The notes beneath the pieces were generated by a model. The model was not told the DNA's origin and did no database searches. It saw only the letters and a program-made list of their open reading frames with translations. Shown one piece after another: positions 1 through 64,000 of a DNA stretch of 64,000 bases. This DNA is from a bacterium (GTDB lineage Bacteria; Planctomycetota; UBA1135; UBA2386), in the NCBI GenBank assembly GCA_024743115.1, contig JANSXC010000005.1, positions 310,001-374,000 on the forward strand, given 5' to 3'. The position numbers were made by a program, and so were the translations under genes. The stretch's first letter is position 1. Every line of letters starts with the position of its first letter.

Positions 1-1
1 G

Positions 2-1165
2 AACGGACTCCACTCCACGGCCCCAGCCGTACTGGCTCTTCTGGCACTGTCCACCACGAGCTTCGCCACCGCCCAGCAGACCCGCTACCGCGACACCGTA
101 TTCGCCAACGTCGACGTGCAGCAGGACATCCAGTTCGGCCAGGCCGTCAATCGCTACAGCGGGCTCAACGAAGCCCTGCGGCTCGATCTCTATCGGCCAC
201 GCGGGGACGCGGCGAGTCAGCGTGCCGCCGTTGTCGTCGTTCACGGGGGTGGTTTCGTCGGCGGCGACAAGCGGGCGCCGCAGATGGTGAGCCTGGCGAC
301 CGACTACGCCGAACGCGGGTTCGTCGCCATCTCGATCAACTACCGGCTGCGCCCGCGGGGCGGGCAGGTGCAGCCGCAGGACGTCACCGATGCCGGCCAC
401 GACATGAAAGCCGCGGTGCGCTGGCTGCGGCGCTTCGCGACCCAGCTGCGCATCGACCCCGAACGCATCGCCGGCACCGGTAGTTCGGCCGGCGGCTTCA
501 CCTGCTGCGAAGCGGCCTACATCGAAACCGAGGGCGTGAGTGGCAATCCCGGATTCTCTTCGGAGCTCGGCGCGATCGTCGAACTCTGGGGCGGCCTCGC
601 CGACCTCAATCAACTCGAAGCCGGCGAAACACCGGTGCAGATCATCCACGGCACTGACGACCCGACCGTCGTGTATCAGCTCGGCGTCGATCTGCACGCG
701 CAAGCGCTCGCCGTCGGAGTCCCCACCGAACTGCTGCCGATCCCGGGCGCCGGCCATGGTCCGTGGGGCACCTACTTCGCCAGCTTCCACGACGACGCAA
801 TCGCGTTCGTCTACGAGCACCTGCAGCTCGGCGAACTGTCCGGCCTCGTTGCCCGTCCCGGCGCGAGCACGCCGGGGACGCTCACGCTCGACACGTTCGG
901 CGTCGCCGATGATCTGTGGCTCCTGATGGTCTCGCTCACGCCCGGGAACATGCCATTTCTCGGCATCGGCACGCTGTGCCTCGACATCAACGAACTGCTG
1001 GTCGTAACGAGCGGGGTCATGCCGTCCTCGCCACGGCTGCCAAGCGCAACGTGGTCGCTGTCGGTGCCCGCCGGAATGGCAGGCCTGACCATCTACTGGC
1101 AGGCGATCTATGCGGAGCCGAGCCAGCTACGGCTGTTGACAAACTGTCTGACGACCTCGTTCTGA
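2..1165 (+). CDS. Secreted alpha/beta hydrolase (esterase/lipase type), 5' end outside window
   Basis: The reading frame is open from base 2. It encodes a hydrophobic stretch (PAVLALLALSTTSFATA) before the mature protein, so this is a signal-peptide-bearing protein whose start codon lies upstream of the window; the GTG at 116 is internal. An oxyanion-hole motif HGGGFVGGD lies near 241-267. The nucleophile-elbow motif GSSAG has its Ser codon at 485-487. The acid is probably in HGTDDPTV and the base in AGHGPW, giving a complete Ser-Asp-His triad of the BD-FAE/carboxylesterase type. After the hydrolase domain come roughly 90 residues rich in Leu/Thr/Gly that look like a separate beta-rich C-terminal domain of unknown role. 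The substrate cannot be told from sequence; an exported esterase is likely. Confidence 0.85.
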   Translation, partial: NGLHSTAPAVLALLALSTTSFATAQQTRYRDTVFANVDVQQDIQFGQAVNRYSGLNEALRLDLYRPRGDAASQRAAVVVVHGGGFVGGDKRAPQMVSLATDYAERGFVAISINYRLRPRGGQVQPQDVTDAGHDMKAAVRWLRRFATQLRIDPERIAGTGSSAGGFTCCEAAYIETEGVSGNPGFSSELGAIVELWGGLADLNQLEAGETPVQIIHGTDDPTVVYQLGVDLHAQALAVGVPTELLPIPGAGHGPWGTYFASFHDDAIAFVYEHLQLGELSGLVARPGASTPGTLTLDTFGVADDLWLLMVSLTPGNMPFLGIGTLCLDINELLVVTSGVMPSSPRLPSATWSLSVPAGMAGLTIYWQAIYAEPSQLRLLTNCLTTSF

Positions 1166-1274
1166 CAGTTACCGACCCGGCATCGACGCTCCGCGACGAG
1201 AGTGAGCTCTCGAATCGGAGAACCCGGACCGCGTAGGCTGCGCGATCGCAATCAAGCGACCGCGCAGCCAAACC

Positions 1275-1670
1275 ATGACCACGAATCCGACCGACAACCG
1301 GCAAGCCTACATCAAGGAACTCATCGCCCTGACCGAGCGGGATGCTCGATCCGTCTTGCTGTTCGTGGCCTTCGACCTGGCGGTCGTGTCCTTCGTTCTG
1401 AGGCCGGCGACAAGCCCGCCTTGGCAAACGAACGTCGCCGTGGTGCTACTTCTTGCCAGCGCCTACTTCTTTTTCAGCTACTACCGCAAGGTCCATCTGA
1501 GTTCGTTCGAGATCGCGGACCAGCTACTGACCAACGATGCCACGGCGGCACGAGCGATTCCCGAGCAGTGCTGGAAAACGCACAAGACCAGCTTCTTCCT
1601 CGGCTACGCGTTCGGCATCCCGGCAATCGCCTTCCTGATCTTTGCCCCCCTCAACGGCGGCCCATCGTGA
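1275..1670 (+). CDS. Small hypothetical membrane protein (131 aa)
   Basis: A short protein starting MTTNPTDNRQAYIKEL, with an amphipathic N-terminus followed by about three hydrophobic segments: SVLLFVAFDLAVVSFVL, VAVVLLLASAYFFFSYY and FFLGYAFGIPAIAFLIFAP. An ATG start and codon use like the neighbours support coding. No family is recognised. It sits between the hydrolase (same strand, about 110 bp upstream) and the convergent M3 peptidase. An inner-membrane location is inferred from the segments only. Confidence 0.6.
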   Translation: MTTNPTDNRQAYIKELIALTERDARSVLLFVAFDLAVVSFVLRPATSPPWQTNVAVVLLLASAYFFFSYYRKVHLSSFEIADQLLTNDATAARAIPEQCWKTHKTSFFLGYAFGIPAIAFLIFAPLNGGPS

Positions 1671-1693
1671 CCCCGAACCGCCGGGAGCGCCCG

Positions 1694-3841
1694 TCAGTCC
1701 TTCTTGGCCGCGTCCAACCCGCGATTCCGGAGCAGCGGCGCCGTGCTCGGCTCACGCCCACGGAATCCGACGTAGGCGTTCATTGCCGGGCGTCGGTTGC
1801 CTGCCGAATACACGAACTCGTACAGCTTGCGGGCGAGTGACGGGTCATAGATGTTCCCGGCCTCTTCGAACGCCGCGAAGCCGTCGTTATCGAGCACACC
1901 GGCCCACATGTAGGTGTAGTAGCCGCTGGCGTAGAGCTCGCCGGAGAACGAGTGCAGGAAGTGCGGCGACCGATGACGCATCTCGATCGCCTTCGGCATG
2001 CGGGCCTGGGCGAGCACCCCGTCTTCGAACGAGTTGATGTCCAGGCTTGCGAGCACTTCCGGATCGGTGATGCGATGGCAGGCCAGATCGACGAACGCGG
2101 AGGCGATGTACTCAACGTTGTCGAAACCCGACTGCGCGTTGGCCGCCGCGCGAAGGCGCTCGATCAGCGCGCTCGGCATCGGCTCGCCAGTTTCGTGATG
2201 GAGCGCGAACTCCTTGATCACCTCCGGCTGCCGCATCCAGTGCTCGTAGATCTGGGCGGGAAACTCGACGAAGTCGTAGTCCACCGACGTCCCCGAGATC
2301 GAAGCGTACGTCACGTTGGACAACAGGCCGTGCAGCGCATGGCCGAACTCGTGGAAGACCACCTCCGCTTCTCGCATGGTGATCAACGCAGGCTTGCCCG
2401 GCGCCGGCTTGTTGTAGTTGCAGTTGTTCATGATGAGCGGCGTCGATCCGCCGCCCAGGCGATGCTGCGTGCGCAGCGCGCTCATCCATGCACCCGACCG
2501 CTTGCCGGGCCGCGCGAAGTAGTCGCCGTAGAACAACCCGACGTGCTCACCCGACGTGTTCTTCACCTCCCACACCCGAACGTCCGGGTGGTAGGTCGGA
2601 ACGTCCCCGCGCGGCGTGAACTCGATTCCGAACAGCCGCTTCGCCACCGCGAACTGGGCGCGGAGCACGTTGTCGAGCGAGAGGTGCGCCTTCACCGCGT
2701 CCTCGTCGAGGTCGTAGGACGCCGCGCGCGCCTTCTCCGCGTAGTGCCACCAATCCCAGGCGCGCAGCTCGTGGTCGGCCCCCTCCTTCCGCATGATCGC
2801 GCGGATCCGATCCGCTTCGGCATTGGCCTTCGCCAGCGCCCCGGCCCAGACCTCGTCGAGCAGGTCCTTGGCCGACTGCCCCGTACCGGCCATCGTGTTC
2901 GCCGTGCGATACGCCGAGAAGTCCTCGTAGCCGAGCAACCGCGCGCGCTCGAGGCGTAGCTGCAGGATGCGGCGAATGTTGTCCGCGTTGTCGAACTCAC
3001 CAGCACTCTCGCCACGGTTCGTCCAACCCGCGAACAGCTTCGCGCGCAGATCGCGACGCGTGCTGAACGTCATGAACGGCTCGAACGAGGACCGCGCCAA
3101 CGTGATGGCATGCTGCCCGTCGAGGCCGCGATCCGACGCCGCCTGCGCCGCCGCACTCAGGACGAAGTCCGGCAAACCCGCGCGATCGGCGTCGCCACTC
3201 AGCACCAGAGCAAAAGCCTCCGCGCCCTTCTGCACGTTCTGACTGAAGCTGGTGTAGAGGCCCGCGAGTTCTTTCGTGATCGCGGCCAATCGCTCACGAT
3301 CCGCACCCTCGAGCTTCGCTCCCGCACGCACGAAACGCGTATGCGTCAACTCGAGAACCCGAGACTGCTCCGCGTCGAGGCCGAGGGTCGCCCGCTGGTT
3401 GAACAGTGAGTCGATGCGCGCAAAGAGCGCCGCGTTCAACATGATCGCCGACGAATGCGTAGCGAGGCGCGGCGCCATCCGACTCTGGATCGCGCGCAGC
3501 TCATCGTTCGTCGCCGACGAGGTCAGCGCGGAGAACGTGCGCTGCACGCGCGCCAAATCCCACCCCGCCTGTTCGAGCGCCGCAATCGTGTTGTCGAACG
3601 TCGGCGCACTCGTGTTGGAACTGATCGCCGCGATCTCGGCCAGGTTCTTCTGCATCGCCGCCTCGAACGCCGGCTCGAAGTCCTTGGTACCAATCCTACC
3701 GAAGGGCGGGGCGCCGAACGGAGTATCCCAGCGCTGCATCAGCGGGTTGTCCGAAGATTGGGCACGAATGGTCGGGAGAGCAGTCATCAGCGCGAGGAAC
3801 AGAGCGGCTGCGCTTCGTGAGTACAACAGGTTGAGGGCCAT
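1694..3841 (-). CDS. M3 family metallopeptidase (oligopeptidase/peptidyl-dipeptidase), secreted
   Basis: A zinc oligopeptidase of the M3 family (peptidyl-dipeptidase Dcp/oligopeptidase A group), which degrades short peptides. The zinc-binding motif HEFGH is at residues 497-501 (encoded around 2339-2353), followed by ALHGLLS as usual for the family. The length of 715 aa matches full-length M3 enzymes (about 680-720). The N-terminus, MALNLLYSRSAAALFLALM followed by TALPTIRAQ, looks like a signal peptide, so the enzyme is probably periplasmic. The start is the first Met of that signal. No partner gene is adjacent on the same strand except the beta-lactamase operon 310 bp upstream. Confidence 0.92.
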   Translation of the reverse strand: MALNLLYSRSAAALFLALMTALPTIRAQSSDNPLMQRWDTPFGAPPFGRIGTKDFEPAFEAAMQKNLAEIAAISSNTSAPTFDNTIAALEQAGWDLARVQRTFSALTSSATNDELRAIQSRMAPRLATHSSAIMLNAALFARIDSLFNQRATLGLDAEQSRVLELTHTRFVRAGAKLEGADRERLAAITKELAGLYTSFSQNVQKGAEAFALVLSGDADRAGLPDFVLSAAAQAASDRGLDGQHAITLARSSFEPFMTFSTRRDLRAKLFAGWTNRGESAGEFDNADNIRRILQLRLERARLLGYEDFSAYRTANTMAGTGQSAKDLLDEVWAGALAKANAEADRIRAIMRKEGADHELRAWDWWHYAEKARAASYDLDEDAVKAHLSLDNVLRAQFAVAKRLFGIEFTPRGDVPTYHPDVRVWEVKNTSGEHVGLFYGDYFARPGKRSGAWMSALRTQHRLGGGSTPLIMNNCNYNKPAPGKPALITMREAEVVFHEFGHALHGLLSNVTYASISGTSVDYDFVEFPAQIYEHWMRQPEVIKEFALHHETGEPMPSALIERLRAAANAQSGFDNVEYIASAFVDLACHRITDPEVLASLDINSFEDGVLAQARMPKAIEMRHRSPHFLHSFSGELYASGYYTYMWAGVLDNDGFAAFEEAGNIYDPSLARKLYEFVYSAGNRRPAMNAYVGFRGREPSTAPLLRNRGLDAAKKD

Positions 3842-4150
3842 GAGTTCCGTTGAGGGATCGCGGTTCGTTCGGAGTTTCGAGGCGCGGCCGAAGCCCCGCG
3901 CAGTGTCATATCCGGGACAACGCCCGACGCTGCAGAGCGGGCCGGGAATCCCACGCCATCAGCCGCTGACAGCTCCGATCCAGAGGCTACTGCCCATCAC
4001 ACCTTCTCGTACCAGGTCCCCCGCCCACGCTCGAATGCCAACGCCAGGATCGCGGCCGACAACGGCGCCATCGGTTCGAGGCTGTTTGGGTATTTACGGA
4101 TCATTTTATGGTTGGGCCGAAGCAGGTCGCGCGCCGACCGGGCGACGCCA
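3842..4150. other. Gene-free stretch upstream of the M3 peptidase
   Basis: This 309-bp interval separates the start of the M3 peptidase gene from the end of the beta-lactamase gene, both on the minus strand. It must hold the peptidase promoter and the 3' end of the beta-lactamase transcript. An AT-richer patch around 4085-4112 stands out from the GC-rich background. I see no convincing terminator or small gene. Confidence 0.5.
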
Positions 4151-5020
4151 TCAACGACTCAGCGCTCCCGGGTCCCTCTCCGCGATCGGCATGAGGCCGA
4201 GCTCGCCGAGGATGCTCCTCGTGATCACGATCCGCGCCCGTTCGTCGCTGCGATCGCGGATGTCGATGTTGATCGCGAAGAACGTCGGCTGCTCGCCCGG
4301 GCCCTCGACGAAGCCGACGAACCAGCCGACCTGCGGAGTCGTGCTCTGCGCCCAACCGGTCTTGGCCCGCAGCGTGTACCCATCGCCACGTTCGAAGAGC
4401 ATGATCTCCCTGACGAGGTCCATCGCCCGTTGCGAGAACGGCAGTTCTCCGCGGTAGAGACGTCGCAGGATTCCGATCTGCTGATACGGCGTGATTCGCA
4501 GCCCGCCCTCGAGCCAGAACACGTCGATGCCGCCGCTGATGTCGGCGTTGCCATACCCCGCCGCCGCGACCCATCGCTGCATACGCCGTTCGCCGATGCG
4601 GCGGGCGAGTTCCTGATAGAACCAGACACACGAACAGCGAATGGCCGAACGCAGCGTCTGATCGCGATTCCACTCCGACCAACCGCGATCGACTCCGTCC
4701 CATTCGATGACCGTGTCTGCGTCCTCGATGCAGCCGGTCTCGAGCGCGACCAAGGAGTTGAAGATCTTGTAGGTCGACGCCGGCAAGAACGCGGCGTGCG
4801 CCCGCGCCCGATCGTTCGTCAGATAGCGGTTCTCGGTCGGCTCGTACACCAGGAACACGCCTTCGACCCCCGCGTTGTCGAAGTGCTCCTCGAAGTCCGA
4901 TCGGTGCACCCAGGTCTCGGCGGTACTGCAGCCGGCCGTCATGCCGACGACCAGCACCATGATGGCGAGGAAGATGCGGGATCGCCGACTCCGCGCGCGC
5001 ACACTTTCGTTCTCTCCCAT
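4151..5020 (-). CDS. Class D (OXA-type) beta-lactamase, lipoprotein
   Basis: A serine beta-lactamase of class D, hydrolysing penicillin-type antibiotics. All class D signatures are present in order: the active-site Ser in STYK (residues 82-85), the second Ser motif S-C-V (130-132), the YGN motif (156-158), a Trp shortly after it (FWLEG) and the K-T-G box (220-222). The length of 289 aa is normal. The N-terminus is basic, then a hydrophobic run (FLAIMVLVVGMTAGC) with Cys at 31 in a lipobox-like context, so it is probably anchored to a membrane. It starts 15 bp downstream of the erythromycin-esterase-like gene on the same strand, implying one transcript. It looks like an intrinsic chromosomal enzyme: no transposon or integron parts are visible nearby. 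Confidence 0.93.
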   Translation of the reverse strand: MGENESVRARSRRSRIFLAIMVLVVGMTAGCSTAETWVHRSDFEEHFDNAGVEGVFLVYEPTENRYLTNDRARAHAAFLPASTYKIFNSLVALETGCIEDADTVIEWDGVDRGWSEWNRDQTLRSAIRCSCVWFYQELARRIGERRMQRWVAAAGYGNADISGGIDVFWLEGGLRITPYQQIGILRRLYRGELPFSQRAMDLVREIMLFERGDGYTLRAKTGWAQSTTPQVGWFVGFVEGPGEQPTFFAINIDIRDRSDERARIVITRSILGELGLMPIAERDPGALSR

Positions 5021-5035
5021 GAGATGGTCCGTCGA

Positions 5036-7324
5036 CTACTTCGTCATGATCAACGCGGCGTTCACCGGTTGCGCGGCAGTCGTGCGATGGTGAAAGGCGA
5101 TCCCGTCATAGGAACCACCCGGCGCACACGTCGAGAGGTTGGCGACGTCGGAAGTGCGTTCGTCGAAATCGTCGGAGATGTTGTAGCCGCCCCACCAGCG
5201 ATGACCGCGGGGAGTGGTCAGCCATTCCTTGACCGCCGGCACAGATGGCGCGCTACGCAGGTCCAGGACGAAGTCGGTCGGCACTGCCGCCGCGAAGAAC
5301 GCGTCGAGCGAACCTTCCGTAACCGCCGCATGACGGTAGCGCTTGAATCGCCACCGGCCCGTTTCGTCGCGCGCGTTGGCCTGGAACTCGCCGCAGCCGA
5401 AGAAGAACCCCAGCGCGTAGTAGTCACGGCCGAGGGCCTTCGCCAGATGCCCCCCCATTGCGAGGGCCTCGCTGCGCATATAGGTGAGTGGCGACCGCTG
5501 GACGTGCGCATTGTGGCCCCAGACGACGCACTTGGGCCGCAACTCGGGCGGACCGAGCTGGGCCAGCAACAGTTCGGCCATCGCGCGGTCACGCGCACCC
5601 ACGCTGCCGTAGAGCCCGAGGTGCGCGACGAACTCCCGCAGGCGAATGTCGATCGCCCCTGCCGGGACCGACTTCGCGCGAGCGATCGCGCGAACCTCGT
5701 CCGCGACGACCGCGGCCTCCTCGAGCAGCTGATCGAGGTCGGCACGATCACCACCCTGAGCCTTTCTGGTCGCCGGCATCGAACGGTCGAGCAGCGCCTT
5801 CAGTTTGGCGAGGGCCGTATCCCCGCGCTCACCGGCGCCGGTCAGCAGATCGGTGAGGCGCGCGAGGATCACGCCCCCGCTCTGCGCGTCACAACCGAGG
5901 AAGCGCACGCGGTCGCCGGGTTTCGCGGTTCGATTCCACTCGCGAAGATCGTCCAGCAACCGCGCGTTCTCCTCCACCTGCCAGACCAGCATCCCAAAGC
6001 CAGCGACCGCCTTCTCGCGGTCATCCGACCGGCCCGCGACGTACGCGTCGCAATCCATGGCTCGAGATGCGCTGGCCTCGTACGCCACCACGCGGAAACC
6101 ATGGTGGCGAATCAGATGCATCGTCAAGCGACGCTTGAGATCGAATGCCTCGTGCTGCCCGTGCGTCGCTTCGCCAAGCCCAACGACCCGCGCTGCAGCC
6201 ATCGCCTGCCCGACGCGGCCGTACGACTCCTGCTTCGGCTCGAGCGCAGTCGCAGAAGAGCGAATCCAGCGGGTCACCTCCGGGTCGCCGGACGCCGGGT
6301 CAACCGCTTGGAGGCTGCGTCGAACGAGCAGGAACTCGCTCGCCTCCGTGTCGAGGATGAGAGTGCTCTCCAACAGCGCCTTGTTGCCGAGGAACCCACC
6401 GAAGAAGCTGAAGCGACCGAGCGTCGCCTGGAAGAACTCGTAGAGCTCCACGTAACTGACACGCTCGAGCGGGAGCTCGACCGTACCGAGCCGCAAGTTG
6501 CCCGAGCACGGCTTGTGGTGCACCGGGATCGAATCGCCGAACCGATTGGCGGAATACTGAATCTCCGCAACGTTCGGGTCCGTGAACCGATCGAAGTGAT
6601 ACTTCGACGTCAGCAAGCCGAACGCGCTACAGCCCGAATCGTAGAACACGTCCTGTTCCGTGCCGGCGATCGTCGACGGCAGCATGATCCGCCGACCGCT
6701 AAAGTCGAACGGCACGAACTCGCCGAGCGCGGTCAGGCTCTCGGGGCGAGTGCGATACAGCTGCAGCTGCTGCGCCGGAAAGTCGATCGCGCAGACCTTC
6801 TCGGCGAGGAGGTCCGTACCGAAACTGCCCAGGATCGCGATGCTGTCAGGGTCCTCCCAATCGATCGTCGCCGTCCGCTCCAGCACATGACCGGAGTTCA
6901 GCACGACGCGGTTGCCGCCGACGTCGAGCTCTAACCGCTCGACCACCGACCGGTCCTCCTCGACGCGCACCTCGTGGGCATGCCCGCGCTGGCGCAGCGA
7001 TTCCAAGGCGCCCGACCGCACGAACGTGTAAGGCGAGCCGGTGTCGAACTGCATGTAGAACTTCTTCTGCAGCCCCGGAAGCGTGACCGGAATCAGGGTG
7101 GCGGCGTGCGGTTCCGTGTGACCGTTGTCCGTGGTCGCCGTCCACTCGAAAGGAATGGTGTGCAGCTCCCCGACGAAGGCGAGCGTGTTCGGCCGCTCCT
7201 GGAACCACCACGACTTGATGTACACCATCCCGCCGACCGCGCTGACCACGAGGAACAACAGGAGCCCGAACAGGACGTAGAGGGCCTTTCTCCGCTTGCT
7301 CGTCTTGCGCTTCATGGTTTTCAC
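5036..7324 (-). CDS. Membrane-anchored fusion: bilobed aspartic-protease-like domain + erythromycin esterase-like domain
   Basis: A 762-aa protein with three parts. An N-terminal membrane anchor is basic, then hydrophobic at residues 14-35. A two-lobed aspartic-protease-like region follows: first motif FDTGS at 93-97 with a later hydrophobic-Gly element (ILGSFGTDLL), and second motif DSG at 229-231 with a matching element (FFGGFLGNKALL). The C-terminal domain, from about 355, belongs to the erythromycin-esterase-like family: GEATHGQHE at 384-392 supplies the family's conserved Glu and His, and WGHNAH near residue 640 is the later conserved His motif. Such enzymes open macrolide lactones, but many relatives have unknown substrates. 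Distance between DTG and DSG is about 135 residues, shorter than in pepsins. First gene of an operon with the class D beta-lactamase. Confidence 0.85.
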   Translation of the reverse strand: MKTMKRKTSKRRKALYVLFGLLLFLVVSAVGGMVYIKSWWFQERPNTLAFVGELHTIPFEWTATTDNGHTEPHAATLIPVTLPGLQKKFYMQFDTGSPYTFVRSGALESLRQRGHAHEVRVEEDRSVVERLELDVGGNRVVLNSGHVLERTATIDWEDPDSIAILGSFGTDLLAEKVCAIDFPAQQLQLYRTRPESLTALGEFVPFDFSGRRIMLPSTIAGTEQDVFYDSGCSAFGLLTSKYHFDRFTDPNVAEIQYSANRFGDSIPVHHKPCSGNLRLGTVELPLERVSYVELYEFFQATLGRFSFFGGFLGNKALLESTLILDTEASEFLLVRRSLQAVDPASGDPEVTRWIRSSATALEPKQESYGRVGQAMAAARVVGLGEATHGQHEAFDLKRRLTMHLIRHHGFRVVAYEASASRAMDCDAYVAGRSDDREKAVAGFGMLVWQVEENARLLDDLREWNRTAKPGDRVRFLGCDAQSGGVILARLTDLLTGAGERGDTALAKLKALLDRSMPATRKAQGGDRADLDQLLEEAAVVADEVRAIARAKSVPAGAIDIRLREFVAHLGLYGSVGARDRAMAELLLAQLGPPELRPKCVVWGHNAHVQRSPLTYMRSEALAMGGHLAKALGRDYYALGFFFGCGEFQANARDETGRWRFKRYRHAAVTEGSLDAFFAAAVPTDFVLDLRSAPSVPAVKEWLTTPRGHRWWGGYNISDDFDERTSDVANLSTCAPGGSYDGIAFHHRTTAAQPVNAALIMTK

Positions 7325-7770
7325 GGGCCGTGGCGACGGAGCCCGAACGTAGGCGGCGAGAGCATATTCTCATTGGGTGAAAGGGGGCCGAGCATCGACA
7401 CGGGCCAAATGCCACGCCTCCGCGCACGGCGACCTGGTTCTGCAGGTATGTGATCCCCGAGCTGGCTCTCGGACTCGTCAACGGTGATCTGCTGCCTGAC
7501 CACTTGCGCATCGCCGCGTTGCAGATGAGCGCGCCTCGGCCGCCGCTGCCCGGCCCGGAGTCCAACACCGCGAGATCCATGCGCAAGTCACCCGCGAGTT
7601 CCGTCGCCAGTTCGGAACGCCGCCGCGAAGCTGGGCTACTCCGGCGCCGAGGAAACGCACGCAGCCCGTCGGCTGAGAGAACGCCCAGCGGTACCGCGGG
7701 GCCTGCCCCCCTCTCGCCCGCCTTGCGCACGAGCCATCACCCACCGGCCCTGCGAGCGAGTTCGGTCCCA
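7325..7770. other. Gene-free stretch upstream of the esterase operon
   Basis: I find no credible gene here. Open frames exist on both strands, but they are Arg/Pro/Ser-rich and typical of GC-rich noncoding DNA. The interval must hold the promoter of the minus-strand esterase/beta-lactamase operon. It runs directly into the dispersed repeat at 7771. Confidence 0.5.
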
Positions 7771-7976
7771 AGATGGCGTTTCGACCCGGGCCGCTCTGCC
7801 GATTACCCCCCGGGTGTCTTCCCTGCGAGTGAACCCGCCATCGGCTCGATGCTGTGCTCGGTCAGGGGCGTAGGCGCCTGGACCTCGTGCATGGTGGATG
7901 CCGCCGCGCTGGTGTGCCTTCACCCGGTGCTTCGACGCCTGTCCATGTGCAGGCGTCGGAACACCGTTTTCCTCGC
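7771..7976. repeat. Dispersed repeat, copy 1 (about 205 bp)
   Basis: This interval matches 11607-11811 along its whole length at roughly 80% by eye, with short indels. The best-conserved block is GTGCATGGTGGATGCCGCCG followed by CACCCGGTGCTTCGACGCC. Near the end is a long stem: GGTGCTTCGACGCCTG pairs with CAGGCGTCGGAACACC around an 8-nt loop (one mismatch, one G-T pair), then GTTTT. Both copies lie in gene-free DNA, in the same orientation, upstream of unrelated genes. Confidence 0.8.
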
Positions 7977-8018
7977 GTTCAGTAGCCGAGCACCAACACG
8001 AGGTCGTTGCTGGTCAAG

Positions 8019-8049
8019 ATGGAGTCCGCGCACGGTCCGAAGGTGCGCA
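8019..8049. repeat. Short repeat, copy 1 (31 bp)
   Basis: ATGGAGTCCGCG, two variable bases, then CGGTCCGAAGGTGCGCA. The same two blocks, separated by three bases, recur at 20265-20296 next to a tRNA fragment. 29 positions are identical. It lies just downstream of the dispersed repeat and upstream of the MarR promoter. Confidence 0.6.
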
Positions 8050-8073
8050 GCTGGAGAACCTTTCCGAAACCAG

Positions 8074-8112
8074 ATTGACAACCTCACACCCACATGACAA
8101 TCTGTTGTCAAT
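8074..8112 (+). promoter_or_regulatory. MarR operator/promoter region
   Basis: Two nested perfect inverted repeats are present. ATTGACAAC (8074-8082) mirrors GTTGTCAAT (8104-8112), and TGACAA-TCTG-TTGTCA forms a 16-bp palindrome at 8095-8110. A consensus -35 hexamer TTGACA (8075-8080) lies inside the left arm. The palindrome occupies the -10/start region and abuts the ATG at 8113, leaving almost no leader. This layout fits autorepression by the MarR protein encoded immediately downstream and possibly leaderless translation. Confidence 0.75.
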
Positions 8113-8589
8113 ATGGTCGCGCGGGCAAACAGAACACCCAGCGGTGAAGCGCTGACACGACTCATCCTGCAGTCCTTTCAGCTACACGGCTTGCTCGGGG
8201 CCGCGGGCGATGAGTTGACCGAGCCCTGGGGCCTCTCGAGCGCGAAATGGAAAGTGCTCGGCGCCACTGCGGAAGCGGGACAACCGCTGCACGTCGCCCA
8301 GATCGGTCGAAACATGGGGCTCACGCGCCAGGGCGTGCAACGGACCGTGAACGATCTCGAGAAGGCCGGCCTGGTCCAACTCGTCGAGAACCCGGACCAC
8401 CGGCGCGCCCGCCTGGTCCAGCTCACCCGACGAGGACAGAAGGTCTTCGACGAGGTCATGGCCAAACAGGTTCGCTGGTCGAACAAGCTCGCAGACGGAA
8501 TCAACGAACGAACCATTCGGAGCGCACTTGGTGTCATGGCGACGCTGAGCGAGCGGCTGAAAGAACAGAAGAACGAGAACCAAACATGA
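8113..8589 (+). CDS. MarR family transcriptional regulator
   Basis: A 158-aa winged-helix regulator. The recognition region is visible around residues 55-100: an alpha-helical stretch with QIGRNMGLTRQGVQRTV, then LEKAGLVQ, then the wing with the MarR hallmark ENPDHRRARLVQLT. Such proteins bind palindromes as dimers and are usually released by small aromatic or toxic ligands. A matching palindrome overlaps its own promoter (8095-8110). Its stop overlaps the ATG of the next gene by four bases (ATGA), so the two are translationally coupled. The ligand is unknown. Confidence 0.9.
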   Translation: MVARANRTPSGEALTRLILQSFQLHGLLGAAGDELTEPWGLSSAKWKVLGATAEAGQPLHVAQIGRNMGLTRQGVQRTVNDLEKAGLVQLVENPDHRRARLVQLTRRGQKVFDEVMAKQVRWSNKLADGINERTIRSALGVMATLSERLKEQKNENQT

Positions 8590-8879
8590 CAGTCATCCTC
8601 CTGAACCCATTCGAAGTTCCCGCCGGCAAAGAAGACGAAGCGCTCGCCTACTGGGAACGCTGCGCCGACGTCATGCGGAAGGCACCCGGTTACATCTCGA
8701 CCCGGCTGCATCGTGCCATCTCGCCCGACGCGCGCTTCCACTACATCAACATGGCGGAGTGGGAATCACCGCAGCACTTCCTCGCCGTCGTGGAGAGCGA
8801 CGAGTTCAAGCAAGTAGCCGACGGCGGCGTGGAAGCATTCCCCCACTTCCCGGGCCTCTACGAGGTCATCCGAACCTGA
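8586..8879 (+). CDS. Antibiotic biosynthesis monooxygenase (ABM)-like small protein
   Basis: A 97-aa single-domain protein starting MTVILLNPFEVPAGKEDE. It contains the ABM-fold pattern of a beta strand, a helix with WERCADVMRKAPGYIST, and the later strand/helix FHYINMAEWESPQHF. Relatives are ferredoxin-like dimers that act as cofactor-free monooxygenases or as isomerases, often on quinones or polyketides. The ATG overlaps the stop of the MarR gene, so it is the likely regulatory target of that repressor. No substrate can be inferred. Confidence 0.8.
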   Translation: MTVILLNPFEVPAGKEDEALAYWERCADVMRKAPGYISTRLHRAISPDARFHYINMAEWESPQHFLAVVESDEFKQVADGGVEAFPHFPGLYEVIRT

Positions 8880-9028
8880 GGTAGGCGGCGACGCCACCCA
8901 GCCATGGCAAGTAGGAGCACCGGAACCGGCTACGGGAGAGCCGCCATCACCCGGCATTGGAAGACCCGCACCTCCGACCGCCTGCACCCGATCCGCGCTC
9001 GGCCGGTCCGACTCAGGGCCCGACGGTG

Positions 9029-9838
9029 TCAACGCCGTCGATCATCCTTCTCGGCGCCAGATGCCTTTCGAGGTTCGGGGCGTCGCTTGCCCGGTGGCAG
9101 AAGAACCGGAGCAACCGGGACGACCTGCGCCGGTCGCCGCCGCGCGATCACCTTGTCGAACCTGACCAGGATCAGGCGGCCGTGACTCACGTCGTCCACC
9201 ACCAGGGTGTGGCCGCACTCCATCTCGGTGCACGGAGCCTCTGGACTCCAGGTCTTCGCCAAGAACTTCTCGCCCCGGAGACGCGTCGCGCCGACGACCA
9301 ACGGTCCTCGCTCGCCTCTCTTGACGATCCCGACGGCTTTCTCGAGCACGGCCGACGCCCTGCCCTGAAGCCTCTGGGTCGGGAAGCTCCTCAACCGGAC
9401 CCCACCGCGCCGTTCGGCGGCTCGCAGTAGCTCTGTGACCGCCTCTCGGCTGGCAAGGACCCGGCTCGCCGAGCCCGCGAGCGACTTCAACCGCTCAGCA
9501 TCGCCTTGGAGTTCCGAAACCGCCACCTCGAACTGCGGTGGCATGTAGGCAGCAGCCCACGTCAAGATCTCGGTCGCACGCTTGTGCCCGGCACGGTCGG
9601 CCTTGATGAGCAAGTGGTCCGACTTCGCTTTGTAATCGACCGCGCCGCGCTCTCCCGCAAACGCTCGGAGCCAGGGCAGGATCGGATCGACTCCCTTCTT
9701 GCCGAGATGCGGAGTCGGGTAGACCACCAGTGTCGGGGCTTTCCGATTCGACTTCTGCGCCTTGGGTGACTGGCTGTCTTGACAAGCAACAGCGCCCGCA
9801 GAGCACCAGAGGAACGACGCGATCAAGAGGCTCCGCAT
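9029..9838 (-). CDS. Secreted short secretin-like protein of unknown function
   Basis: Starting at the ATG 9836-9838 gives MRSLLIASFLWCSAGAVACQ, a good signal peptide (a GTG at 9938-9940 would add 34 residues and overlap the upstream gene's stop by four bases as GTGA, so coupled initiation there is possible). The mature protein has a segment resembling a secretin N-domain (VDYKAKSDHLLIKADRAG followed by a helix). A later beta-rich part has GPLVVGATRL and GHTLVVDDVSHGRLILVRF, like the strands of a type II/III secretin fragment. It is far shorter (269 aa) than real secretins, so a pore-forming role is unlikely. A run of Arg/Lys ends the protein. Confidence 0.55.
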   Translation of the reverse strand: MRSLLIASFLWCSAGAVACQDSQSPKAQKSNRKAPTLVVYPTPHLGKKGVDPILPWLRAFAGERGAVDYKAKSDHLLIKADRAGHKRATEILTWAAAYMPPQFEVAVSELQGDAERLKSLAGSASRVLASREAVTELLRAAERRGGVRLRSFPTQRLQGRASAVLEKAVGIVKRGERGPLVVGATRLRGEKFLAKTWSPEAPCTEMECGHTLVVDDVSHGRLILVRFDKVIARRRPAQVVPVAPVLLPPGKRRPEPRKASGAEKDDRRR

Positions 9839-9936
9839 TGCCGGATCATACCTGTGCAAACGCCGAGGGCTCCGAAGCGCGAGAAGCATCCGACCGACTG
9901 GCGGCTGTCGGGTACCGGAGGCCGGCAAACGACTCG

Positions 9937-11490
9937 TCACTTCGAGCGCGGCCCCGCGATGTAATCCTTGCTGTCAGATAGCCGTTCAGGCAAGTCCGGA
10001 TTCCACGCGGGCGAAGCGATCACGAACTCACGGCCACGGCGTGACCTGACGTCTCGCCAGCGCGAAGGCAGCTGGATCGGCCCGCAGGGCGTCACCTCGA
10101 GCAGTTCCCATCGTTCGCGCAACCGCTCGCCAGAGTAGCGCTCGATCGCCACGACCGAGGCCGAGGGCACCTCGACGTCCAACACGAAGACCGAAGTCAG
10201 ATCGCAGTGGCTCTCGGCCAGCTTGACCTCGAGACGAACGTGGTCCGCGGTGCTTTCTCCTTCTCGCACCTGGACCGTAGCGCTCGCCCGCCGCAGAAGC
10301 AGCGGCAAGAACGCCAGCTGCGACAACTGCCGCACGGTCGACCGGCCCGAGATCCGCGGCCTTGGTGGCGGCCCGCCACCCCAGATCAGCTCGGCATCAC
10401 GATGCGTATCGTGCACCACGACCTTCCAGGGCGTCGCACGTCGCCCCGGCGGAACCTTGGTGTGGTTCTCGATCCGGAAGTAGCCACGCCGCCGGTCCCA
10501 CATCACGTGCCGATCTCCCAGCCAGCACGAAAACGTCGAGAGATCGCGCAGCGCATCGCCCCCGTAACGGGCCACGACTCGTGCGGCGAGCCGCGCGGCA
10601 ACCGGGTCCGATGGTCCGACGACGACGCGGCGACTCCCGCGATACTCGGCGCTGGCGACCCCGACTCTGCGCGCCAGATGATCGAGACGCCACTCAGACC
10701 GCCCGGCGTCGAATGCCAGACTCTTGGCGTTCCGCTTCAGCCAACGTCGCCACCCGCGCGAGCCGACCGTGGCACCCGGCCCGTCGGGGAACAGTTCGGT
10801 CACGAGCTTCTTCCATGCCGGCTGCTCACCGAGCTGCTTGGCGAGCTCAGACACGTCCAAGGCGGGGACATCCAACGAGACGGCAGCAGCGAGCTCTCGG
10901 ATACGGGCGCGCTTGTCGTCGTCACTCGCGCGAACGACCGGATGGTCGAGGCGGAACTGTGCAGCTCGGCGAACGACCGCAGCGAGCAACTCTTCGACCA
11001 CGATCGTCTTCGGCAGGTACAGCAGGTTGCCGTGGCGAGTTACCGCCGCGCTCCCCATCTTCATCCGCTCGACGGCCGGCCCGAGTTCACCCGCCCGCGA
11101 ACGCAGGAGAGTCTCCGGCGCCGGCAACCCCAACGCGTCGGCCCAACGGGCAGCGCAACCGTGCGTGAGGACGGTGGCATGTGGCCATCGGCCGAACTCA
11201 CCGAGCAACTCGGTCGGTAGATCCTCTGCAGCCGGCCAATCGACCACGACGACGTCGACATTCCAGAAGCTGTCCCTCCCGACGCGATCACACGGAATGG
11301 CCCGCACCGTGGCGCCGACACCGGACTCGATCGCCCGTAACAGCACCGCAGCCTCGGTCGACGTCGGCCCGACGACGGCCACTCGCAGATCGGCGACCTG
11401 CGCCGGCGCCACCGCAGTCAGGCAGAGCAATCCTGCCAGCCTGCCGGAGACCGGGATCCGGGAACAAGAATCACGGAAGAACTGTCTCAT
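9937..11490 (-). CDS. Secreted hypothetical protein (517 aa)
   Basis: I chose the ATG at 11488-11490 because it precedes a likely signal peptide (SGRLAGLLCLTAVAPAQ). A first domain (VADLRVAVVGPTSTEAAVL, then VDVVVVDWPAAEDLP and ATVLTHGCAA) looks like an alternating beta/alpha fold. The last 200 residues are beta-rich and end near SDSKDYIAGPRSK. I do not recognise the family. It is transcribed together with the secretin-like gene downstream and faces the dispersed repeat upstream (11607-11811). Confidence 0.55.
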   Translation of the reverse strand: MRQFFRDSCSRIPVSGRLAGLLCLTAVAPAQVADLRVAVVGPTSTEAAVLLRAIESGVGATVRAIPCDRVGRDSFWNVDVVVVDWPAAEDLPTELLGEFGRWPHATVLTHGCAARWADALGLPAPETLLRSRAGELGPAVERMKMGSAAVTRHGNLLYLPKTIVVEELLAAVVRRAAQFRLDHPVVRASDDDKRARIRELAAAVSLDVPALDVSELAKQLGEQPAWKKLVTELFPDGPGATVGSRGWRRWLKRNAKSLAFDAGRSEWRLDHLARRVGVASAEYRGSRRVVVGPSDPVAARLAARVVARYGGDALRDLSTFSCWLGDRHVMWDRRRGYFRIENHTKVPPGRRATPWKVVVHDTHRDAELIWGGGPPPRPRISGRSTVRQLSQLAFLPLLLRRASATVQVREGESTADHVRLEVKLAESHCDLTSVFVLDVEVPSASVVAIERYSGERLRERWELLEVTPCGPIQLPSRWRDVRSRRGREFVIASPAWNPDLPERLSDSKDYIAGPRSK

Positions 11491-11606
11491 TCGTCGCTGG
11501 GTTCGCGCCTTCGGTGCGCGCGATCGGAAGAGCAGCGCGGAACGCACCTCGACTCTCCGAGTTCCCGGGGCCCCGTGGAATTCCCAGCGCACTCTTCCCG
11601 GCCCCG

Positions 11607-11811
11607 AGATGGTATTTCGACCCGGGTCGTTCTGCCGGAGTGCCCTGGGCGTTTTCCCTGCGAGTGAGGTCCGCCTTCGGTTCGATGCAGTGTTCGGTCA
11701 GGGGCGTGAGTGCCTGACCTTGTGCATGGTGGATGCCGCCGCGTTGGCGTGCATTCACCCGGTGCTTCGACGCCCGTCTAGGTGCAGGCGTCGGAGCACC
11801 GTTTTCCTCGC
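11607..11811. repeat. Dispersed repeat, copy 2 (about 205 bp)
   Basis: Second copy of the element at 7771-7976, same orientation. Here the terminal stem is better: GGTGCTTCGACGCC pairs with GGCGTCGGAGCACC over 14 positions with a single G-T pair, followed by GTTTTCC. Sequence differences between the copies keep the stem intact, which suggests that the structure matters. It lies in the divergent gap between the minus-strand secreted protein and the plus-strand TlpA-like gene. Confidence 0.8.
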
Positions 11812-11975
11812 ACGCGAGCTACTCGGTCGCGATGCCACGATGGAGCGGGTTGAAGGAACTCTTCCGCGCCCACCCTCTCGGCTACACCGCCCGACGTAGA
11901 GACTCGCGTAACGCAACCGTCCGCCGACGATGCCGATACTGGCACCGTCGCAACGCCAAGGCACGGTCCGCAGCA

Positions 11976-13286
11976 ATGAGGATGAAACTACTCTCGGCCA
12001 CTGGCGCGCTGCTCACACTCGCAACGCCCAGCACGTTCTTGCCCGCTCAAGCGTCGCCGGAGATCGAGCAGATCTGCACCGTCACCTGGTCGAAGTGGAT
12101 CGCCCTCGTCAAGAAAAGCCGCGGCGCCGAATCGGGCATGCCGCTCGCCCAGGTCGAAGCCCTTCTCGCTCCCGTGCCATGGGGCAAGCTCGACGGCAAG
12201 CAGCTCGGCAAGCTCGCGAACCCCGCCGCGCGAACCATGGTGGCCCGATCGGCCGCCTACTCACGGGCGGTGGAACTGTGTCGCCACCAAACCGTCGACG
12301 CCATCCACGCCTACGACGCTCGGCTGTTGCTGTGCAGCGCCGCGGACGACAAGCAGTTCGAGCTCATCCAGCGCGAACAAGGCGAAGACTCGGCCAACCG
12401 CTTCCTGCTCAACCACACCGCCGGCCGCCAGGCGATCTTGGAAGCCGCCCTGTGTCACCCGGCCCTACCGGAGGCCTTGGCCAGCGGAGTGGGGGTTCGC
12501 ATCCTGCGGGAGGCGAGCCTCGGCCTCATGACCGATGACATGCTGGCCCTCTTCTCGGATCAGCTGCTCGCGGCCGGCAAAGACATCTGCCGAACCGAGA
12601 CGTTCCAGCAAGCGCGGTTCGTGATCGCTTACACGGCGTCATTGGAAATGATCGAAGAGCACCTGGAGCCGGGTTTGGTAGCCGATTGGCGCAAACAAGC
12701 CGCGTCCTACCTCGCAAGGGTCACCCGTAACACCGCAAGCCCGGCTCGAGCAGCCCATCTCGATCGTGTGATCAAGGAGTACCGGTCCAAACCCGGGCGC
12801 GGCCGAGCTCTGACCGCCACCGCGCCAGAACTCCAGTTCTTGTGGCGCTCCGACGAGCAGGTTCCAGCACGCCTCTCAGACCTCAAGGGCCAGGTCGTGG
12901 TGCTGGATTTCTGGACCACGTGGTGTGGCTCGTGCATCCACGCGTTCCCCAAACTACGAGAGCTGAAGCAGCGATTCGGCGACAAGGTGGTGCTGCTCGG
13001 GGTCACCTCGGCACAGGGATTCCATGTGAAGGCCGACGGCACCAAGGTCGACTGTGAAGGGGACCCACAAGCGGAGTTCGCCCTGATGCGCGAGTCGATC
13101 AAGAACCACGACATCACATGGCCCATCGTGTTCACCCGGCGCCCGATCTTCGGCCCGCGTTACAGCGTGCGTGGCATTCCGCACCTTGCCGTGATCGACA
13201 AGAAGGGGCAGCTGCGCTTCAACAGGAGCGGCAGCAAAGAGGCATTCGCCGAGCTGATGGGCATGCTCGCAGAGCTGACGAAGTAG
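11976..13286 (+). CDS. TlpA-like thioredoxin-fold thiol-disulfide oxidoreductase with long N-terminal domain
   Basis: A 436-aa exported protein. The ATG at 11976 begins MRMKLLSATGALLTLATP and a signal peptide ending near LPAQA. About 270 residues of helical sequence of unknown family follow. The last 150 residues are a TlpA/AhpC-type thioredoxin domain with the active site WCGSC (residues 316-320), the strand VVLLGVTSA and the cis-Pro loop RGIPHLAVIDKKG. It probably keeps extracytoplasmic Cys residues reduced or oxidised; the partner is unknown. The N-terminal region could be a substrate or dimerisation module. Upstream in the same gap is dispersed repeat copy 2. Confidence 0.85.
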   Translation: MRMKLLSATGALLTLATPSTFLPAQASPEIEQICTVTWSKWIALVKKSRGAESGMPLAQVEALLAPVPWGKLDGKQLGKLANPAARTMVARSAAYSRAVELCRHQTVDAIHAYDARLLLCSAADDKQFELIQREQGEDSANRFLLNHTAGRQAILEAALCHPALPEALASGVGVRILREASLGLMTDDMLALFSDQLLAAGKDICRTETFQQARFVIAYTASLEMIEEHLEPGLVADWRKQAASYLARVTRNTASPARAAHLDRVIKEYRSKPGRGRALTATAPELQFLWRSDEQVPARLSDLKGQVVVLDFWTTWCGSCIHAFPKLRELKQRFGDKVVLLGVTSAQGFHVKADGTKVDCEGDPQAEFALMRESIKNHDITWPIVFTRRPIFGPRYSVRGIPHLAVIDKKGQLRFNRSGSKEAFAELMGMLAELTK

Positions 13287-13340
13287 CCACGGCACCGGGC
13301 ACCGAGAGCTCGCCGCGCGCGACGACCTCATTACGGCGCC

Positions 13341-14144
13341 CTAGTCGAGCAGTCGACGTAGCTCTTTGGCCTGGCGCTCGCTGGTCGTGATCTCGCTGCC
13401 CATCGCGTCGGCCATCTGCAATCGTAGCGTGCCGCGTAAGCCGGGCCGGATCTCGGTGACATGATCCAGGTTGACGAGCACGCCACGACGAGCCAGCAGG
13501 AACGGCGGCGTCGGCAGCTCCTGTTCGAGACTGCGAATCGAACGATCGAGACGCAACTCACCGTCGGCAGTGTGGGCCACGACCACGCTGCTCAGCGCCT
13601 GAATCCACGCGACCTCGCTCCTCCTCACCAGCTGCAGCCCGCGTCGGGAGCGCGCAACCAGCCGCGGCTCGACCCGCACTTCATCGAGGGCCGCGCGGAT
13701 GCGAGCGAGTTCACGCAGCACGGCCGGCGCGGGCAGTAACGGCTCCTCGCCGACCGTAGGCTCCGTGGTCGGCGCGCCACGTCCGGCGACCAGTCGTCGA
13801 CAGCGTTCGATCGCGCTTCCGAGTTGCTCCCGCTCGACCGGTTTGACCAGATACGAAACCGCGTGCAGCTCGAAGGCCCGCATGGCGTGGTCCTGATAGG
13901 CCGTGACGAACACCACCAGAGGGTCGGTGGGAGCCGACCAGGCAGCCGCCAGGTCGAGACCGTCGACGCCGGGCATGCGGATATCGAGGAACGCGACGTC
14001 CACTTGCAGCTCGGCCGCCAACGCGAGCGCGGCCTCCCCGTCACCAGCCTCCCCGACGACGGTGACGCCCGAAGCCTGCTCGAGCAGGCGCCGCATCCGC
14101 GCACGCGCAGGCGGTTCGTCGTCGCAGATCAGAACTCGAATCAT
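13341..14144 (-). CDS. LytTR family response regulator
   Basis: A 267-aa response regulator. The receiver domain (residues 1-120) has acidic residues DDE at 8-10, the phospho-acceptor Asp at 54 (AFLDIRMPG) and Lys in YLVKP. The C-terminal LytTR DNA-binding domain covers about 165-265, with RRGLQLVRRSEVAWIQA and RRGVLVNLDHVTEI. The ATG overlaps the stop of the kinase gene as TGATG, showing translational coupling. LytTR regulators usually bind imperfect direct repeats; the target genes are not evident here. Confidence 0.93.
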   Translation of the reverse strand: MIRVLICDDEPPARARMRRLLEQASGVTVVGEAGDGEAALALAAELQVDVAFLDIRMPGVDGLDLAAAWSAPTDPLVVFVTAYQDHAMRAFELHAVSYLVKPVEREQLGSAIERCRRLVAGRGAPTTEPTVGEEPLLPAPAVLRELARIRAALDEVRVEPRLVARSRRGLQLVRRSEVAWIQALSSVVVAHTADGELRLDRSIRSLEQELPTPPFLLARRGVLVNLDHVTEIRPGLRGTLRLQMADAMGSEITTSERQAKELRRLLD

Positions 14145-15964
14145 CAGCTTGGCCTCCGCATGCGCAAAGACACCGTCGTCCCGTCGCCGGGTGGCGAATC
14201 GATCGACAAACGGCTGTCCTGGCCGGCGAATGCCACCAGCCGATCGTGCACGCTTCGCATTCCGAAACCGGCGCCGGCGCCAAACTCGGGGCAGCCCCCC
14301 ACGCCGTCGTCGACGACGTCCATGCAGAGCACGTCTCGCTCGTTCCACGCGCGCACCCGGACCGTGCCGCCTTCCCGCTGCGGACCGATGCCGTGCTCGA
14401 CGGCGTTCTCCACGAGCGGCTGCAGCAGCAGGGACGGCACCTCGACCGCCAGTGTGTCTTCCTCCACCGCGAACTCCACCCGCAGTCGCGAGCCGAAGCG
14501 CGCATGCAGAACGTCGAGATAGGCCTGCAAGAACCTGACCTCATCTGCGAGTCGGGCCGTTGGCCGTTGCGACCCCTCGAGCACGTGGCGCAAGACCCGG
14601 GAGAGCCGTTCGACCATCTGCTCGGCGGCGACCGGGTCCGACCGAACCAACTCGGCCAGCATGTTCAGCGCGTTGAACAGGAAGTGCGGGTCCAGCTGCG
14701 CGCGCAAGGCCACGAGGCTGGCTTCAGCCAGCGACGCCTCGAGTTCACGCTGTCGTGCCCGCTGCTCCTCACGCCCGATGCGGTCGAGATGACGCCCCAC
14801 CAGCTGCGACACCTCCTGCAACAGCAGCGCCTCGCCCGACAACAGGCGCGGCTCACGACCGCGCGCGCGCCACGCGATCGCCGCGTAGCCACCGGTCGCC
14901 GTCATCATCCGCTCCCTGTCAGATTCCTGGCCCTCGGACTCGCGCAGCCACACTTCCTCGACGTCGAGCGCCGCGCTCAAGACCCGCGAGACCTCGTCCT
15001 CCACTTCTTCTCGCGACGCAGCGCAGTCGAGCGCAGCGCGCAGCTCTGCGCGCACGGCCCGATGATCCGCCCGCCGTAACAAGAACCGATCGATCCACCG
15101 GTTCGCAAGGCGGCGGGCAGGCAGGTAGGCCAACAGCATCACGACGCCAATCGCGATCGCAAGCAACGGCGCATGCGTCGCACCGGACCACAGCTGATCC
15201 ACGCTCAGGTACGCGCCGAACGCCCAGACCACCGTCACCGCCAACGCGCCGCACGAATGCGCGAAACGGTCGGCAAAGCGAAACGGTGCAAACAGGCCGA
15301 ACGCCAGCACGGCCCACACGAGCGCGAACTGCTCCACGACGAACAACAGCAGCAGGCCACTCCGCGGCGCGAGCCACAGCATGGCAGCGGTCGCGGCTGC
15401 CATCGCGAAGCCGGTCCAGGTCGTCGCGATGACGAAGCGGCGTACAGGTCGCGACACCCACTCGCTCCCAATCAGAAGCGGTAGCGCAAACACAGCATGC
15501 ACGAGCTGGTTGGCGCCTGGCAGGATCATCGCCAGGTCGACATCCTGCCTTGGGACGAACCAGACCGCTGCCAGGCACACTGCGCCGAGCAGGAACGAAG
15601 TTCCGACCAGCGTCCGGCGCCAACGCGAGACGGCCGCGCGATCCGGTGATGTCGCGAGCCACAGAAATACGAGTGCGACCGTCGGCAACACCGCAACCGG
15701 GCTGAATCGCATCCGGATCCACGTCGCACGATCGATGGACTCCGCCCACCCCACCATCATCGCTACGTAGAACGCCAGGCTCGCGACGCACCACCAGGTC
15801 GCAGACAGCGCGAACACGGCGCCACAGCGCGCAAGAGCCCGCTCCCGCGCGTTCGCAACGGCGCCGACGTACCTGGCAAACAGCCAGGTCAACATCACGA
15901 AGACCGTGCAGCCGACGCTAAAGCACGTGGTCTGCAACGCCAGGAACTGCTGCGTTGTCAACAT
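14144..15964 (-). CDS. LytS-type sensor histidine kinase
   Basis: A 606-aa membrane kinase. The first 290 residues contain about seven or eight hydrophobic segments, consistent with a multi-pass sensor. A linker follows, then the His_kinase domain with the phospho-acceptor in LDPHFLFNAL (His about 427) and an HATPase_c domain with the N-box LVENAVEHGIG and the G-box DDGVGG. It is the cognate kinase of the overlapping LytTR regulator. The signal is unknown. It starts 23 bp downstream of the TPR protein gene, so all three may be one operon. Confidence 0.93.
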   Translation of the reverse strand: MLTTQQFLALQTTCFSVGCTVFVMLTWLFARYVGAVANARERALARCGAVFALSATWWCVASLAFYVAMMVGWAESIDRATWIRMRFSPVAVLPTVALVFLWLATSPDRAAVSRWRRTLVGTSFLLGAVCLAAVWFVPRQDVDLAMILPGANQLVHAVFALPLLIGSEWVSRPVRRFVIATTWTGFAMAAATAAMLWLAPRSGLLLLFVVEQFALVWAVLAFGLFAPFRFADRFAHSCGALAVTVVWAFGAYLSVDQLWSGATHAPLLAIAIGVVMLLAYLPARRLANRWIDRFLLRRADHRAVRAELRAALDCAASREEVEDEVSRVLSAALDVEEVWLRESEGQESDRERMMTATGGYAAIAWRARGREPRLLSGEALLLQEVSQLVGRHLDRIGREEQRARQRELEASLAEASLVALRAQLDPHFLFNALNMLAELVRSDPVAAEQMVERLSRVLRHVLEGSQRPTARLADEVRFLQAYLDVLHARFGSRLRVEFAVEEDTLAVEVPSLLLQPLVENAVEHGIGPQREGGTVRVRAWNERDVLCMDVVDDGVGGCPEFGAGAGFGMRSVHDRLVAFAGQDSRLSIDSPPGDGTTVSLRMRRPS

Positions 15965-15987
15965 CGTGTCATCGGAGCCATACGAGC

Positions 15988-16923
15988 TCAGCGACTATGA
16001 CACACGGCACAGTCCAGCGACTGACCGCGGAAATCCAGGATGTCCTGGCGCGGGATACGCTCATCCGCGTCGAGCACCCGCAACCGCGCCCGCGCCGTCG
16101 CAGCGGCCGAGGACTTGCGCTTCGCCGCGCCTTCATAGGCCGCCCGCGCCTGGTCCGGCTTGTCCGCGAGCGTGAGCACATCGCCAATGAACACCTGGAG
16201 CACGCCGGCGACCTGGCCGTTCTTTTGTCCGTCGGCGTACCGAACCAGTCGCTCGAGGTCACCGACGACGACCTCCGATGCGCCCATGCTCGGCGGCATC
16301 GGCATCAACGTCAGGCCCCGCGCCAGCCGCGGATGCGTCTGGTCCGGCGCCATCTCGACGGCACGGTTGAGCGCCTGCATGGCTTTCGGAATCGTCCGGT
16401 AGTCCTGTTCGAAGATCGCCTGCAGGAACATCGTCAGCCCGATTCCGGACTGCATGCGGGCGTCCTGGGGATGCAGCTTCGCGCCCGCATCGAACTCCGT
16501 TCGGGCGCGCTTGACCAACTGCAGCTTGCGCTGCTCGGTCTGCTTGTCGCCCCGCTCCAATGCGGCGGCCCCCTTCGGCAACAGGTAGGCCAACTGGGTC
16601 AGGTAGGCCGTACCGAGATCGCGGTGAACGTCCCGATCCGGATCCAGCTGCCGCAGCTTCTCGAGCGTGGTCACCGACTTGTCCACGAGCTTCTTCTCAC
16701 CACGACGAGCGGCAAAGAAGTACGCCCGCCCAAGCCGACGCAACGCCGCCAGGTCGTTCGGATGCTCAGCAACCCGCGCCTCCAACTGCGCGATGCGATT
16801 CGGCCGCCGCTGACTAGCAGCCGGCTGCGGGTCCTGCGGAACGGACGGCCGAACCGCGCTGAGACAGACCACCCCAGCTGCAAAGAGAACGGCCGTGGAA
16901 GCGAAGAGACGGTGTTTGATCAT
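15988..16923 (-). CDS. Secreted TPR-repeat protein ending in a CxxCH motif
   Basis: A 311-aa protein with an N-terminal signal or anchor (TAVLFAAGVVCLSAV) and TPR-like helices: LEARVAEHPNDLAALRRLGR, then tandem helices around DRDVHRDLGTAYL and RMQSGIGLTMFLQAI. The last residues are CAVCHSR, a CxxCH c-type haem attachment motif only two residues from the end. No other cytochrome features follow because the protein stops. It may be a truncated haem protein or a protein that docks one haem; chance is possible. It lies upstream of the LytS gene on the same strand with a 23-bp gap. Confidence 0.65.
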   Translation of the reverse strand: MIKHRLFASTAVLFAAGVVCLSAVRPSVPQDPQPAASQRRPNRIAQLEARVAEHPNDLAALRRLGRAYFFAARRGEKKLVDKSVTTLEKLRQLDPDRDVHRDLGTAYLTQLAYLLPKGAAALERGDKQTEQRKLQLVKRARTEFDAGAKLHPQDARMQSGIGLTMFLQAIFEQDYRTIPKAMQALNRAVEMAPDQTHPRLARGLTLMPMPPSMGASEVVVGDLERLVRYADGQKNGQVAGVLQVFIGDVLTLADKPDQARAAYEGAAKRKSSAAATARARLRVLDADERIPRQDILDFRGQSLDCAVCHSR

Positions 16924-17229
16924 CGGTTACCTCGAACGCACCCGACACGGGCGCACGATCACACCTTCGCCAGCACGCCCGAAACTTCGCGGCCATTCCC
17001 GGGAGCGCGGATCGATCGGCGATGGGCGCGGGCAGACGCGGGCTGGACCCGTAGCAATCCGGTGCTCCGGGAGGGCCGTTGCGGTCACCGGGTCGAGGCC
17101 GACGAGACCCGGCTGGGTCGGGGCCCAGTAGCTGCAGGTCGCCGAAATCGCCCCACCCGGCGTCGCGAGGGCTGAACGGCCGCGTTGCTGCGCTTGCTCA
17201 TAGCGCGTTGGGTGATGGCCCGGCCCGAA
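16924..17229. other. Gene-free stretch between TPR gene and zinc-ribbon protein
   Basis: 306 bp of GC-rich DNA containing the promoter region of the minus-strand TPR/LytS/LytTR operon. I see no RNA gene, repeat or believable small gene here. Confidence 0.45.
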
Positions 17230-17559
17230 TCAGAGAGGCCCGTCGACTACCCGGTGCGCGTGGTAGCGCACGACGAACTCTCGCGCCTCTGCCATCGTGC
17301 GCGGGTAGGCCTTCGGAACCAGCTGATAGGAGCCGGTCTCTGTCCGCTCCCAGATCGAGTGGTAGCGGAATCCGTGCTCGATCAGAAAGGCCACGACCTG
17401 CCAACCTGCCACGTCCTTCCGCGGAGGAGCCTGAAACTTCTCGTTCAGCCCAACGGTCGGCTCACCACAGTCGGAGCACGCGGGACCCTCCAAATGGCGC
17501 GGCCGCTTGAAGGACTTACAGCACACAAGGCAGACGAAGGGCCCGGTTTGAACGTTCAT
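17230..17559 (-). CDS. Small zinc-ribbon-containing hypothetical protein
   Basis: From the ATG at 17557-17559 the product is 109 aa. Near the N-terminus two Cys pairs (CLVC-C and CSDCG, about 17 residues apart) look like a zinc ribbon. The rest contains VVAFLIEHGFRYHSIWER and YPRTMAEAREFVVRYH, a compact alpha/beta pattern. No family is recognised. It lies downstream of the sulfatase on the same strand, about 45 bp away. Coding status is moderately supported by composition and the Cys spacing. Confidence 0.45.
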   Translation of the reverse strand: MNVQTGPFVCLVCCKSFKRPRHLEGPACSDCGEPTVGLNEKFQAPPRKDVAGWQVVAFLIEHGFRYHSIWERTETGSYQLVPKAYPRTMAEAREFVVRYHAHRVVDGPL

Positions 17560-17604
17560 GTGATTGAGGCAACCCGCCAGGTTGGTGCCGGGAGCATATC
17601 GCAA

Positions 17605-19071
17605 CTACCGCCCGCCGCCCGCCCGGCGGATATTGCCCCTGGCACGTGCGTCCTTTCGCTGCTTGCTGCGGTCGGTGAACGTCCCCACCCGCGCCGGCTC
17701 GTGCGCAGCCTTCGCGAAGCGCTGCATCTTCGCCAGGATATCGGCGTGCGCCTCGGCCACGTCCTCCTGTTCGGACACATCACGGCTCAGATCGTAGAGC
17801 TCCCACGGACCACCCCGTAACGGTTGGATCGCCTTCCAGGAGCCCATGCGTACGGCGACCTGCCGTCCCAGCTCCCAGTACAGATACTCGTGTCGCTGCT
17901 GCTTGCGCCCAGCCGCCGCTTCCCCGAACAACTCGGGCACGAACGAGATTCCGTCGAGGTCGCCTGGCACCTTGGCTCCGGCGATCTCGGCGAACGTCGG
18001 CAGGAAGTCCGGGAAGTAGCACAGGTGTTCGCTCACACGACCGCCTTCGATCCGGCCCGGCCAGTACGCGATCATGGGGATGCGCAGGCCACCTTCGTAG
18101 AGATGGCCCTTCTGACCGCGAAACTCGACCTTGGTCTTCGGATCGACGTTCGGTGCGTGGAAGCCACGCGGATGATCCTCATCCTTGAAGTAGTCCTTGC
18201 CGCCGTTATCGCCGCCGAACATGACGATCGTGTTGTTGGCAACCCCTAGCTCCCTCAAGAGGGCGAGCAATTCACCGACCTGCCGATCGAGCATCGTCAC
18301 CATCGCCGCGTACCGCCGTGCGTCTTCGGGCCATTCCTTGTCCTTGTAGATCTGCCACGCCGGATCCTCGTCGGGAATGTTGAAGAACCCATGGGGTGGC
18401 GTCACCGGCATGTAGCAGAAGAACGGCTGGTCCTTGTTTGCCCGGATGAACTTCTTCGCCCCGTCGAAGATGACGTAGTGGGAGTAGGTCGTCCCCTGAC
18501 GGCCACCCTTGTTGCCGGCGAGCGCGATCTCTTCGCTGTTGTGCACAATGTATGGTGGGAAATAGGTGTGCGCGTGCACCTGGTCGTAATAGCCGACGAA
18601 CGTGTCGAACCCGTGCTGCTCCGGGACTCCGGTCGATCCGCGACCACCACAGCCCCACTTACCGAACCCACCGGTCGCGTAGCCACTGCGCTTCAGCACC
18701 GAACCGATCGTCTCTTCCCCGGCCCGCAGCGGGGTCGCACCGCCATTGGTGCGCACCGACGTGTGGCCACTGTGCTTGCCGGTGAGCAGGCAACACCGGG
18801 TCGGCGCGCACACCGCCGACCCTGCCAGGCACTGGGTAAACCGAAGCCCCTCTGCCACGATCCGGTCGACGTTCGGAGTTTGGATGTTGGGATGCCCCAT
18901 GCAGGACAACTCGTAGTAGCCGAGTTCGTCGGACATGATGAACACGATGCTCGGCGGCTTCGCCGGTACCGGGTCGTCATCCTGAGCGAGAACGGGTAGC
19001 GCGAGACCGAAGACACAGAGCGCCGGGCCGAGAACCCGGGCCAGCGACACGGGGGGCGGGCATGCTGACAT
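17605..19071 (-). CDS. Secreted arylsulfatase (formylglycine-dependent sulfatase)
   Basis: A 488-aa sulfatase. The ATG at 19069-19071 precedes a signal peptide ending in VLAQ. The metal-binding start SIVFIMSDELGYYE is typical. The active-site motif CAPTR (residues 88-92) carries the Cys that must be converted to formylglycine, and TGKHSGHT follows. Later motifs include MPVTPPHGF and GDNGG. It would cleave sulfate esters from polysaccharides or aromatic sulfates. Activity needs a formylglycine-generating enzyme; the SUMF1-like module at 23.5-24.2 kb lies in a kinase and is probably not that enzyme. Confidence 0.93.
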   Translation of the reverse strand: MSACPPPVSLARVLGPALCVFGLALPVLAQDDDPVPAKPPSIVFIMSDELGYYELSCMGHPNIQTPNVDRIVAEGLRFTQCLAGSAVCAPTRCCLLTGKHSGHTSVRTNGGATPLRAGEETIGSVLKRSGYATGGFGKWGCGGRGSTGVPEQHGFDTFVGYYDQVHAHTYFPPYIVHNSEEIALAGNKGGRQGTTYSHYVIFDGAKKFIRANKDQPFFCYMPVTPPHGFFNIPDEDPAWQIYKDKEWPEDARRYAAMVTMLDRQVGELLALLRELGVANNTIVMFGGDNGGKDYFKDEDHPRGFHAPNVDPKTKVEFRGQKGHLYEGGLRIPMIAYWPGRIEGGRVSEHLCYFPDFLPTFAEIAGAKVPGDLDGISFVPELFGEAAAGRKQQRHEYLYWELGRQVAVRMGSWKAIQPLRGGPWELYDLSRDVSEQEDVAEAHADILAKMQRFAKAAHEPARVGTFTDRSKQRKDARARGNIRRAGGGR

Positions 19072-19478
19072 GACGTGCAGCGTAACTCGGCCCAGCACCG
19101 CCGATCGAGTCTTGCGACTGTCCCAGATCCGTCGAGGTTGTCTTGGGGTGCGGTCCACGAGCACCGGCGATGATGTCCGGCATGAGGCCTTCCAGTCCGA
19201 TGGAACCGACCCGGCCCACCCCAGCGTCTCTTCTTCCACACCCTCGATCTCGAGGAGCCAGGTGCCGCACGGTCAGCAAGACCGGTTCGACGCAATCCCG
19301 CGTCGCTCAGCGAATTGCCAAGTGGTCGAAGCAACGGGACACGGATTGAACTGTTCGTGGCCGGTGCAGCGCGACTCGACCGCGCCGTCATGGAGGGGCT
19401 CCTGGCAGCATGAGGTACCCGAGCAGGTCCGTTGCCGGAGGCCAGGATAGCAACAACGAACGCACTGCCATCGCGACC
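19072..19478. other. Gene-free stretch upstream of the sulfatase
   Basis: About 400 bp between the sulfatase start and the end of the GNAT gene (both minus strand). It presumably holds the sulfatase promoter. Frames on both strands are Ser/Arg-rich and lack ribosome-binding sites. I see no repeat or RNA gene. Confidence 0.45.
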
Positions 19479-19979
19479 CTACTGCACCGAACCCAAATGC
19501 TTGAACATGACCACAGCGTTCACAAGTCCAAGCGTCGGGTGTCTGAAGGCTTGAGGCAGCTCACCGACGATCTCGAAACCCAGCTTCTTCCAAAGTCGAA
19601 TCGCGCCTTCGTTGCTGGATACGACGAAGTTGAATTGCATCGCCGTGAACCCCAAGCGACCCGCTTCTCCCTGCGAGTGCTCACACATCAGGGACGCCAG
19701 CCCCCTACCGCGAGAGGCTTCGCCAACGATGTAGCCGCAGTTGCAGACGTGCGCCCCGCCACCACCCTGGTTGGGCTTGATGTAGTATGTTCCCAATACT
19801 TCGCCAGCCTCGCCCATGGCCACGTAGGTGGCGAGCGGCGAGTCCACCCAAAGTTGTCGCGCTTCGGTTTCGCTGATATCACGCGCCACGGCATAAGTCT
19901 CTCCCGCTCGAAACGGGGGTTCCAACAGCCCCCACACCGCGGGCCAGTCTTCGGTGTGCATCCTTCGAATCACGGGCAT
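19479..19979 (-). CDS. GNAT family N-acetyltransferase
   Basis: A 166-aa acetyl-CoA-dependent acetyltransferase. Start chosen at the ATG 19977-19979 (MPVIRRMHTEDWPAVW), the usual beginning of this family. The acetyl-CoA loop is visible as VGEASRGRGLASLM (the R/Q-x-x-G-x-G/A pattern), followed by AMQFNFVVSSNEGAIRLWKKLGF, the conserved strand and Asn-helix. The N-terminal half contains VRDIS-like acidic and Trp positions for substrate. The substrate is unknown. The gene abuts gene-free DNA leading to the tRNA-Pro fragment at 20201. Confidence 0.88.
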   Translation of the reverse strand: MPVIRRMHTEDWPAVWGLLEPPFRAGETYAVARDISETEARQLWVDSPLATYVAMGEAGEVLGTYYIKPNQGGGGAHVCNCGYIVGEASRGRGLASLMCEHSQGEAGRLGFTAMQFNFVVSSNEGAIRLWKKLGFEIVGELPQAFRHPTLGLVNAVVMFKHLGSVQ

Positions 19980-20200
19980 GGCCTGAAGTATCTGCCCGCC
20001 TCGGCAACAGCGCCAGATCTCCGGCCTTTGGGACTCGGTGTCGCGAGCTTTGCCGCCAACCTGCCCGCTGCCCGCGTACCGGCGCTCCATTTCGCGAAAC
20101 TCGACACCGTGAGTCTGAACCTCACGCTGAACGCCGCAACTCTCGAAGTCATCGCACGTTCACCCCTCGACCTCCTGCGCGTGGAAACAGGAAGTGAAGT

Positions 20201-20245
20201 TGGTCGAAGCGAGAGGATTTGAACCTCCGCCCCCCGCACCGCATC
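20201..20245 (-). repeat. Degenerate 3' fragment of tRNA-Pro (possible old attachment site)
   Basis: This stretch aligns to the last 45 bases of the tRNA-Pro at 42120 (CCA end, acceptor strand, T-arm with GAGGATTTGAACCTCC, part of the anticodon arm) with about five differences. It then diverges, and no 5' half is present. It is in the same orientation as the perfect copy at 24343-24389. It may mark an earlier integration at the same tRNA family; a decayed tRNA gene is the alternative. Confidence 0.6.
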
Positions 20246-20264
20246 GGCGCTTGGCGGACCCAAC

Positions 20265-20296
20265 ATGGAGTCCGCGAATCGGTCCGAAGGTGCGCA
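20265..20296. repeat. Short repeat, copy 2
   Basis: Matches 8019-8049: ATGGAGTCCGCG, then AAT, then CGGTCCGAAGGTGCGCA. It lies 20 bp past the tRNA fragment. Function unknown. Confidence 0.55.
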
Positions 20297-20429
20297 ACAA
20301 CGCGCGTCTCCAGCAAGGTATCGCGCGACGGCCCTGTCTCAAGCGTCTCACCAGTCTCACGGCGGACGGGGTCAACACGACCGTTTCGGGGTCAGCCAAC
20401 CGTTATCCTTCGACGCGCATTGTCGACTC

Positions 20430-20874
20430 CGCCACAAGACACCTGCTGGACCATGCTGCGCGCCGGTTCGAGAAGCGCACCACGAAGCCGTCACAGCTCC
20501 AGCCTGCGGGAAGCGTGCACCTCGACGACCTACCAGCGCAACAAGAAGCCCTTTCGCGAGTGTTCGACCGCGCCTGGGCCCGCTCGATCCTGCGCGAGGC
20601 CGTGCTGCGGCACGCCCGGGCTGCCAGACGCGGCGACGATAGCTATCGGCGCCGTTATCGAATCCTGCGGCTGCGCCATCAGCAGGGCAAGCCGATCCGC
20701 GAGATTGCGGCAACCCTCAACGAGCAGGACGTCGACGCCGTGCACAACGCCTATCGCCGCAGTCGACGCGAGTTCCGCACGCTCCTGCGTGACGTCGTGG
20801 CGAAGCACACGGGAGCTGGCCCGGAGTCGATCGATGCCGAGTGCCGGCGAGTGACCGAACTGCTCGGTTCGTGA
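20430..20874 (+). pseudogene. 5'-truncated ECF-type sigma factor (linker and region 4 only)
   Basis: The C-terminal half of a planctomycete-type sigma factor is readable: AARRFEKRTTKPSQLQPAGS, the linker helix VFDRAWARSILREAV, then RILRLRHQQGKPIREIAATL, which is the helix-turn-helix of region 4, ending TELLGS. The expected region 2 (core binding, -10 recognition) is missing: upstream the frame runs into the short repeat and the tRNA fragment. No ribosome-binding site is obvious. It lies 90 bp upstream of a Ser/Thr kinase gene, the usual partner arrangement in planctomycetes, so it was probably the regulator of that gene before truncation. Confidence 0.55.
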
Positions 20875-20963
20875 CCGTCTGGAGCTACTCGGCATTTCTT
20901 CGAGATTCCGTGCCCGAAACGCCCGGCTGCGCGAACCTGGGGCAACCCACACGGAGCCTCTGC

Positions 20964-23900
20964 ATGACCGATCCCGACAAGCCCGACAGCGATCCTGAAC
21001 TGAGCGATCTCGACGAGAGCGCCCTGGATCGGGCCCTTGACGGCGCCTTCGGCGCCGCCGGGGACGCGGCCAACCGCGAGGCCCCCTCACCCACGCCCAG
21101 CGTGATCGAGCGCATCGGCGAAGTCACCGGCAGCAAGCCGAAGGTCTCGCTGCGCGACGCGGAGGAGCCGGGGCAGACCCCGATGCTCAAGCCGCTCGGG
21201 CCCGACGATGCACGCGACGCCGGCAAGTACGTCATCCAAGGCGAACTCGGCCGCGGCGGTGTCGGCGCCGTGCACCGCGGCCACGACCAGGACCTCGGTC
21301 GCGACGTCGCGATGAAGTTCCTGCACGCGAAGTACAAGGACGAGCCCGCCATCCTGCACCGCTTCGTCGAGGAAGCGCAGATCGGCGGCCAGCTGCAACA
21401 CCCGGGCATCGTACCGGTCTACGAACTCGGCATGTCGGACGGGCGACCGTTCTTCACGATGAAGATGGTCAAGGGGCAGACGCTGGCGCAGGCGCTGTCC
21501 GACCGCAGGTCATCGGCGAGCGACCGCCGCCGCTTCCTCGCGATCTTCGAGCAGATCTGCCAGACAATGGCCTACGCGCACGCGCGCGGCGTGGTGCACC
21601 GCGACCTCAAGCCGGCCAATGTCATGATCGGCTCGTTCGGCGAGGTACAGGTCGTCGACTGGGGCATGGGCAAGGTGCTGAAGCGCGGTGGCGTCGCCGA
21701 CGAGAAGCGCGCTGCCGAGTTGCAGTCGCAGCTGAGCGTGATCGAGACGGTGCGAAGCGCCGGCCACGGCACGCAATCGATCATGGGATCGGTGATGGGC
21801 ACACCCGCCTACATGCCTCCCGAGCAGGCTCGCGGTGACGTCGACGCGATGGACGCGCGGTCGGATGTGTTCGCGCTCGGCGCGATCCTGTGCGAGATCC
21901 TGACTGGGCAACCGCCGTACGTCGGGGAACAGAGCGACCTCATCACCATGGCGGCAATGGCGAAGCTCGACGATGCGCAGGCCCGTCTCGCGGCGAGTGG
22001 CGCCGATGACGACCTGATCGAACTCGCGACGGAGTGCCTGATGCCCGCACCCGCAGCGCGTCCGCAGTCGGCGGAAGCCGTAGCCTCGCGGATCCATGAG
22101 CATCTCGGTGCCGCCGAGGCGCGAGCTCACGATGCGAACATTCGGGCGGCGGCGCTCAAGCGCACGCAGAAGCTGGGCATCGCTTTGACTGTTGTGATCG
22201 CGGCGGGGCTCGGGGCGTCGCTGTGGTTCTGGCGGGATGCGGACACACAGCGTGGGGTCGCCGAGAAGGCAGCGTCCGACGCCAAGACGGCCGAGCAAGC
22301 AGAGAAGACAGCACGCGAGGCTGCCGAGACCAACCTCGCCAACTTCAACCGCCTCTCGCACGTGGTGCGGCTGGAGTCGGCGAAGGCCAAGGAAGTCGAC
22401 CTGTTCCCGGCCTGGCCGAGCAAGTCGGAAGCGATGCGGTCCTGGCTCGATACCGATGCCAAGGACCTCGTCGGTGTGCTGCCAAAGTTGCGCTCAACCC
22501 TGGCCGAGCTCGAGGCGAGGGCTCTCCCTCAGTCCGAGGAAGACAAGGCCGAAGAGCGCGAGAAGCGCCCGCGCTCCGGTGAATTGAAGGCGCTCGAAGC
22601 GAAACTGACCGCGATGCGGTACGCGCAGGACGTGAGGAACGGGCATCGCCAACCCGAACCCTTCGCGTTGGAGGAAGCCAAGCTCCCCAAGACACACGAC
22701 GAGCTGAACAACCTCGCGTGGGCTCTGGTCGATCCCGGGCGCACAGAGTTCGGTCGCGAAGCCGAAGGCCTGGCGTTGGCACGCCGCGCCGTGTCCGCAG
22801 CTCCTGCGAGCGGCGACGACCGAGCGATGGTGACCGACACCCTCGCCTGGGCGCTGTTCGCCAACGGCCTGGACGACGAGGCGCTGGCCAAGAGCAAGGA
22901 GGCCCTTGCCGCTGCATCAGCATCGAAGCGGGCCGATTACTCGGGCTACTTGAAGAAGCTCGAAGCCACGATTGCCACGGCTTCGGGCGACGAGGGGCAA
23001 CGCGCGATCACCGACTTGGCTCAGCAGGTCGCTGCACTGGATGCCGAGGTCTCAACCCGCACAGATTGGCAGTTCGAAGACGACGCCGACCGATTCCTGC
23101 ACGCGACGCTGCGCAAGCTGGTGGCGGACATCAAGAGCTTCGAAGAAGCCAACGTCGCACAGGTTAAAAAACGGCTCACGTGGTCCGAGCGCGTCGAGAA
23201 ACTGACAATCAGCCGCTACGACGAGCGCTGGAAGGAAGCTCGGCTAGCGATCATCAAGGCGGATGGGAAAGCCGCGAGCGAGCTGTACGGCGAGGTGCCC
23301 GTCGAGCTCTCACCCCAGATGGGCTTGGTTCCGATCGGCATGAACCCCAAGACCAAGCTGTGGGAGTTCTACCACCTGCGCTCGGCGTGGGACGGCACGT
23401 CCGATCCATCAGCAATCACGATCCCCAGCCACCGCGAAGACGGCTCGATCGAGGTCACGGCCGACACCGGCATCGTGTTCGTGCTGCTGCCCGGGGCGAC
23501 GTTCTGGATGGGCGCGCAGGCGACCGATCCGAACGGCCCCAACTACGACAAGCATGCGCGGCCCGACGTAGCACCGCGTCAGGTTTACGTGCCGCCGTTC
23601 TTCTTGGGCCGTCACGAGCTGTCGCAAGGGCAGTGGGCCCGTCTGTGGAGTGGCGAGGCGCAGCTCAGGCGTCCTTCGAGCCACGGCCTGGGCTTCCGAG
23701 GCCTGACCATGACTGCCGCAGTCGACGACTCCCACCCGGTCGAGAACGTCGACTGGACGATGAGCAGCGAGACGATGGCTCGCCATGGCCTGTCGCTGCC
23801 GACCGAGGCGCAATGGGAGTACGGGTGCCACGGAACGACGAACACTCCCTACTGGTTCGACTTCGCGGATCTGAACAAGTTCGCCAACGTCGCCGACGCC

Positions 23901-24191
23901 ACGGCCAAGCGCGCTGGGGCCCCCTGGACTTGCGAAGCCTGGTCGGACGGGCACATCATCCACGCACCGGTAGGTACGTTTGGAGCCAACCTGTTCGGAC
24001 TGCATGACGTGCACGGCAACGTGTGGGAGTGGTGCCAGAGTACGTTCGACAGCTCCTCTCGCCGCGTCCTCCGCGGCGGCGGCTTCGGCTACCCCGCCGT
24101 GTTCGCGCGGTCGACCAACCGCGACGGTCACGCACCGACGATCCGCGACGGCGGCCTGGGCTTGCGCCCCGCCAGACTCATCACGAAGTGA
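20964..24191 (+). CDS. Ser/Thr protein kinase fused to a C-terminal SUMF1/FGE-like domain
   Basis: A 1075-aa protein starting at ATG 20964 with GGAG nearby upstream. The kinase domain (about 88-380) has a G-loop GRGGVG (96-101), the catalytic Lys in AMKFL (118), HRDLKPAN, a DWG in place of the usual DFG, and PPEQARG. A transmembrane segment follows (LGIALTVVIAAGLGASLWFW), then an Ala/Glu/Lys-rich coiled coil and helical repeats. The last 240 residues resemble SUMF1: LLPGATFWMGAQ, LPTEAQWEY, GNVWEW and RVLRGGGF. The Cys residues of true formylglycine-generating enzymes are not evident, so this part is probably a ligand-binding module. It is downstream of a truncated sigma gene. Confidence 0.85.
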   Translation: MTDPDKPDSDPELSDLDESALDRALDGAFGAAGDAANREAPSPTPSVIERIGEVTGSKPKVSLRDAEEPGQTPMLKPLGPDDARDAGKYVIQGELGRGGVGAVHRGHDQDLGRDVAMKFLHAKYKDEPAILHRFVEEAQIGGQLQHPGIVPVYELGMSDGRPFFTMKMVKGQTLAQALSDRRSSASDRRRFLAIFEQICQTMAYAHARGVVHRDLKPANVMIGSFGEVQVVDWGMGKVLKRGGVADEKRAAELQSQLSVIETVRSAGHGTQSIMGSVMGTPAYMPPEQARGDVDAMDARSDVFALGAILCEILTGQPPYVGEQSDLITMAAMAKLDDAQARLAASGADDDLIELATECLMPAPAARPQSAEAVASRIHEHLGAAEARAHDANIRAAALKRTQKLGIALTVVIAAGLGASLWFWRDADTQRGVAEKAASDAKTAEQAEKTAREAAETNLANFNRLSHVVRLESAKAKEVDLFPAWPSKSEAMRSWLDTDAKDLVGVLPKLRSTLAELEARALPQSEEDKAEEREKRPRSGELKALEAKLTAMRYAQDVRNGHRQPEPFALEEAKLPKTHDELNNLAWALVDPGRTEFGREAEGLALARRAVSAAPASGDDRAMVTDTLAWALFANGLDDEALAKSKEALAAASASKRADYSGYLKKLEATIATASGDEGQRAITDLAQQVAALDAEVSTRTDWQFEDDADRFLHATLRKLVADIKSFEEANVAQVKKRLTWSERVEKLTISRYDERWKEARLAIIKADGKAASELYGEVPVELSPQMGLVPIGMNPKTKLWEFYHLRSAWDGTSDPSAITIPSHREDGSIEVTADTGIVFVLLPGATFWMGAQATDPNGPNYDKHARPDVAPRQVYVPPFFLGRHELSQGQWARLWSGEAQLRRPSSHGLGFRGLTMTAAVDDSHPVENVDWTMSSETMARHGLSLPTEAQWEYGCHGTTNTPYWFDFADLNKFANVADATAKRAGAPWTCEAWSDGHIIHAPVGTFGANLFGLHDVHGNVWEWCQSTFDSSSRRVLRGGGFGYPAVFARSTNRDGHAPTIRDGGLGLRPARLITK

Positions 24192-24342
24192 CCTCACCAC
24201 TTCGCCACGTCGACGGACAAGCCGGGCGCGGCCAGCAGAAGCGGCTCACGCTCCGTGGCATGCCGCCGCAACCGCGAATCTCGAAGGCAATCGCGCCATC
24301 AGACGAATCCCGGACGACAACCCGCTCGACTCGCACTGAAAG

Positions 24343-24389
24343 TGGTCGGAGCGAGAGGATTTGAACCTCCGACCCCCTGCACCCCATGC
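24343..24389 (-). repeat. Left attachment site: perfect 47-bp copy of the tRNA-Pro 3' end
   Basis: Identical over all 47 bases to 42120-42166, which is the 3' part of the intact tRNA-Pro(GGG), from the anticodon loop to the encoded CCA. After base 24389 the match ends abruptly and no 5' tRNA half follows. This is the classic product of tyrosine-integrase insertion into a tRNA gene: one end keeps the whole tRNA and the other a 3' fragment. Confidence 0.9.
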
Positions 24390-25069
24390 TGACCCGGGCG
24401 CCTCGGTGGCCTCTCGCTCCATCCGGCTTCAGAACCGGAATCGATGGCAGAACGCGAGGTTACCGCCCCTCCCGCCGTCCGCAAGCTCCCTCACGTAGTC
24501 TCAACCAAGCTCACGAGTTCGCTGGCAGCGATGCGACAAAGTGGTAGTGAGTGGTAGTCGATGAGAACGCCTCGCTGCTGGCTCCGCCTGCCGCCTGTCG
24601 CCTATCCACTTGCGCCAGTACCACTGAACGTGCGGGGTCGAAAGGTCGGTGTCAGACTCGGACCCGATCGACCCGTTCACGGAATCGCTACGAACCCTGA
24701 ATCGCTAGCGACTCTGTCTCTTGACAAATGGTGGGGAGCCCTCAGGACGTGCCAGCCGGGGAAACGACTGTACGCATTCGGGCCCTTGCCCAGCGGGCTG
24801 GTACCGAAACGCGGCTCGGCCACGACGCCAAGTCGTGGCATGGTTCCCGAGCTGTACTCGCTCGCGAGCACCACTGAACTGCCTGGCACTGGAAGCCTGG
24901 CCTCGCGAAAAGTAGCCTCTACTTCGATCGAACCACTGAGTTGGTGGATGACGTTGCGTGAACAACGACACCGTCCACTAGCCCACGTCGATCAACGGCC
25001 CTCACTTGTCAGAGAACCGGGTTGGACAGACTCTCGTCGCAGAAGCATCACCCCTGAAGGAGGAATGAT
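24390..25069. other. Gene-free left end of the island
   Basis: 680 bp without a convincing gene; the open frames here are Arg/Pro/Ser-rich. A tandem 10-bp direct repeat (AGTGGTAGTG/AGTGGTAGTC, 24540-24559) could be an integrase arm-binding site. The right end must hold the promoter of the Trypco1 gene; a strong ribosome-binding site (AAGGAGG) lies 7 bases before its ATG. Confidence 0.45.
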
Positions 25070-25303
25070 ATGCGAAAGCTGGTTGAGTTCGAGATCGAGG
25101 GCGAATACTCCGTTCTCGTCGACGTGGAGATAGACGGCCCGGCGGGTACGGTGGAGATCGGCCGAGGGTCGCCGATCGAGCGTGCCGCCGATTCGTTCGA
25201 GTCCGCTCTCTCGCGCATGCGACCGATGGTCGGGAAAATAGTCGCGTCACTGCAGGACCTGGAGAGCCGGCCGACCGCGGTCGAGATCGAGTTCGGAGCT
25301 TAA
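25070..25303 (+). CDS. Trypco1-family (CU044_2847-like) protein, cut short by an in-frame TAA
   Basis: The 77-aa product begins MRKLVEFEIEGEYSVLVDVE and ends at VEIEFGA. The pattern of a beta hairpin, an acidic strand, then a helix (SFESALSRMRPMVGKIV) and VEIEFG matches the trypsin-co-occurring domain 1, known as a short protein encoded beside trypsin-like conflict ATPases. Normal members continue after EFG with another strand pair. Here that continuation exists in the same frame after a TAA (25301-25303). Ribosome-binding site AAGGAGG sits 7 bases upstream. The next gene is the trypsin-nSTAND protein, exactly the expected partner. Probably a regulator or activator of that protein; its mechanism is unknown. 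Confidence 0.75.
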   Translation: MRKLVEFEIEGEYSVLVDVEIDGPAGTVEIGRGSPIERAADSFESALSRMRPMVGKIVASLQDLESRPTAVEIEFGA

Positions 25304-25390
25304 CTCCGAGCGGACTGCAATCTCGTGCTCGCCAAGGCCGCGGGTGAAGGGCACATCAAGGTCGGGCTCACGTGGCAGCAGCCACAATAG
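25304..25390 (+). other. In-frame tail of the Trypco1 gene after the TAA
   Basis: Continues the frame of the preceding gene without a shift and encodes LRADCNLVLAKAAGEGHIKV then GLTWQQPQ, ending in TAG. This is the expected last part of a Trypco1 domain (Leu-x-Ala-x-x, then the GH/Lys-Val-x-Leu-Thr-Trp strand). It ends 10 bases before the ATG of the next gene, the spacing expected for an operon. So the intact gene was probably 25070-25390, and a Lys codon became TAA. Confidence 0.7.
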
Positions 25391-25400
25391 TGTCGCCTCC

Positions 25401-28400
25401 ATGACAGACTCCGCTGCGGGGCCTCTGCCTTCGCCAGTGCAGCACGCGGTCGCGAAGATCATAGGCCTGCTCGGGCGGCGAGAGGTCGAACTCGGCACGG
25501 GGTTCTTAGTGAGTCGCGATCGTGTGCTCACCTGTTGGCACGTGGTCGGCGCGGTCCCGGAGGACGCGGAGATCCACGTCTTGCTCGCCGATGGTCGGGT
25601 CCGACAGCAGGCCAGCATCGACGATCGGCACCGATCGGAAGTCGACGACTGGGTAGCGCTCCGGTTGAAGGACGAGGTCGGCCTTCAGCCGATACAACTC
25701 GCACCTTTGGAACGGTCGGACTCAGGGCGACTGTGGGCGTTCGGCTATCCGTCGGCCAGCTCAGGAGCGTCGTTGACTCTGCCGTTACGGGTCGACAACC
25801 CACATCAGCATCTCGGCAGCGCCCCCGCGATGGAGCTGTTCAGCGACGTCGTGGCTGCGGCTGGGGGGCTTCGCGCCGGAGGCTTGTCCGGAGCTCCGTG
25901 CCTAGCCTTGCGCGAACAGGGCGTGGTCGTGGCCGTCGGGTTGATTCGACAGATGTTGTCCGAAGACGGCGCGCTCGCATCCGGAGGGAAGCTCTTCGCG
26001 ACGCCATCCTGGCACTTGATCGAGCAGGTCTCGGATCTCGCGTCGTTCGATCCGTGTCTCGGTCTCCCCGATCCAGTGGGCCAAGAACTGCCCGACGAAC
26101 CCTTTCGCTACTTCCAGCGCTACTCAGAATCGGACGCGCCCTTGTTCTTCGGAAGATGCGCCGAGATCCGGGAAGCACTGAGTTGGATCGATCGAGCGGA
26201 GAATGAGGACTCCATCGGTGATGTGCTGCTCGTATCGGGCGCGTCCGGAGTGGGTAAGTCATCGTTTCTTCGGGCCGGGATCACGTCGCGCGCACGTCGC
26301 CGCTGGGCGATCACTCTCGTCGACGCCGTGCCCGGGGCCGATCTCGCCAAGGCGCTCGATGCGAAGATCCCGTCGGGGGAGTCACAGCGGCTGATCGTCT
26401 TGGATCAATTGGAAGGCTGGATACGATCCCACAGCAGAGATCAACGAGAGGGGTTCTTGGCCTGGCTTCGATCCTTCGACGACATTCGCGCCGATGGCCA
26501 GCGAACGCGTAGCCGCCTGATCTTGTCGTTACGCAAGGAGTGGTATCCCGAAGCGCGGGATCTGCTGAGGCGAGCCGGTATCTCGTGGACGGAACTTCTG
26601 CTTCGCCCTCTGGATCGACGATCGATTGTCGAAGTCGTTCGCGGGATCGCAAACACTGCGAGTTTGCGATCCAAGTATCGAGCCAGGATCGAGCCCAGCC
26701 TCCCAGAGCAAATCGCGAGCGACCTCTTGTCGGACCCCGAGTTGCCGGTTGCGCCAGCGCTCCAGGTGCTGCTGGCAGAGATGTGGCGATCCGCGAGTGC
26801 CGCGGGGGGCGGTCGCAGACTGTTGACAACCGAAATCTACCTGGATCAACGACGGATTGGATTCCATCCCCGCGCCTTCGCGAGGCGCCAACTGAAAGCC
26901 TTGGAAGGTGTCTCGTTGGGGTTGGCGTTGGACATGCTTGAGTTCCACGTCGATCGCGAGCATCACATGTCCGCTCTGATTCGATCCGACGACGAACTCA
27001 CGGCGCGCTACCCAGAATGTGGTCGCTTCCTCCAGCAGGCGCGAGAAATCTTGTCGGACAGATCCCTGTTGGCCGTCACTTCCAGCGGCACTCGTTTGGC
27101 GCACGACACTCTCGGGCCGGTCGTCGTCGAGGCCTTCGATGCGTCGATGGAGGATGCGCAGCGAGCGTGTCGAGCCATGGAGGCTGCGATCGACGCTCAG
27201 AGGCACTTGTCGTCGATGGAACTCGAGTTCGTCCGGAGCGCCCGCCAAGAAGGGGTTCGGGGTCTGACCGAGCCCGAGGCAGAACTCGTCGCCGATAGCG
27301 AGGCCAGCGAGCGGCGGCAACGCAGCAGTCAGACGCTCTTCAGGATCGCGGTCACCGCCTCCGTCAGTCTCGCGATTATCGCGCTCGTCTTCTGGCGGAT
27401 GATGGTGCTCGAGAGCGAGCGAAAGCGACTGGTACTCGGCCACGGGTTGCTTGCGGAGGCCGAGGGCCTGACCGCGCAGGGGCTCACTCGCGAGGCGCTC
27501 GGCCGCGTGGATGAGGCTGCCAACGCATTGGGCCGCAATGATATCCGGCTGAGGATCCTGAGGGCCCGTATCGCCCAGTTGTCTCCTCCGCCAATGATGG
27601 AGTTGTCCGCCGCGTGTGGCGCCGTAACCGACGTCCGCTTCCTCGACGGGGATCGCAAAGCGGTATCGCTGCACTGGCGCGAGCGGGCCCAAGGCGCCCG
27701 AGGCGAGGGCGTGCTGGTCTTGTGGGATCTGGTGTTGGGGAAGAAGGTGCGACAGCAGGTGGTTCCCTGTCCGGCCGCGCCGTTATCGGAGCCGATCCCG
27801 TACGACGCGAACTCGATCGCGATCTCCAAGGACGGCCGAGAGCTGTTCTACGGTGGTCCGGCTGGCACCGTTCATCGATTCAATGTCTCGGACTTCTCTC
27901 CCGCGGGGGATTCCCTGCCGCTTCACGATGAGGTCGGGGGGGTCGCCGGTCTCGCGCTCAGTCCCGACGGCAGACTCCTCGCGATCGGCGGGCTGACAGG
28001 CAGGGTCGTCGTCGCCGATGTCGAGACCGCTTCGATCTCCCGGCGATTCACCGACCAGAGTCTCGGATCGGGCGCCTCAGCCCGGGCGCATCAAATTACG
28101 GCGGCCAAGGTTGATTCGCATCCCGTAACGGCTCTCGGATTCGAGCCATCCGGGAGGTTTCTCGTGACCGGAGGGCACGATGGAACAATCAAGATCTGGG
28201 GCGTCGGTGACGGCGAACTCGAATCAACGTTCGACAATGGGGAGGTTCCGGAGGAGGTTCTCGCTCTCGACTGCTCGACGAGCCGAGTCGCGTGGGGGTC
28301 TTACGACCCCCATCTTCGAGAGGGCGCGCTCGGAACCCGGGGAGATGGAGCCGCGGTCGTGGATGCGTCGGCCCATCGCGGCCCCATCTGGTCGGTCGCG

Positions 28401-29828
28401 TTTTCCGGAGGCGGCGAGTACATTGCCACGGCATCCGAGGATCGCGCGGTCGTTGTCTGGGATTCGTCCGACAAGCGCGTGCGCCGCCGGCTCACCGATC
28501 ACGAGAGCGCCGTTCGGTGCGTCGCTTTCTCTGCCGATCGCCGCACGCTCATCAGTGGCACGGAAGACGGTGTCGTCAGAGTCTGGGGCTTCGCCGAGGA
28601 GGGCGCCATGGTACACCGCCTACGAGAGCCGGATCGACAGCGAGCCGTATTCGCGGTTCGCTACGCGCCGGACGATCGTTCGCTCTTGTTGGGCGGTGCC
28701 GAGTTGTCGCTCGTGGACTGCTCTACGGGCATGCCCCTGCGCCGCTTCCAAGTCAGTTCGTCAGTTGCTGCTCCGGACTCCATTCGAGATGCCGTTTGGA
28801 TATCCGGGAGCGAGTTCCTCACGGGAGGTCGTGATCCCTATCTTCGACTGTGGTCGGTCCGCGAGGTGAAGAGCATCGTCACCGTCGAGAGCGTAACCGA
28901 GGGTACGAGGCGTCGGATCAACGGCATCGCACGATCGATCGCCGGGGACAGCGTGTGCGTGGGTACTACCCAGAATGAGTTTCGGATCTACCAACTCGAC
29001 GCGCTCCGAGCCGGAGGTGACGTCGGCTCAATCGTGAGGCCGCACGACTCTTGGGTTCGCTGCGTGACCTACGGTCATGACGACGTTGGTCGACCTTTAC
29101 TCGTCGCGGGGGATTCGAAGGGCGCGTTGGTCGTTCGTAACGTCAGTTCGGGGTTGATCTGGACCGATCGCGTTCACGATCGAGGTGTGAACGCGGTGTT
29201 GTTCGATGGAGAGAAGTTCGTGAGCGCTTCGAGCGACGGCACCGTGAAGAAGTGGGCGTGGACCGGACAGCGCGCGGAACTCGTTGGGGAGTTCGACGGA
29301 AGCAACTCGTCGGTGTTGTGTGTGGCCCTGGCATTCGAGGGGCAGGTGCTCGTCACGGGCGGGAGGGACGGACGAGTGCGCCTCTGGGACTACGAGTCGT
29401 GCCGGCAGTTGTATGCGCTCGATGGGCACCGAGCGGCAGTGTTCTCGGTCGCCGTCGATTCTAGCGGTCTGAGGCTTGCCTCAGCGAGCAACGACGGCGC
29501 CGTTTACCAGTGGCATCTCGGCTGCGCCGAGGCGCTTTCCAGTGCGAGGCATCGATTGGGACCCGAGCAGTCGGACGACGCGGCGAACCTGTCGAGGGCG
29601 AGGTACTACTCGATGCTCGGTGGCCACGGGTTGGCGAAGGACGTTCTCCGAGAAGTCGGGCAAGGTGGAAGGGAGGTCGTGCTTGAGATGGTGAAGTGCG
29701 AACTCCGGCTTGGCAACAAGGACGCGGCGCGGACCCTACTCGAGACGATGCCACCCGATCCGAATGGAGATTCCGAAGTCGGATCCTACGTCGACCTGCT
29801 TGTCGATTCGCTCGCGGAGCCGAAGTAG
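25401..29828 (+). CDS. Trypsin-like protease - nSTAND NTPase - TM - WD40 conflict protein
   Basis: A 1475-aa protein. The N-terminal trypsin-like domain (about 15-215) has a complete triad: His47 in TCWHVV, Asp82/83 in EVDDWVALRL, and Ser163 in GLSGAPC. The STAND-type NTPase follows: FFGR near 249, Walker A GASGVGKSS (280-288), Walker B LIVLDQLEGW with Asp335, and RLAHDTLGPVV near 565-575 as in nSTAND1 proteins. A hydrophobic segment at about 647-668 precedes the WD40 repeats (about 720-1395), e.g. SHPVTALGFEPSGRFLVTGG followed by a matching repeat. Such proteins are predicted bacterial immunity/apoptosis-like sensors in which ligand binding to the repeats triggers the effector, here the protease. 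Gene order with Trypco1 and location in an island support this role. Confidence 0.9.
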   Translation: MTDSAAGPLPSPVQHAVAKIIGLLGRREVELGTGFLVSRDRVLTCWHVVGAVPEDAEIHVLLADGRVRQQASIDDRHRSEVDDWVALRLKDEVGLQPIQLAPLERSDSGRLWAFGYPSASSGASLTLPLRVDNPHQHLGSAPAMELFSDVVAAAGGLRAGGLSGAPCLALREQGVVVAVGLIRQMLSEDGALASGGKLFATPSWHLIEQVSDLASFDPCLGLPDPVGQELPDEPFRYFQRYSESDAPLFFGRCAEIREALSWIDRAENEDSIGDVLLVSGASGVGKSSFLRAGITSRARRRWAITLVDAVPGADLAKALDAKIPSGESQRLIVLDQLEGWIRSHSRDQREGFLAWLRSFDDIRADGQRTRSRLILSLRKEWYPEARDLLRRAGISWTELLLRPLDRRSIVEVVRGIANTASLRSKYRARIEPSLPEQIASDLLSDPELPVAPALQVLLAEMWRSASAAGGGRRLLTTEIYLDQRRIGFHPRAFARRQLKALEGVSLGLALDMLEFHVDREHHMSALIRSDDELTARYPECGRFLQQAREILSDRSLLAVTSSGTRLAHDTLGPVVVEAFDASMEDAQRACRAMEAAIDAQRHLSSMELEFVRSARQEGVRGLTEPEAELVADSEASERRQRSSQTLFRIAVTASVSLAIIALVFWRMMVLESERKRLVLGHGLLAEAEGLTAQGLTREALGRVDEAANALGRNDIRLRILRARIAQLSPPPMMELSAACGAVTDVRFLDGDRKAVSLHWRERAQGARGEGVLVLWDLVLGKKVRQQVVPCPAAPLSEPIPYDANSIAISKDGRELFYGGPAGTVHRFNVSDFSPAGDSLPLHDEVGGVAGLALSPDGRLLAIGGLTGRVVVADVETASISRRFTDQSLGSGASARAHQITAAKVDSHPVTALGFEPSGRFLVTGGHDGTIKIWGVGDGELESTFDNGEVPEEVLALDCSTSRVAWGSYDPHLREGALGTRGDGAAVVDASAHRGPIWSVAFSGGGEYIATASEDRAVVVWDSSDKRVRRRLTDHESAVRCVAFSADRRTLISGTEDGVVRVWGFAEEGAMVHRLREPDRQRAVFAVRYAPDDRSLLLGGAELSLVDCSTGMPLRRFQVSSSVAAPDSIRDAVWISGSEFLTGGRDPYLRLWSVREVKSIVTVESVTEGTRRRINGIARSIAGDSVCVGTTQNEFRIYQLDALRAGGDVGSIVRPHDSWVRCVTYGHDDVGRPLLVAGDSKGALVVRNVSSGLIWTDRVHDRGVNAVLFDGEKFVSASSDGTVKKWAWTGQRAELVGEFDGSNSSVLCVALAFEGQVLVTGGRDGRVRLWDYESCRQLYALDGHRAAVFSVAVDSSGLRLASASNDGAVYQWHLGCAEALSSARHRLGPEQSDDAANLSRARYYSMLGGHGLAKDVLREVGQGGREVVLEMVKCELRLGNKDAARTLLETMPPDPNGDSEVGSYVDLLVDSLAEPK

Positions 29829-31027
29829 GTCGTCGCCGAGTCGAGCTGTGCGGCGGGCCGCACACCCGGGATCGCGTCGCTCTTCCCCGACCAGAACAGC
29901 CGGCGTTTCATCGCGGCTTTGCAGTGCCAGTCAACCCACTGGTCCTTCGGGATGCCGTAGTTCATCGGCGTCGCCGGGCACCAGCTGCAGTAGCTCGCCA
30001 GTTCGTCGGGGCAGTCCGCACACTCGATCGGGCGTCGATACTGCGAAGTCACGTAGTCTTGGTAGTCGCTGTGTCCGACAAGGTCGACGAGGGAGCTTTC
30101 GAGCAGACTTCCGAACCGACGCCTGGAGTTCTGATCGCAACCCACGAGGTAGCCTTCGTGGTCGATCGTTAAGCTCGTCAGGCCCGCGGCGCAATCGATG
30201 CGGGAGAGCTCAACGACCTGGTCTCCGAGCGATTGGGCACGGGCTTCAACGATCTCGTCGGGGAACAGTTCCAGCGAGCGATTGTCGATGATCCCGTCAA
30301 CACTCGAGTATACGTCGGCTATGATCTGGAACGGCGCGCCATAGGAATCGGCCAACGCGCGGATGCCGGCCATTTCCGTCATCGACTCCCGAGACAGAGA
30401 TGCGGTCAGCTCCACGCGGGCTCCGGCATCGAGAAGACGGCGAATCGTCCGCTGCGCCTTCTCGAACACACCTCGGACGCCAGCCAGCTTGTCGTGAGCT
30501 TCGCTCGTCGCAGCGAGCAGTGAGATCGTGCACGTCGGCCGCGGTGACATTCCAGCCAGGACCTCGTAGGTACGATAGTCGTCCCACGCGGGCCCCGAGC
30601 CGTTCGTGAAGAAGTCGACGGAGAGTCCGAGCGCATCGAGCTCGCCCAGCAAGCCTGGCAAGTCGCGCCGAACAGACACGTCTCCGCCGTGCAACTGGAC
30701 GTGGAGAATCCCACCATTGCGGAGCCCCTGAAAGACGCGAATCAACTCGGGGGTCGTGAGCCCGCCCTTGTCCCAATCGGCGGCGACGGAGCAGAAGTAG
30801 CAGCGCTGGTTGCAAGCTCCCGTGACCAGCACTTTCGCCTTCAGGTAGCCGGAGGCGTTCTCCTGTTTGAGCAGGGCGGAGTAGTTGGTCAGCGATCTGC
30901 TGGCTGGTCCGCCAAACACGTGCCCGTTCTTAAGCACCGCGTGGGGCCCGCTGGCTCCGAGGACGAGCTCGAACTCTTCGTCAATCGGAATGCGCTCGTA
31001 CGAGCTGTCGCTAGACATTCTGGCCAT
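29786..31027 (-). CDS. Radical SAM/SPASM protein, candidate second peptide maturase
   Basis: A 413-aa radical SAM enzyme. The [4Fe-4S]-SAM motif CNQRCYFC is at residues 72-79. The C-terminal SPASM-type part has GYLVGCDQNSRRRFG, then CADCPDELASYCSWC and a last Cys in DWHCKAAM, giving enough Cys for auxiliary clusters. It starts inside the end of the upstream radical SAM gene (17-base overlap; the ATG at 31016-31018 is an alternative start) and so is translationally coupled to it. Its 3' end overlaps the convergent WD40 gene by 43 bp. With a small precursor-like gene at the head of the operon, the likely role is post-translational modification of that peptide. The reaction (for example thioether, cyclophane or epimerisation) is not predictable by eye. 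Confidence 0.8.
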   Translation of the reverse strand: MARMSSDSSYERIPIDEEFELVLGASGPHAVLKNGHVFGGPASRSLTNYSALLKQENASGYLKAKVLVTGACNQRCYFCSVAADWDKGGLTTPELIRVFQGLRNGGILHVQLHGGDVSVRRDLPGLLGELDALGLSVDFFTNGSGPAWDDYRTYEVLAGMSPRPTCTISLLAATSEAHDKLAGVRGVFEKAQRTIRRLLDAGARVELTASLSRESMTEMAGIRALADSYGAPFQIIADVYSSVDGIIDNRSLELFPDEIVEARAQSLGDQVVELSRIDCAAGLTSLTIDHEGYLVGCDQNSRRRFGSLLESSLVDLVGHSDYQDYVTSQYRRPIECADCPDELASYCSWCPATPMNYGIPKDQWVDWHCKAAMKRRLFWSGKSDAIPGVRPAAQLDSATTYFGSASESTSRST

Positions 31028-32333
31028 GGATGCTCTGCGTCAGGTCGCAGGTCCGGTCGTGCTTGCCGCGGGTGTGGCCGTGCTGCATATGCACCATCGC
31101 CGGACAGCGTGGGCACTTCTTCCGCAGGCCGCAAGACAGACAACCGGATGGTTCGGACTCGTGGATCGTTCGAGCGCGCCACTCTTGGAGTTCGCGGGTG
31201 TGTAAGATCGTGCTCAGATCGTCGTTCACGAAGCTCCCGATCGCCTTTTCACGGAAGAGTTCGCACGGAAACACGTCTCCCTTGCATCCTAGCCACAGCT
31301 TGCTTTGTGCTGCCGTGCACACGCTGCGCGCGCGACTGATGGCGTTGTCGTCGAGGAGCTGGCGGGATCGACTGCTGCGAACGGCCCGGTTCAACGGCCC
31401 TTCGGCGAGCGGGCCGCGAGCGCCCGTGTACGGGAAGAGCGTCGTCGAGAGCTTGTAGGGGATTCCGAGCTCGATGAGCTGCTCAACCATATCGTCGAGT
31501 GCATCGACGTTGTTATTGCGAAGAACGATGTTGGCACAGACGCGGATGCCAAGGTCGGAGAGCCTCTCGATGTTGCGAACGATCTCACGCCGCGCGCCGC
31601 GGCGGCCGACGATTGAGTCGAACACCGAATCGCTCGAGTGGTGATAGGACGTGTAGACCGCGAGGCGGGGCTCACCAGCCAGTGAGTCGATGTCCTTCGG
31701 CAAGCGAAGGAGGTTGCTTCGCAGCGTGATGGCCATGCCGGTCAACGTTGCGGCACGCACGAGGCCGGGTAGTTCGGGATACAGCGTCGGCTCGCCCCCC
31801 GTCAACGTGAGCTGAATGGCCCCAGCCTCCGCAGCACGCTGGACACCAAGGTGAAGGATCTCCGAGACTCCGCGGTCGTTCGGGAGCTTCTCGACGTAGC
31901 AGAAGTCGCACGACAGATTGCAGATCTGATTGAGTTCGAGATAGATCAGCCAGGGTTGGACGCTGCGCACGGCGGCATCCTGAAGCGTCCGAGTCGACCC
32001 TTCCGACTTGTAGACCTGCTCTAGATTGACGCCGGCTAGAGGTGGGCTGTCGATTCCGTTCCGCTGGCCCAGGAATACCGAGCCCAGCGCCGACCAGATC
32101 TCGGAGTCATCCTCTCGAATGGCACCATAGAGAGCGTCGATCGCGCCGCAATCGACCTCCCAGGCTCGTAGAGCGGCGGAGTAGTAGGGGTCGAGTTGAA
32201 CGATGAAGTTCCGGGATCCGACACGCCAGGGGAAGAGGCCCTGGCGTGCCCGCGTCGCGATGGACGAGTCCGCGGCTGCGTGCCGCGCGGTCGTCGCTTC
32301 GGGTTCCGGCTGAGCCGAGGGATCCGGTTTCAT
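31011..32333 (-). CDS. Radical SAM/SPASM protein, candidate first peptide maturase
   Basis: A 440-aa enzyme starting at ATG 32331-32333 (an upstream start at 32423 would overlap the peptide gene). Residues 30-95 (GLFPWRVGSRNFIVQLDPYY and on) could be a peptide-recognition domain. The radical SAM motif CNLSCDFC is at 138-145, followed by LTLTGGEPTLYPEL. The C-terminal SPASM region has GCKGDVFPCELF, CLSCGLRKKCPRC and a final Cys near TCDLTQ. It lies 50 bp downstream of the small peptide gene and overlaps the second radical SAM gene. Two different SPASM enzymes acting in sequence on one peptide is the simplest reading. Confidence 0.85.
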   Translation of the reverse strand: MKPDPSAQPEPEATTARHAAADSSIATRARQGLFPWRVGSRNFIVQLDPYYSAALRAWEVDCGAIDALYGAIREDDSEIWSALGSVFLGQRNGIDSPPLAGVNLEQVYKSEGSTRTLQDAAVRSVQPWLIYLELNQICNLSCDFCYVEKLPNDRGVSEILHLGVQRAAEAGAIQLTLTGGEPTLYPELPGLVRAATLTGMAITLRSNLLRLPKDIDSLAGEPRLAVYTSYHHSSDSVFDSIVGRRGARREIVRNIERLSDLGIRVCANIVLRNNNVDALDDMVEQLIELGIPYKLSTTLFPYTGARGPLAEGPLNRAVRSSRSRQLLDDNAISRARSVCTAAQSKLWLGCKGDVFPCELFREKAIGSFVNDDLSTILHTRELQEWRARTIHESEPSGCLSCGLRKKCPRCPAMVHMQHGHTRGKHDRTCDLTQSIHGQNV

Positions 32334-32383
32334 TAATGAAGCCTGCGCCGAGCGTGTTCGAGGAGTCACGTCTCGACTCGCGT

Positions 32384-32587
32384 CTAGCAATCGACTTGGC
32401 AGTGGAGCCCATCGCTCGTCCACCCGCCGGTCTCTTTCTTCATCGAGTCCGCCGTCACCTCCTTCTTCTTGGCCGCCAACAGGCGGGCCACGAGTTCCTT
32501 CTTCTCAGTCGCCGACGTGGAGGGATTCCTCAGCTCGCGGACGGTAGCGTCGGCGTGTCGTTGCAGCTCTTCTCGAGATTCGCTCAT
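32384..32587 (-). CDS. Candidate RiPP precursor peptide (67 aa)
   Basis: Begins MSESREELQRHADATVREL at the ATG 32585-32587 with a ribosome-binding site AAGGA nine bases upstream. The leader part is helical and charged (ATEKKELVARLLAAKKKEV). The C-terminal 20 residues change character, with GGW at 54-56, then TSDGLHCQVDC, including His62, Cys63 and Cys67 at the very end. This leader/core contrast, the small size and the position in front of two radical SAM/SPASM genes make it a likely modified-peptide precursor. It is not one of the named classes I can recognise; a KxxxW-like element is close but the spacing differs. An unrelated small protein remains possible. Confidence 0.65.
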   Translation of the reverse strand: MSESREELQRHADATVRELRNPSTSATEKKELVARLLAAKKKEVTADSMKKETGGWTSDGLHCQVDC

Positions 32588-32795
32588 CTTGTGGTTTCCT
32601 TTGAGGATCCGAGCCCGAGATCGCGCAAGCTCGTCCGGCATCTTCCCAGGCTCGGTTCGCAGCGGTTCAGTCTATTGCAGCCGCCACGGATGGTGCAAGT
32701 CTCTCCCGTAGCCCGGTGAGCCTCGGCACGCTAGCAGGCTGCGGCCTACTGCACCGCATGCTGACCGGGGTGGGCACAAGCACTCCTTCCGCCTT
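32588..32795. other. Promoter-bearing gap between peptide operon and integrase remnant
   Basis: About 200 bp upstream of the minus-strand peptide/radical SAM operon. It should hold that operon's promoter. I see no further gene. Confidence 0.4.
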
Positions 32796-32917
32796 GTGGA
32801 GGCACAGTGGAGAAAGCGCAGGCGATCGCAGCACACTCGTCTCCCAGAACAACAAAGCTCTACGATCGGACAACCGACCAGATCACGCTCGACGAGATCG
32901 AACGGATCCGCATCTAG
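32796..32917 (+). pseudogene. C-terminal remnant of a tyrosine integrase
   Basis: A frame ending at TAG 32915-32917 encodes GGTVEKAQAIAAHSSPRTT then KLYDRTTDQITLDEIERIRI. This is the conserved end of a phage/ICE-type tyrosine recombinase: the His in AAHSS and the catalytic Tyr in KLYDR are both present. Upstream of about 32796 the similarity stops and the rest of the enzyme is gone. It lies 20 bp before hsdR, so the restriction module probably arrived with, or inserted into, another integrative element. Confidence 0.75.
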
Positions 32918-32936
32918 ACGACCATTCTGATTTGCC

Positions 32937-35324
32937 ATGCCGAACGAAGCTGACACCTGCCGTCGCTACGTCGTTCCGAAGCTCCAAGCTGCTGGATGGG
33001 ACAACGACCCCTACCGTCTCAATGAACAGGTGTCGTTCACCGATGGGCGGATCGTCGTCACTGGGCGCCAAGGTCGTCGCCGCCCGGGAAAAAGGGCGGA
33101 CTACGTCTTGCGCTACCGCCCTCACGTCACGCTTGCGGTGGTAGAAGCCAAGGCCGACTACCGCACGCCTTCAGATGGCCTCCAGCAAGCCAAGGAGTAT
33201 GCAGAGATTCTGGGGTTGAAGTTCGCTTACTCGACGAACGGACACGGGATCGTCGAGTTTGACTTCCTGACAGGACTCGAATCCGAAGTCGACTCGTTCC
33301 CTGGCCCTGAAGACCTCTGGCGACGCCTTCGCAACTCTCAGAACGTCGAAGAGCACAAGCAAACGCACCTCGTCACCCCGACGTACAACCTTAGCGGCAA
33401 GACTACCCGCTACTACCAAGAGATCGCGATCAACCGCACCATCGAAGCGATCCTGCAAGGCAGGAAACGAATCCTGCTCACGATGGCGACGGGCACTGGG
33501 AAGACGTTCGTAGCATTTCAGATTTGCTGGAAGCTCTGGTCATCTCGATGGAATCGAGGCGGAGAACATCGCCGACCTCGAATCCTGTTTCTTGCAGACA
33601 GAAACGTCCTCGTAGACGACCCGATGGCGAAGACCTTCACGCCCTTCGGTGACGCCCGCTGGAAGATCGAGGGAGGAGTGGCGACCAAGAGCCGTCAGAT
33701 GTACTTCGCGATCTACCAGTCGATCGCGCGGGACGAGAACCGACCGGGACTCTATCGAGAGTATGCCCCCGACTACTTCGACCTCATCGTCATCGACGAG
33801 TGCCACCGAGGTAGCGCGCGAGATGACAGCAACTGGAGGGAGATCCTCGATTACTTCGAGCCAGCCTTCCAAGTCGGCATGACGGCAACTCCTCGACGCC
33901 ATGACAACGTCGACACCTACCGATACTTCGGCGACGCAATCTACACCTACAGCCTCCGGCAGGGCATTGAGGATGGCTTCTTGGCCCCGTACCGAGTCCA
34001 CAGGGTCGTGACCAGTTGGGACGCAGCCGGCTGGCGTCCGACTCAGGGCGAGCTTGACCGACACGGGCGCGAGATCCCTGATGAGGAGTACAGAACGGCT
34101 GACTTCGAGCGAAGGGTTGCGTTGCGGGCACGCACTGAAGCCGTCGCGAAGCACTTGAGCAACTACCTGCAGTCCACAGACCCCTTCGCAAAGACGATCG
34201 TGTTCTGCGTGGATCAAGAGCACGCCGACGAGATGCGCCGAGCACTCAACAATCTGAACTCTGAGTTGGTCCGGCAACACCCAGACTACGTCTGCCGCGT
34301 GACTTCCGCCGAGGGAGAGATCGGCCGGGGACACCTCAGCAACTTCCAGGATCTCGAGCGCCAAACACCAGTGATCTTGACGTCATCCCAGATGCTCACG
34401 ACAGGCGTCGACGCCCCAACTGTAAAGAACGTGGTACTCGTTCGGCTCGTCAACTCCATGACAGAGTTCAAGCAGATCATCGGACGTGGCACTCGAGTGC
34501 GCGATGACTACGGAAAGCTCTTCTTCAGCATCCTCGACTACACCGGATCAGCAACCCGACTCTTCGCCGACCCAGAGTTTGACGGAAACCCGGTTCTTGA
34601 GACTCAGCTGACGATCGATGACGAGGGCAACCCGGTGACAGATGAGGATGTACTCGAATCCAACCTCGAGCAGGAAGGCGAAGGCACGCCCTACCCATTC
34701 GCCACTTCCGAAGGAGCTAGTCACGTAGCGGAGAGCCCCGGCGGAGAGCCCCGCAAGTTCTACTTCGACGGTGGCGCCGTCGAGATCGCAGCTCACCTCG
34801 TCTACGAACTCGACCCCGACAGTGGGAAGCAGCTCCGTGTCATCCAATTCACAGACTACACCGCCGAGAAAGTGCGCACGCTGTATTCAAACGCAGCCCA
34901 GCTTCAGCGCGACTGGGCGATTCCAGATCAACGCGCAGAGATCATCGAGCGGCTAGCGGAACGCGGAATCGACTTCGATGAGTTGGCCAACGCGGCCAAC
35001 CAACCCGACGCCGATCCGTTCGACCTGCTCTGCCACATAGCGTTCGAGTCTCCGCTGCGCACTCGACGCGAACGCGCACAACGACTACGAGCCGAAGAAC
35101 GCGAGTTCTTCCAGAAGTTTGAACCCGAAGCTCAGCAAGTCCTGGTACAGCTACTAGACAAGTACGCTGAGCATGGAACTGCCCAGTTTCTGATACCAGA
35201 CGTTCTAGAGCTCCCCCCGATCAACCAGCACGGGAACATCCTTGAAATCGCGCGACTGTTTGGGGGCGAGGAGCAACTCGCGGAAGCAGTCGCTGACCTC
35301 CAGACGCTGCTTTACGTAGCCTAA
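32937..35324 (+). CDS. hsdR: Type I restriction endonuclease R subunit (HsdR, EcoEI-like)
   Basis: A 795-aa motor-nuclease subunit. The N-terminal nuclease domain has the PD-(D/E)xK pattern (ADYVLRY, then VVEAKADY). The SF2 translocase has Walker A MATGTGKTF (from residue 183), a DEAH-box variant DECH (from 287), motif III MTATPRR and motif VI region IIGRGTRVRDD. The C-terminal part is of the EcoEI type, shorter than in EcoR124. It forms a complex with the next gene's product, cuts unmodified DNA after translocation and depends on ATP. The gap to hsdM is 8 bp. Visible base composition is lower in GC than the flanking chromosome, in keeping with transfer. Confidence 0.93.
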   Translation: MPNEADTCRRYVVPKLQAAGWDNDPYRLNEQVSFTDGRIVVTGRQGRRRPGKRADYVLRYRPHVTLAVVEAKADYRTPSDGLQQAKEYAEILGLKFAYSTNGHGIVEFDFLTGLESEVDSFPGPEDLWRRLRNSQNVEEHKQTHLVTPTYNLSGKTTRYYQEIAINRTIEAILQGRKRILLTMATGTGKTFVAFQICWKLWSSRWNRGGEHRRPRILFLADRNVLVDDPMAKTFTPFGDARWKIEGGVATKSRQMYFAIYQSIARDENRPGLYREYAPDYFDLIVIDECHRGSARDDSNWREILDYFEPAFQVGMTATPRRHDNVDTYRYFGDAIYTYSLRQGIEDGFLAPYRVHRVVTSWDAAGWRPTQGELDRHGREIPDEEYRTADFERRVALRARTEAVAKHLSNYLQSTDPFAKTIVFCVDQEHADEMRRALNNLNSELVRQHPDYVCRVTSAEGEIGRGHLSNFQDLERQTPVILTSSQMLTTGVDAPTVKNVVLVRLVNSMTEFKQIIGRGTRVRDDYGKLFFSILDYTGSATRLFADPEFDGNPVLETQLTIDDEGNPVTDEDVLESNLEQEGEGTPYPFATSEGASHVAESPGGEPRKFYFDGGAVEIAAHLVYELDPDSGKQLRVIQFTDYTAEKVRTLYSNAAQLQRDWAIPDQRAEIIERLAERGIDFDELANAANQPDADPFDLLCHIAFESPLRTRRERAQRLRAEEREFFQKFEPEAQQVLVQLLDKYAEHGTAQFLIPDVLELPPINQHGNILEIARLFGGEEQLAEAVADLQTLLYVA

Positions 35325-35332
35325 GAACCAGC

Positions 35333-37510
35333 ATGGCGAAGAAGCCAAAGAAGAAGAAATCGCCAAGCGAGCTCACAACAGCCGAGCGCCTCAGCGCTGT
35401 CGTGAAGACCTGCCGAAAGGTGATGCGCAAGGACAAGGGGCTGTCGACAGACCTAGATCGACTCCCACTCTTGACCTGGATCATGTTCCTCAAGTTCCTC
35501 GACGACCTTGAGCAGATTGAGGAATCCCGTGCCAAGCTGAGCCGCAAGAAGCACAGACCAATGCTTCTTGCCCCCTATCGTTGGCGAGATTGGGCCGCAC
35601 AGGACGACGGAATCACCGGGCCTGAGTTGCTCGCTTTCATCAACCACGAGGAAGCGAACTTGCCCGATGGCTCTCGAGGCCCAGGGCTGTTCGCATACTT
35701 GCGCGCCCTGGAGGCACATGATGGCGCCACGGATCGCAGACAAGTCATCGCATCCGTGTTCTCCCGAATCTCCTGCCGGGTGGAATCCGGATACCTGCTG
35801 CGCGATGTCATCAACTCAGTAAACACGATCCACTTCCTCGAGCAGGAGGAGCTCTTCGTCCTCGGCCATCTCTACGAGTCGATGATCAAGGAGATGCGAG
35901 ACGCAGCAGGCGAGAACGGCGAGTTCTACACGCCGCGCCCGGTTGTGCGATTCATGATCGACGCGTTGGATCCTAGGCTCGGCGAGACCGTCATGGATCC
36001 CGCGTGCGGGACCGGCGGCTTCCTGGTCGACGCCTTCGCTCACCTTGAGCAGCAAGCTCAGACGGTCGAGGATCGGAAGGTTCTACAGACGCAGGCGGTC
36101 GTTGGGGGCGAAGCCAAGCCTCTCCCTTACCTCATGTGCCAGATGAATCTTCTTCTCCACGGAGTCGAGGCACCGCGAATCGACCCTGAAAACAGTCTCC
36201 GACACAATCTGAGCGAGATCGGGGACCGTGAGCGCGTCGACATCGTGTTGACAAATCCTCCATTCGGAGGAGAGGAGGAGAAGGGAATACTCAACAACTT
36301 CCCGGCAGACCTTCAGACAGCGGAGACCACACTGCTGTTCCTCCAACTCATCATGCGGAGGCTTCGCCGCCCGAGTTCAGGATCCCCCGGTCGAGCTGGC
36401 GTCATCGTCCCAAATACGACTCTCTATGCTGACGGGGTCTGCGCGCGCGTGAAGGCAGCGCTCTTGTCCGAGTTCAACCTACACACCGTCGTCAGACTTC
36501 CAGAAGGGGTCTTCGAGCCATACACACCAATCCCTACAAACATTCTCTTCTTCGATCGCAGCCACCCGACGGAGCATGTCTGGTTCTATGAAGTCAAACC
36601 TGCTGATGGGCGCAAGAAGTACACGAAGACGACTCCGCTGAAGTACGAGGAGCTCCAGCCGGCTCTCGAGTGGTACAACAGCGACAGAACTGCCGAGAAT
36701 GAGAACGCTTGGAGGGTCAGCGCGTCAGACCTATTGGCCCAGGGTTGCAACCTAGATATCCGAAATCCGAATCGGGCAGACCAGTTTGCACTTCCAGCAC
36801 CGAGCGTCGTCACAGCACGCATGCTCGACCAAGCAGCCCAACAGATGGCGGCGCTTCAACAACTACAGCGCGAAGCAGACACCCTTGCGGGGCTCGACAT
36901 TCAGGAGACCTGGGATCGTGTCGAGCTTTCTGAGCTGCTGACCCACGTCGAAGACGTTCACGAGGTAGTTGCATCCGAGTCCTATCCGAATCTCGGGATT
37001 TTCAGCTTCGGCAAGGGGCTCTTCTCTAAGCCCCCGATCGACGGCCTCACAACCAGCGCCACTCGACTCTTCAGAGTCCACAAGGATCAGTTCATCTACA
37101 GTCGACTCTTCGCCTTCGAGGGCTCGTATGGACTGGTCACCGAGGAGTTCGACAAGTGCTTCGTCTCGAACGAATACCCGACCTTCGATTGCGACCAAAG
37201 CCGCCTCCTCCCGAGCTTCCTCTACGCATACTTCCGATCGCCTCGCGTCTGGGACGAGATCTCCGAGAAGAGCAAGGGACTCGGAAACCGTCGTCAGCGT
37301 GTACATCCTGAGACGATCCTTGAGCACCGGATTCCACTACCGCCAATCGAGATCCAGGATCTCGTTTGCCGCGTCATGTCGGCAACCGAGGAACTCGCAG
37401 CACGGAGAGAATCGCTCTCCGAGCATTCTGCTGAACTCCTTCCGAGCTTCCTCGATGCCGCCCTCGGCGTGGAACTCGTGCAACGCGTGACGGAACTCGC
37501 ACGAGAGTAG
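35333..37510 (+). CDS. hsdM: Type I DNA methyltransferase fused to a single specificity (HsdS-like) domain
   Basis: A 725-aa protein. The HsdM part has an N-terminal helical domain, then GEFYTPRPVVRFMID, the SAM motif DPACGTGGFL and the catalytic motif NPPF (from residue 308), so it should make N6-methyladenine. From about residue 520 the sequence resembles one HsdS target-recognition half: RVELSELLTHVEDV, then FVSNEYPTF, then RQRVHPETILEHRIPLPPIE and a final helix. No separate hsdS gene exists here. A single recognition domain suggests that two M-S chains dimerise to read a palindromic or split site. Convergent with the DUF2726 gene, 5 bp apart. Confidence 0.9.
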   Translation: MAKKPKKKKSPSELTTAERLSAVVKTCRKVMRKDKGLSTDLDRLPLLTWIMFLKFLDDLEQIEESRAKLSRKKHRPMLLAPYRWRDWAAQDDGITGPELLAFINHEEANLPDGSRGPGLFAYLRALEAHDGATDRRQVIASVFSRISCRVESGYLLRDVINSVNTIHFLEQEELFVLGHLYESMIKEMRDAAGENGEFYTPRPVVRFMIDALDPRLGETVMDPACGTGGFLVDAFAHLEQQAQTVEDRKVLQTQAVVGGEAKPLPYLMCQMNLLLHGVEAPRIDPENSLRHNLSEIGDRERVDIVLTNPPFGGEEEKGILNNFPADLQTAETTLLFLQLIMRRLRRPSSGSPGRAGVIVPNTTLYADGVCARVKAALLSEFNLHTVVRLPEGVFEPYTPIPTNILFFDRSHPTEHVWFYEVKPADGRKKYTKTTPLKYEELQPALEWYNSDRTAENENAWRVSASDLLAQGCNLDIRNPNRADQFALPAPSVVTARMLDQAAQQMAALQQLQREADTLAGLDIQETWDRVELSELLTHVEDVHEVVASESYPNLGIFSFGKGLFSKPPIDGLTTSATRLFRVHKDQFIYSRLFAFEGSYGLVTEEFDKCFVSNEYPTFDCDQSRLLPSFLYAYFRSPRVWDEISEKSKGLGNRRQRVHPETILEHRIPLPPIEIQDLVCRVMSATEELAARRESLSEHSAELLPSFLDAALGVELVQRVTELARE

Positions 37511-37515
37511 GCTCG

Positions 37516-38064
37516 TCAGGCGCCCGCCCTCAGAAGCGCCTCTCGGAGCACCGCTCGGTCGTAGCGACGCTGAACTTTGACTCGAAGAAGGGGGAGTCCG
37601 GCCGAGCTGCATGCTCGATCGAGGAACTCATCTCGGTTCTTCCTGTGTGGCAGCGCATGCGAACAATCATCCAGCTCGATTGCCGCCAGCGCATGACTTG
37701 TTCCAGGTCGCACCACCACGAAGTCGAACTCCTTCTGCGCGATAGGCGCACCGTAGCCAGCAGCCCAGTCGTCTCGCCGACAGCCAATGATCGCAGCCAC
37801 TCGAATCTTCGGCCACACATCCCACTCACCTTCGAGCGCAGCGACGAGCTCACGATAGAAGCGGAATTCGCCATCAGAGCAGAGGAACCGCCGCCGGAAG
37901 TATGGCAGCTCACCAGAACTGGGACGGAACGTCGAGGTGCGTATCTCGCCTCGCGTCGCGCGCCGGTAGTGCAGGTCACGCTTCAGACGAGCAATCCGGC
38001 CACCGCCCTGGAATGCGAGCGTCATCGCTCCGAGTAGAAGGACGAGGTGCAGCCCTTCGATCAT
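37516..38064 (-). CDS. DUF2726 protein, predicted nuclease fold, with N-terminal membrane segment
   Basis: A 182-aa protein. An N-terminal hydrophobic stretch (GLHLVLLLGAMTLAF) could anchor it. The rest fits DUF2726: SDGEFRFYRELVAAL, VWPKIRVAAIIG, KEFDFVVVRPG, AAIELDDCSH, the Arg/Asp helix and GLPLLRVKV. The family resembles PD-(D/E)xK and very-short-patch repair nucleases; candidate acidic residues are in EFDF and ELDD. Its ATG overlaps the stop of the 222-aa gene upstream by ATGA, so both are made from one transcript that would also contain the hairpin-rich region. Substrate unknown. Confidence 0.8.
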   Translation of the reverse strand: MIEGLHLVLLLGAMTLAFQGGGRIARLKRDLHYRRATRGEIRTSTFRPSSGELPYFRRRFLCSDGEFRFYRELVAALEGEWDVWPKIRVAAIIGCRRDDWAAGYGAPIAQKEFDFVVVRPGTSHALAAIELDDCSHALPHRKNRDEFLDRACSSAGLPLLRVKVQRRYDRAVLREALLRAGA

Positions 38065-38729
38065 GCCGCCACCTTCACAACCGATTCGGTGGGATCCGAA
38101 TCCACGAACGGCTTCACTAGGCTACGTCGAAGCCTGAGAGCCTGCACCGGGACTTGCTCAAGGCCGGCAACCTTCCGAGCGCGGTTCACGGCGCGCAGCA
38201 AGTTCAGAAGCTGCCGACGGACCGGCGCGTAGGGCTCGAATGGGATTCCCGCGAGGATCTCGGACATCTGTCCGACGTCGCGCTTCGTAGCGACCTCGAG
38301 CAGGAACGCCTTCAGGCTCAGATACTCATCCGGATGGATGCGCACGGACACGTGCCACTTGCGATCCACGCCCCGGTGCCAGCCGATGCTGTAGCCAGCG
38401 AACGCAATCGGAGACCTCCGCACGTTGCGAATCTGCGACTCGTCGTGCTCGCCGAAGAACGGTTGCGGGCCATCGGTCGCAACCAGCACGAAGAAGTCGC
38501 CGTAGCGCAGGTAGTGGGCACTCCCCTGCCCGTTCTTCTTCCGCCGCGACCTCGCCCAGCGCGGCCGGTCGGCTTCGAAGCGGTCGATCATCTTCGCGTC
38601 GACGGCCCTCGCGTCCTTCGACTCGGGGATTCGCCCGGTCACGTAGTTGTGGTAGCCGTGAACCAGGTAAGCGCACGCAAGCTGCTGCACGAACCCCGTC
38701 ACCGACTTTGCTTCGCATCTGTATTGCAC
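38061..38729 (-). CDS. 222-aa protein of unknown function, encoded downstream of a hairpin-rich region
   Basis: Start is GTG 38727-38729 with a perfect ribosome-binding site AGGAGG five bases upstream. The product begins MQYRCEAKSVTGFVQQLACA and has YVTGRIPESKD, HYLRYGDFFVLVATDG, PIAFAGYSIGW and VRRQLLNLLRAVNRARK. I believe that similar proteins occur in many copies in planctomycete genomes, from memory and unchecked. No HUH, RuvC, HNH or reverse-transcriptase motif is visible. Mixed alpha/beta with many aromatic and basic residues; RNA or DNA binding would fit. Its leader carries two perfect hairpins and beyond them 1.4 kb of further hairpins (38741-40220). Confidence 0.75.
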   Translation of the reverse strand: MQYRCEAKSVTGFVQQLACAYLVHGYHNYVTGRIPESKDARAVDAKMIDRFEADRPRWARSRRKKNGQGSAHYLRYGDFFVLVATDGPQPFFGEHDESQIRNVRRSPIAFAGYSIGWHRGVDRKWHVSVRIHPDEYLSLKAFLLEVATKRDVGQMSEILAGIPFEPYAPVRRQLLNLLRAVNRARKVAGLEQVPVQALRLRRSLVKPFVDSDPTESVVKVAA

Positions 38730-38740
38730 TGGTCCCTCCT

Positions 38741-38802
38741 ATCCTCTCGGGACCGCGATCCGCGACCACCAGAGGATGCGAAGTGTTCTCGGCACACTTC
38801 GC
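38741..38802 (-). promoter_or_regulatory. Double-hairpin leader directly upstream of the 222-aa gene
   Basis: Reading the minus strand: a 9-bp perfect stem GCGAAGTGT/ACACTTCGC (38778-38802), immediately followed by a second stem ATCCTCT/AGAGGAT (38741-38777), whose last base touches the ribosome-binding site (38735-38740). Back-to-back stems ending at the ribosome-binding site could control translation or be the 3' end of the large RNA upstream. Confidence 0.6.
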
Positions 38803-40220
38803 TAAAGCCGCATGGACCTTCGTTTCATCGAACCTCGGTCCAGTCGCCTGTCATCCTCGACGGCCATCCTTGTTCGGGGCCGTCGCCAACCTCCTTCCCT
38901 TGCGGGAACTCGTCCTCGTTCGCGTGGCTTCGTTTCTCCGGCCTACTCGTCCGGCAAAACCACGTTCCAAAACACACAGCGCCAATCCATAGGAGTTGGC
39001 ACTTTCAAACCGCCGACAGGCGCTAGACGAACCTCTAGCGTCTGTCGTCATCCCATTGCGAGCAGAGCGCTTCCCCCCGGAAGCGGCTCTGCTCACCACA
39101 GGCCGTGCTTCCCAGTACTCGCCGTTCGGTTGAGCTACTGAGTGCTCGTCGCAGCTTTCGTTCTCGTTCTCGAACCCGGCACCATCCGCTGGTTCACGAA
39201 CACGGGTCACGACTGCCTTGCCGTGCAGGTCCACAGCACGAAGCTGAACCTGTGCAAGCCTTCGCTCGCATCACCGCTCGGACTTCCGTCCGAGTTCTAC
39301 TTGCTGCCCGCTCCTAGACTCCTGCGTTTGAATCACCTGGCTAGCAGACCAGGCACCGCGGTCATCACCCGCGGAAACAGGAGTCTGTCCCCGATTAGAA
39401 ATCGATGTCGGTGCATGAGTCACGTTGCTGAGAGGGCGTTACCCTCAGGGGTCGAGCCGTAGCCACCTCCCTCCCGGGTGGTGGAAGTTCTCGAGAAGCC
39501 GCGAACAGAATCGTCCTCGGCATCTCGGTTTCGAGGGGCAGAACGCAGAAGCTCCTCCTCTACCCATCGACTGGACCCTTTCACAGTTCGGCTCCGTCTC
39601 TCACGCGCCTTACCGGCAAGCCCTCGCGGGCCTTTCATGGTTGAGCTATTCACCGCCTGGATTTCCCAGGTCGCCGGAGTTGCTTGACTCCGATCCGTCT
39701 ACCTCGCGGCAGCGGAGCTCCCCACGCCGGCTGGCGTTGAACGCACCAAGTGACCGCGGCCACTTGCTGTCGAACCCCACCAGGCGGATTCGGAAGATGC
39801 ACCTCGTCGCACGGCTCGTTGCCGCGCAGGCGCTTCACGTCTTCCACACCACTTCAGCGATTCCGACTCCGAGCATTCCAGCTCGGAGGGTTTCTCGGTC
39901 GCCCTTGCCCCTCGATATCCGATGGACTTCAGGCTTCATGGGATCGAACCAAGGGATTGGTCCTTCGCGTTCTCGCTAAGAGAATATCGGGTCGGGAGCA
40001 CAACGCTCCCAGGAACCACCCGAGAGCGACAATGCTTGCTCCTTCGCAGAAGAGACAAGCGAGAACATGAGCGAAGGGATTGCTCCTTGGAGCCTCCCTC
40101 GCACCGGACAAGCACCTCTCGATGCATCCGGCGCTACGAGCGACCAACTCGAGGGTGATGAAACCCTCCCCTACGGCGGCTGGTGAGGCCGCGTTGACGG
40201 GTGTCGGTCTGCTCAACCGA
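38741..40220 (-). ncRNA. Candidate large structured RNA (about 1.5 kb)
   Basis: No protein gene fits here, yet perfect hairpins occur about every 50-70 bases. Examples (arms): 38858-38865/38878-38885; 39014-39027/39034-39047 (14 pairs); 39060-39074/39079-39094 (15 pairs); 39277-39283/39288-39294; 39316-39324/39378-39386 enclosing two further stems; 39675-39680/39687-39692; 39747-39752/39761-39766; 39867-39874/39881-39888; 39994-39999/40005-40010; 40041-40047/40071-40077; 40151-40156/40163-40168. This density is like GOLLD- or ROOL-type large ornate RNAs, though I cannot assign it to either. Minus orientation is preferred because the 222-aa gene lies downstream on that strand. Group II intron is unlikely: no reverse transcriptase. 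Confidence 0.55.
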
Positions 40221-40277
40221 ACGACGCCAGGCCGTGTTTAGCTGGCTCTGACGACAGCGGCTTCCGCCGCGACGCGA

Positions 40278-40306
40278 GAGTACCATCGATCGGAGATCGT
40301 ACTCAA
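40278..40306 (-). promoter_or_regulatory. Candidate minus-strand promoter with dyad, upstream of the structured RNA
   Basis: On the minus strand, TTGAGT (40301-40306) and TACTCT (40077+200, i.e. 40277-40282) are 18 bases apart and resemble -35/-10 elements. The spacer is a dyad: GAGTAC (40278-40283) mirrors GTACTC (40299-40304), and CGATC mirrors GATCG around GGA inside it. It could start the large RNA, be an operator, or act as terminator for the DUF1580 gene. Confidence 0.35.
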
Positions 40307-40331
40307 CTCGGGCGGTCTCTCATCACTGCGG

Positions 40332-40733
40332 TCACTCAGACGCCGGGTCGGGCGGTGCAGCTGCGGCGAAGCCGTAGGCGCGAAGTTCATCGAGGCTTCG
40401 ATGGAGATCACGGTTCGACTTCTTCGGCGATCGTCGCGTCGAGACTCGCGAGGGAACCACCTGAGCCATGGCCGTCGTGGCCGCAACGAACCACTCGAGC
40501 GAAGCCTCGGTCGAGAACCAGCGCTGACCAATCCGCAGCGCCGGCAACCGGATCCCATGGAAGCCGCGCGACGCCCACCGGTAGAGCGAAGCCCGGTCCA
40601 TCGATCGTCCACCGGGCCGAAAGCGATGCCGAAGGTCTTCCAGGCTCAGCAGATTCTCGTCATCCAGACGAACCGCTGGAGGTAGCGGCAGGTCGTAGTC
40701 CGGATCGGTCTTCGTTCTGGATGAGCCGCTCAT
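40332..40733 (-). CDS. DUF1580 / excisionase-like small DNA-binding protein
   Basis: A 133-aa protein from ATG 40731-40733. The core matches DUF1580 and helix-turn-helix excisionases: SLEDLRHRFRPGGRSMDRAS, then LYRWASRGFHGIRLPALRIG and QRWFSTEASLEWFV, the winged helix-turn-helix with the GxRx-wing. Such proteins in planctomycetes accompany tyrosine integrases and probably direct excision. It is the gene immediately downstream of the integrase on the same strand, 48 bp away. The C-terminal tail is basic. Confidence 0.8.
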   Translation of the reverse strand: MSGSSRTKTDPDYDLPLPPAVRLDDENLLSLEDLRHRFRPGGRSMDRASLYRWASRGFHGIRLPALRIGQRWFSTEASLEWFVAATTAMAQVVPSRVSTRRSPKKSNRDLHRSLDELRAYGFAAAAPPDPASE

Positions 40734-40781
40734 GGTCACCCCGCCGTTCGACAGGATCAGTGAGCGGCTTCGCTAATCCGG

Positions 40782-42011
40782 CTATCCGTGTCGTCGCGCG
40801 TATTGGATGGCCGCCGCTGGCAACACCTCTGCGTAGCGCTGCGTCGTTTTGGCGTCCGTGTGCCCCCCGAGGACCTGAGCGGCATCGAGTCCAGCTCGCC
40901 GCCTCGCCTCCGTCAGCGCGGTGTGACGAAGCCTGTTCGGGCCAAACGGCTCTACTCCGGCCGCACGACACGCATGGGCAATCGCCTTGCGATAGGAGGA
41001 GGAGTCGTAGCGCTCCGAGAGCGTCACCATCGGCTTCTGCCGGCGCTCCTCGTCTCGGCTGCGATTCGGGCGCCCCCGGTCGCCGTAACGCGCCATGGCC
41101 TGCCGCCGCTGCTCCGCATGGCGTTCTTCTTCTGCTCGCCCCGGACTGAAGACGAACGCATCTGGAGCGTCCGGGCGGAGCAAGGGCGCGAGGACTCTCT
41201 GCCCAGCCGGGCCAATCGGAATCGCGCGCTCGACACCATGAGCCTCGGTCTTGTGGCTCGATGGCTTGTAGATCCAGACATCGCCCGTTTGGTCCACGTC
41301 CGCAGTCCGCAGAATGCAGACCTCCCCCGGTCGCATCCCTGTCGAGAGCTGCAACCGGATCATCGCGGCGATCGTCGGCGGAGCGGCATCCGCGGCCTTC
41401 TCGGCCACGGTGCTGTCGACCGGCCGCACCGGCGCGGTCTCCGCGAGAGTCGAGGTCTCGCCTCGGCGGATTCCCGCCACGCACGCCAGCCCGTGAGCAA
41501 CAGTCGGCGGCACCAGCTCCCGTTCCACCCCCCAACGAAACAGCCGACGGACGCGAGACACCTGGCCGTTCACCGTGACTCTCGAACGAGCTCGACCGCT
41601 CGGCCCTTCCGCCATGGCCTCGCGTAGAGCCACGAGCTTGCGCGGACCGAACTCGACAACCGGAACCGAGGCATAGAGAGCCAGCAGCTCATCGAGAGCA
41701 CCACGGACGCGCTCCCGCTCGCTGGTGGGCTCGCCGTTCTTCGTGTACCGGCCCGAGTGCTCGATGAACCGCCAGTAGCGGACCACGAGGCCAGCGACCG
41801 TCAGGTCGTCAACGACCTCGTCGCGCCGAGACCCGTTCGCCGAGGTGTTGGTGCCCGACGCGTGCTCGGCAACGAGCCGCCGGTACTGCTCGACCGCGTC
41901 GTCGGTGCCCCACTTGCCGAAGTAGACGTGGCGCCCGTCGACGCGTGCGTAGGCCCGGTCGGTCGCCTTGTGGCGACAGAGCTTGGGGATGGGATTCCTC
42001 TTCCGAGGCAT
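40782..42011 (-). CDS. int: Tyrosine integrase of the island
   Basis: A 409-aa site-specific recombinase starting MPRKRNPIPKLCRHKATDRA. It has an N-terminal arm-binding-like segment, a core-binding domain and a catalytic domain. Catalytic residues: Arg in STGMRPGEVC, His-x-x-Arg region as NRLRHTAL, His in LGGHTDAKTT and the nucleophile Tyr in QRYAE. The gene ends are intact. It lies 109 bp from the tRNA-Pro gene whose 3' end is duplicated at both island ends, so it almost certainly catalyses integration there. Confidence 0.93.
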   Translation of the reverse strand: MPRKRNPIPKLCRHKATDRAYARVDGRHVYFGKWGTDDAVEQYRRLVAEHASGTNTSANGSRRDEVVDDLTVAGLVVRYWRFIEHSGRYTKNGEPTSERERVRGALDELLALYASVPVVEFGPRKLVALREAMAEGPSGRARSRVTVNGQVSRVRRLFRWGVERELVPPTVAHGLACVAGIRRGETSTLAETAPVRPVDSTVAEKAADAAPPTIAAMIRLQLSTGMRPGEVCILRTADVDQTGDVWIYKPSSHKTEAHGVERAIPIGPAGQRVLAPLLRPDAPDAFVFSPGRAEEERHAEQRRQAMARYGDRGRPNRSRDEERRQKPMVTLSERYDSSSYRKAIAHACRAAGVEPFGPNRLRHTALTEARRRAGLDAAQVLGGHTDAKTTQRYAEVLPAAAIQYARRHG

Positions 42012-42119
42012 GACCGCTCCTTCGTTTGAGGGTCATCTGACCCTCGAAAAAGCGAGTGCCACGCACTCCTCGGAACCGAGAGAATCGCTGTAAACCCAGC
42101 GGCGGCTCGAAGATGGAAA

Positions 42120-42166
42120 TGGTCGGAGCGAGAGGATTTGAACCTCCGACCCCCTGCACCCCATGC
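42120..42166 (-). repeat. Right attachment site within tRNA-Pro
   Basis: The 47 bases shared perfectly with 24343-24389, comprising the CCA end to the anticodon loop of the intact tRNA. Crossing over probably takes place within this segment. Confidence 0.9.
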
Positions 42167-42196
42167 AGGTGCGCTACCAGGCTGCGCTACGCTCCG
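42120..42196 (-). tRNA. tRNA-Pro (anticodon GGG)
   Basis: Reading the minus strand: acceptor CGGAGCG pairs with CGCTCCG, D-arm GCGCAGCCTGGTAGCGC, anticodon stem CCTGC/GCAGG with loop ATGGGGT (anticodon GGG), T-arm GGAGGTTCAAATCCTCT, discriminator A and an encoded CCA. Length 77. It decodes CCC/CCU proline codons. It is intact and forms the right boundary of the island. Confidence 0.95.
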
Positions 42197-42373
42197 ACAG
42201 TCGATCAGACACTTGCGGGGCCAACCCACCGAAACCGGCGCGTCGCCCCGCGGGGGGCCCAGAAGGGTAGCGTGCCGGGGCGATTCGGCAAGGGTTCTCC
42301 CGCCCCGGCCGGGGCTCCGGATGCGCCTTCTGGGCCGCTCCTGCCCGCGTTCCGGCGTTTCGTGACGGCGGCT

Positions 42374-43245
42374 TCACTCCGCCGCCTTCACGACCTCCAC
42401 GTAACCCACGCTGCCGAAGCCGTCCTGGTAGCGGTGGGTTGCGGCCATGGCGCTCGGGTCGCAGTCGGCGGTGAGCTTCACGATCTCGCCGAGGTTGCGG
42501 TAGATCAGTTCCCAGCCCATGAAAGTCTCCATGTAGCCGATGTCCGGGGTGTCCGGCAGGAAGTTGCAGAAGAGCAGTTTGCCGCCGGGGCGGAGCATGG
42601 CGAAGAGGCGGGCGGTGAGGGCGGTGGCGAGGCGGTCCTCCAGGTAGTCGTAGAGGCCGGCGCTGTAGATGAAGTCGAAGCTGCCCAGGTCGGTGTTCTT
42701 CGACAGGAGGCCACGGACCGACATCTCGCACGGGGTGACGACGGCAGGAGAGCTGGCGGCGACTTCGGTGAGACTCTCGGGGTCCGCATCGAGGGCGACG
42801 ACCTCTTCGAGGTGGCCGGTCTGGACGGCGACGGACATGCGGCCTTCGCGGAAGTGGCCACAGGCTACGGACAGCACGCGCGGTTTCCCGGGCTGGCGTT
42901 CGGCGAGCTGGTCGATGCGGTAGGCGATCAGGTCACGGCGGTGACGCACGGCGGCGGCGGGAGCGCGGCCGGCGGCGAACTGACCGATCTTTCTTGCCGA
43001 GGTCGGTCGCGTTGTCGCGGCCCAGGATGCCGTAGAGGTAGTCGAGTAGCACAGCGTCGCCGGCGTAGCCGCGCGGTTTGTGGAAAGCTCCGATGGGTCA
43101 TCGGATCCTCGTGGATCTTTTGGCAGAGTGGATGGTCGATGCACTCTGCTCGGGCAAAGCGTTGCCACGCCGCGGGATGGCTGTTGGCACGGACGTGATC
43201 GAGCAGCGCGAGCCCGGCGCCGCGATAGGCCGTGAGTTCGGTCAT
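42374..43245 (-). pseudogene. SAM-dependent methyltransferase gene with two apparent +1 frameshifts
   Basis: The N-terminal part starts at ATG 43243-43245 (MTELTAYRGAGLALLDH; ribosome-binding site AAGGA upstream). At about 43083 the frame must shift by one base in a TTTCC run to read HKPRGYAGDAVLLDYLYG, a hallmark of this family, and at about 42990 by another extra base in an AAA run to continue KIGQFAAGRAP. From there the methyltransferase domain is intact: VLSVACGHFREG (SAM site), ALDADPES, FDFIYSAGLYDYL, MLRPGGKLLFCNF. Two extra bases in short homopolymers within 95 bp could be sequencing errors or real decay. The product would be a soluble class I methyltransferase with unknown substrate. 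Confidence 0.8.
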
Positions 43246-43339
43246 CTTTCGGAGTTCCTTTCCGGCGCGGAGGCGCGCCCGTGCAGGCGATGCCGATGCC
43301 GCGCAGGCGATGACGGGATTCCGCGAAAAACCCGGGGCG

Positions 43340-46300
43340 TCAGAGCCCGCGGCGGTCGAGCTCACGGCGCAGCACGTCGAGCAGCTGGCGGTTGCGTTGC
43401 GACGGGTTCGCAACGAGAGCCGTCAGGCAGTCGCGCCAGGTCAGGGCTTCGATACGCCGACCGGCAGCTTGCAGGGCGAGCGCATAGAACGCGACGGCTT
43501 CTGCGTCGGCGTCACGCCAATCCGTCGCGCGGGCGACGAGTGGTGCCAGCATCGCGAGCGCACGATCCGAATCGCCGTCGCGCAGCAACGCCGCACCACG
43601 CGCAACCCGGACCCGGATCGCAGCCGCACCGAAATCGTCGGGCGCAATCTCCGCGACCAGGCGCAGCGTCCATTCCGCGAGGGCGCTCTTCAATACCAGG
43701 GGCGGGTCCGGCCAGGCCGCGAGCCTGACGCAGGCATCGGTGAGCTCGCGCGGGTCCCGCGTCGTCAACGCGAGTAGCCGCTCGACCGCTTGCGCCACGG
43801 CACGGTCGTCGGGCAGCTCCTTGCCGAGCTGATGCCACGGCACACCGCGCCGCACCTGGTCCTGAAGCCACGACCAACCCTGCTCGCCGCTCGGCTGCGC
43901 GCGCAAGCCGAGCTCTTCGGCGAACGGCAGCCCGGCCGGAAGCTCATTGTCAGTCGGCCGACGAAGCCCCGCCAAGGCGGACTGCAACACCGCGGTCATC
44001 TGTGGATCGGGCATCTGTTGCAGCAGGCTCGCCGCCGTGTCGAACTGTCCGCAACGCGCGAACGCGAACGCCTCCGGAGCAAGCGCGGTCCAGAGCTCCG
44101 GTCGCGCGGTTCGCAGCGCCGTCAGTTCCTGCTGCACGAACGGCCACAGGCCCCGAGGCGCAACCGGCTGGCGCAACGCGACGCGGAGTTCGTCCCAAAC
44201 GCGACCGGATCGCCGCCGACACAGCTGCAGTTCGCCGAGCATCGCCCAACCCTCGTCGACCGCGGGGTCCGTCAGGTCGGCGAGCAATCGCATCTCGTGC
44301 CCGACGCTTGCGAGTCGCTCGAACGCACGCTCGCGAGCCGTGACCGCCGCGGCTGGCCCAATCCGTGAGCGTGACCCCGCCCAGACGATCACAGTGCCGT
44401 CGGCGTGCCCCACGGCCAGCATGTTGCCGTCGGGAGAGAACGCCGCCGCCGTCACCGCAGCCGCGCCACTGCGCAGCGAGAACAACACCTCGGCACCCGA
44501 CTCGAAACTGACCCGCCCGTCCGCGGTGCCGACGACGACCAGGTCCTCCGACGGATGCTCCGCCCGCGGCGCGCTCGCGGCAGGCGGTTCGGGTTCGGGC
44601 AGCCAATGCAGCACCTGTGCAGCCGGCGTCCAGATCGCGAGACGGTGATAGGGCGACCAGACCTCGACCGTCTTCGCGTCCCGCCAACGGAGCGCATGCA
44701 CCGTCTGACCACCGGTCTCGAGCGTTCGCCCCGAACCCCGAACGAAGCGGTCCCAGTGCCGCTCTTCGCCGGCCTCACAGCGGCTCGAAAAACCGCGTCC
44801 CGTGAGGTGCAGTTCGCCGACAGTGGCTCGATGACCACCGAGGTTGACGATGTCGAGCGAGCGATCCAACGGCACGAGCTGAACGAGGCCGTCGTCCCGG
44901 CCAACGGCAAGGTGCCGGTCGTCGATCGCAATCAGCGACCGCAGGCGCGGACCGCGGACATCACGCGCGAGCAATCGTTCGCCGGTAAGGGTGCTCCATG
45001 CCTGCAGCACGTTTCGCGGCAGAACCCCGATCCTGCGCGCCGCGGTCCACAGCCAGCGGCCATCGCGCGAGAACGCCAGTGCCGTTACCGCCTGTCGCGG
45101 CAGCTCGAGGCCGTAGCGCTCGCGACCATCTTCGGTCCCGAATACGCGAACGCGCGTGCCGCCATGCCCGACCCTGACATGCGACAGTGCAACCAGAGAC
45201 GCGTCACTCGAAAGCGCGAGCACGAAGTGTTCCACCGTCGCAGGCAACGGTAGTTCGAAGGCGCGATCCCCGGCACGACTCTCGGCGCGCACCTGCAACC
45301 GCCCATCGACCCGCTGCGTCACGATCGCCGGCGCTTCGCGTGCGACTGATTGGCCGACCGGATCGAGCCCGTTGTCGAGCTCGCGCGCGAGAACTGCAAA
45401 CGCGAACCCGCGGTGCTCCTCAGGGCAGGCCCGCAGTCGCGCGCGGGCGAGTTCGAACTCTTCGTTGCCGAGCAGCGCGGCCGTGGCGGTCAACGCGGAC
45501 GTGGCGGCATCGCGCTGGGATCGGGCAAGCGCCATCGACACCGTCACGAGCGCACTCACCAACACGCAGAACAACGTCAGAATGGTCACCGCCAGCGCGC
45601 GCTCCCGCTGCGCCCAGCGCCACAGCCGCAGCAGGCGTCCTGGCGCCGTCGCCTGAATCGGTCGGCCCGCGAGCAGCGCATCGAGATCGTCGCGCAGAGC
45701 CGCAGCGTCGAGATAGCGTTCCACCGGCGAAGACGCCATCGCGACCTGGAGCAGCGCGTCGAGATCGCGCGGCAGTCCGGAACGAATCCGGCGCAACTCG
45801 GGCGGCCCGACGAGCACTGCGCGTTCGTAGCTCATCATCGTCGCGGTATCGAACGGTCGCTGCCCCGCGACGCGTTCGAACAACACGACGCCGAGCGCAA
45901 AGACATCCGTCGCCGGCGACGTGCGACCACCATGACCGAGCTGCTCCGGCGCCATGTAACCCGGCGTGCCGAACTGGTCGCCCGTGAGCGTGAGCCCTGC
46001 TTGCTCGGATGCACCGGTGACCTCGCCACGCAGATCGGCGGCGAGACCGAAGTCCAGCACCAGCACGCGACCGTCTTCGTCGACCCACAGATTGGCGGGC
46101 TTGAGATCGCGGTGGATGACGTGGCGCTCGTGGGCATGCGCAACCGCATCGGCGGCATCCCGAACTCGCCGGACGGCGACGCGCCAGTCGCCAGACTCCG
46201 GCAAGGCGCCGAGCGGCTGCCCCTCGAGCCGTCGCATCGCGACCCAGGGCACGCCGTTCTCGAACCCTCGCGCATGCACCGGACAGATCCCGGGATGGGC

Positions 46301-46726
46301 GAGCCGCACGGTGAGCTCGACCTCACGCGCGAAACGCGCCCGCGCATCGGGCGACCACAGACGCGAACCGTGCAGCACCTTGAGCGCTACGGGCCGATCG
46401 AGATCCGCGTCGAACGCGTCATAGACGATCGCCTGGCCACCCCGCCCCAATACGCCGTCGATGCGATAGCCGGCAAACGTCACACCGGCCACGAGTCCGC
46501 CGTTCGCACCCGGGCCCGGGTCGATTCCATCCGCGCCGGAGGCCCCTGCGCCGGCAGCCTCTCCCCCCGCGATCTCCGCCCATGCGCGGGCAATCTCGTT
46601 CTCATAGCCGGGAAAACGCGCCTGATAGTCAGCAAGTCGGCGCTCGCCTCTGCCGCTCTCGCGATCGTGCAACACGGCATCGTAGAACGCCGCGAGCACG
46701 AGGTCGGGATTGCGTTCTGCGGGCAT
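43340..46726 (-). CDS. Ser/Thr protein kinase with C-terminal WD40-like repeats
   Basis: A 1128-aa protein; I chose the start MPAERNPDLVLAAFYD at 46724-46726. An N-terminal planctomycete-type segment is followed by a kinase domain with G-loop LGRGGQAIVYDAF, VALKVLHG, HRDLKPANLWV, DFGLA and APEQLG. A transmembrane segment follows (ALAVTILTLFCVLVSALVTV). The outer part has WD40-like blades, e.g. ALAFSRDGRWLWTAARR and AAFSPDGNMLAVGHADGTV, then helical sequence. It is divergent from an ECF sigma gene 56 bp away, the common planctomycete pairing in which the kinase is thought to control the sigma factor. Downstream on the same strand lies the methyltransferase. Confidence 0.88.
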   Translation of the reverse strand: MPAERNPDLVLAAFYDAVLHDRESGRGERRLADYQARFPGYENEIARAWAEIAGGEAAGAGASGADGIDPGPGANGGLVAGVTFAGYRIDGVLGRGGQAIVYDAFDADLDRPVALKVLHGSRLWSPDARARFAREVELTVRLAHPGICPVHARGFENGVPWVAMRRLEGQPLGALPESGDWRVAVRRVRDAADAVAHAHERHVIHRDLKPANLWVDEDGRVLVLDFGLAADLRGEVTGASEQAGLTLTGDQFGTPGYMAPEQLGHGGRTSPATDVFALGVVLFERVAGQRPFDTATMMSYERAVLVGPPELRRIRSGLPRDLDALLQVAMASSPVERYLDAAALRDDLDALLAGRPIQATAPGRLLRLWRWAQRERALAVTILTLFCVLVSALVTVSMALARSQRDAATSALTATAALLGNEEFELARARLRACPEEHRGFAFAVLARELDNGLDPVGQSVAREAPAIVTQRVDGRLQVRAESRAGDRAFELPLPATVEHFVLALSSDASLVALSHVRVGHGGTRVRVFGTEDGRERYGLELPRQAVTALAFSRDGRWLWTAARRIGVLPRNVLQAWSTLTGERLLARDVRGPRLRSLIAIDDRHLAVGRDDGLVQLVPLDRSLDIVNLGGHRATVGELHLTGRGFSSRCEAGEERHWDRFVRGSGRTLETGGQTVHALRWRDAKTVEVWSPYHRLAIWTPAAQVLHWLPEPEPPAASAPRAEHPSEDLVVVGTADGRVSFESGAEVLFSLRSGAAAVTAAAFSPDGNMLAVGHADGTVIVWAGSRSRIGPAAAVTARERAFERLASVGHEMRLLADLTDPAVDEGWAMLGELQLCRRRSGRVWDELRVALRQPVAPRGLWPFVQQELTALRTARPELWTALAPEAFAFARCGQFDTAASLLQQMPDPQMTAVLQSALAGLRRPTDNELPAGLPFAEELGLRAQPSGEQGWSWLQDQVRRGVPWHQLGKELPDDRAVAQAVERLLALTTRDPRELTDACVRLAAWPDPPLVLKSALAEWTLRLVAEIAPDDFGAAAIRVRVARGAALLRDGDSDRALAMLAPLVARATDWRDADAEAVAFYALALQAAGRRIEALTWRDCLTALVANPSQRNRQLLDVLRRELDRRGL

Positions 46727-46782
46727 GGCGCAGGCGAGTCTACTGCTTGACGGGCACGCAATCGCAACCCAGACTCGCCGCA

Positions 46783-47376
46783 ATGGCCGAGCAGCGCGAA
46801 GACCCGACGACGATTGCCGTGCGCGGCGCGATCGCCGGTGACGAAGCGGCGATGACGCAATTGCTCGAACGCTTCACGCCCGCCTTGATGGCGTCCGCGC
46901 GCCAACGGCTGACTGGCGAACTGCGGCAACACGTCGACCCCGAAGATCTCGTGCAAGAGGTCTGGTCCATCACGATCCCGCGGCTCGGTGATCTCGAGCC
47001 GCGGCACGAACGGTTCACGCCCGTTCTCCTGCGCTTCCTGTCCTCGACGATGTGGCGTTGCCACGCCGGCATGCTGCGGCATCACCTGCGCGGCGCGAGC
47101 AAGGAGGTGCTCGCCGAGAGCCAGCTGCCGGCTCACACGACGGGTGTCATCAGTCGGATGGCCCGCGACGAGGCGACCGCGCGCCTGCTGCGCGGCCTCG
47201 ACGGACTCACCACCGCAGAACGCGAAACCGTCATCCTGCGCGGCCTCGAGCAGGTGCCGAATCACGAAGTTGGGGTGCTGCTCGGAGAAGAACCCAATAC
47301 GATCGCCAAACGTTATGGGCGGGCACTGGAGAAACTCCGGTCGCTCGTACCGGGTACGATCCTCGATGATCTATGA
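46783..47376 (+). CDS. ECF-type RNA polymerase sigma factor
   Basis: A 197-aa sigma factor starting MAEQREDPTTIAVRGAIAGD. Region 2 shows HVDPEDLVQEVWSITI (DLVQEVW is the core-binding/-10 motif), and region 4 shows LTTAERETVILRGLEQVPN and HEVGVLLGEEPNTIAKRYGR, the helix-turn-helix. It is divergent from the kinase-WD40 gene. A TTGACG at 46747-46752 with a weak -10 could be its promoter, giving a very short leader. Confidence 0.9.
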   Translation: MAEQREDPTTIAVRGAIAGDEAAMTQLLERFTPALMASARQRLTGELRQHVDPEDLVQEVWSITIPRLGDLEPRHERFTPVLLRFLSSTMWRCHAGMLRHHLRGASKEVLAESQLPAHTTGVISRMARDEATARLLRGLDGLTTAERETVILRGLEQVPNHEVGVLLGEEPNTIAKRYGRALEKLRSLVPGTILDDL

Positions 47377-47411
47377 GCGGGGCGCTCGCCCGCCCCGCAG
47401 GAAGAAGAACG

Positions 47412-47597
47412 ATGACCAAAGACCAGAACGAAAGCGGTAAGGGCAGCAAGGACGCGGACGAGGAGATCGGCAGCGGTGAGAGCTGCCTGTGGAACGGCGA
47501 CGTCAAGAAGCACGGCGAGATCGTTTGCGACCCGGACACCGGGCGCGAGAAGGTCTGTAAGAACGGCGTCTGGGTAGACACCAAGACGGAGTGCTGA
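47412..47597 (+). CDS. Small four-cysteine protein (61 aa, DUF1496-like)
   Basis: Starts MTKDQNESGKGSKDADEE at ATG 47412 with GGAAGAAG upstream. The second half has Cys residues in SCLWNGD, VCDPDTG, VCKNGVW and the last residue, arranged like small disulfide or metal-binding DUF1496-type domains. No signal peptide is visible. It lies 35 bp after the sigma factor and may be co-transcribed. Function unknown. Confidence 0.6.
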   Translation: MTKDQNESGKGSKDADEEIGSGESCLWNGDVKKHGEIVCDPDTGREKVCKNGVWVDTKTEC

Positions 47598-47607
47598 TAG
47601 CCGAACC

Positions 47608-47629
47608 CCGGGCACGATATCGAGCCCGG
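47608..47629 (+). terminator. Candidate hairpin after the small Cys protein
   Basis: CCGGGC (47608-47613) pairs with GCCCGG (47624-47629); the 10-base loop is itself partly palindromic (CGATATCG). No T-run follows. It lies 10 bp after the stop codon. Confidence 0.4.
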
Positions 47630-47724
47630 AGAAACGCCCGACCCCGGCAAAAATGTGTCGATCCGGGCGCCGGCCACTCGTCCAGTTGTCGTTCCCACTC
47701 TCTCGACCTCTCAAGGAGACCGAA

Positions 47725-48516
47725 ATGTCCGAAGCAACTGGTTCGCAGGGTCCGTGGCCGGGCCGATTCGTCTGGCACGACCTCATGACCAAGGACGCCA
47801 AGACGGCTCAGCAGTTCTACTGCGGGCTGTTCGATTGGCAGATCGAAGAAAAGCCCATGATGGGCAGCATCTACCGCGCCATCACGTGCGGCCCGGGCCC
47901 GATCGGCGGCATCGTCGAAGAGGCCAACATCCCGGCAGCCCATTGGATGCCCTACGTCGCCGTCGAGAACGTCGACGCGTCGGCCAAGAAGGTGACCGAC
48001 TGTGGCGGCACGGTCTGCGTACCGCCGACCGACATCCCGGAGACGGGACGCTTCGCCGTGATCGGCGATCCGCAGGGCGCGTTTCTCTCGATCTATCAAA
48101 GCCTGCCCGGGTCCGAGGGGTTCGATCCCGACATCCCCGTGCCCGGTCGCATCTGCTGGAACGAGGTCTACACGCCGGACCCCGATGGCGGGCAGAAGTT
48201 CTACACCGATGTCTTCGGCTGGACCCATCAGGCAAAGGACATGGGCGAAGCCGGCATGTATCACGTGCAGATGGTCGGCGACAAACAGACCGGCGGGCTC
48301 ATGAAGCACCCGATGCCCGGGGTGCCGCCGTGCTGGGTCGTCTACTTCTTCGTCGAGGATCTCGCGGCCTCGACCAACAAGGCCAAGGAACTCGGCGCCA
48401 ACGCGATGATGGAGGGCATCCCGATCCCCGAGATCGGCAGCTTCTCGATGCTCACGGATCCGACGGGCGCGATGTTCGCGCTGTTCGCCGCCGCGCCAGG
48501 CCTCGCCGACTGCTGA
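47725..48516 (+). CDS. Two-domain VOC (glyoxalase/bleomycin-resistance fold) family protein
   Basis: A 263-aa protein; ATG at 47725 follows a perfect AAGGAGA ribosome-binding site. Two homologous VOC domains are visible. The first (about 15-125) has FVWHDLMTKDAKTAQQFYCG, and the second (about 138-258) has ICWNEVYTPDPDGGQKFYTD and ends SFSMLTDPTGAMFALF. Metal-binding candidates are the His/Glu at matching positions of the domains. Relatives bind small ligands or act on electrophilic metabolites; the specific function is unknown. Followed by a strong hairpin terminator. Confidence 0.9.
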   Translation: MSEATGSQGPWPGRFVWHDLMTKDAKTAQQFYCGLFDWQIEEKPMMGSIYRAITCGPGPIGGIVEEANIPAAHWMPYVAVENVDASAKKVTDCGGTVCVPPTDIPETGRFAVIGDPQGAFLSIYQSLPGSEGFDPDIPVPGRICWNEVYTPDPDGGQKFYTDVFGWTHQAKDMGEAGMYHVQMVGDKQTGGLMKHPMPGVPPCWVVYFFVEDLAASTNKAKELGANAMMEGIPIPEIGSFSMLTDPTGAMFALFAAAPGLADC

Positions 48517-48531
48517 TCGACCCGTGACAAC

Positions 48532-48560
48532 GGGGCCAGGCGAACCGTTCGCCCGGCCCC
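48532..48560 (+). terminator. Strong hairpin terminator after the VOC gene
   Basis: GGGGCC-A-GGCGAA pairs with TTCGCC-C-GGCCCC around CCG: twelve pairs with one A/C mismatch. It is located 16 bp after the stop codon. It lacks a T-run, as often in GC-rich genomes. Confidence 0.65.
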
Positions 48561-48624
48561 AACTGCCCGCGGTCGATCGCCGGGCAATCGCCGCCGTGGC
48601 AGCAGGGGGAGCTACACTTACGGC

Positions 48625-51147
48625 GTGGCCCATTCCTTCCAAGCCGTTCGTGAGCTGTTCGAGCAGGCGCTCGACATTCCGGCGAACGAACGCGACGAAT
48701 GGCTACGTCGCGCGACCGATGACGACGAGGGTCTGCGTCGCGAGGTCCAGAACCTGCTCGAGCTCGACGCGTCGACGGCGCCGGTGCTCGACACCCCGCC
48801 CGCGGTGCCGGACCTGCCGACCGCGGCGGGATCCCAATGGCTCGGCCGCGAGGTCGGCTCGTTCCGGTTGATGGCCGTGCTCGGCCGCGGCGGCATGGGC
48901 ACGGTCTTCGAAGCCGAGCAGAGCCGACCCCACCGCCGTGTCGCACTCAAGGTCATGCGACATGCCATCGGCGACGAGAAGGCGCGACTACGGTTCGAGT
49001 ACGAAGCCGAGATCCTCGCGCGTCTGCAGCATCCCGGCATCGCGCAGGTCTACGAGGCGTCGACTTTCGAGGTCGAAGGCGTGCCGCAGCCGTACTTCGC
49101 GATGGAACTCATCGACGGTGGCCGGCCGCTCGATGCCTACGTGCACGATCGGCGCCTCGACTGCCCTGGGACTCTCGAACTCGTCGAACTCGTCTGCGAT
49201 GCGGTGCATCACGGACACCAGCGCGGCGTCGTGCACCGCGATCTCAAGCCAGCGAACGTTCTCGTCGAAGCATCGGGCCAACCCAAGCTCATCGATTTCG
49301 GTATCGCGCGCGCCGGCGGCACGGAATGGCAGGCGACGTTGTCCAGCGAGTCGGACAATGTGATCGGCACGCTCGCCTACATGGCGCCCGAACAACTCGA
49401 CCAGGGCGGCGCTGCAATCGACACCCGCGTCGATGTCTACGCGCTGGGCGTCATCCTCTTTCAGCTGCTCACGGGCCAGTTGCCGCTCGAGCTCGCAGAC
49501 CTGCCGCTCGGCCGTGCCACCGACGTGATCCGCAACCAGGAACCACCGCGGCTATCGCTCATGCCGGGCGCGCGCGGGCTACCCGCGGACCTCGACTGGA
49601 TCCTCGCGAAAGCGCTGAGCAAGAACCCCGACGATCGCTACGCGTCGGCCCAGGCCCTGCGCGACGACCTCACGCGACTGCGCCGCGGCGAGCCCGTGCA
49701 GGCGGGACCGCCGAGCGCGACCTACCTGCTCCGGAAGTTCGTGCGGCGCAATCGCACGGCGGTCGCGGCGGTCACCTGCGTATTGCTGGCGCTGATCGGC
49801 GGCACGATCGCCACGTCGATCGGCTGGCGCCGGGCACTGACCGCCGAAGAGCTCGCGGAATCGCGGCGGCAGACCGCCGAACGCTCCGCGCGCGACATGT
49901 GGCAGGTCGCCCAGATGCAGTTCCAGCTTCTCGGCGGCGCGCGTGGCGACAAGAACATCAAACTCGCCGAGGTCATCGAGGACTGGAGCCAAAAGCTGCC
50001 GTCGGCGGAACTCAGTGACCGCGTCGCCGCCACGATGCACGCGGCACTCGGCGCCTCGTTCTACGGCCTCGGGCTCAACGACAAGGCACTCGCGGAATAC
50101 GACCGCGCGCTCGAACGGGTCGGGGACCGCGCCGCGGAGATGCCACGCGCAGTTCGCATCGTGCGCTCGGGCAAGGCGCGGCTGCTGAGCGGCGTCGGTC
50201 GAGGCAAGGACGCCGAACCGATCCTGCGTGACATCCTCGCCGAGCTGGCGGCAACCGACGAAGCGGGTCCGCACGAATCCGCCGCAGTCCACGCGACGCT
50301 CGGTGCAACGCTGCACGAACAGCGCAAGTTCGCCGAGGCGCGCGACCACTATGAGCGCGCGGTCGGAGACTTCGAACGCATCTACGGCAAGCACCACTAC
50401 TCCTCGATCCGCGCGCGGCTCGGCGTCGCGATCTGCCTGCAGGGGCTCGAGAAGCTCGACGCCGCGCGCGAAGCTTTCGAGTCGACGTGCAAGATCGCGG
50501 AAGAACACCTCGGAGACGAAGACCCCGATACGTTGGCGGCGCGGAACACGTTCGCGGTCTTCCTGTTCCATCGCGGCCAGCTCGACGAGGCCTTGACACA
50601 GTTCGAGAAGCTGCACGAGATCAGCCGGCGCGTGTCGGGCGACGCGCATCCGGCAACGATGCGATACGCGAGTAACAAGGCGCTCTGCCACGAACGGCAG
50701 AAGCGCTTCGCGAAGGCCGAGTTGATCTACCGCGAACAGATCGCGATTCGCGAGAACGCCGGCACGCAGACCGAACTCGCCGATCTCATCACGCGGTTCA
50801 ACCTCGTCGTCTCACTGCACAGCCAGGGCGACGAGGCCAAACGTATCGAGGCACTCGATCAGGCCGAGCGACTGATCACCGCCGCCGAGGGCCTGCTGCC
50901 CGAGAGCAGCTGGCGACTGGCCGTCTTCCGCCACCACCGCGGCATCGCGCTGCGCAAGCTCGATCGCTTCGCGGAAGCCGAGACGGCGTTGCTCGAAGCC
51001 GGCAAGCTCATGGCGGCAGCGCTCGGGGAGAAGCACGGCCGCACCCGCAGTAACTGGCAAGAGATGGTCACGCTCTACGAAGCATGGGGGCAACCCGCCA
51101 AGGCCAAGGCCTGGCGGGATCGACTCGACGCGGCGGGCAATCAGTAG
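48625..51147 (+). CDS. Ser/Thr protein kinase with C-terminal TPR repeats
   Basis: An 840-aa protein with a GTG start at 48625 (VAHSFQAVRELFEQALDIP; GGGGGA upstream). The N-terminal segment with LDIPANERDEWLRRATDDD is typical of planctomycete and acidobacterial kinases. Kinase motifs: GRGGMGTVFEAE, VALKVM, HRDLKPANVLV, DFGIARA, MAPEQL. A transmembrane segment (VAAVTCVLLALIGGTIATSI) is followed by TPR helices, e.g. KFAEARDHYERAVGDFERIY and LDEALTQFEKLHEI. A signalling kinase whose outer TPR part senses proteins or peptides. Convergent with the Gly-rich lipoprotein. Confidence 0.9.
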   Translation: MAHSFQAVRELFEQALDIPANERDEWLRRATDDDEGLRREVQNLLELDASTAPVLDTPPAVPDLPTAAGSQWLGREVGSFRLMAVLGRGGMGTVFEAEQSRPHRRVALKVMRHAIGDEKARLRFEYEAEILARLQHPGIAQVYEASTFEVEGVPQPYFAMELIDGGRPLDAYVHDRRLDCPGTLELVELVCDAVHHGHQRGVVHRDLKPANVLVEASGQPKLIDFGIARAGGTEWQATLSSESDNVIGTLAYMAPEQLDQGGAAIDTRVDVYALGVILFQLLTGQLPLELADLPLGRATDVIRNQEPPRLSLMPGARGLPADLDWILAKALSKNPDDRYASAQALRDDLTRLRRGEPVQAGPPSATYLLRKFVRRNRTAVAAVTCVLLALIGGTIATSIGWRRALTAEELAESRRQTAERSARDMWQVAQMQFQLLGGARGDKNIKLAEVIEDWSQKLPSAELSDRVAATMHAALGASFYGLGLNDKALAEYDRALERVGDRAAEMPRAVRIVRSGKARLLSGVGRGKDAEPILRDILAELAATDEAGPHESAAVHATLGATLHEQRKFAEARDHYERAVGDFERIYGKHHYSSIRARLGVAICLQGLEKLDAAREAFESTCKIAEEHLGDEDPDTLAARNTFAVFLFHRGQLDEALTQFEKLHEISRRVSGDAHPATMRYASNKALCHERQKRFAKAELIYREQIAIRENAGTQTELADLITRFNLVVSLHSQGDEAKRIEALDQAERLITAAEGLLPESSWRLAVFRHHRGIALRKLDRFAEAETALLEAGKLMAAALGEKHGRTRSNWQEMVTLYEAWGQPAKAKAWRDRLDAAGNQ

Positions 51148-51165
51148 CGCGTCGGAACGCCCCAC

Positions 51166-54100
51166 TCAGAAGCGGAACGGCAGCCGCAAGAAGTCGAGCC
51201 GCGGCAACGGCGATTGCGGCCCGAAGCCTTCGCCCTGCGGATACGCGATGTCGAACAACACGTCCCATTTCACGTAGCGCGGCGGGCCGTGCTCGCCGAT
51301 CCAGTCCAGCAGACCGGGGTCCGCGAGCGAGTGCACGAAGTCGCCCGACGTCGGTGGGTAGCGCGTCGCCGCTTCCGAGCTCGGATCCTGATGGAACGCG
51401 AAGCCGATACGAACGTTGGCGACCGGGTCGTCGAGGCCCTCCGCGAGCGGTCCGAGTCCTTCGCTGCCGGAGGTCGTGATGCGGAAGAACTTCGCCAGCA
51501 CGCGAACACTCTCGACCCCGCTCGGCATGACCGCGTCCGCCGCGACGTAGAGCCGGCGGTCCGTGTGACCCAGGATGCGCAGGCTCGCAACCTGTTCCTG
51601 CGCAGCACCGAGCAGCTGCGCTTCGTAGTGGCGATAGCGATCGCGCTCGGCGCCCAGTGGTCCGGGGGTCAGCGCGTCGGCAGCCAGATCGACCGCGTAG
51701 GCCGCCTGCCCGTCGTGCGTCACACCATCGGTCAACGCGAGGACGGGCGTGCGCGCAACGACTTCCGGCGCAGCGATCGCCGCCGTTCGACTCACGCTGA
51801 GGTGCCGCACGAACCCCGCGGAGCTGCCCGCATCGAACGTCCCCGCGAACTCGAACATCGGTCCCGCGACCGCGCCCGCAGCCGTCACGATCCCGCGCGG
51901 CAAGCCATCCGGGCTCGCGAGTTCGCGGCGCTGGCTCGCGCCCGTGTCGAGCCACTTCGAGCGCACCCGCGACGTGTCGCCGAACGGCACCGGCAGCAGA
52001 TGCGGCGCCGGCCGGACGTCGCCGCCATCGTTACCGATCTCGACGATCCCGCCGAAGTCGTCACGGGCCACGCCCTGATCGTCACGGATGCCGCGCCACG
52101 CCAGCGCCGCCTGTTTCTCGGCACCGGTCTGCACGAACCCGTTCCGCATGACGACGATGTTGTCGTCGAGCAGCGTGTTGGTGCCATCCGCATTGTGCTC
52201 ACCGACGGGCGCCATGAGCTGGACGATGCCCATACCGCCGAATCCGCCGAGCGGATTGCGGTCGTACTGCACGCCGGTGTAGACGGGCTGCCCTTGTGGC
52301 GGGTACTTCGACTCGATCAGCCACGCGCCACCGGTGCCGGCGTAGCTGCCCGTGGTGCAGACGCCGCCGTCGGCCGAGACGCAGAAGTCATAGTCGTTGT
52401 CGGCATAGTTCCAGCGTGACCCCGAGCCGTGCACATGGAGCACGATCTGGCTGCTCGACATCAGCACGACCATTCCTCCGGCACCCGCGCCGCCACCGCC
52501 ACCCCAGCCGCAGGACCCGGCCCACGCGCCACCGCCACCATGACCGCCATCCGCAACGATGCGCCCGGTCGCCGACACCTCGATCTTCCCGAGCGCCTTG
52601 ACGATCAGAACACCACCGCCGCCGCCGCCACCGCCGCCGCTCTCATCGCTCTTGAACGACGGGTCGTTGAGACATGACTGGTTCGACGAACTGTCGCCGC
52701 CACCACCACCACCACCACCGCCCATCGGGACGGTGAGTTCACCGCGGATGCGCACATTGCGATTACGGTCGATTCCAAAGCCGTAGAAGTCGTTGTCGGA
52801 CCGCGAATCGATGAATACGGCATCGGCCGCGTCACCGCCGATCAGCACGGCAGACCGGGCAGGGACCGGCTGATTGGGTGCGTTGCTGCAGCCCATACCG
52901 CCATCGCCCTCGCGCTGACGAAAGCCGGTGCCAGGCAACGCCGGCGCGCGATACCACGGATCGCCCTGCGTGGCGAGCGAGCCACCGCCGCCGCCCGAGC
53001 CACCACCGTTGCCCAGCGCGCAACCGGCGATGCACGACATCAGCCCACCGCGCCCACCGCGCCCCGGCACCTGCAACGGCCCGTTGCCCGTGCCGCCGAC
53101 CGTGCTGCGCGCGATCGAGTTCGGCGAACCATTGCCGCCGTTCCCGCCGCCACAGACGCCGACACCGCCACCCTTCGCGAACGTCGCGGAGTTGAGCGTG
53201 TTGACGCGCTCACCGTCGCCACCCCGCACGGACAACGTGCCATCGACGCGCATCTCGCCGCTGCACAACCAAACCATCGGGTTGGGGCCGCGCCCCTGCA
53301 CGGTCACGCCCTGCGGGATCGTCACGTTGCGAAATCGAAACACGCCACCCGACACGTTGAACGGCAAACCGATCTCGGGCACGACCTGGGTGTAACCCGT
53401 ATCCAGCACGACCTCCGACACCAGCGGGTGATAGTCGACCGCGGTTTCGGAACCTTCGAAATCGAATGCAGCTCGCACGTAACCCGGCCCGACCTCGGCG
53501 AGCGGCTCGGGAAACACCGCGTCGAAATCGATTGCAGCACTCGAGGCAAACTCTTCGACGACGCCGTTCCACTGCTGCCCGAACGCGGGTGCGGTATGAA
53601 ACTTCGCGAACACGGGGTCATGGTTCGGCTCGCCGACGTTGGACTCGCCCGAGATGTCCTCCACGGTCGAGAGGACGATCACCCGAATCTCCGCGTTGTT
53701 CGGCAACACGCCGACGGGCCGCAGCAGCAGGGTCGCGCCCTGACTATCGTTGCGTTCGATCTCGACATCCGCCGGGATCCAGGTCGAGTCCCCGCGCTCG
53801 GGATCATCGTACTCGAGATAGATCCGCCCGCGGTCCGCGATACGTCGCACCTCCGGGTCCGTGTCCAACGCAACGGGCAGGTTCTCGGGCACCGGATTGA
53901 GCGCCTGATCGAAGAACAAGCGCACCTCCTGCGGCGGAGAGCCAAGCAGGTTGAGCCCGACGTCGACGACATCCTCGCGGCCTGCAATCGTGATCCCGGG
54001 GTCGGTTCGCCGCGGTCCGCCGGCACCCGGATTGCGAAACAGCTGACTCGCCGTCGTGCCTTCGACCATGCGGAACCGGAAACTGAGAACGGCCTCGAGC

Positions 54101-54624
54101 GGCTTACCGCTGCTCGATCGCACCGCGGTGCCGTTGTGACGATCGCCACCCACGAGCTGCACGAGGTATTCATGACCCGGCCGCAGGCCACCGTTGTCGA
54201 AGGTGCGGTTGGTGGGCAGACGCGGCTCGAACACGAGCCGGCGTCCGATCAAGGAGTCACCCGGCCGACGCGCGAGGCGGAAGACCCCGGTCACGGGTTC
54301 GGTCACGGGGTCGCCCTCCTGATCGAATGCCTGAAACGCGACGGCGTCGAGGTTCACCGTGTCGAGGTCCACGGGCAACGAGAAGTCGATCGCGATCACG
54401 TCATTGAGGAACGCAGTGCCGTTGTCCGGGGGACTCACGGCTTGCACCACGAACGGATCGCTGGCATCGAACTCCGGAACGACGCCGTCCCCCCCACTGC
54501 CGGAGCAGCCCGCGAGCGACATGACCACAGCCAGGGACACTGCCAAGGTCAGGGCAGCAGGACCGCGGCTATCGACGTACGGAGAGCGGGCGCAAACAGC
54601 ACCCAGGCGGGCTGCGTCGTTCAT
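51166..54624 (-). CDS. Large Gly-rich lipoprotein with Ig-like (SbsA-type) N-terminal domain
   Basis: An 1152-aa exported protein; ATG 54622-54624 precedes a lipoprotein signal (VAVSLAVVMSLAGCS-like, Cys in LAGC). The first domain fits bacterial Ig-like/SbsA modules: PFVVQAVSPPDNGTAFLNDV, then IDFSLPVDLDTVNLDAVAF. The middle (about residues 430-720) has very Gly-rich runs alternating with short hydrophobic strands such as GVLIVKALGKIEVSATGRIV and MVVLMSSSQIVLH, suggesting repetitive beta-structure. The C-terminal third has further beta-rich sequence. A surface or adhesin-like role is plausible, but unproven. Confidence 0.7.
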   Translation of the reverse strand: MNDAARLGAVCARSPYVDSRGPAALTLAVSLAVVMSLAGCSGSGGDGVVPEFDASDPFVVQAVSPPDNGTAFLNDVIAIDFSLPVDLDTVNLDAVAFQAFDQEGDPVTEPVTGVFRLARRPGDSLIGRRLVFEPRLPTNRTFDNGGLRPGHEYLVQLVGGDRHNGTAVRSSSGKPLEAVLSFRFRMVEGTTASQLFRNPGAGGPRRTDPGITIAGREDVVDVGLNLLGSPPQEVRLFFDQALNPVPENLPVALDTDPEVRRIADRGRIYLEYDDPERGDSTWIPADVEIERNDSQGATLLLRPVGVLPNNAEIRVIVLSTVEDISGESNVGEPNHDPVFAKFHTAPAFGQQWNGVVEEFASSAAIDFDAVFPEPLAEVGPGYVRAAFDFEGSETAVDYHPLVSEVVLDTGYTQVVPEIGLPFNVSGGVFRFRNVTIPQGVTVQGRGPNPMVWLCSGEMRVDGTLSVRGGDGERVNTLNSATFAKGGGVGVCGGGNGGNGSPNSIARSTVGGTGNGPLQVPGRGGRGGLMSCIAGCALGNGGGSGGGGGSLATQGDPWYRAPALPGTGFRQREGDGGMGCSNAPNQPVPARSAVLIGGDAADAVFIDSRSDNDFYGFGIDRNRNVRIRGELTVPMGGGGGGGGGDSSSNQSCLNDPSFKSDESGGGGGGGGGVLIVKALGKIEVSATGRIVADGGHGGGGAWAGSCGWGGGGGAGAGGMVVLMSSSQIVLHVHGSGSRWNYADNDYDFCVSADGGVCTTGSYAGTGGAWLIESKYPPQGQPVYTGVQYDRNPLGGFGGMGIVQLMAPVGEHNADGTNTLLDDNIVVMRNGFVQTGAEKQAALAWRGIRDDQGVARDDFGGIVEIGNDGGDVRPAPHLLPVPFGDTSRVRSKWLDTGASQRRELASPDGLPRGIVTAAGAVAGPMFEFAGTFDAGSSAGFVRHLSVSRTAAIAAPEVVARTPVLALTDGVTHDGQAAYAVDLAADALTPGPLGAERDRYRHYEAQLLGAAQEQVASLRILGHTDRRLYVAADAVMPSGVESVRVLAKFFRITTSGSEGLGPLAEGLDDPVANVRIGFAFHQDPSSEAATRYPPTSGDFVHSLADPGLLDWIGEHGPPRYVKWDVLFDIAYPQGEGFGPQSPLPRLDFLRLPFRF

Positions 54625-54774
54625 GGGGACAGGCTTTGGGAGAGGGTCCGGCCGGCAGAGCGCCGCCCGGCGATTGGGTCTGTCCCTCCTAGAGAGCGAA
54701 AGCACTCCCGGTAACAACGTGAGCGTTTCGAAACGTTTGGTGCGCGGGTTCGCTCGCCCGCTCGCCGGTACGGC

Positions 54775-56493
54775 TCAGCGCCGCTCGTAGACGCGAAACA
54801 ACAACCGTTGCGGCGACGGCACTTCGGCCCGCAAGACGTAGTCGCGTTCGAACTCGGGGCGCGCGATCAATGACCGAAAGAGCGGCCGACCAGTGGTCAG
54901 GAAGTGCTCTTCCAACACGATGAGATCGGGGCGGCGTTCACCGAACAGATAGTCGAGGTATTCCGCGTGCAACCGTCGACGTGCGGCGTCGTGCGCTGCC
55001 GTGAGAGACCCGCCGTTCCAGAACTCGGACACCACCTCGCGCACCTTGCGCGGTAGTCCGAGCGTGCGGGTGAACTGCCGGTCGAGCAGACCGAGGGTGT
55101 CGACGAACTGCAGTTCGTGGCCGGCTACCAGCGTGTAGTACGGCGCCTTGCCCATCTGACCGTAGGCGACCGTCAATCCGGAATCGGCGTTCGCAATCAG
55201 CCAGTCCGCCAGGTGCAGGTGATAGTCGTCGGTCGCGCTCGTCGGATCACGCCACTCGTTGAGCACACCGGACCAGGCTGGTCGGCCCGCCAGATTGCGC
55301 GCCACCTCGAATACCGAGTAGCTCGAGAGCAAGACGAACGCCGCAGTCAAACCGAACCGCTTCTGGAACACGGCTGGCAGTGACAGCCGTGTCATGGCCG
55401 ACAAGAACGCAACGACGAGCAAAGGCAGCGTCGGCACGAGGAATCGGAAGTGCTCGCGATAGTCGCCACCGGCGAGCAGAGTGAAACCCAGCGACATCAG
55501 AACGACTGCCGACATCAGGAATCGGACCCGCCAACGACGCTCGCCCGTGTCGTGGCGTCGTGTCACGAGGTACCAAAGCGGCATGGCGAAAGGAACGAAT
55601 CCGACGCTCGCGAGGTAGCCCGCGACCTGAGGCACCGAGCGTGACACATTGAGCGGGTCGACCTTGACACCCGTGTTGGGCACCAGGCTGCCGTAGACCG
55701 ACCAGCGCCAGAACCAGAGCCCGAGCTGCGCGAGTGCCCAAGGCAACAACAGCGCCACCTCGCGCGAGAGCGCGCGGCGCCAGGCAAGATCGAGGGCGAC
55801 GATGCCGACCAACAGCAAGCCTTCGGGGCGACTGAGGACCACTGCGGCGAGCCAGACTCCCGCGAGCAAGCGGTCCCGGCGCGACGCGCCCGCACCGAGC
55901 GCGAGGTAACGCGCGACGAACCCGGTCACGAACGTCGCGTAGCACAGCGTCTCGAGCCCCGATCGCGCCCACCACATCACGGCGTGGCAACTCGCAATGG
56001 CCAGGACCGCAACCGACCCGGCACCACCCCCGAGACCGACGACTTGCGCCAGCCGGCGCGTCGTCAGGATCAGCGCGACCCCGGCCGCGAGACCGAGCAG
56101 CGGCCCGATCGTCGGCAGGTCACACCCGACCGTCGCGGCGATCGCCAGCAACCACATCCACAGGAACCCGGAGAACCCCTCGACCGGTTCACCGGCTTGG
56201 AACACCAGACCCTCGCCCCGGGCAAACTGCAGCGCGTAGCGGTAGTAGATGAACGCATCCTCTTCGGCGGGCACCGCGAGCAGGATCGCGCCCACGAGGA
56301 ACAGCGCGATCGCGAGCCCCGTCGCGCCCATGCCGACGATCGGCCGCGCGTTCGACTCACCGGTGAGGACGGTCGGCTCGGTCAAGGCACTCGGGCAGGT
56401 CTTTCGGGCAATCGAACGAGGGCGAGCCGGCAACTCAGGCTCGACTTTGGACCCGAGGACGACCGCACTGGACAGTCTAGCAACAGGAGTCAT
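54775..56493 (-). CDS. Multi-pass membrane glycosyltransferase (GT-C type)
   Basis: A 572-aa integral membrane protein with about ten hydrophobic segments. Near the N-terminus EDAFIYYRYALQFARGEGLV and FQAGEPVEGFSGFLWMW match the first loop of GT-C glycosyltransferases (AftB-like), where the acidic pair ED binds the polyprenyl-phosphate sugar. A large C-terminal soluble part follows (ADSGLTVAYGQMGKAPYYTL and on). It probably transfers a sugar from a lipid carrier to a surface glycan. It is divergent from the membrane-TPR gene, 45 bp apart. Confidence 0.75.
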   Translation of the reverse strand: MTPVARLSSAVVLGSKVEPELPARPRSIARKTCPSALTEPTVLTGESNARPIVGMGATGLAIALFLVGAILLAVPAEEDAFIYYRYALQFARGEGLVFQAGEPVEGFSGFLWMWLLAIAATVGCDLPTIGPLLGLAAGVALILTTRRLAQVVGLGGGAGSVAVLAIASCHAVMWWARSGLETLCYATFVTGFVARYLALGAGASRRDRLLAGVWLAAVVLSRPEGLLLVGIVALDLAWRRALSREVALLLPWALAQLGLWFWRWSVYGSLVPNTGVKVDPLNVSRSVPQVAGYLASVGFVPFAMPLWYLVTRRHDTGERRWRVRFLMSAVVLMSLGFTLLAGGDYREHFRFLVPTLPLLVVAFLSAMTRLSLPAVFQKRFGLTAAFVLLSSYSVFEVARNLAGRPAWSGVLNEWRDPTSATDDYHLHLADWLIANADSGLTVAYGQMGKAPYYTLVAGHELQFVDTLGLLDRQFTRTLGLPRKVREVVSEFWNGGSLTAAHDAARRRLHAEYLDYLFGERRPDLIVLEEHFLTTGRPLFRSLIARPEFERDYVLRAEVPSPQRLLFRVYERR

Positions 56494-56538
56494 GCTTACA
56501 GATCCTCCTCTCGTCGGACCTCCGCTCTCGCGACCGCC

Positions 56539-58275
56539 ATGACCGCGATCCCGAAAACCGCCGCTTCGCCTGCTCGCTCACCCTGGATCCTCGGTCCTTG
56601 GCGCGACTCCCTACTCATCATCGGCAGTCCGATCCTCGTCGTGCCGCTGGTGCTGCTGGCGCTCACCTGGTTCTCCGCCGCACAGGTCACGGCGTTTGCA
56701 GTGCTGTTCGCGATGAGTCACCACCTGCCGGGATTCATCCGCGCCTACGGCGACCGCGAGCTCTTCCGGCGGTTCCGAACCCGCTTTCTGCTGGCACCCG
56801 TCATCCTGCTCGCGGTGACCGTGCCGGCGACCGTCGCGGGGCTCCACTCGGTCATCTTCGTCACGATGCTGTGGGGCAACTGGCACTACCTCGCGCAGGC
56901 CTATGGCTTCGGCCGCATCTACGACGGTCGCATGGGCCGCACGGCCCAACTCGACGCCCGTCTCGACAAGGCGCTCTGCCTCGCATGGTTCGTCGGCACG
57001 CCGATCCTGTTCTCGAACGCGACGATCGGCTTCTTCGAAGGTGCGTCCCGCAGCGGACTGCCGATTCCGTCCTCGAGTGCACTCACGACGATTCGATTCA
57101 TCACCCAGATCGTGATGGGCGCGATCACCCTGCTCTGGATCGGGAATGCGATACGCAACGGCATCCGCGGCACCGCTTCGAGCCCGGTCAAGCTGTCGAT
57201 GCTCGGCACGACGATGCTCTACGTGTGGTTCATCGCCGCCTTCCCCGACAACGTGTTCGTCGCGTATGCGCTGTTCGAGATCTTCCACGACACGCAATAC
57301 CTGACGATCGTCTGGGCGATCAACCGCAACCGCGTCGACAAGGGCCAGGAGTTCGGTGGCCTGTCGCGCTTCCTGTTCTCGCCTGGCGCCTTCCGTGTGC
57401 TGTTCTACGTCGGTATCTGCGCGCTCTACGGCCTCGTCGATCTCGGCTCCAAACAATCGGACAGCGAGCTGTTCCGCGACGTCATGCTCGGCGTGTTCGG
57501 CGCCTCGACGATCCTGCACTACTACTTCGACGGCTTCATCTGGCGCCTGCGTGACGCCTCGAACAGCTCGGCTCTCGGCGTCAACGGCTCGGCCACGAAG
57601 ACCTGGTTTCATCGCCCGTGGCTCAAACACGCTGCGCTCTGGAGCATCTTCGCCATCCCCGCCGGCGTCTGCCTGGTGCTCGAGTCCAACCAGCGTGCCG
57701 CGGCACTGGCCGAAGCAGAACAACCGATCGCAGGCCGCTCGCTCACCGAGAGTGAGATCGCCGATCGCCAATCCCGGTTGCTGAAAGAGCAGCTTCACGA
57801 CCGCCTGTTTGCCACGCTGCCCGACAGTTGGGAGCTGCAGTACGCCACCGGCCTGAAGCTCGCCCAGGAACAGAAGTACGAAGAAGCGCGCCAGCACCTG
57901 GAGGAGTCGCTGCGCCTGCTACCGGACAACGCGGATGCCCACGTGACGCTGGCAGGAATCCACCTGCTGAAGAACGAACTCGAAGACGCGCTGCCGCACT
58001 ACCACGCGGCGATCGCGACCGATCCGCACCACAAGAAGGCCCGACTGTTCCATGGCCGGGCATTGATGGAACTGAAGCGCTACGAGGAAGCGCAGGTCGA
58101 GTTCGAAGCCGCGTGGCGAATCGCGAGCGACGACCCCGAAGTCGCGTACTGGACAGGGATCAATCTGCGCCGCAACAAGCAGCCGCGCAAGGCCCGCAAG
58201 TGGCAGCAGCGAGCGCTCGCCATCGATCCCGACTACCAGCTCGCGCGGCAAGAACTGCAGTCGCTGCCGCGCTAG
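56539..58275 (+). CDS. Multi-pass membrane protein with C-terminal TPR repeats
   Basis: A 578-aa protein from ATG 56539 (MTAIPKTAASPARSPWILGP). About nine transmembrane segments in residues 25-390 carry conserved His-rich loops (MSHHLPGFIRAYGD, GNWHYLAQAYGFGR, FEIFHDTQYL, LHYYFDGFIW), which look like metal or haem ligands or active-site residues. Residues 430-578 are four TPR units (ATGLKLAQEQKYEEARQHLE, then similar repeats). The family is not recognised by name. The conserved His clusters suggest an enzyme rather than a transporter. Confidence 0.7.
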   Translation: MTAIPKTAASPARSPWILGPWRDSLLIIGSPILVVPLVLLALTWFSAAQVTAFAVLFAMSHHLPGFIRAYGDRELFRRFRTRFLLAPVILLAVTVPATVAGLHSVIFVTMLWGNWHYLAQAYGFGRIYDGRMGRTAQLDARLDKALCLAWFVGTPILFSNATIGFFEGASRSGLPIPSSSALTTIRFITQIVMGAITLLWIGNAIRNGIRGTASSPVKLSMLGTTMLYVWFIAAFPDNVFVAYALFEIFHDTQYLTIVWAINRNRVDKGQEFGGLSRFLFSPGAFRVLFYVGICALYGLVDLGSKQSDSELFRDVMLGVFGASTILHYYFDGFIWRLRDASNSSALGVNGSATKTWFHRPWLKHAALWSIFAIPAGVCLVLESNQRAAALAEAEQPIAGRSLTESEIADRQSRLLKEQLHDRLFATLPDSWELQYATGLKLAQEQKYEEARQHLEESLRLLPDNADAHVTLAGIHLLKNELEDALPHYHAAIATDPHHKKARLFHGRALMELKRYEEAQVEFEAAWRIASDDPEVAYWTGINLRRNKQPRKARKWQQRALAIDPDYQLARQELQSLPR

Positions 58276-58319
58276 TCGGCGCGGCAAACTCAGGGTTCTC
58301 CCTGGCCTCATCGCGCGCG

Positions 58320-58450
58320 CAAGGCCGTCAGACGAAGCCAGATGGGTGTACCGGGAGATTCCGGTGCAGCCCCCGCCACAGGTTGGTCGATGCGCGAGGA
58401 TCCGGCCCGTCGGGGGTCGGTCTGCCTTCACTCGGAGAGGACCTGCATCA
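58320..58450 (+). promoter_or_regulatory. Cobalamin (B12) riboswitch
   Basis: The hallmark B12 box region GCAGCCCCCGCCAC is at 58366-58379, preceded by GGGAGATTCCGGTG, as in the central core of the riboswitch. The 3' end CTCGGAGAGGACCTGC (58431-58445) resembles the conserved GGAGACCTGCC. The gene's likely ribosome-binding site GGAGAGG lies inside that 3' conserved part, 14 bases before the ATG, so ligand binding would block translation. Confidence 0.7.
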
Positions 58451-58454
58451 GCCC

Positions 58455-60698
58455 ATGGCACCCAAGCTTCTCGTTTCGTCCATCGTTCTTCTTGCTCTCG
58501 CTGCCTGCGGCAGCGGCGGCTCTTCCGGCTCGATCCAAGGATTGAGCGGCCCGCAACAGGTCACCATCGTCGAATCCAGTGGCGGTTCTTCGACGGTTCG
58601 CCTGCCGCGTGGGGTGCGCGGCGTGGCCGGCAGTGCCTATCAGACCGACCCGACCAGGATGTGGGTTCGGGACGACTCGATGGAGACGCTGGACACGGTC
58701 AACATGATCCTGAACTCGCTCTCGCAGACGAACTATCCGGATCGTACCAACCTCGGCGCCTACCGTTGCCTCGTCACGGAAGAGAGCCGCGGCAGCGGCG
58801 GTGGCGAGCGCGGCCAGACTGGCAACAACTACGAGGAGTGGATCGTCGAGTCGACGCGCGCGAACAACTCGGCCCCGCAGATCGTCAAGTTCTGGGTGCT
58901 CCAGGACGAGGCGATGGGCCAGGACATCGAAGCGATCATCTACGGCCTGCTGACGGTTCGCGCCGAGCCGTCGGATGCCCAGCCGCTCGGCGACTTCACG
59001 CTCAACTTCAAGTCGATCGCCGCCACGAACGCGTCGACCAGCACGGACACGATCTTCCAAGGCTACCTGCGCACGGTTGCCCGTACTGACAGCCAGACCG
59101 AGCTCGAGTTCTACATGTGGAACGGCGACCCGGACGGCACGGTGCCCACGGGCGAGTTCCACACGCGCGAGCGCGTGCACGTGGTCGGCGATCCCAGCAC
59201 GGACGCCGGTCGCGCCTACTCGGAGTACAAGTACGTCGCCAACGCCGTGCCCGGCACTGGCTCGTTCACGGAGAGTGGCGAGTACCAGATGCAGTTCAAC
59301 GCGGACTACGTTGCGTTGCGCGATGTCACGAATAGCAACGCGCTCGACGTCAAGGATCGCAACAACTACGACACCTACGTGTTCCGCTACGGGGTCTACG
59401 ACGCCACGACGGAAGCCAGAGTGCGCCAGTTGTCCGGCTTCCCGGTCGAAGACGCGGCGGGCAACTACGGCTGGGCCGGGTTCCACGGCATCTGGTTCCC
59501 CGAAGAAGTCACGGTCACCAACGGGATGCAGGTGCTGCGTCGTAGCTTCCAGAACAACACGACGACCCCGTACACCGCAGTCGTGGTGCCGGGACGCCTC
59601 GAGAAGCGCACGAGCTCTGCGATCACGCTCGGCGACGTCATCGACGAGGACTTCCAGATGTTCGACCCGTCCGCCGGCAACGAGATTCTCGTCCGCTGGA
59701 CCGGGCAGCAGTTCGTCCGCATGGCAACACGCAGCGGCAACTCGTGGACGCCCGAGAGTTCGCCAGTCAACATCGAGAGTTCGTTCACGACCGGTCAATG
59801 GATGAACCTGTGGAGCCAGGCGCGCGGACAGGTCGAGTTCACCTGGCCGGCGTCGATCCTCAACACCACGCCTGCCGCCGTCTGGCAGTCGACGACCGTC
59901 ACGGCCGATTCGCCCGAGCTCGCGTCGGGCGACCTGACACTGCACGGCTACTTCCACATGCTGAAGGCCGACATCACGAGCAACCAGGCCAACTTCGTGA
60001 GCTCCGAGACGCCCTACCACCCGGACGCGACGAACGTCTCGTCGGGCAACCAGACCTACGTCTTCAACAAGACGACGCTGATGCTCACCCTGGGCGGCAA
60101 CGATGTGAACTTCCTGAACGGAGTCACCGTGACGCAGGGCCCGGGCATGCACGGCCTCAACTGCGGCCCACTGTTCGCGACGGCACTGACGTCGCTCGGC
60201 CAGGCCGGCAGCCAGTCGGTCACCTACGACTGGAGCATCGGCAGCAACCCGTGGAACCAGCTGCGCACGCTCAAGGACGGCGATGGCAACTACGTCTCGT
60301 TCACCCCGCCGAAGCGCTTCACCTACACCCACAACGAGAGTGGCTCGCCGTTCGACGGCCGCGCGTTCAACCTCGAATGGGACGGCATGCACCTCGGCGG
60401 TGTCCCGCACGAGGAGAACTCGGGTGACAATCGCTGGTACCCGGCGTTCAACATCCCCACGGGCACGCAGCTCACGTCCGGCCAGTCGACCTACCTCGTG
60501 AAGCAGCTCGAGGGCGAGCAGGTGATGGTGTCGGTCGGCAACCCGAGCGCGGTCTACACGTCGCAGGGCTTCGACCTCGACACGCCGCTGAGCGCACCGG
60601 GCCAGGATCCGTGGGAGGACCCGGCGATCGGCGAGAAACCGACCATCACGGCCGCACCGCTCTACGTCGGCGGCGTGCTCCAAACCGAAGACGAGTAG
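58455..60698 (+). CDS. Lipoprotein of unknown function under B12 riboswitch control
   Basis: A 747-aa exported lipoprotein; ATG 58455, signal MAPKLLVSSIVLLALAACGS with the lipobox Cys at 18. The mature protein is Asn/Thr/Gly-rich with many short beta strands (e.g. FTLNFKSIAATNASTSTDTI and QVEFTWPASILNTTPAAVWQ), fitting a large beta-structured surface protein. I do not recognise the family. The riboswitch upstream suggests a role in cobalamin capture or a B12-saving process; an outer-membrane B12-binding lipoprotein is one idea. It is convergent with the S46 peptidase. Confidence 0.75.
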   Translation: MAPKLLVSSIVLLALAACGSGGSSGSIQGLSGPQQVTIVESSGGSSTVRLPRGVRGVAGSAYQTDPTRMWVRDDSMETLDTVNMILNSLSQTNYPDRTNLGAYRCLVTEESRGSGGGERGQTGNNYEEWIVESTRANNSAPQIVKFWVLQDEAMGQDIEAIIYGLLTVRAEPSDAQPLGDFTLNFKSIAATNASTSTDTIFQGYLRTVARTDSQTELEFYMWNGDPDGTVPTGEFHTRERVHVVGDPSTDAGRAYSEYKYVANAVPGTGSFTESGEYQMQFNADYVALRDVTNSNALDVKDRNNYDTYVFRYGVYDATTEARVRQLSGFPVEDAAGNYGWAGFHGIWFPEEVTVTNGMQVLRRSFQNNTTTPYTAVVVPGRLEKRTSSAITLGDVIDEDFQMFDPSAGNEILVRWTGQQFVRMATRSGNSWTPESSPVNIESSFTTGQWMNLWSQARGQVEFTWPASILNTTPAAVWQSTTVTADSPELASGDLTLHGYFHMLKADITSNQANFVSSETPYHPDATNVSSGNQTYVFNKTTLMLTLGGNDVNFLNGVTVTQGPGMHGLNCGPLFATALTSLGQAGSQSVTYDWSIGSNPWNQLRTLKDGDGNYVSFTPPKRFTYTHNESGSPFDGRAFNLEWDGMHLGGVPHEENSGDNRWYPAFNIPTGTQLTSGQSTYLVKQLEGEQVMVSVGNPSAVYTSQGFDLDTPLSAPGQDPWEDPAIGEKPTITAAPLYVGGVLQTEDE

Positions 60699-60799
60699 GA
60701 CAGCTTGCGGGGCCGAATGGCCCCGCAGGCATCGCCTTGCCGCGACAGCTTGCGGGGCCGAATGGCCCCGCAGGCATCGCCCTACCGCGACAGCTCGCG
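60699..60799. terminator. Tandem 45-bp repeats, each a hairpin terminator
   Basis: Units at 60699-60743 and 60744-60788, nearly identical (differing at the end: CTTGCCGC versus CCTACCGC), then 11 bases of a third. Each has TGCGGGGCC pairing with GGCCCCGCA around GAAT. They lie between convergent genes and so can stop both transcripts. The second unit overlaps the last codons of the S46 peptidase. Confidence 0.75.
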
Positions 60800-62800
60800 A
60801 AGCAGGCGTTTCGCGCGGTAGACCTTCGCGAGCGCCTCGACGATGCCCTGCGGGTGGACGCAGACGCTGCGCTCGACCCGCTCTCCGTAGAGGAACTCGT
60901 TCGCGAGCGACTCGATGTTGCCGTCGAACAACAGTCCGACGAGCTCGCCGTGACGATTGATCACCGGACTCCCGGAATTGCCGCCCGTCGAGTCGACCGT
61001 GCAAACGAAGTCGACCGCGGCCTGCATGTCGATCCGATCCTTGGCGATCAACCATTCGTCGGGCAGGTCGAACGGATGCTTGCCGCCGAACTCGGCGTGG
61101 CGCGCGAACATCCCGTGGAACACGGTGCGCCAAGGCGCCAGTGAACCGTTGTATGGATAGCCGAGCACCCGCCCATCACTGATGCGCAGCGTGAACGTCG
61201 CATCGGGCGAAACATCGTTGCCGTAGACCTCGAACAGCAGGCCCGCGAGCCGGGCGCCGAGCTCGTCCTCGGCCGCCGCGGTCGCGGCCGCAGCCTCGCG
61301 GTTCTGCTTCATCCATGGGCGAAGAACCCGCGCGATGACGAGCGCCGGGTCCTTGCTGTCGGCAATCTTGACGTCCGCCCCGCGCAGCAGGGCGTCGAGA
61401 TACTCACCATCGGCGAGCCGGCTCCCGGTCACGAGACGTTCGGTCGCCGCCGCGGGCTCGTCCGCACCGAGCACCGCCTGCAAGACGGGATCGTCCTCGG
61501 GCAACCAGTCACGCGCGCGAGACCAATGATCGGCGAAAAACGCCTCCTGCACGGCGTCCCGCTTGCAGACGATGTCCCGCGCCTCTTCGGCCGCGTTCTT
61601 GTCACCCGTGGCATCGAACTCGAGCAACGCGAGCGCCCGCAGCAGCAGCGGCAGACCGCCAGCGCGGTGGAAACTGCGCGGCCCCTCGAGCGCTTTCTTG
61701 CGCTCCATGAGTGTCGCCATGCGCGTCCAGATCTCCGCGCCACCCTTGCCGGCCTTTGCAGCGCGGCCCTGAAATGCCCGTTCTGCCGTCTCCTTGCGCT
61801 GCATGAACTCGGGATCCGTCAACGCTCCGTGCTCGCCGCGATAGAGCTTCTGACCGTTCTCGAGCCCGAGGATCATCGTGCGCAGCTCCTTCTCGCGCTC
61901 CGCGCTCGCCGCGGAGAACTCGCGCAGGATCGCGATCCGATTGTCGATGAGCTCGCGCACGCGCGGATAGCGCGCGTCGCGATTGTACTCGAGCTGCGAG
62001 CGCGTGAGCAGGCGCTGCGTGCCGCCGGGATTGCCGGTGAGGAAGACCAGCTCGCCCTCCTCGGGGCCATCGCTCCAAGGCAGGTGGTAGTCCGACGTGT
62101 CCGCGGGCTTGCCGTCGACATAGGCCCGACAGAACGTGAAATCGACCGAGTAGCGCGGGTAGACGAAGTTGTCCGGATCACCGCCGAAGTGCGACGCCTG
62201 GAGATGCGGCGCCATCACGAGTCGGATGTCTTCGAACACCCGATACTGATAGAGCTGCCAGATGCCGCCCTGGAACAGCTTGACGAGCTGCGGCGTGAGT
62301 TCGGGATGCTCGGCTCGGGCCTTGCGAACGATGCGCTCACCGTTCTTGTCGAGGAGCCGCGCGACTTCGTCGGCGGACATCCCGCCCTTCACCCCCTCCC
62401 GCATCGCAGCGGTCACGTCCGTCATCCGCACGAGCTGCTGCACTGTCAGACCGGGCAGCCGAACCTCGTCCTCGAGGTCGCGCGCGACGAATCCGTCCCG
62501 AACCCAATCGTGCTCGCCCTGCACCTGCGCGATGTTGCCGCGCGCGCAGTGATGGTTCGTCAAGATCAGCCCCTTCGGCGACACGAACGACGCCGAGCAG
62601 CCGCGACCGAACCGCAGCGACGCGAGCCGCACCCGGTTCCACCACCGCTGATCCGGTTTGAAGCCGTACTCGCGTTCGAGGTAGGCCAACGGCGGCCGCT
62701 CGAACGTCCACATCTTGCCGAGACCGAGCTCGTCCTGGCCGCGGGCTGAAGCCGCAAGCAGGAGCACGACCGCGGTGAACAACCAACGCGTGGCAGGCAT
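60782..62800 (-). CDS. S46 family dipeptidyl-peptidase (DPP7/DPP11-like)
   Basis: A 672-aa exported serine peptidase. The ATG at 62798-62800 overlaps the upstream gene's stop as TGATG and precedes a signal peptide (WLFTAVVLLLAASARGQ). The His-containing motif LTNHHCARGNI and the Ser motif GGNSGSPVINRHGELVG, with FDGNIESLANEF, define family S46. These enzymes release N-terminal dipeptides in the periplasm. Length is close to the family norm (about 700). Co-translated with the epimerase-like protein. Confidence 0.93.
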   Translation of the reverse strand: MPATRWLFTAVVLLLAASARGQDELGLGKMWTFERPPLAYLEREYGFKPDQRWWNRVRLASLRFGRGCSASFVSPKGLILTNHHCARGNIAQVQGEHDWVRDGFVARDLEDEVRLPGLTVQQLVRMTDVTAAMREGVKGGMSADEVARLLDKNGERIVRKARAEHPELTPQLVKLFQGGIWQLYQYRVFEDIRLVMAPHLQASHFGGDPDNFVYPRYSVDFTFCRAYVDGKPADTSDYHLPWSDGPEEGELVFLTGNPGGTQRLLTRSQLEYNRDARYPRVRELIDNRIAILREFSAASAEREKELRTMILGLENGQKLYRGEHGALTDPEFMQRKETAERAFQGRAAKAGKGGAEIWTRMATLMERKKALEGPRSFHRAGGLPLLLRALALLEFDATGDKNAAEEARDIVCKRDAVQEAFFADHWSRARDWLPEDDPVLQAVLGADEPAAATERLVTGSRLADGEYLDALLRGADVKIADSKDPALVIARVLRPWMKQNREAAAATAAAEDELGARLAGLLFEVYGNDVSPDATFTLRISDGRVLGYPYNGSLAPWRTVFHGMFARHAEFGGKHPFDLPDEWLIAKDRIDMQAAVDFVCTVDSTGGNSGSPVINRHGELVGLLFDGNIESLANEFLYGERVERSVCVHPQGIVEALAKVYRAKRLLRELSR

Positions 62801-63948
62801 CAGCGCTTGCCTCCGCCATCCGTCACGTCCGCGCCACGGTCCCGCCACTTCGCGATGAGCTCCTTCTCACGCTCGGCGGGCAATCCCGTTCGCCAGCGGC
62901 GATCGCCGCGCTCGGCCTTCGCCCACGCCAGGGTGTCGCGCACGGTGTCGCCAATCGGCCGGAACTTCAGCCCCGCCGCGGTGGCCTTGTCGTTCTTGAC
63001 CATCGCGCGGCCCTCACGTGGGATCCAGACCGGCATCTGCATGTAAGGCCGGACCTTGTTCTCGGCCAGGAACTCCTCACTGGCCCAAACGAGATCGGTC
63101 GGCGCCGACGTCGCGCACTTGCAGGCGCCGAGCATCTCCGACATCGAGACCCGACCATGGAACCCGTTGGCGTTGTAGACGCCCGTGATGTTCTGCTCGA
63201 GGCAGTGCAGCATCCAGTCGGCGAGGTCGCGGGCGTCGATGAACTGCACGTGACCGTCCTTGTCACCCGGGCACAGCACCTCGCCACCGCGATCCATCCG
63301 CACGGGCCACCAGGTGAAGCGATCGCTGTTGTCGAGCGGGCCGACGATCAGCCCAGGGCGAATGTTCGACACCCGCCCCGGCATCGCGGCCTCCGCTGCC
63401 GCTTCGCACCGCGCCTTGAACGCACCGTAGTGCCGGAACGACTGCCGGATGGTCTTGTACTTGGCGGCCTCCTCATCGGAAATCTTCGTCGGCTCCACGC
63501 TCTCGTCGAGGCTCTTGGGACGCTGACCGAATCCTCCGTACACCGAGATCGTGCTGATGAACTGATAGTGCGCCGCGGTGTCCCTGAAGAGTTCCGCCGT
63601 CGCCGTGACGTGATCGGGCACATAGCCCGAGGTATCGACCACCGCATCGAACTTGCGCCCCTTCAACGCATCGAGATCGGACTCGTCACGATCGCCCCGC
63701 AGCTGCTCGAGATCCTTGAACATCTCGGGATTCGACCGGCCGCGGTTGAACAGCGTGATCGAGTGGCCCTTTGCCAACGCCGCGCGGACGAAGTGTGGCC
63801 CGAGGAACCGCGTGCCCCCCAGCACGAGGATCTTCTGTGGCTTGGCGAAACGGGGCGTAAGAGCGCGTTCGGCAGCAGGCAGCAGAGGCATCGCGGCCCC
63901 CGCTGCGGCCGCCGACGCCAGGAACGTTCGACGGGTCGGCGCGGTCAT
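62800..63948 (-). CDS. Tat-exported NAD-dependent epimerase/dehydratase-like protein
   Basis: A 382-aa protein. The start at 63946-63948 gives MTAPTRRTFLASAAAAG, a twin-arginine signal. The Rossmann motif ILVLGGTRFLGPHFV, the conserved Ser in FISTISVYGG and later VQFIDARDLADWML fit the extended SDR family. The usual YxxxK is changed: the region around HYGAFKARCE has Tyr and Lys in the right spacing (Y-G-A-F-K). A sugar-nucleotide or cofactor-related role outside the cytoplasm is unusual. Its stop overlaps the S46 peptidase start. Confidence 0.85.
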   Translation of the reverse strand: MTAPTRRTFLASAAAAGAAMPLLPAAERALTPRFAKPQKILVLGGTRFLGPHFVRAALAKGHSITLFNRGRSNPEMFKDLEQLRGDRDESDLDALKGRKFDAVVDTSGYVPDHVTATAELFRDTAAHYQFISTISVYGGFGQRPKSLDESVEPTKISDEEAAKYKTIRQSFRHYGAFKARCEAAAEAAMPGRVSNIRPGLIVGPLDNSDRFTWWPVRMDRGGEVLCPGDKDGHVQFIDARDLADWMLHCLEQNITGVYNANGFHGRVSMSEMLGACKCATSAPTDLVWASEEFLAENKVRPYMQMPVWIPREGRAMVKNDKATAAGLKFRPIGDTVRDTLAWAKAERGDRRWRTGLPAEREKELIAKWRDRGADVTDGGGKR

Positions 63949-64000
63949 GTTGCGGATGCTACGCGCGGAGCGCAGCATCCGTTGGGCGGAACTTGGCGAT

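Follow-up and report, generated by a model that had tools for sequence, protein, structure and literature searches.

A hairpin-packed stretch on the minus strand, running from about 40210 to 38965, is almost certainly a circularly permuted (CP) group II ribozyme; it precedes an acpG-like gene, and both are carried on an integrative island. Positions are those of the window, by which we mean the whole stretch of 64,000 nucleotides that was analysed. On the minus strand the parts of the RNA come in the order 5' stems, D5, D6, 3' splice site, 33-nt spacer, 5' splice site, D1, D2, D3 and D4. The assigned features are as follows, with numbers marked RNA counted along the RNA itself.

40142..40210, minus: 5' structured element, a 7-bp outer stem around two hairpins, one with the loop CUCACCA; P1/P2-like, typical of CP group II, with covarying pairs
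40101..40134, minus: domain 5 (D5), 34 nt, with a CGC triad, a GAGA tetraloop and a 2-nt UU bulge
39940..40098, minus: domain 6 (D6); helices RNA 37-42/189-195 and 45-53/178-186, paired in 96-98% of cells
39944, minus: predicted branch point, a bulged A in D6, 7 nt from the 3' splice site; A191 of the RNA, invariant in the alignment
39937..39938, minus: predicted 3' splice site, between ...UUCGAUCCCAU and GAAG; motif UUCKAYCCNAU kept in 31 loci, also in Thermus pTT8 and in pPNAP05
39905..39937, minus: spacer between the reversed splice sites, predicted 33-nt circle GAAGCCTGAAGTCCATCGGATATCGAGGGGCAA, placed by the splice-site motifs
39910-39905, minus: IBS1, the 3' end of the spacer
39904..39905, minus: predicted 5' splice site, between ...GGGGCAA and GGGCGACC; 31 of 32 loci share GGGCGAY (as GGACGAC in two of them), as do Thermus and pPNAP05
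39390..39904, minus: domain 1 (D1), conserved core AGCUCAACCAUGAAAGG, from helices and covariation
39541..39546, minus: EBS1 (GCGUUC), pairing with IBS1 (4 of 6 pairs in the window copy); covaries with the spacer 3' end across 31 loci
39316..39386, minus: domain 2 (D2); helices RNA 749-758/810-819, 761-765/775-779 and 781-787/793-800
39310..39315, minus: J2/3 purine-rich joiner, consensus GGGGGAG, several G and A positions invariant
39148..39309, minus: domain 3 (D3), with conserved strands AGUAGAA and ACGAAAG (E-loop-like)
39055..39099, minus: domain 4 (D4, assigned by position), a 19-bp hairpin, RNA 1036-1080; 90% of cells paired, two-sided changes in 17 of 19 pairs
38741..39054, minus: 3' tail, conserved to about 38965 (UAUGGAUUGG, GAAnG), then a poorly conserved leader
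38061..38729, minus: acpG-like gene, 222 aa (P0001); profile matches to the Thermus TTHC007/AcpG family and the pPNAP05 CP-adjacent protein, controls negative
40332..40739, minus: xis-like HTH gene directly upstream of the RNA; weak DUF1580 and HTH_17 matches
40782..42011, minus: tyrosine integrase (PF00589, E 3.5e-17)
24343..42166, no strand: integrative island, 17.8 kb, bounded by exact 47-bp direct copies of the tRNA-Pro 3' end
42120-42196: tRNA-Pro

Fold, domain order and predicted splice sites of the RNA

An earlier note on this DNA had placed a large, ornate minus-strand RNA at 38741-40220, its stems filling a gene-free region and leading into the ribosome-binding site of a 222-aa protein. 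This description stood in all but its limits. The region is gene-poor and carries minus-strand stems throughout, and minus-strand positions 40134 to 39140 (995 nt) have a folding energy of -471.9 kcal/mol, compared with -416.0 +/- 9.7 for 20 dinucleotide shuffles (z -5.75). The coordinates were nearly right, but the conserved RNA starts at about 40210, its conserved part ends at about 38965, and the roughly 235 nt nearest the acpG-like gene form a poorly conserved leader. That gene starts with GTG at 38729, with the Shine-Dalgarno sequence AGGAGG 5 nt before it.

The RNA is kept before homologues of the 222-aa protein, and the covariation that the earlier note proposed to look for in such regions is strong. 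In an alignment of 29 homologous regions there are 35 helices with at least four pairs, and standard pairs occupy 90.4% of 6,909 pair cells, compared with 70.9% (maximum 71.8%) when the letters of the 3' side were shuffled and 37-41% when partners were slid. Two-sided changes were found in 178 of the 241 pairs, compared with 133 (maximum 144) after shuffling. Because the consensus structure was derived from the same 29 regions on which it was scored, these shuffled and slid controls, together with the independent tests, outweigh the raw 90.4%.

The Rfam scan, another check proposed earlier, returned RF00029 (group II D5-D6) at 40136-40074 on the minus strand with 40.6 bits (gathering score 40), and this was the sole relevant match. 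In the window copy, D5 pairs as 9 + 5 pairs; its triad is CGC, that of most relatives is AGC, and the bulge is UU. A strict descriptor of the 34-nt D5 found 32 loci in which D5 lies on the same strand as a homologue of the 222-aa protein and 785-1622 nt upstream of it, and gave 0 matches in 1.92 Mb of unrelated control DNA, which included viral contigs from a DNA pattern scan that proved too loose. Each of the 14 acpG loci that lack the strict D5 has at least one other CP motif upstream.

The splice-site motifs repeat the permuted order. The 3' splice site (directly after UUCUAUCCGAU) stands ahead of the 5' splice site (directly before GGGCGAY) in 31 of the 32 loci, at distances of 12-100 nt, and of 33 nt in the window. 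The boundary motifs also occur in Thermus pTT8 and its relatives and in Polaromonas pPNAP05. Applied to pPNAP05, the same rule gives 32 nt, which equals the published circle size; a 32-nt circle was predicted for that plasmid and is consistent with the products observed (PMC8637638).

EBS1 was located by a blind scan of all alignment columns against the spacer end, which gave one clear winner, corresponding to 39546-39541 in the window. For the variable half of the EBS1-IBS1 pairing, 64 of 93 pairs form, as against 35.6 +/- 4.6 in shuffled sets, and none of 20,000 shuffles scored as high. Despite this covariation at the level of the family, only four of the six pairs form in the window copy. 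A D1 segment that matches the spacer end perfectly over 10 bp (UCGAGGGGCA/UGCCCCUCGA) was rejected as EBS1: across the family it forms one side of a D1 hairpin and fails to vary with the spacer, and the site that does covary stands just before it. Likewise, GUGCGACGAGG near 39820 was rejected as the 5' end of D1 in favour of the conserved GGGCGACC at 39904. The loop CUCACCA of the covarying 5' element is conserved, and its pairing to the D2 loop (P2-D2) shows no convincing covariation.

The D1 core on its own has a covariation score of 0.520, compared with 0.164 when shuffled. A model of D1 gave no significant match on Thermus and an E value of only 0.05-0.12 on pPNAP05; the link to the tested CP members therefore rests on domain order, motifs and AcpG.

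By analogy with five tested members of the class, an RNA with its parts in this rotated order would be expected to release a small circle of RNA rather than splice itself out. The transcript would fold with D5-D6 upstream of D1, and the 2'-OH of the bulged A at 39944 would attack the 5' splice site (39905/39904), which EBS1-IBS1 positions. The spacer's 3' end, once freed, would then attack the 3' splice site (39938/39937). This is predicted to yield a 33-nt circular RNA together with a branched, T-shaped molecule that would retain D1-D4 and the acpG message on its 3' arm. On the same analogy, the window RNA is probably transcribed and active.

The AcpG-like gene, its linkage to the RNA and its neighbourhoods

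P0001 gave no significant match in Pfam, NCBIfam, PHROGs or PADLOC, none in the PDB, and no similarity to TTHC007 by BLAST. Profile comparison with hhalign, however, connects its family to the Thermus TTHC007 family (probability 95.8, E 8e-9, 173 columns) and to the CP-adjacent protein of pPNAP05, the gene of which is divergent from the CP RNA (probability 96.4, E 1.3e-9), with two unrelated control proteins at 0.5 and 0.1. The 222-aa protein is therefore AcpG-like by profile. An AlphaFold model of the AcpG-like protein from 2 sequences had a pLDDT of 41, and no AcpG was found in viral contigs.

In 170 genomes of one planctomycete family, the RNA was found in 32 and the protein in 32, with both in 28 (Fisher p 1.3e-23, a value that overstates independence since the genomes are related). 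The RNA and acpG lie on one strand in 37 of 37 pairs, with 746-1671 nt from the D1 core to the protein match, and the genomes with the protein alone have it at contig ends or as gene fragments. In the loci examined the RNA always comes before acpG, a strict RNA-then-acpG order. AcpG may bind the RNA or help it.

Several copies can occur together. A Calothrix plasmid (L006:648-3132) has two tandem CP RNAs with identical D5, of which only the second stands directly before acpG. In planctomycete genome G484, about eight matches to the CP RNA and seven to acpG are spread over different contigs, and one acpG is broken by a stop. The genome of the window itself has a second CP RNA and AcpG-like gene (G000:C8:22400-24465; L060, L104), with a RepA-type gene about 13 kb away. 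The D5 of this second copy (GCGCGTGCTACGTCGAGAGGCGTTCGGTACGTGC) was missed by Rfam and was found by our descriptor and by model R1 (117 bits). Rfam detects only D5-D6 of the CP class, and it misses the Thermus members as well.

The pair lies on an island delimited by an exact repeat: the 3' 47 bp of tRNA-Pro (42120-42166) recur at 24343-24389. Within the island are the integrase, the xis-like HTH gene, a DUF2726 gene that overlaps the acpG-like gene, a type I restriction pair and an nSTAND-WD40 protein. The earlier note's RNA-protein system on a mobile island is thus borne out by the att repeat, the integrase and the xis-like gene, but not its claim of novelty, CP group II RNAs with acpG having been described in 2021. 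The DUF2726 and type I restriction genes were rejected as parts of the system because these neighbours are not conserved (one exception, L115, with HsdR/HsdM).

Other features of this DNA are recorded here in their own right. The type I methyltransferase at 35333-37510 has C-terminal similarity to specificity subunits (an HsdM-HsdS fusion) and stands beside an EcoAI-type HsdR. The 1494-aa protein at 25344-29828 combines an nSTAND1 NTPase with WD40 repeats and has N-terminal PADLOC matches to LmuA and Avs1b; it is possibly a defence gene. Two adjacent radical SAM/SPASM proteins at 29786-32423 have weak matches to the PADLOC viperin model, which probably reflect only the common radical SAM core. 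A third, imperfect copy of the tRNA-Pro end (33/35) at 20201-20235 suggests a second, smaller element (20201-24343) adjoining the island, with a 1116-aa kinase-FGE-sulfatase-like protein.

Across 28 neighbourhoods (27 others and the window), the recurrent genes are AcpG, ParA (15), ParB (13) and a RepA-like initiator (11). A neighbour set of ParA, ParB and RepA is typical of plasmids. The repA-like gene lies upstream on the same strand in the loci with readable orientation. In ten genomes (~77 Mb) there are 48 ParB genes, or about 0.6/Mb, yet by a count from coordinates about half of the acpG loci have a ParB gene no more than 10 kb away. Some repA/par modules are on chromosome-size contigs (G105, G436) and are for that reason taken to be integrated or island-borne.

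These neighbours hint at a role that is compatible with the CP ribozyme reading. We tentatively suggest that the ribozyme and AcpG help to maintain replicating or integrating elements, or to control expression in them, by acting on read-through repA or int/xis transcripts. In favour are the upstream repA-like gene, the ParA and ParB counts (15 and 13 of 28) and the concentration of ParB near acpG, and in addition the CP RNA of pPNAP05 lies near the plasmid origin and the Thermus CP RNAs adjoin plasmid genes. Against it, pTT8 replicates with most of its CP RNA deleted (PMC8637638), although a chromosomal copy could complement the loss; because most of this RNA is deletable without effect on replication, an essential role in replication itself is disfavoured. 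The RNA-AcpG pair may thus serve the maintenance of the element that carries it, and the upkeep of plasmids and integrating elements is the most economical reading of the neighbourhoods, although we hold it with less than even confidence.

Other readings of the region

Among the other readings, a very unlikely one is that of a new ornate RNA class or a riboswitch-like leader that controls the downstream gene and resembles group II only superficially. In the examined loci the RNA does form the 5' leader of acpG, and its 3' part would stay on the message after the predicted reaction, but D5, D6, branch point, splice sites, EBS1 and J2/3 are all present in a functional arrangement. Cis-control of acpG could exist in addition to the CP ribozyme. 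OLE, GOLLD, ROOL and HEARO are alike in size and structural density, and none of them has an Rfam match in the window.

It is very unlikely that the region is an ordinary group II intron that decayed or was rearranged by chance at one locus and is now a functionless remnant. D5 and D6 are genuinely those of group II, and no reverse transcriptase was found among the neighbouring proteins scanned, as a remnant would have it. The earlier note had held that both a reverse transcriptase and intron signs were lacking; the former is correct for the proteins scanned, but group II D5, D6, branch A, splice sites, EBS1, a J2/3-like joiner and D3 are there. The permuted order, however, is found again in dozens of loci, where compensatory changes accompany conserved splice sites, and the permuted RNA always precedes the same protein, so that a chance event is already refuted. 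Nor is this a canonical intron, in which D1-D4 would have to precede D5-D6; the xis-like and integrase genes occupy that side. The canonical order from D1 to D6 with splice sites at the outer ends is replaced by the permuted one, D4 holds no reverse transcriptase, and no conserved ORF was found within D1-D4.

It is equally improbable that the region works not as RNA but as DNA hairpins that serve as an origin or as a site of attachment or transfer. A replication or integration module does surround the region in many relatives, but the consensus energy is -480 on the minus strand and -385 on the plus strand (-161 +/- 5 in column-shuffled alignments), a strand-specific signal, and G-U pairs and RNA-type motifs likewise speak for RNA. 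A guide or scaffold RNA for the nuclease-like DUF2726 protein, whose gene the earlier note had named beside that of the 222-aa protein, can practically be dismissed: the DUF2726 gene overlaps acpG in the window, but no DUF2726 homologue was found near any of the 28 other CP RNA/acpG loci searched.

Relation to known CP group II ribozymes

Roth et al. (2021, iScience; PMC8637638) described CP group II ribozymes and the acpG gene linked to them, so that the class and the protein are already known and the kind is not new. The window RNA agrees with that class in its D5-D6-D1-D2-D3-D4 order, reversed splice sites, short spacer, GGGCGAY 5' boundary and bulged A in D6, as well as in its extra 5' stems, the lack of an internal ORF and the linked gene of the AcpG family; frequent plasmid residence is also common to both. 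The published class has an AGC triad in D5, a length of about 900 nt and a variable orientation of RNA and acpG (PMC8637638), whereas the present members are about 1.25-1.4 kb long, have a CGC or AGC triad with a base-paired first position, and keep the RNA and acpG adjacent on the same strand in the loci examined. Their AcpG is too divergent from the published AcpG for BLAST, and their hosts are planctomycete-like, with cyanobacterial plasmids also represented, neither of which is named in the main text of PMC8637638. For the window itself, the protein's relatives and matches at the level of the phylum point to a probable planctomycete host.

Compared with canonical group II introns (RF00029), the RNA shares D5, D6, the EBS1-IBS1 pairing, J2/3, E-loop-like D3 motifs and a branch point 7 nt from the 3' splice site. 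It differs in its permuted order and in having no intron-encoded reverse transcriptase, and its predicted products are a circle and a branched RNA instead of ligated exons and a lariat.

What is new are the planctomycete and cyanobacterial members, the strict RNA-then-acpG order and the linkage to repA/parAB or integrase/xis genes, with the proviso that Data S1 of PMC8637638 may already list some of the sequences. Later work extending the class was not found in the open-access literature. The CP class thus extends to planctomycetes and cyanobacteria, with larger RNAs. As to the roles of CP group II ribozymes and AcpG, the neighbourhoods narrow the candidates to functions of the carrier element; the plasmid replication and partition neighbours, or integrase and xis in the window, offer a hint to the job of the pair and name genomes in which it may be tested.
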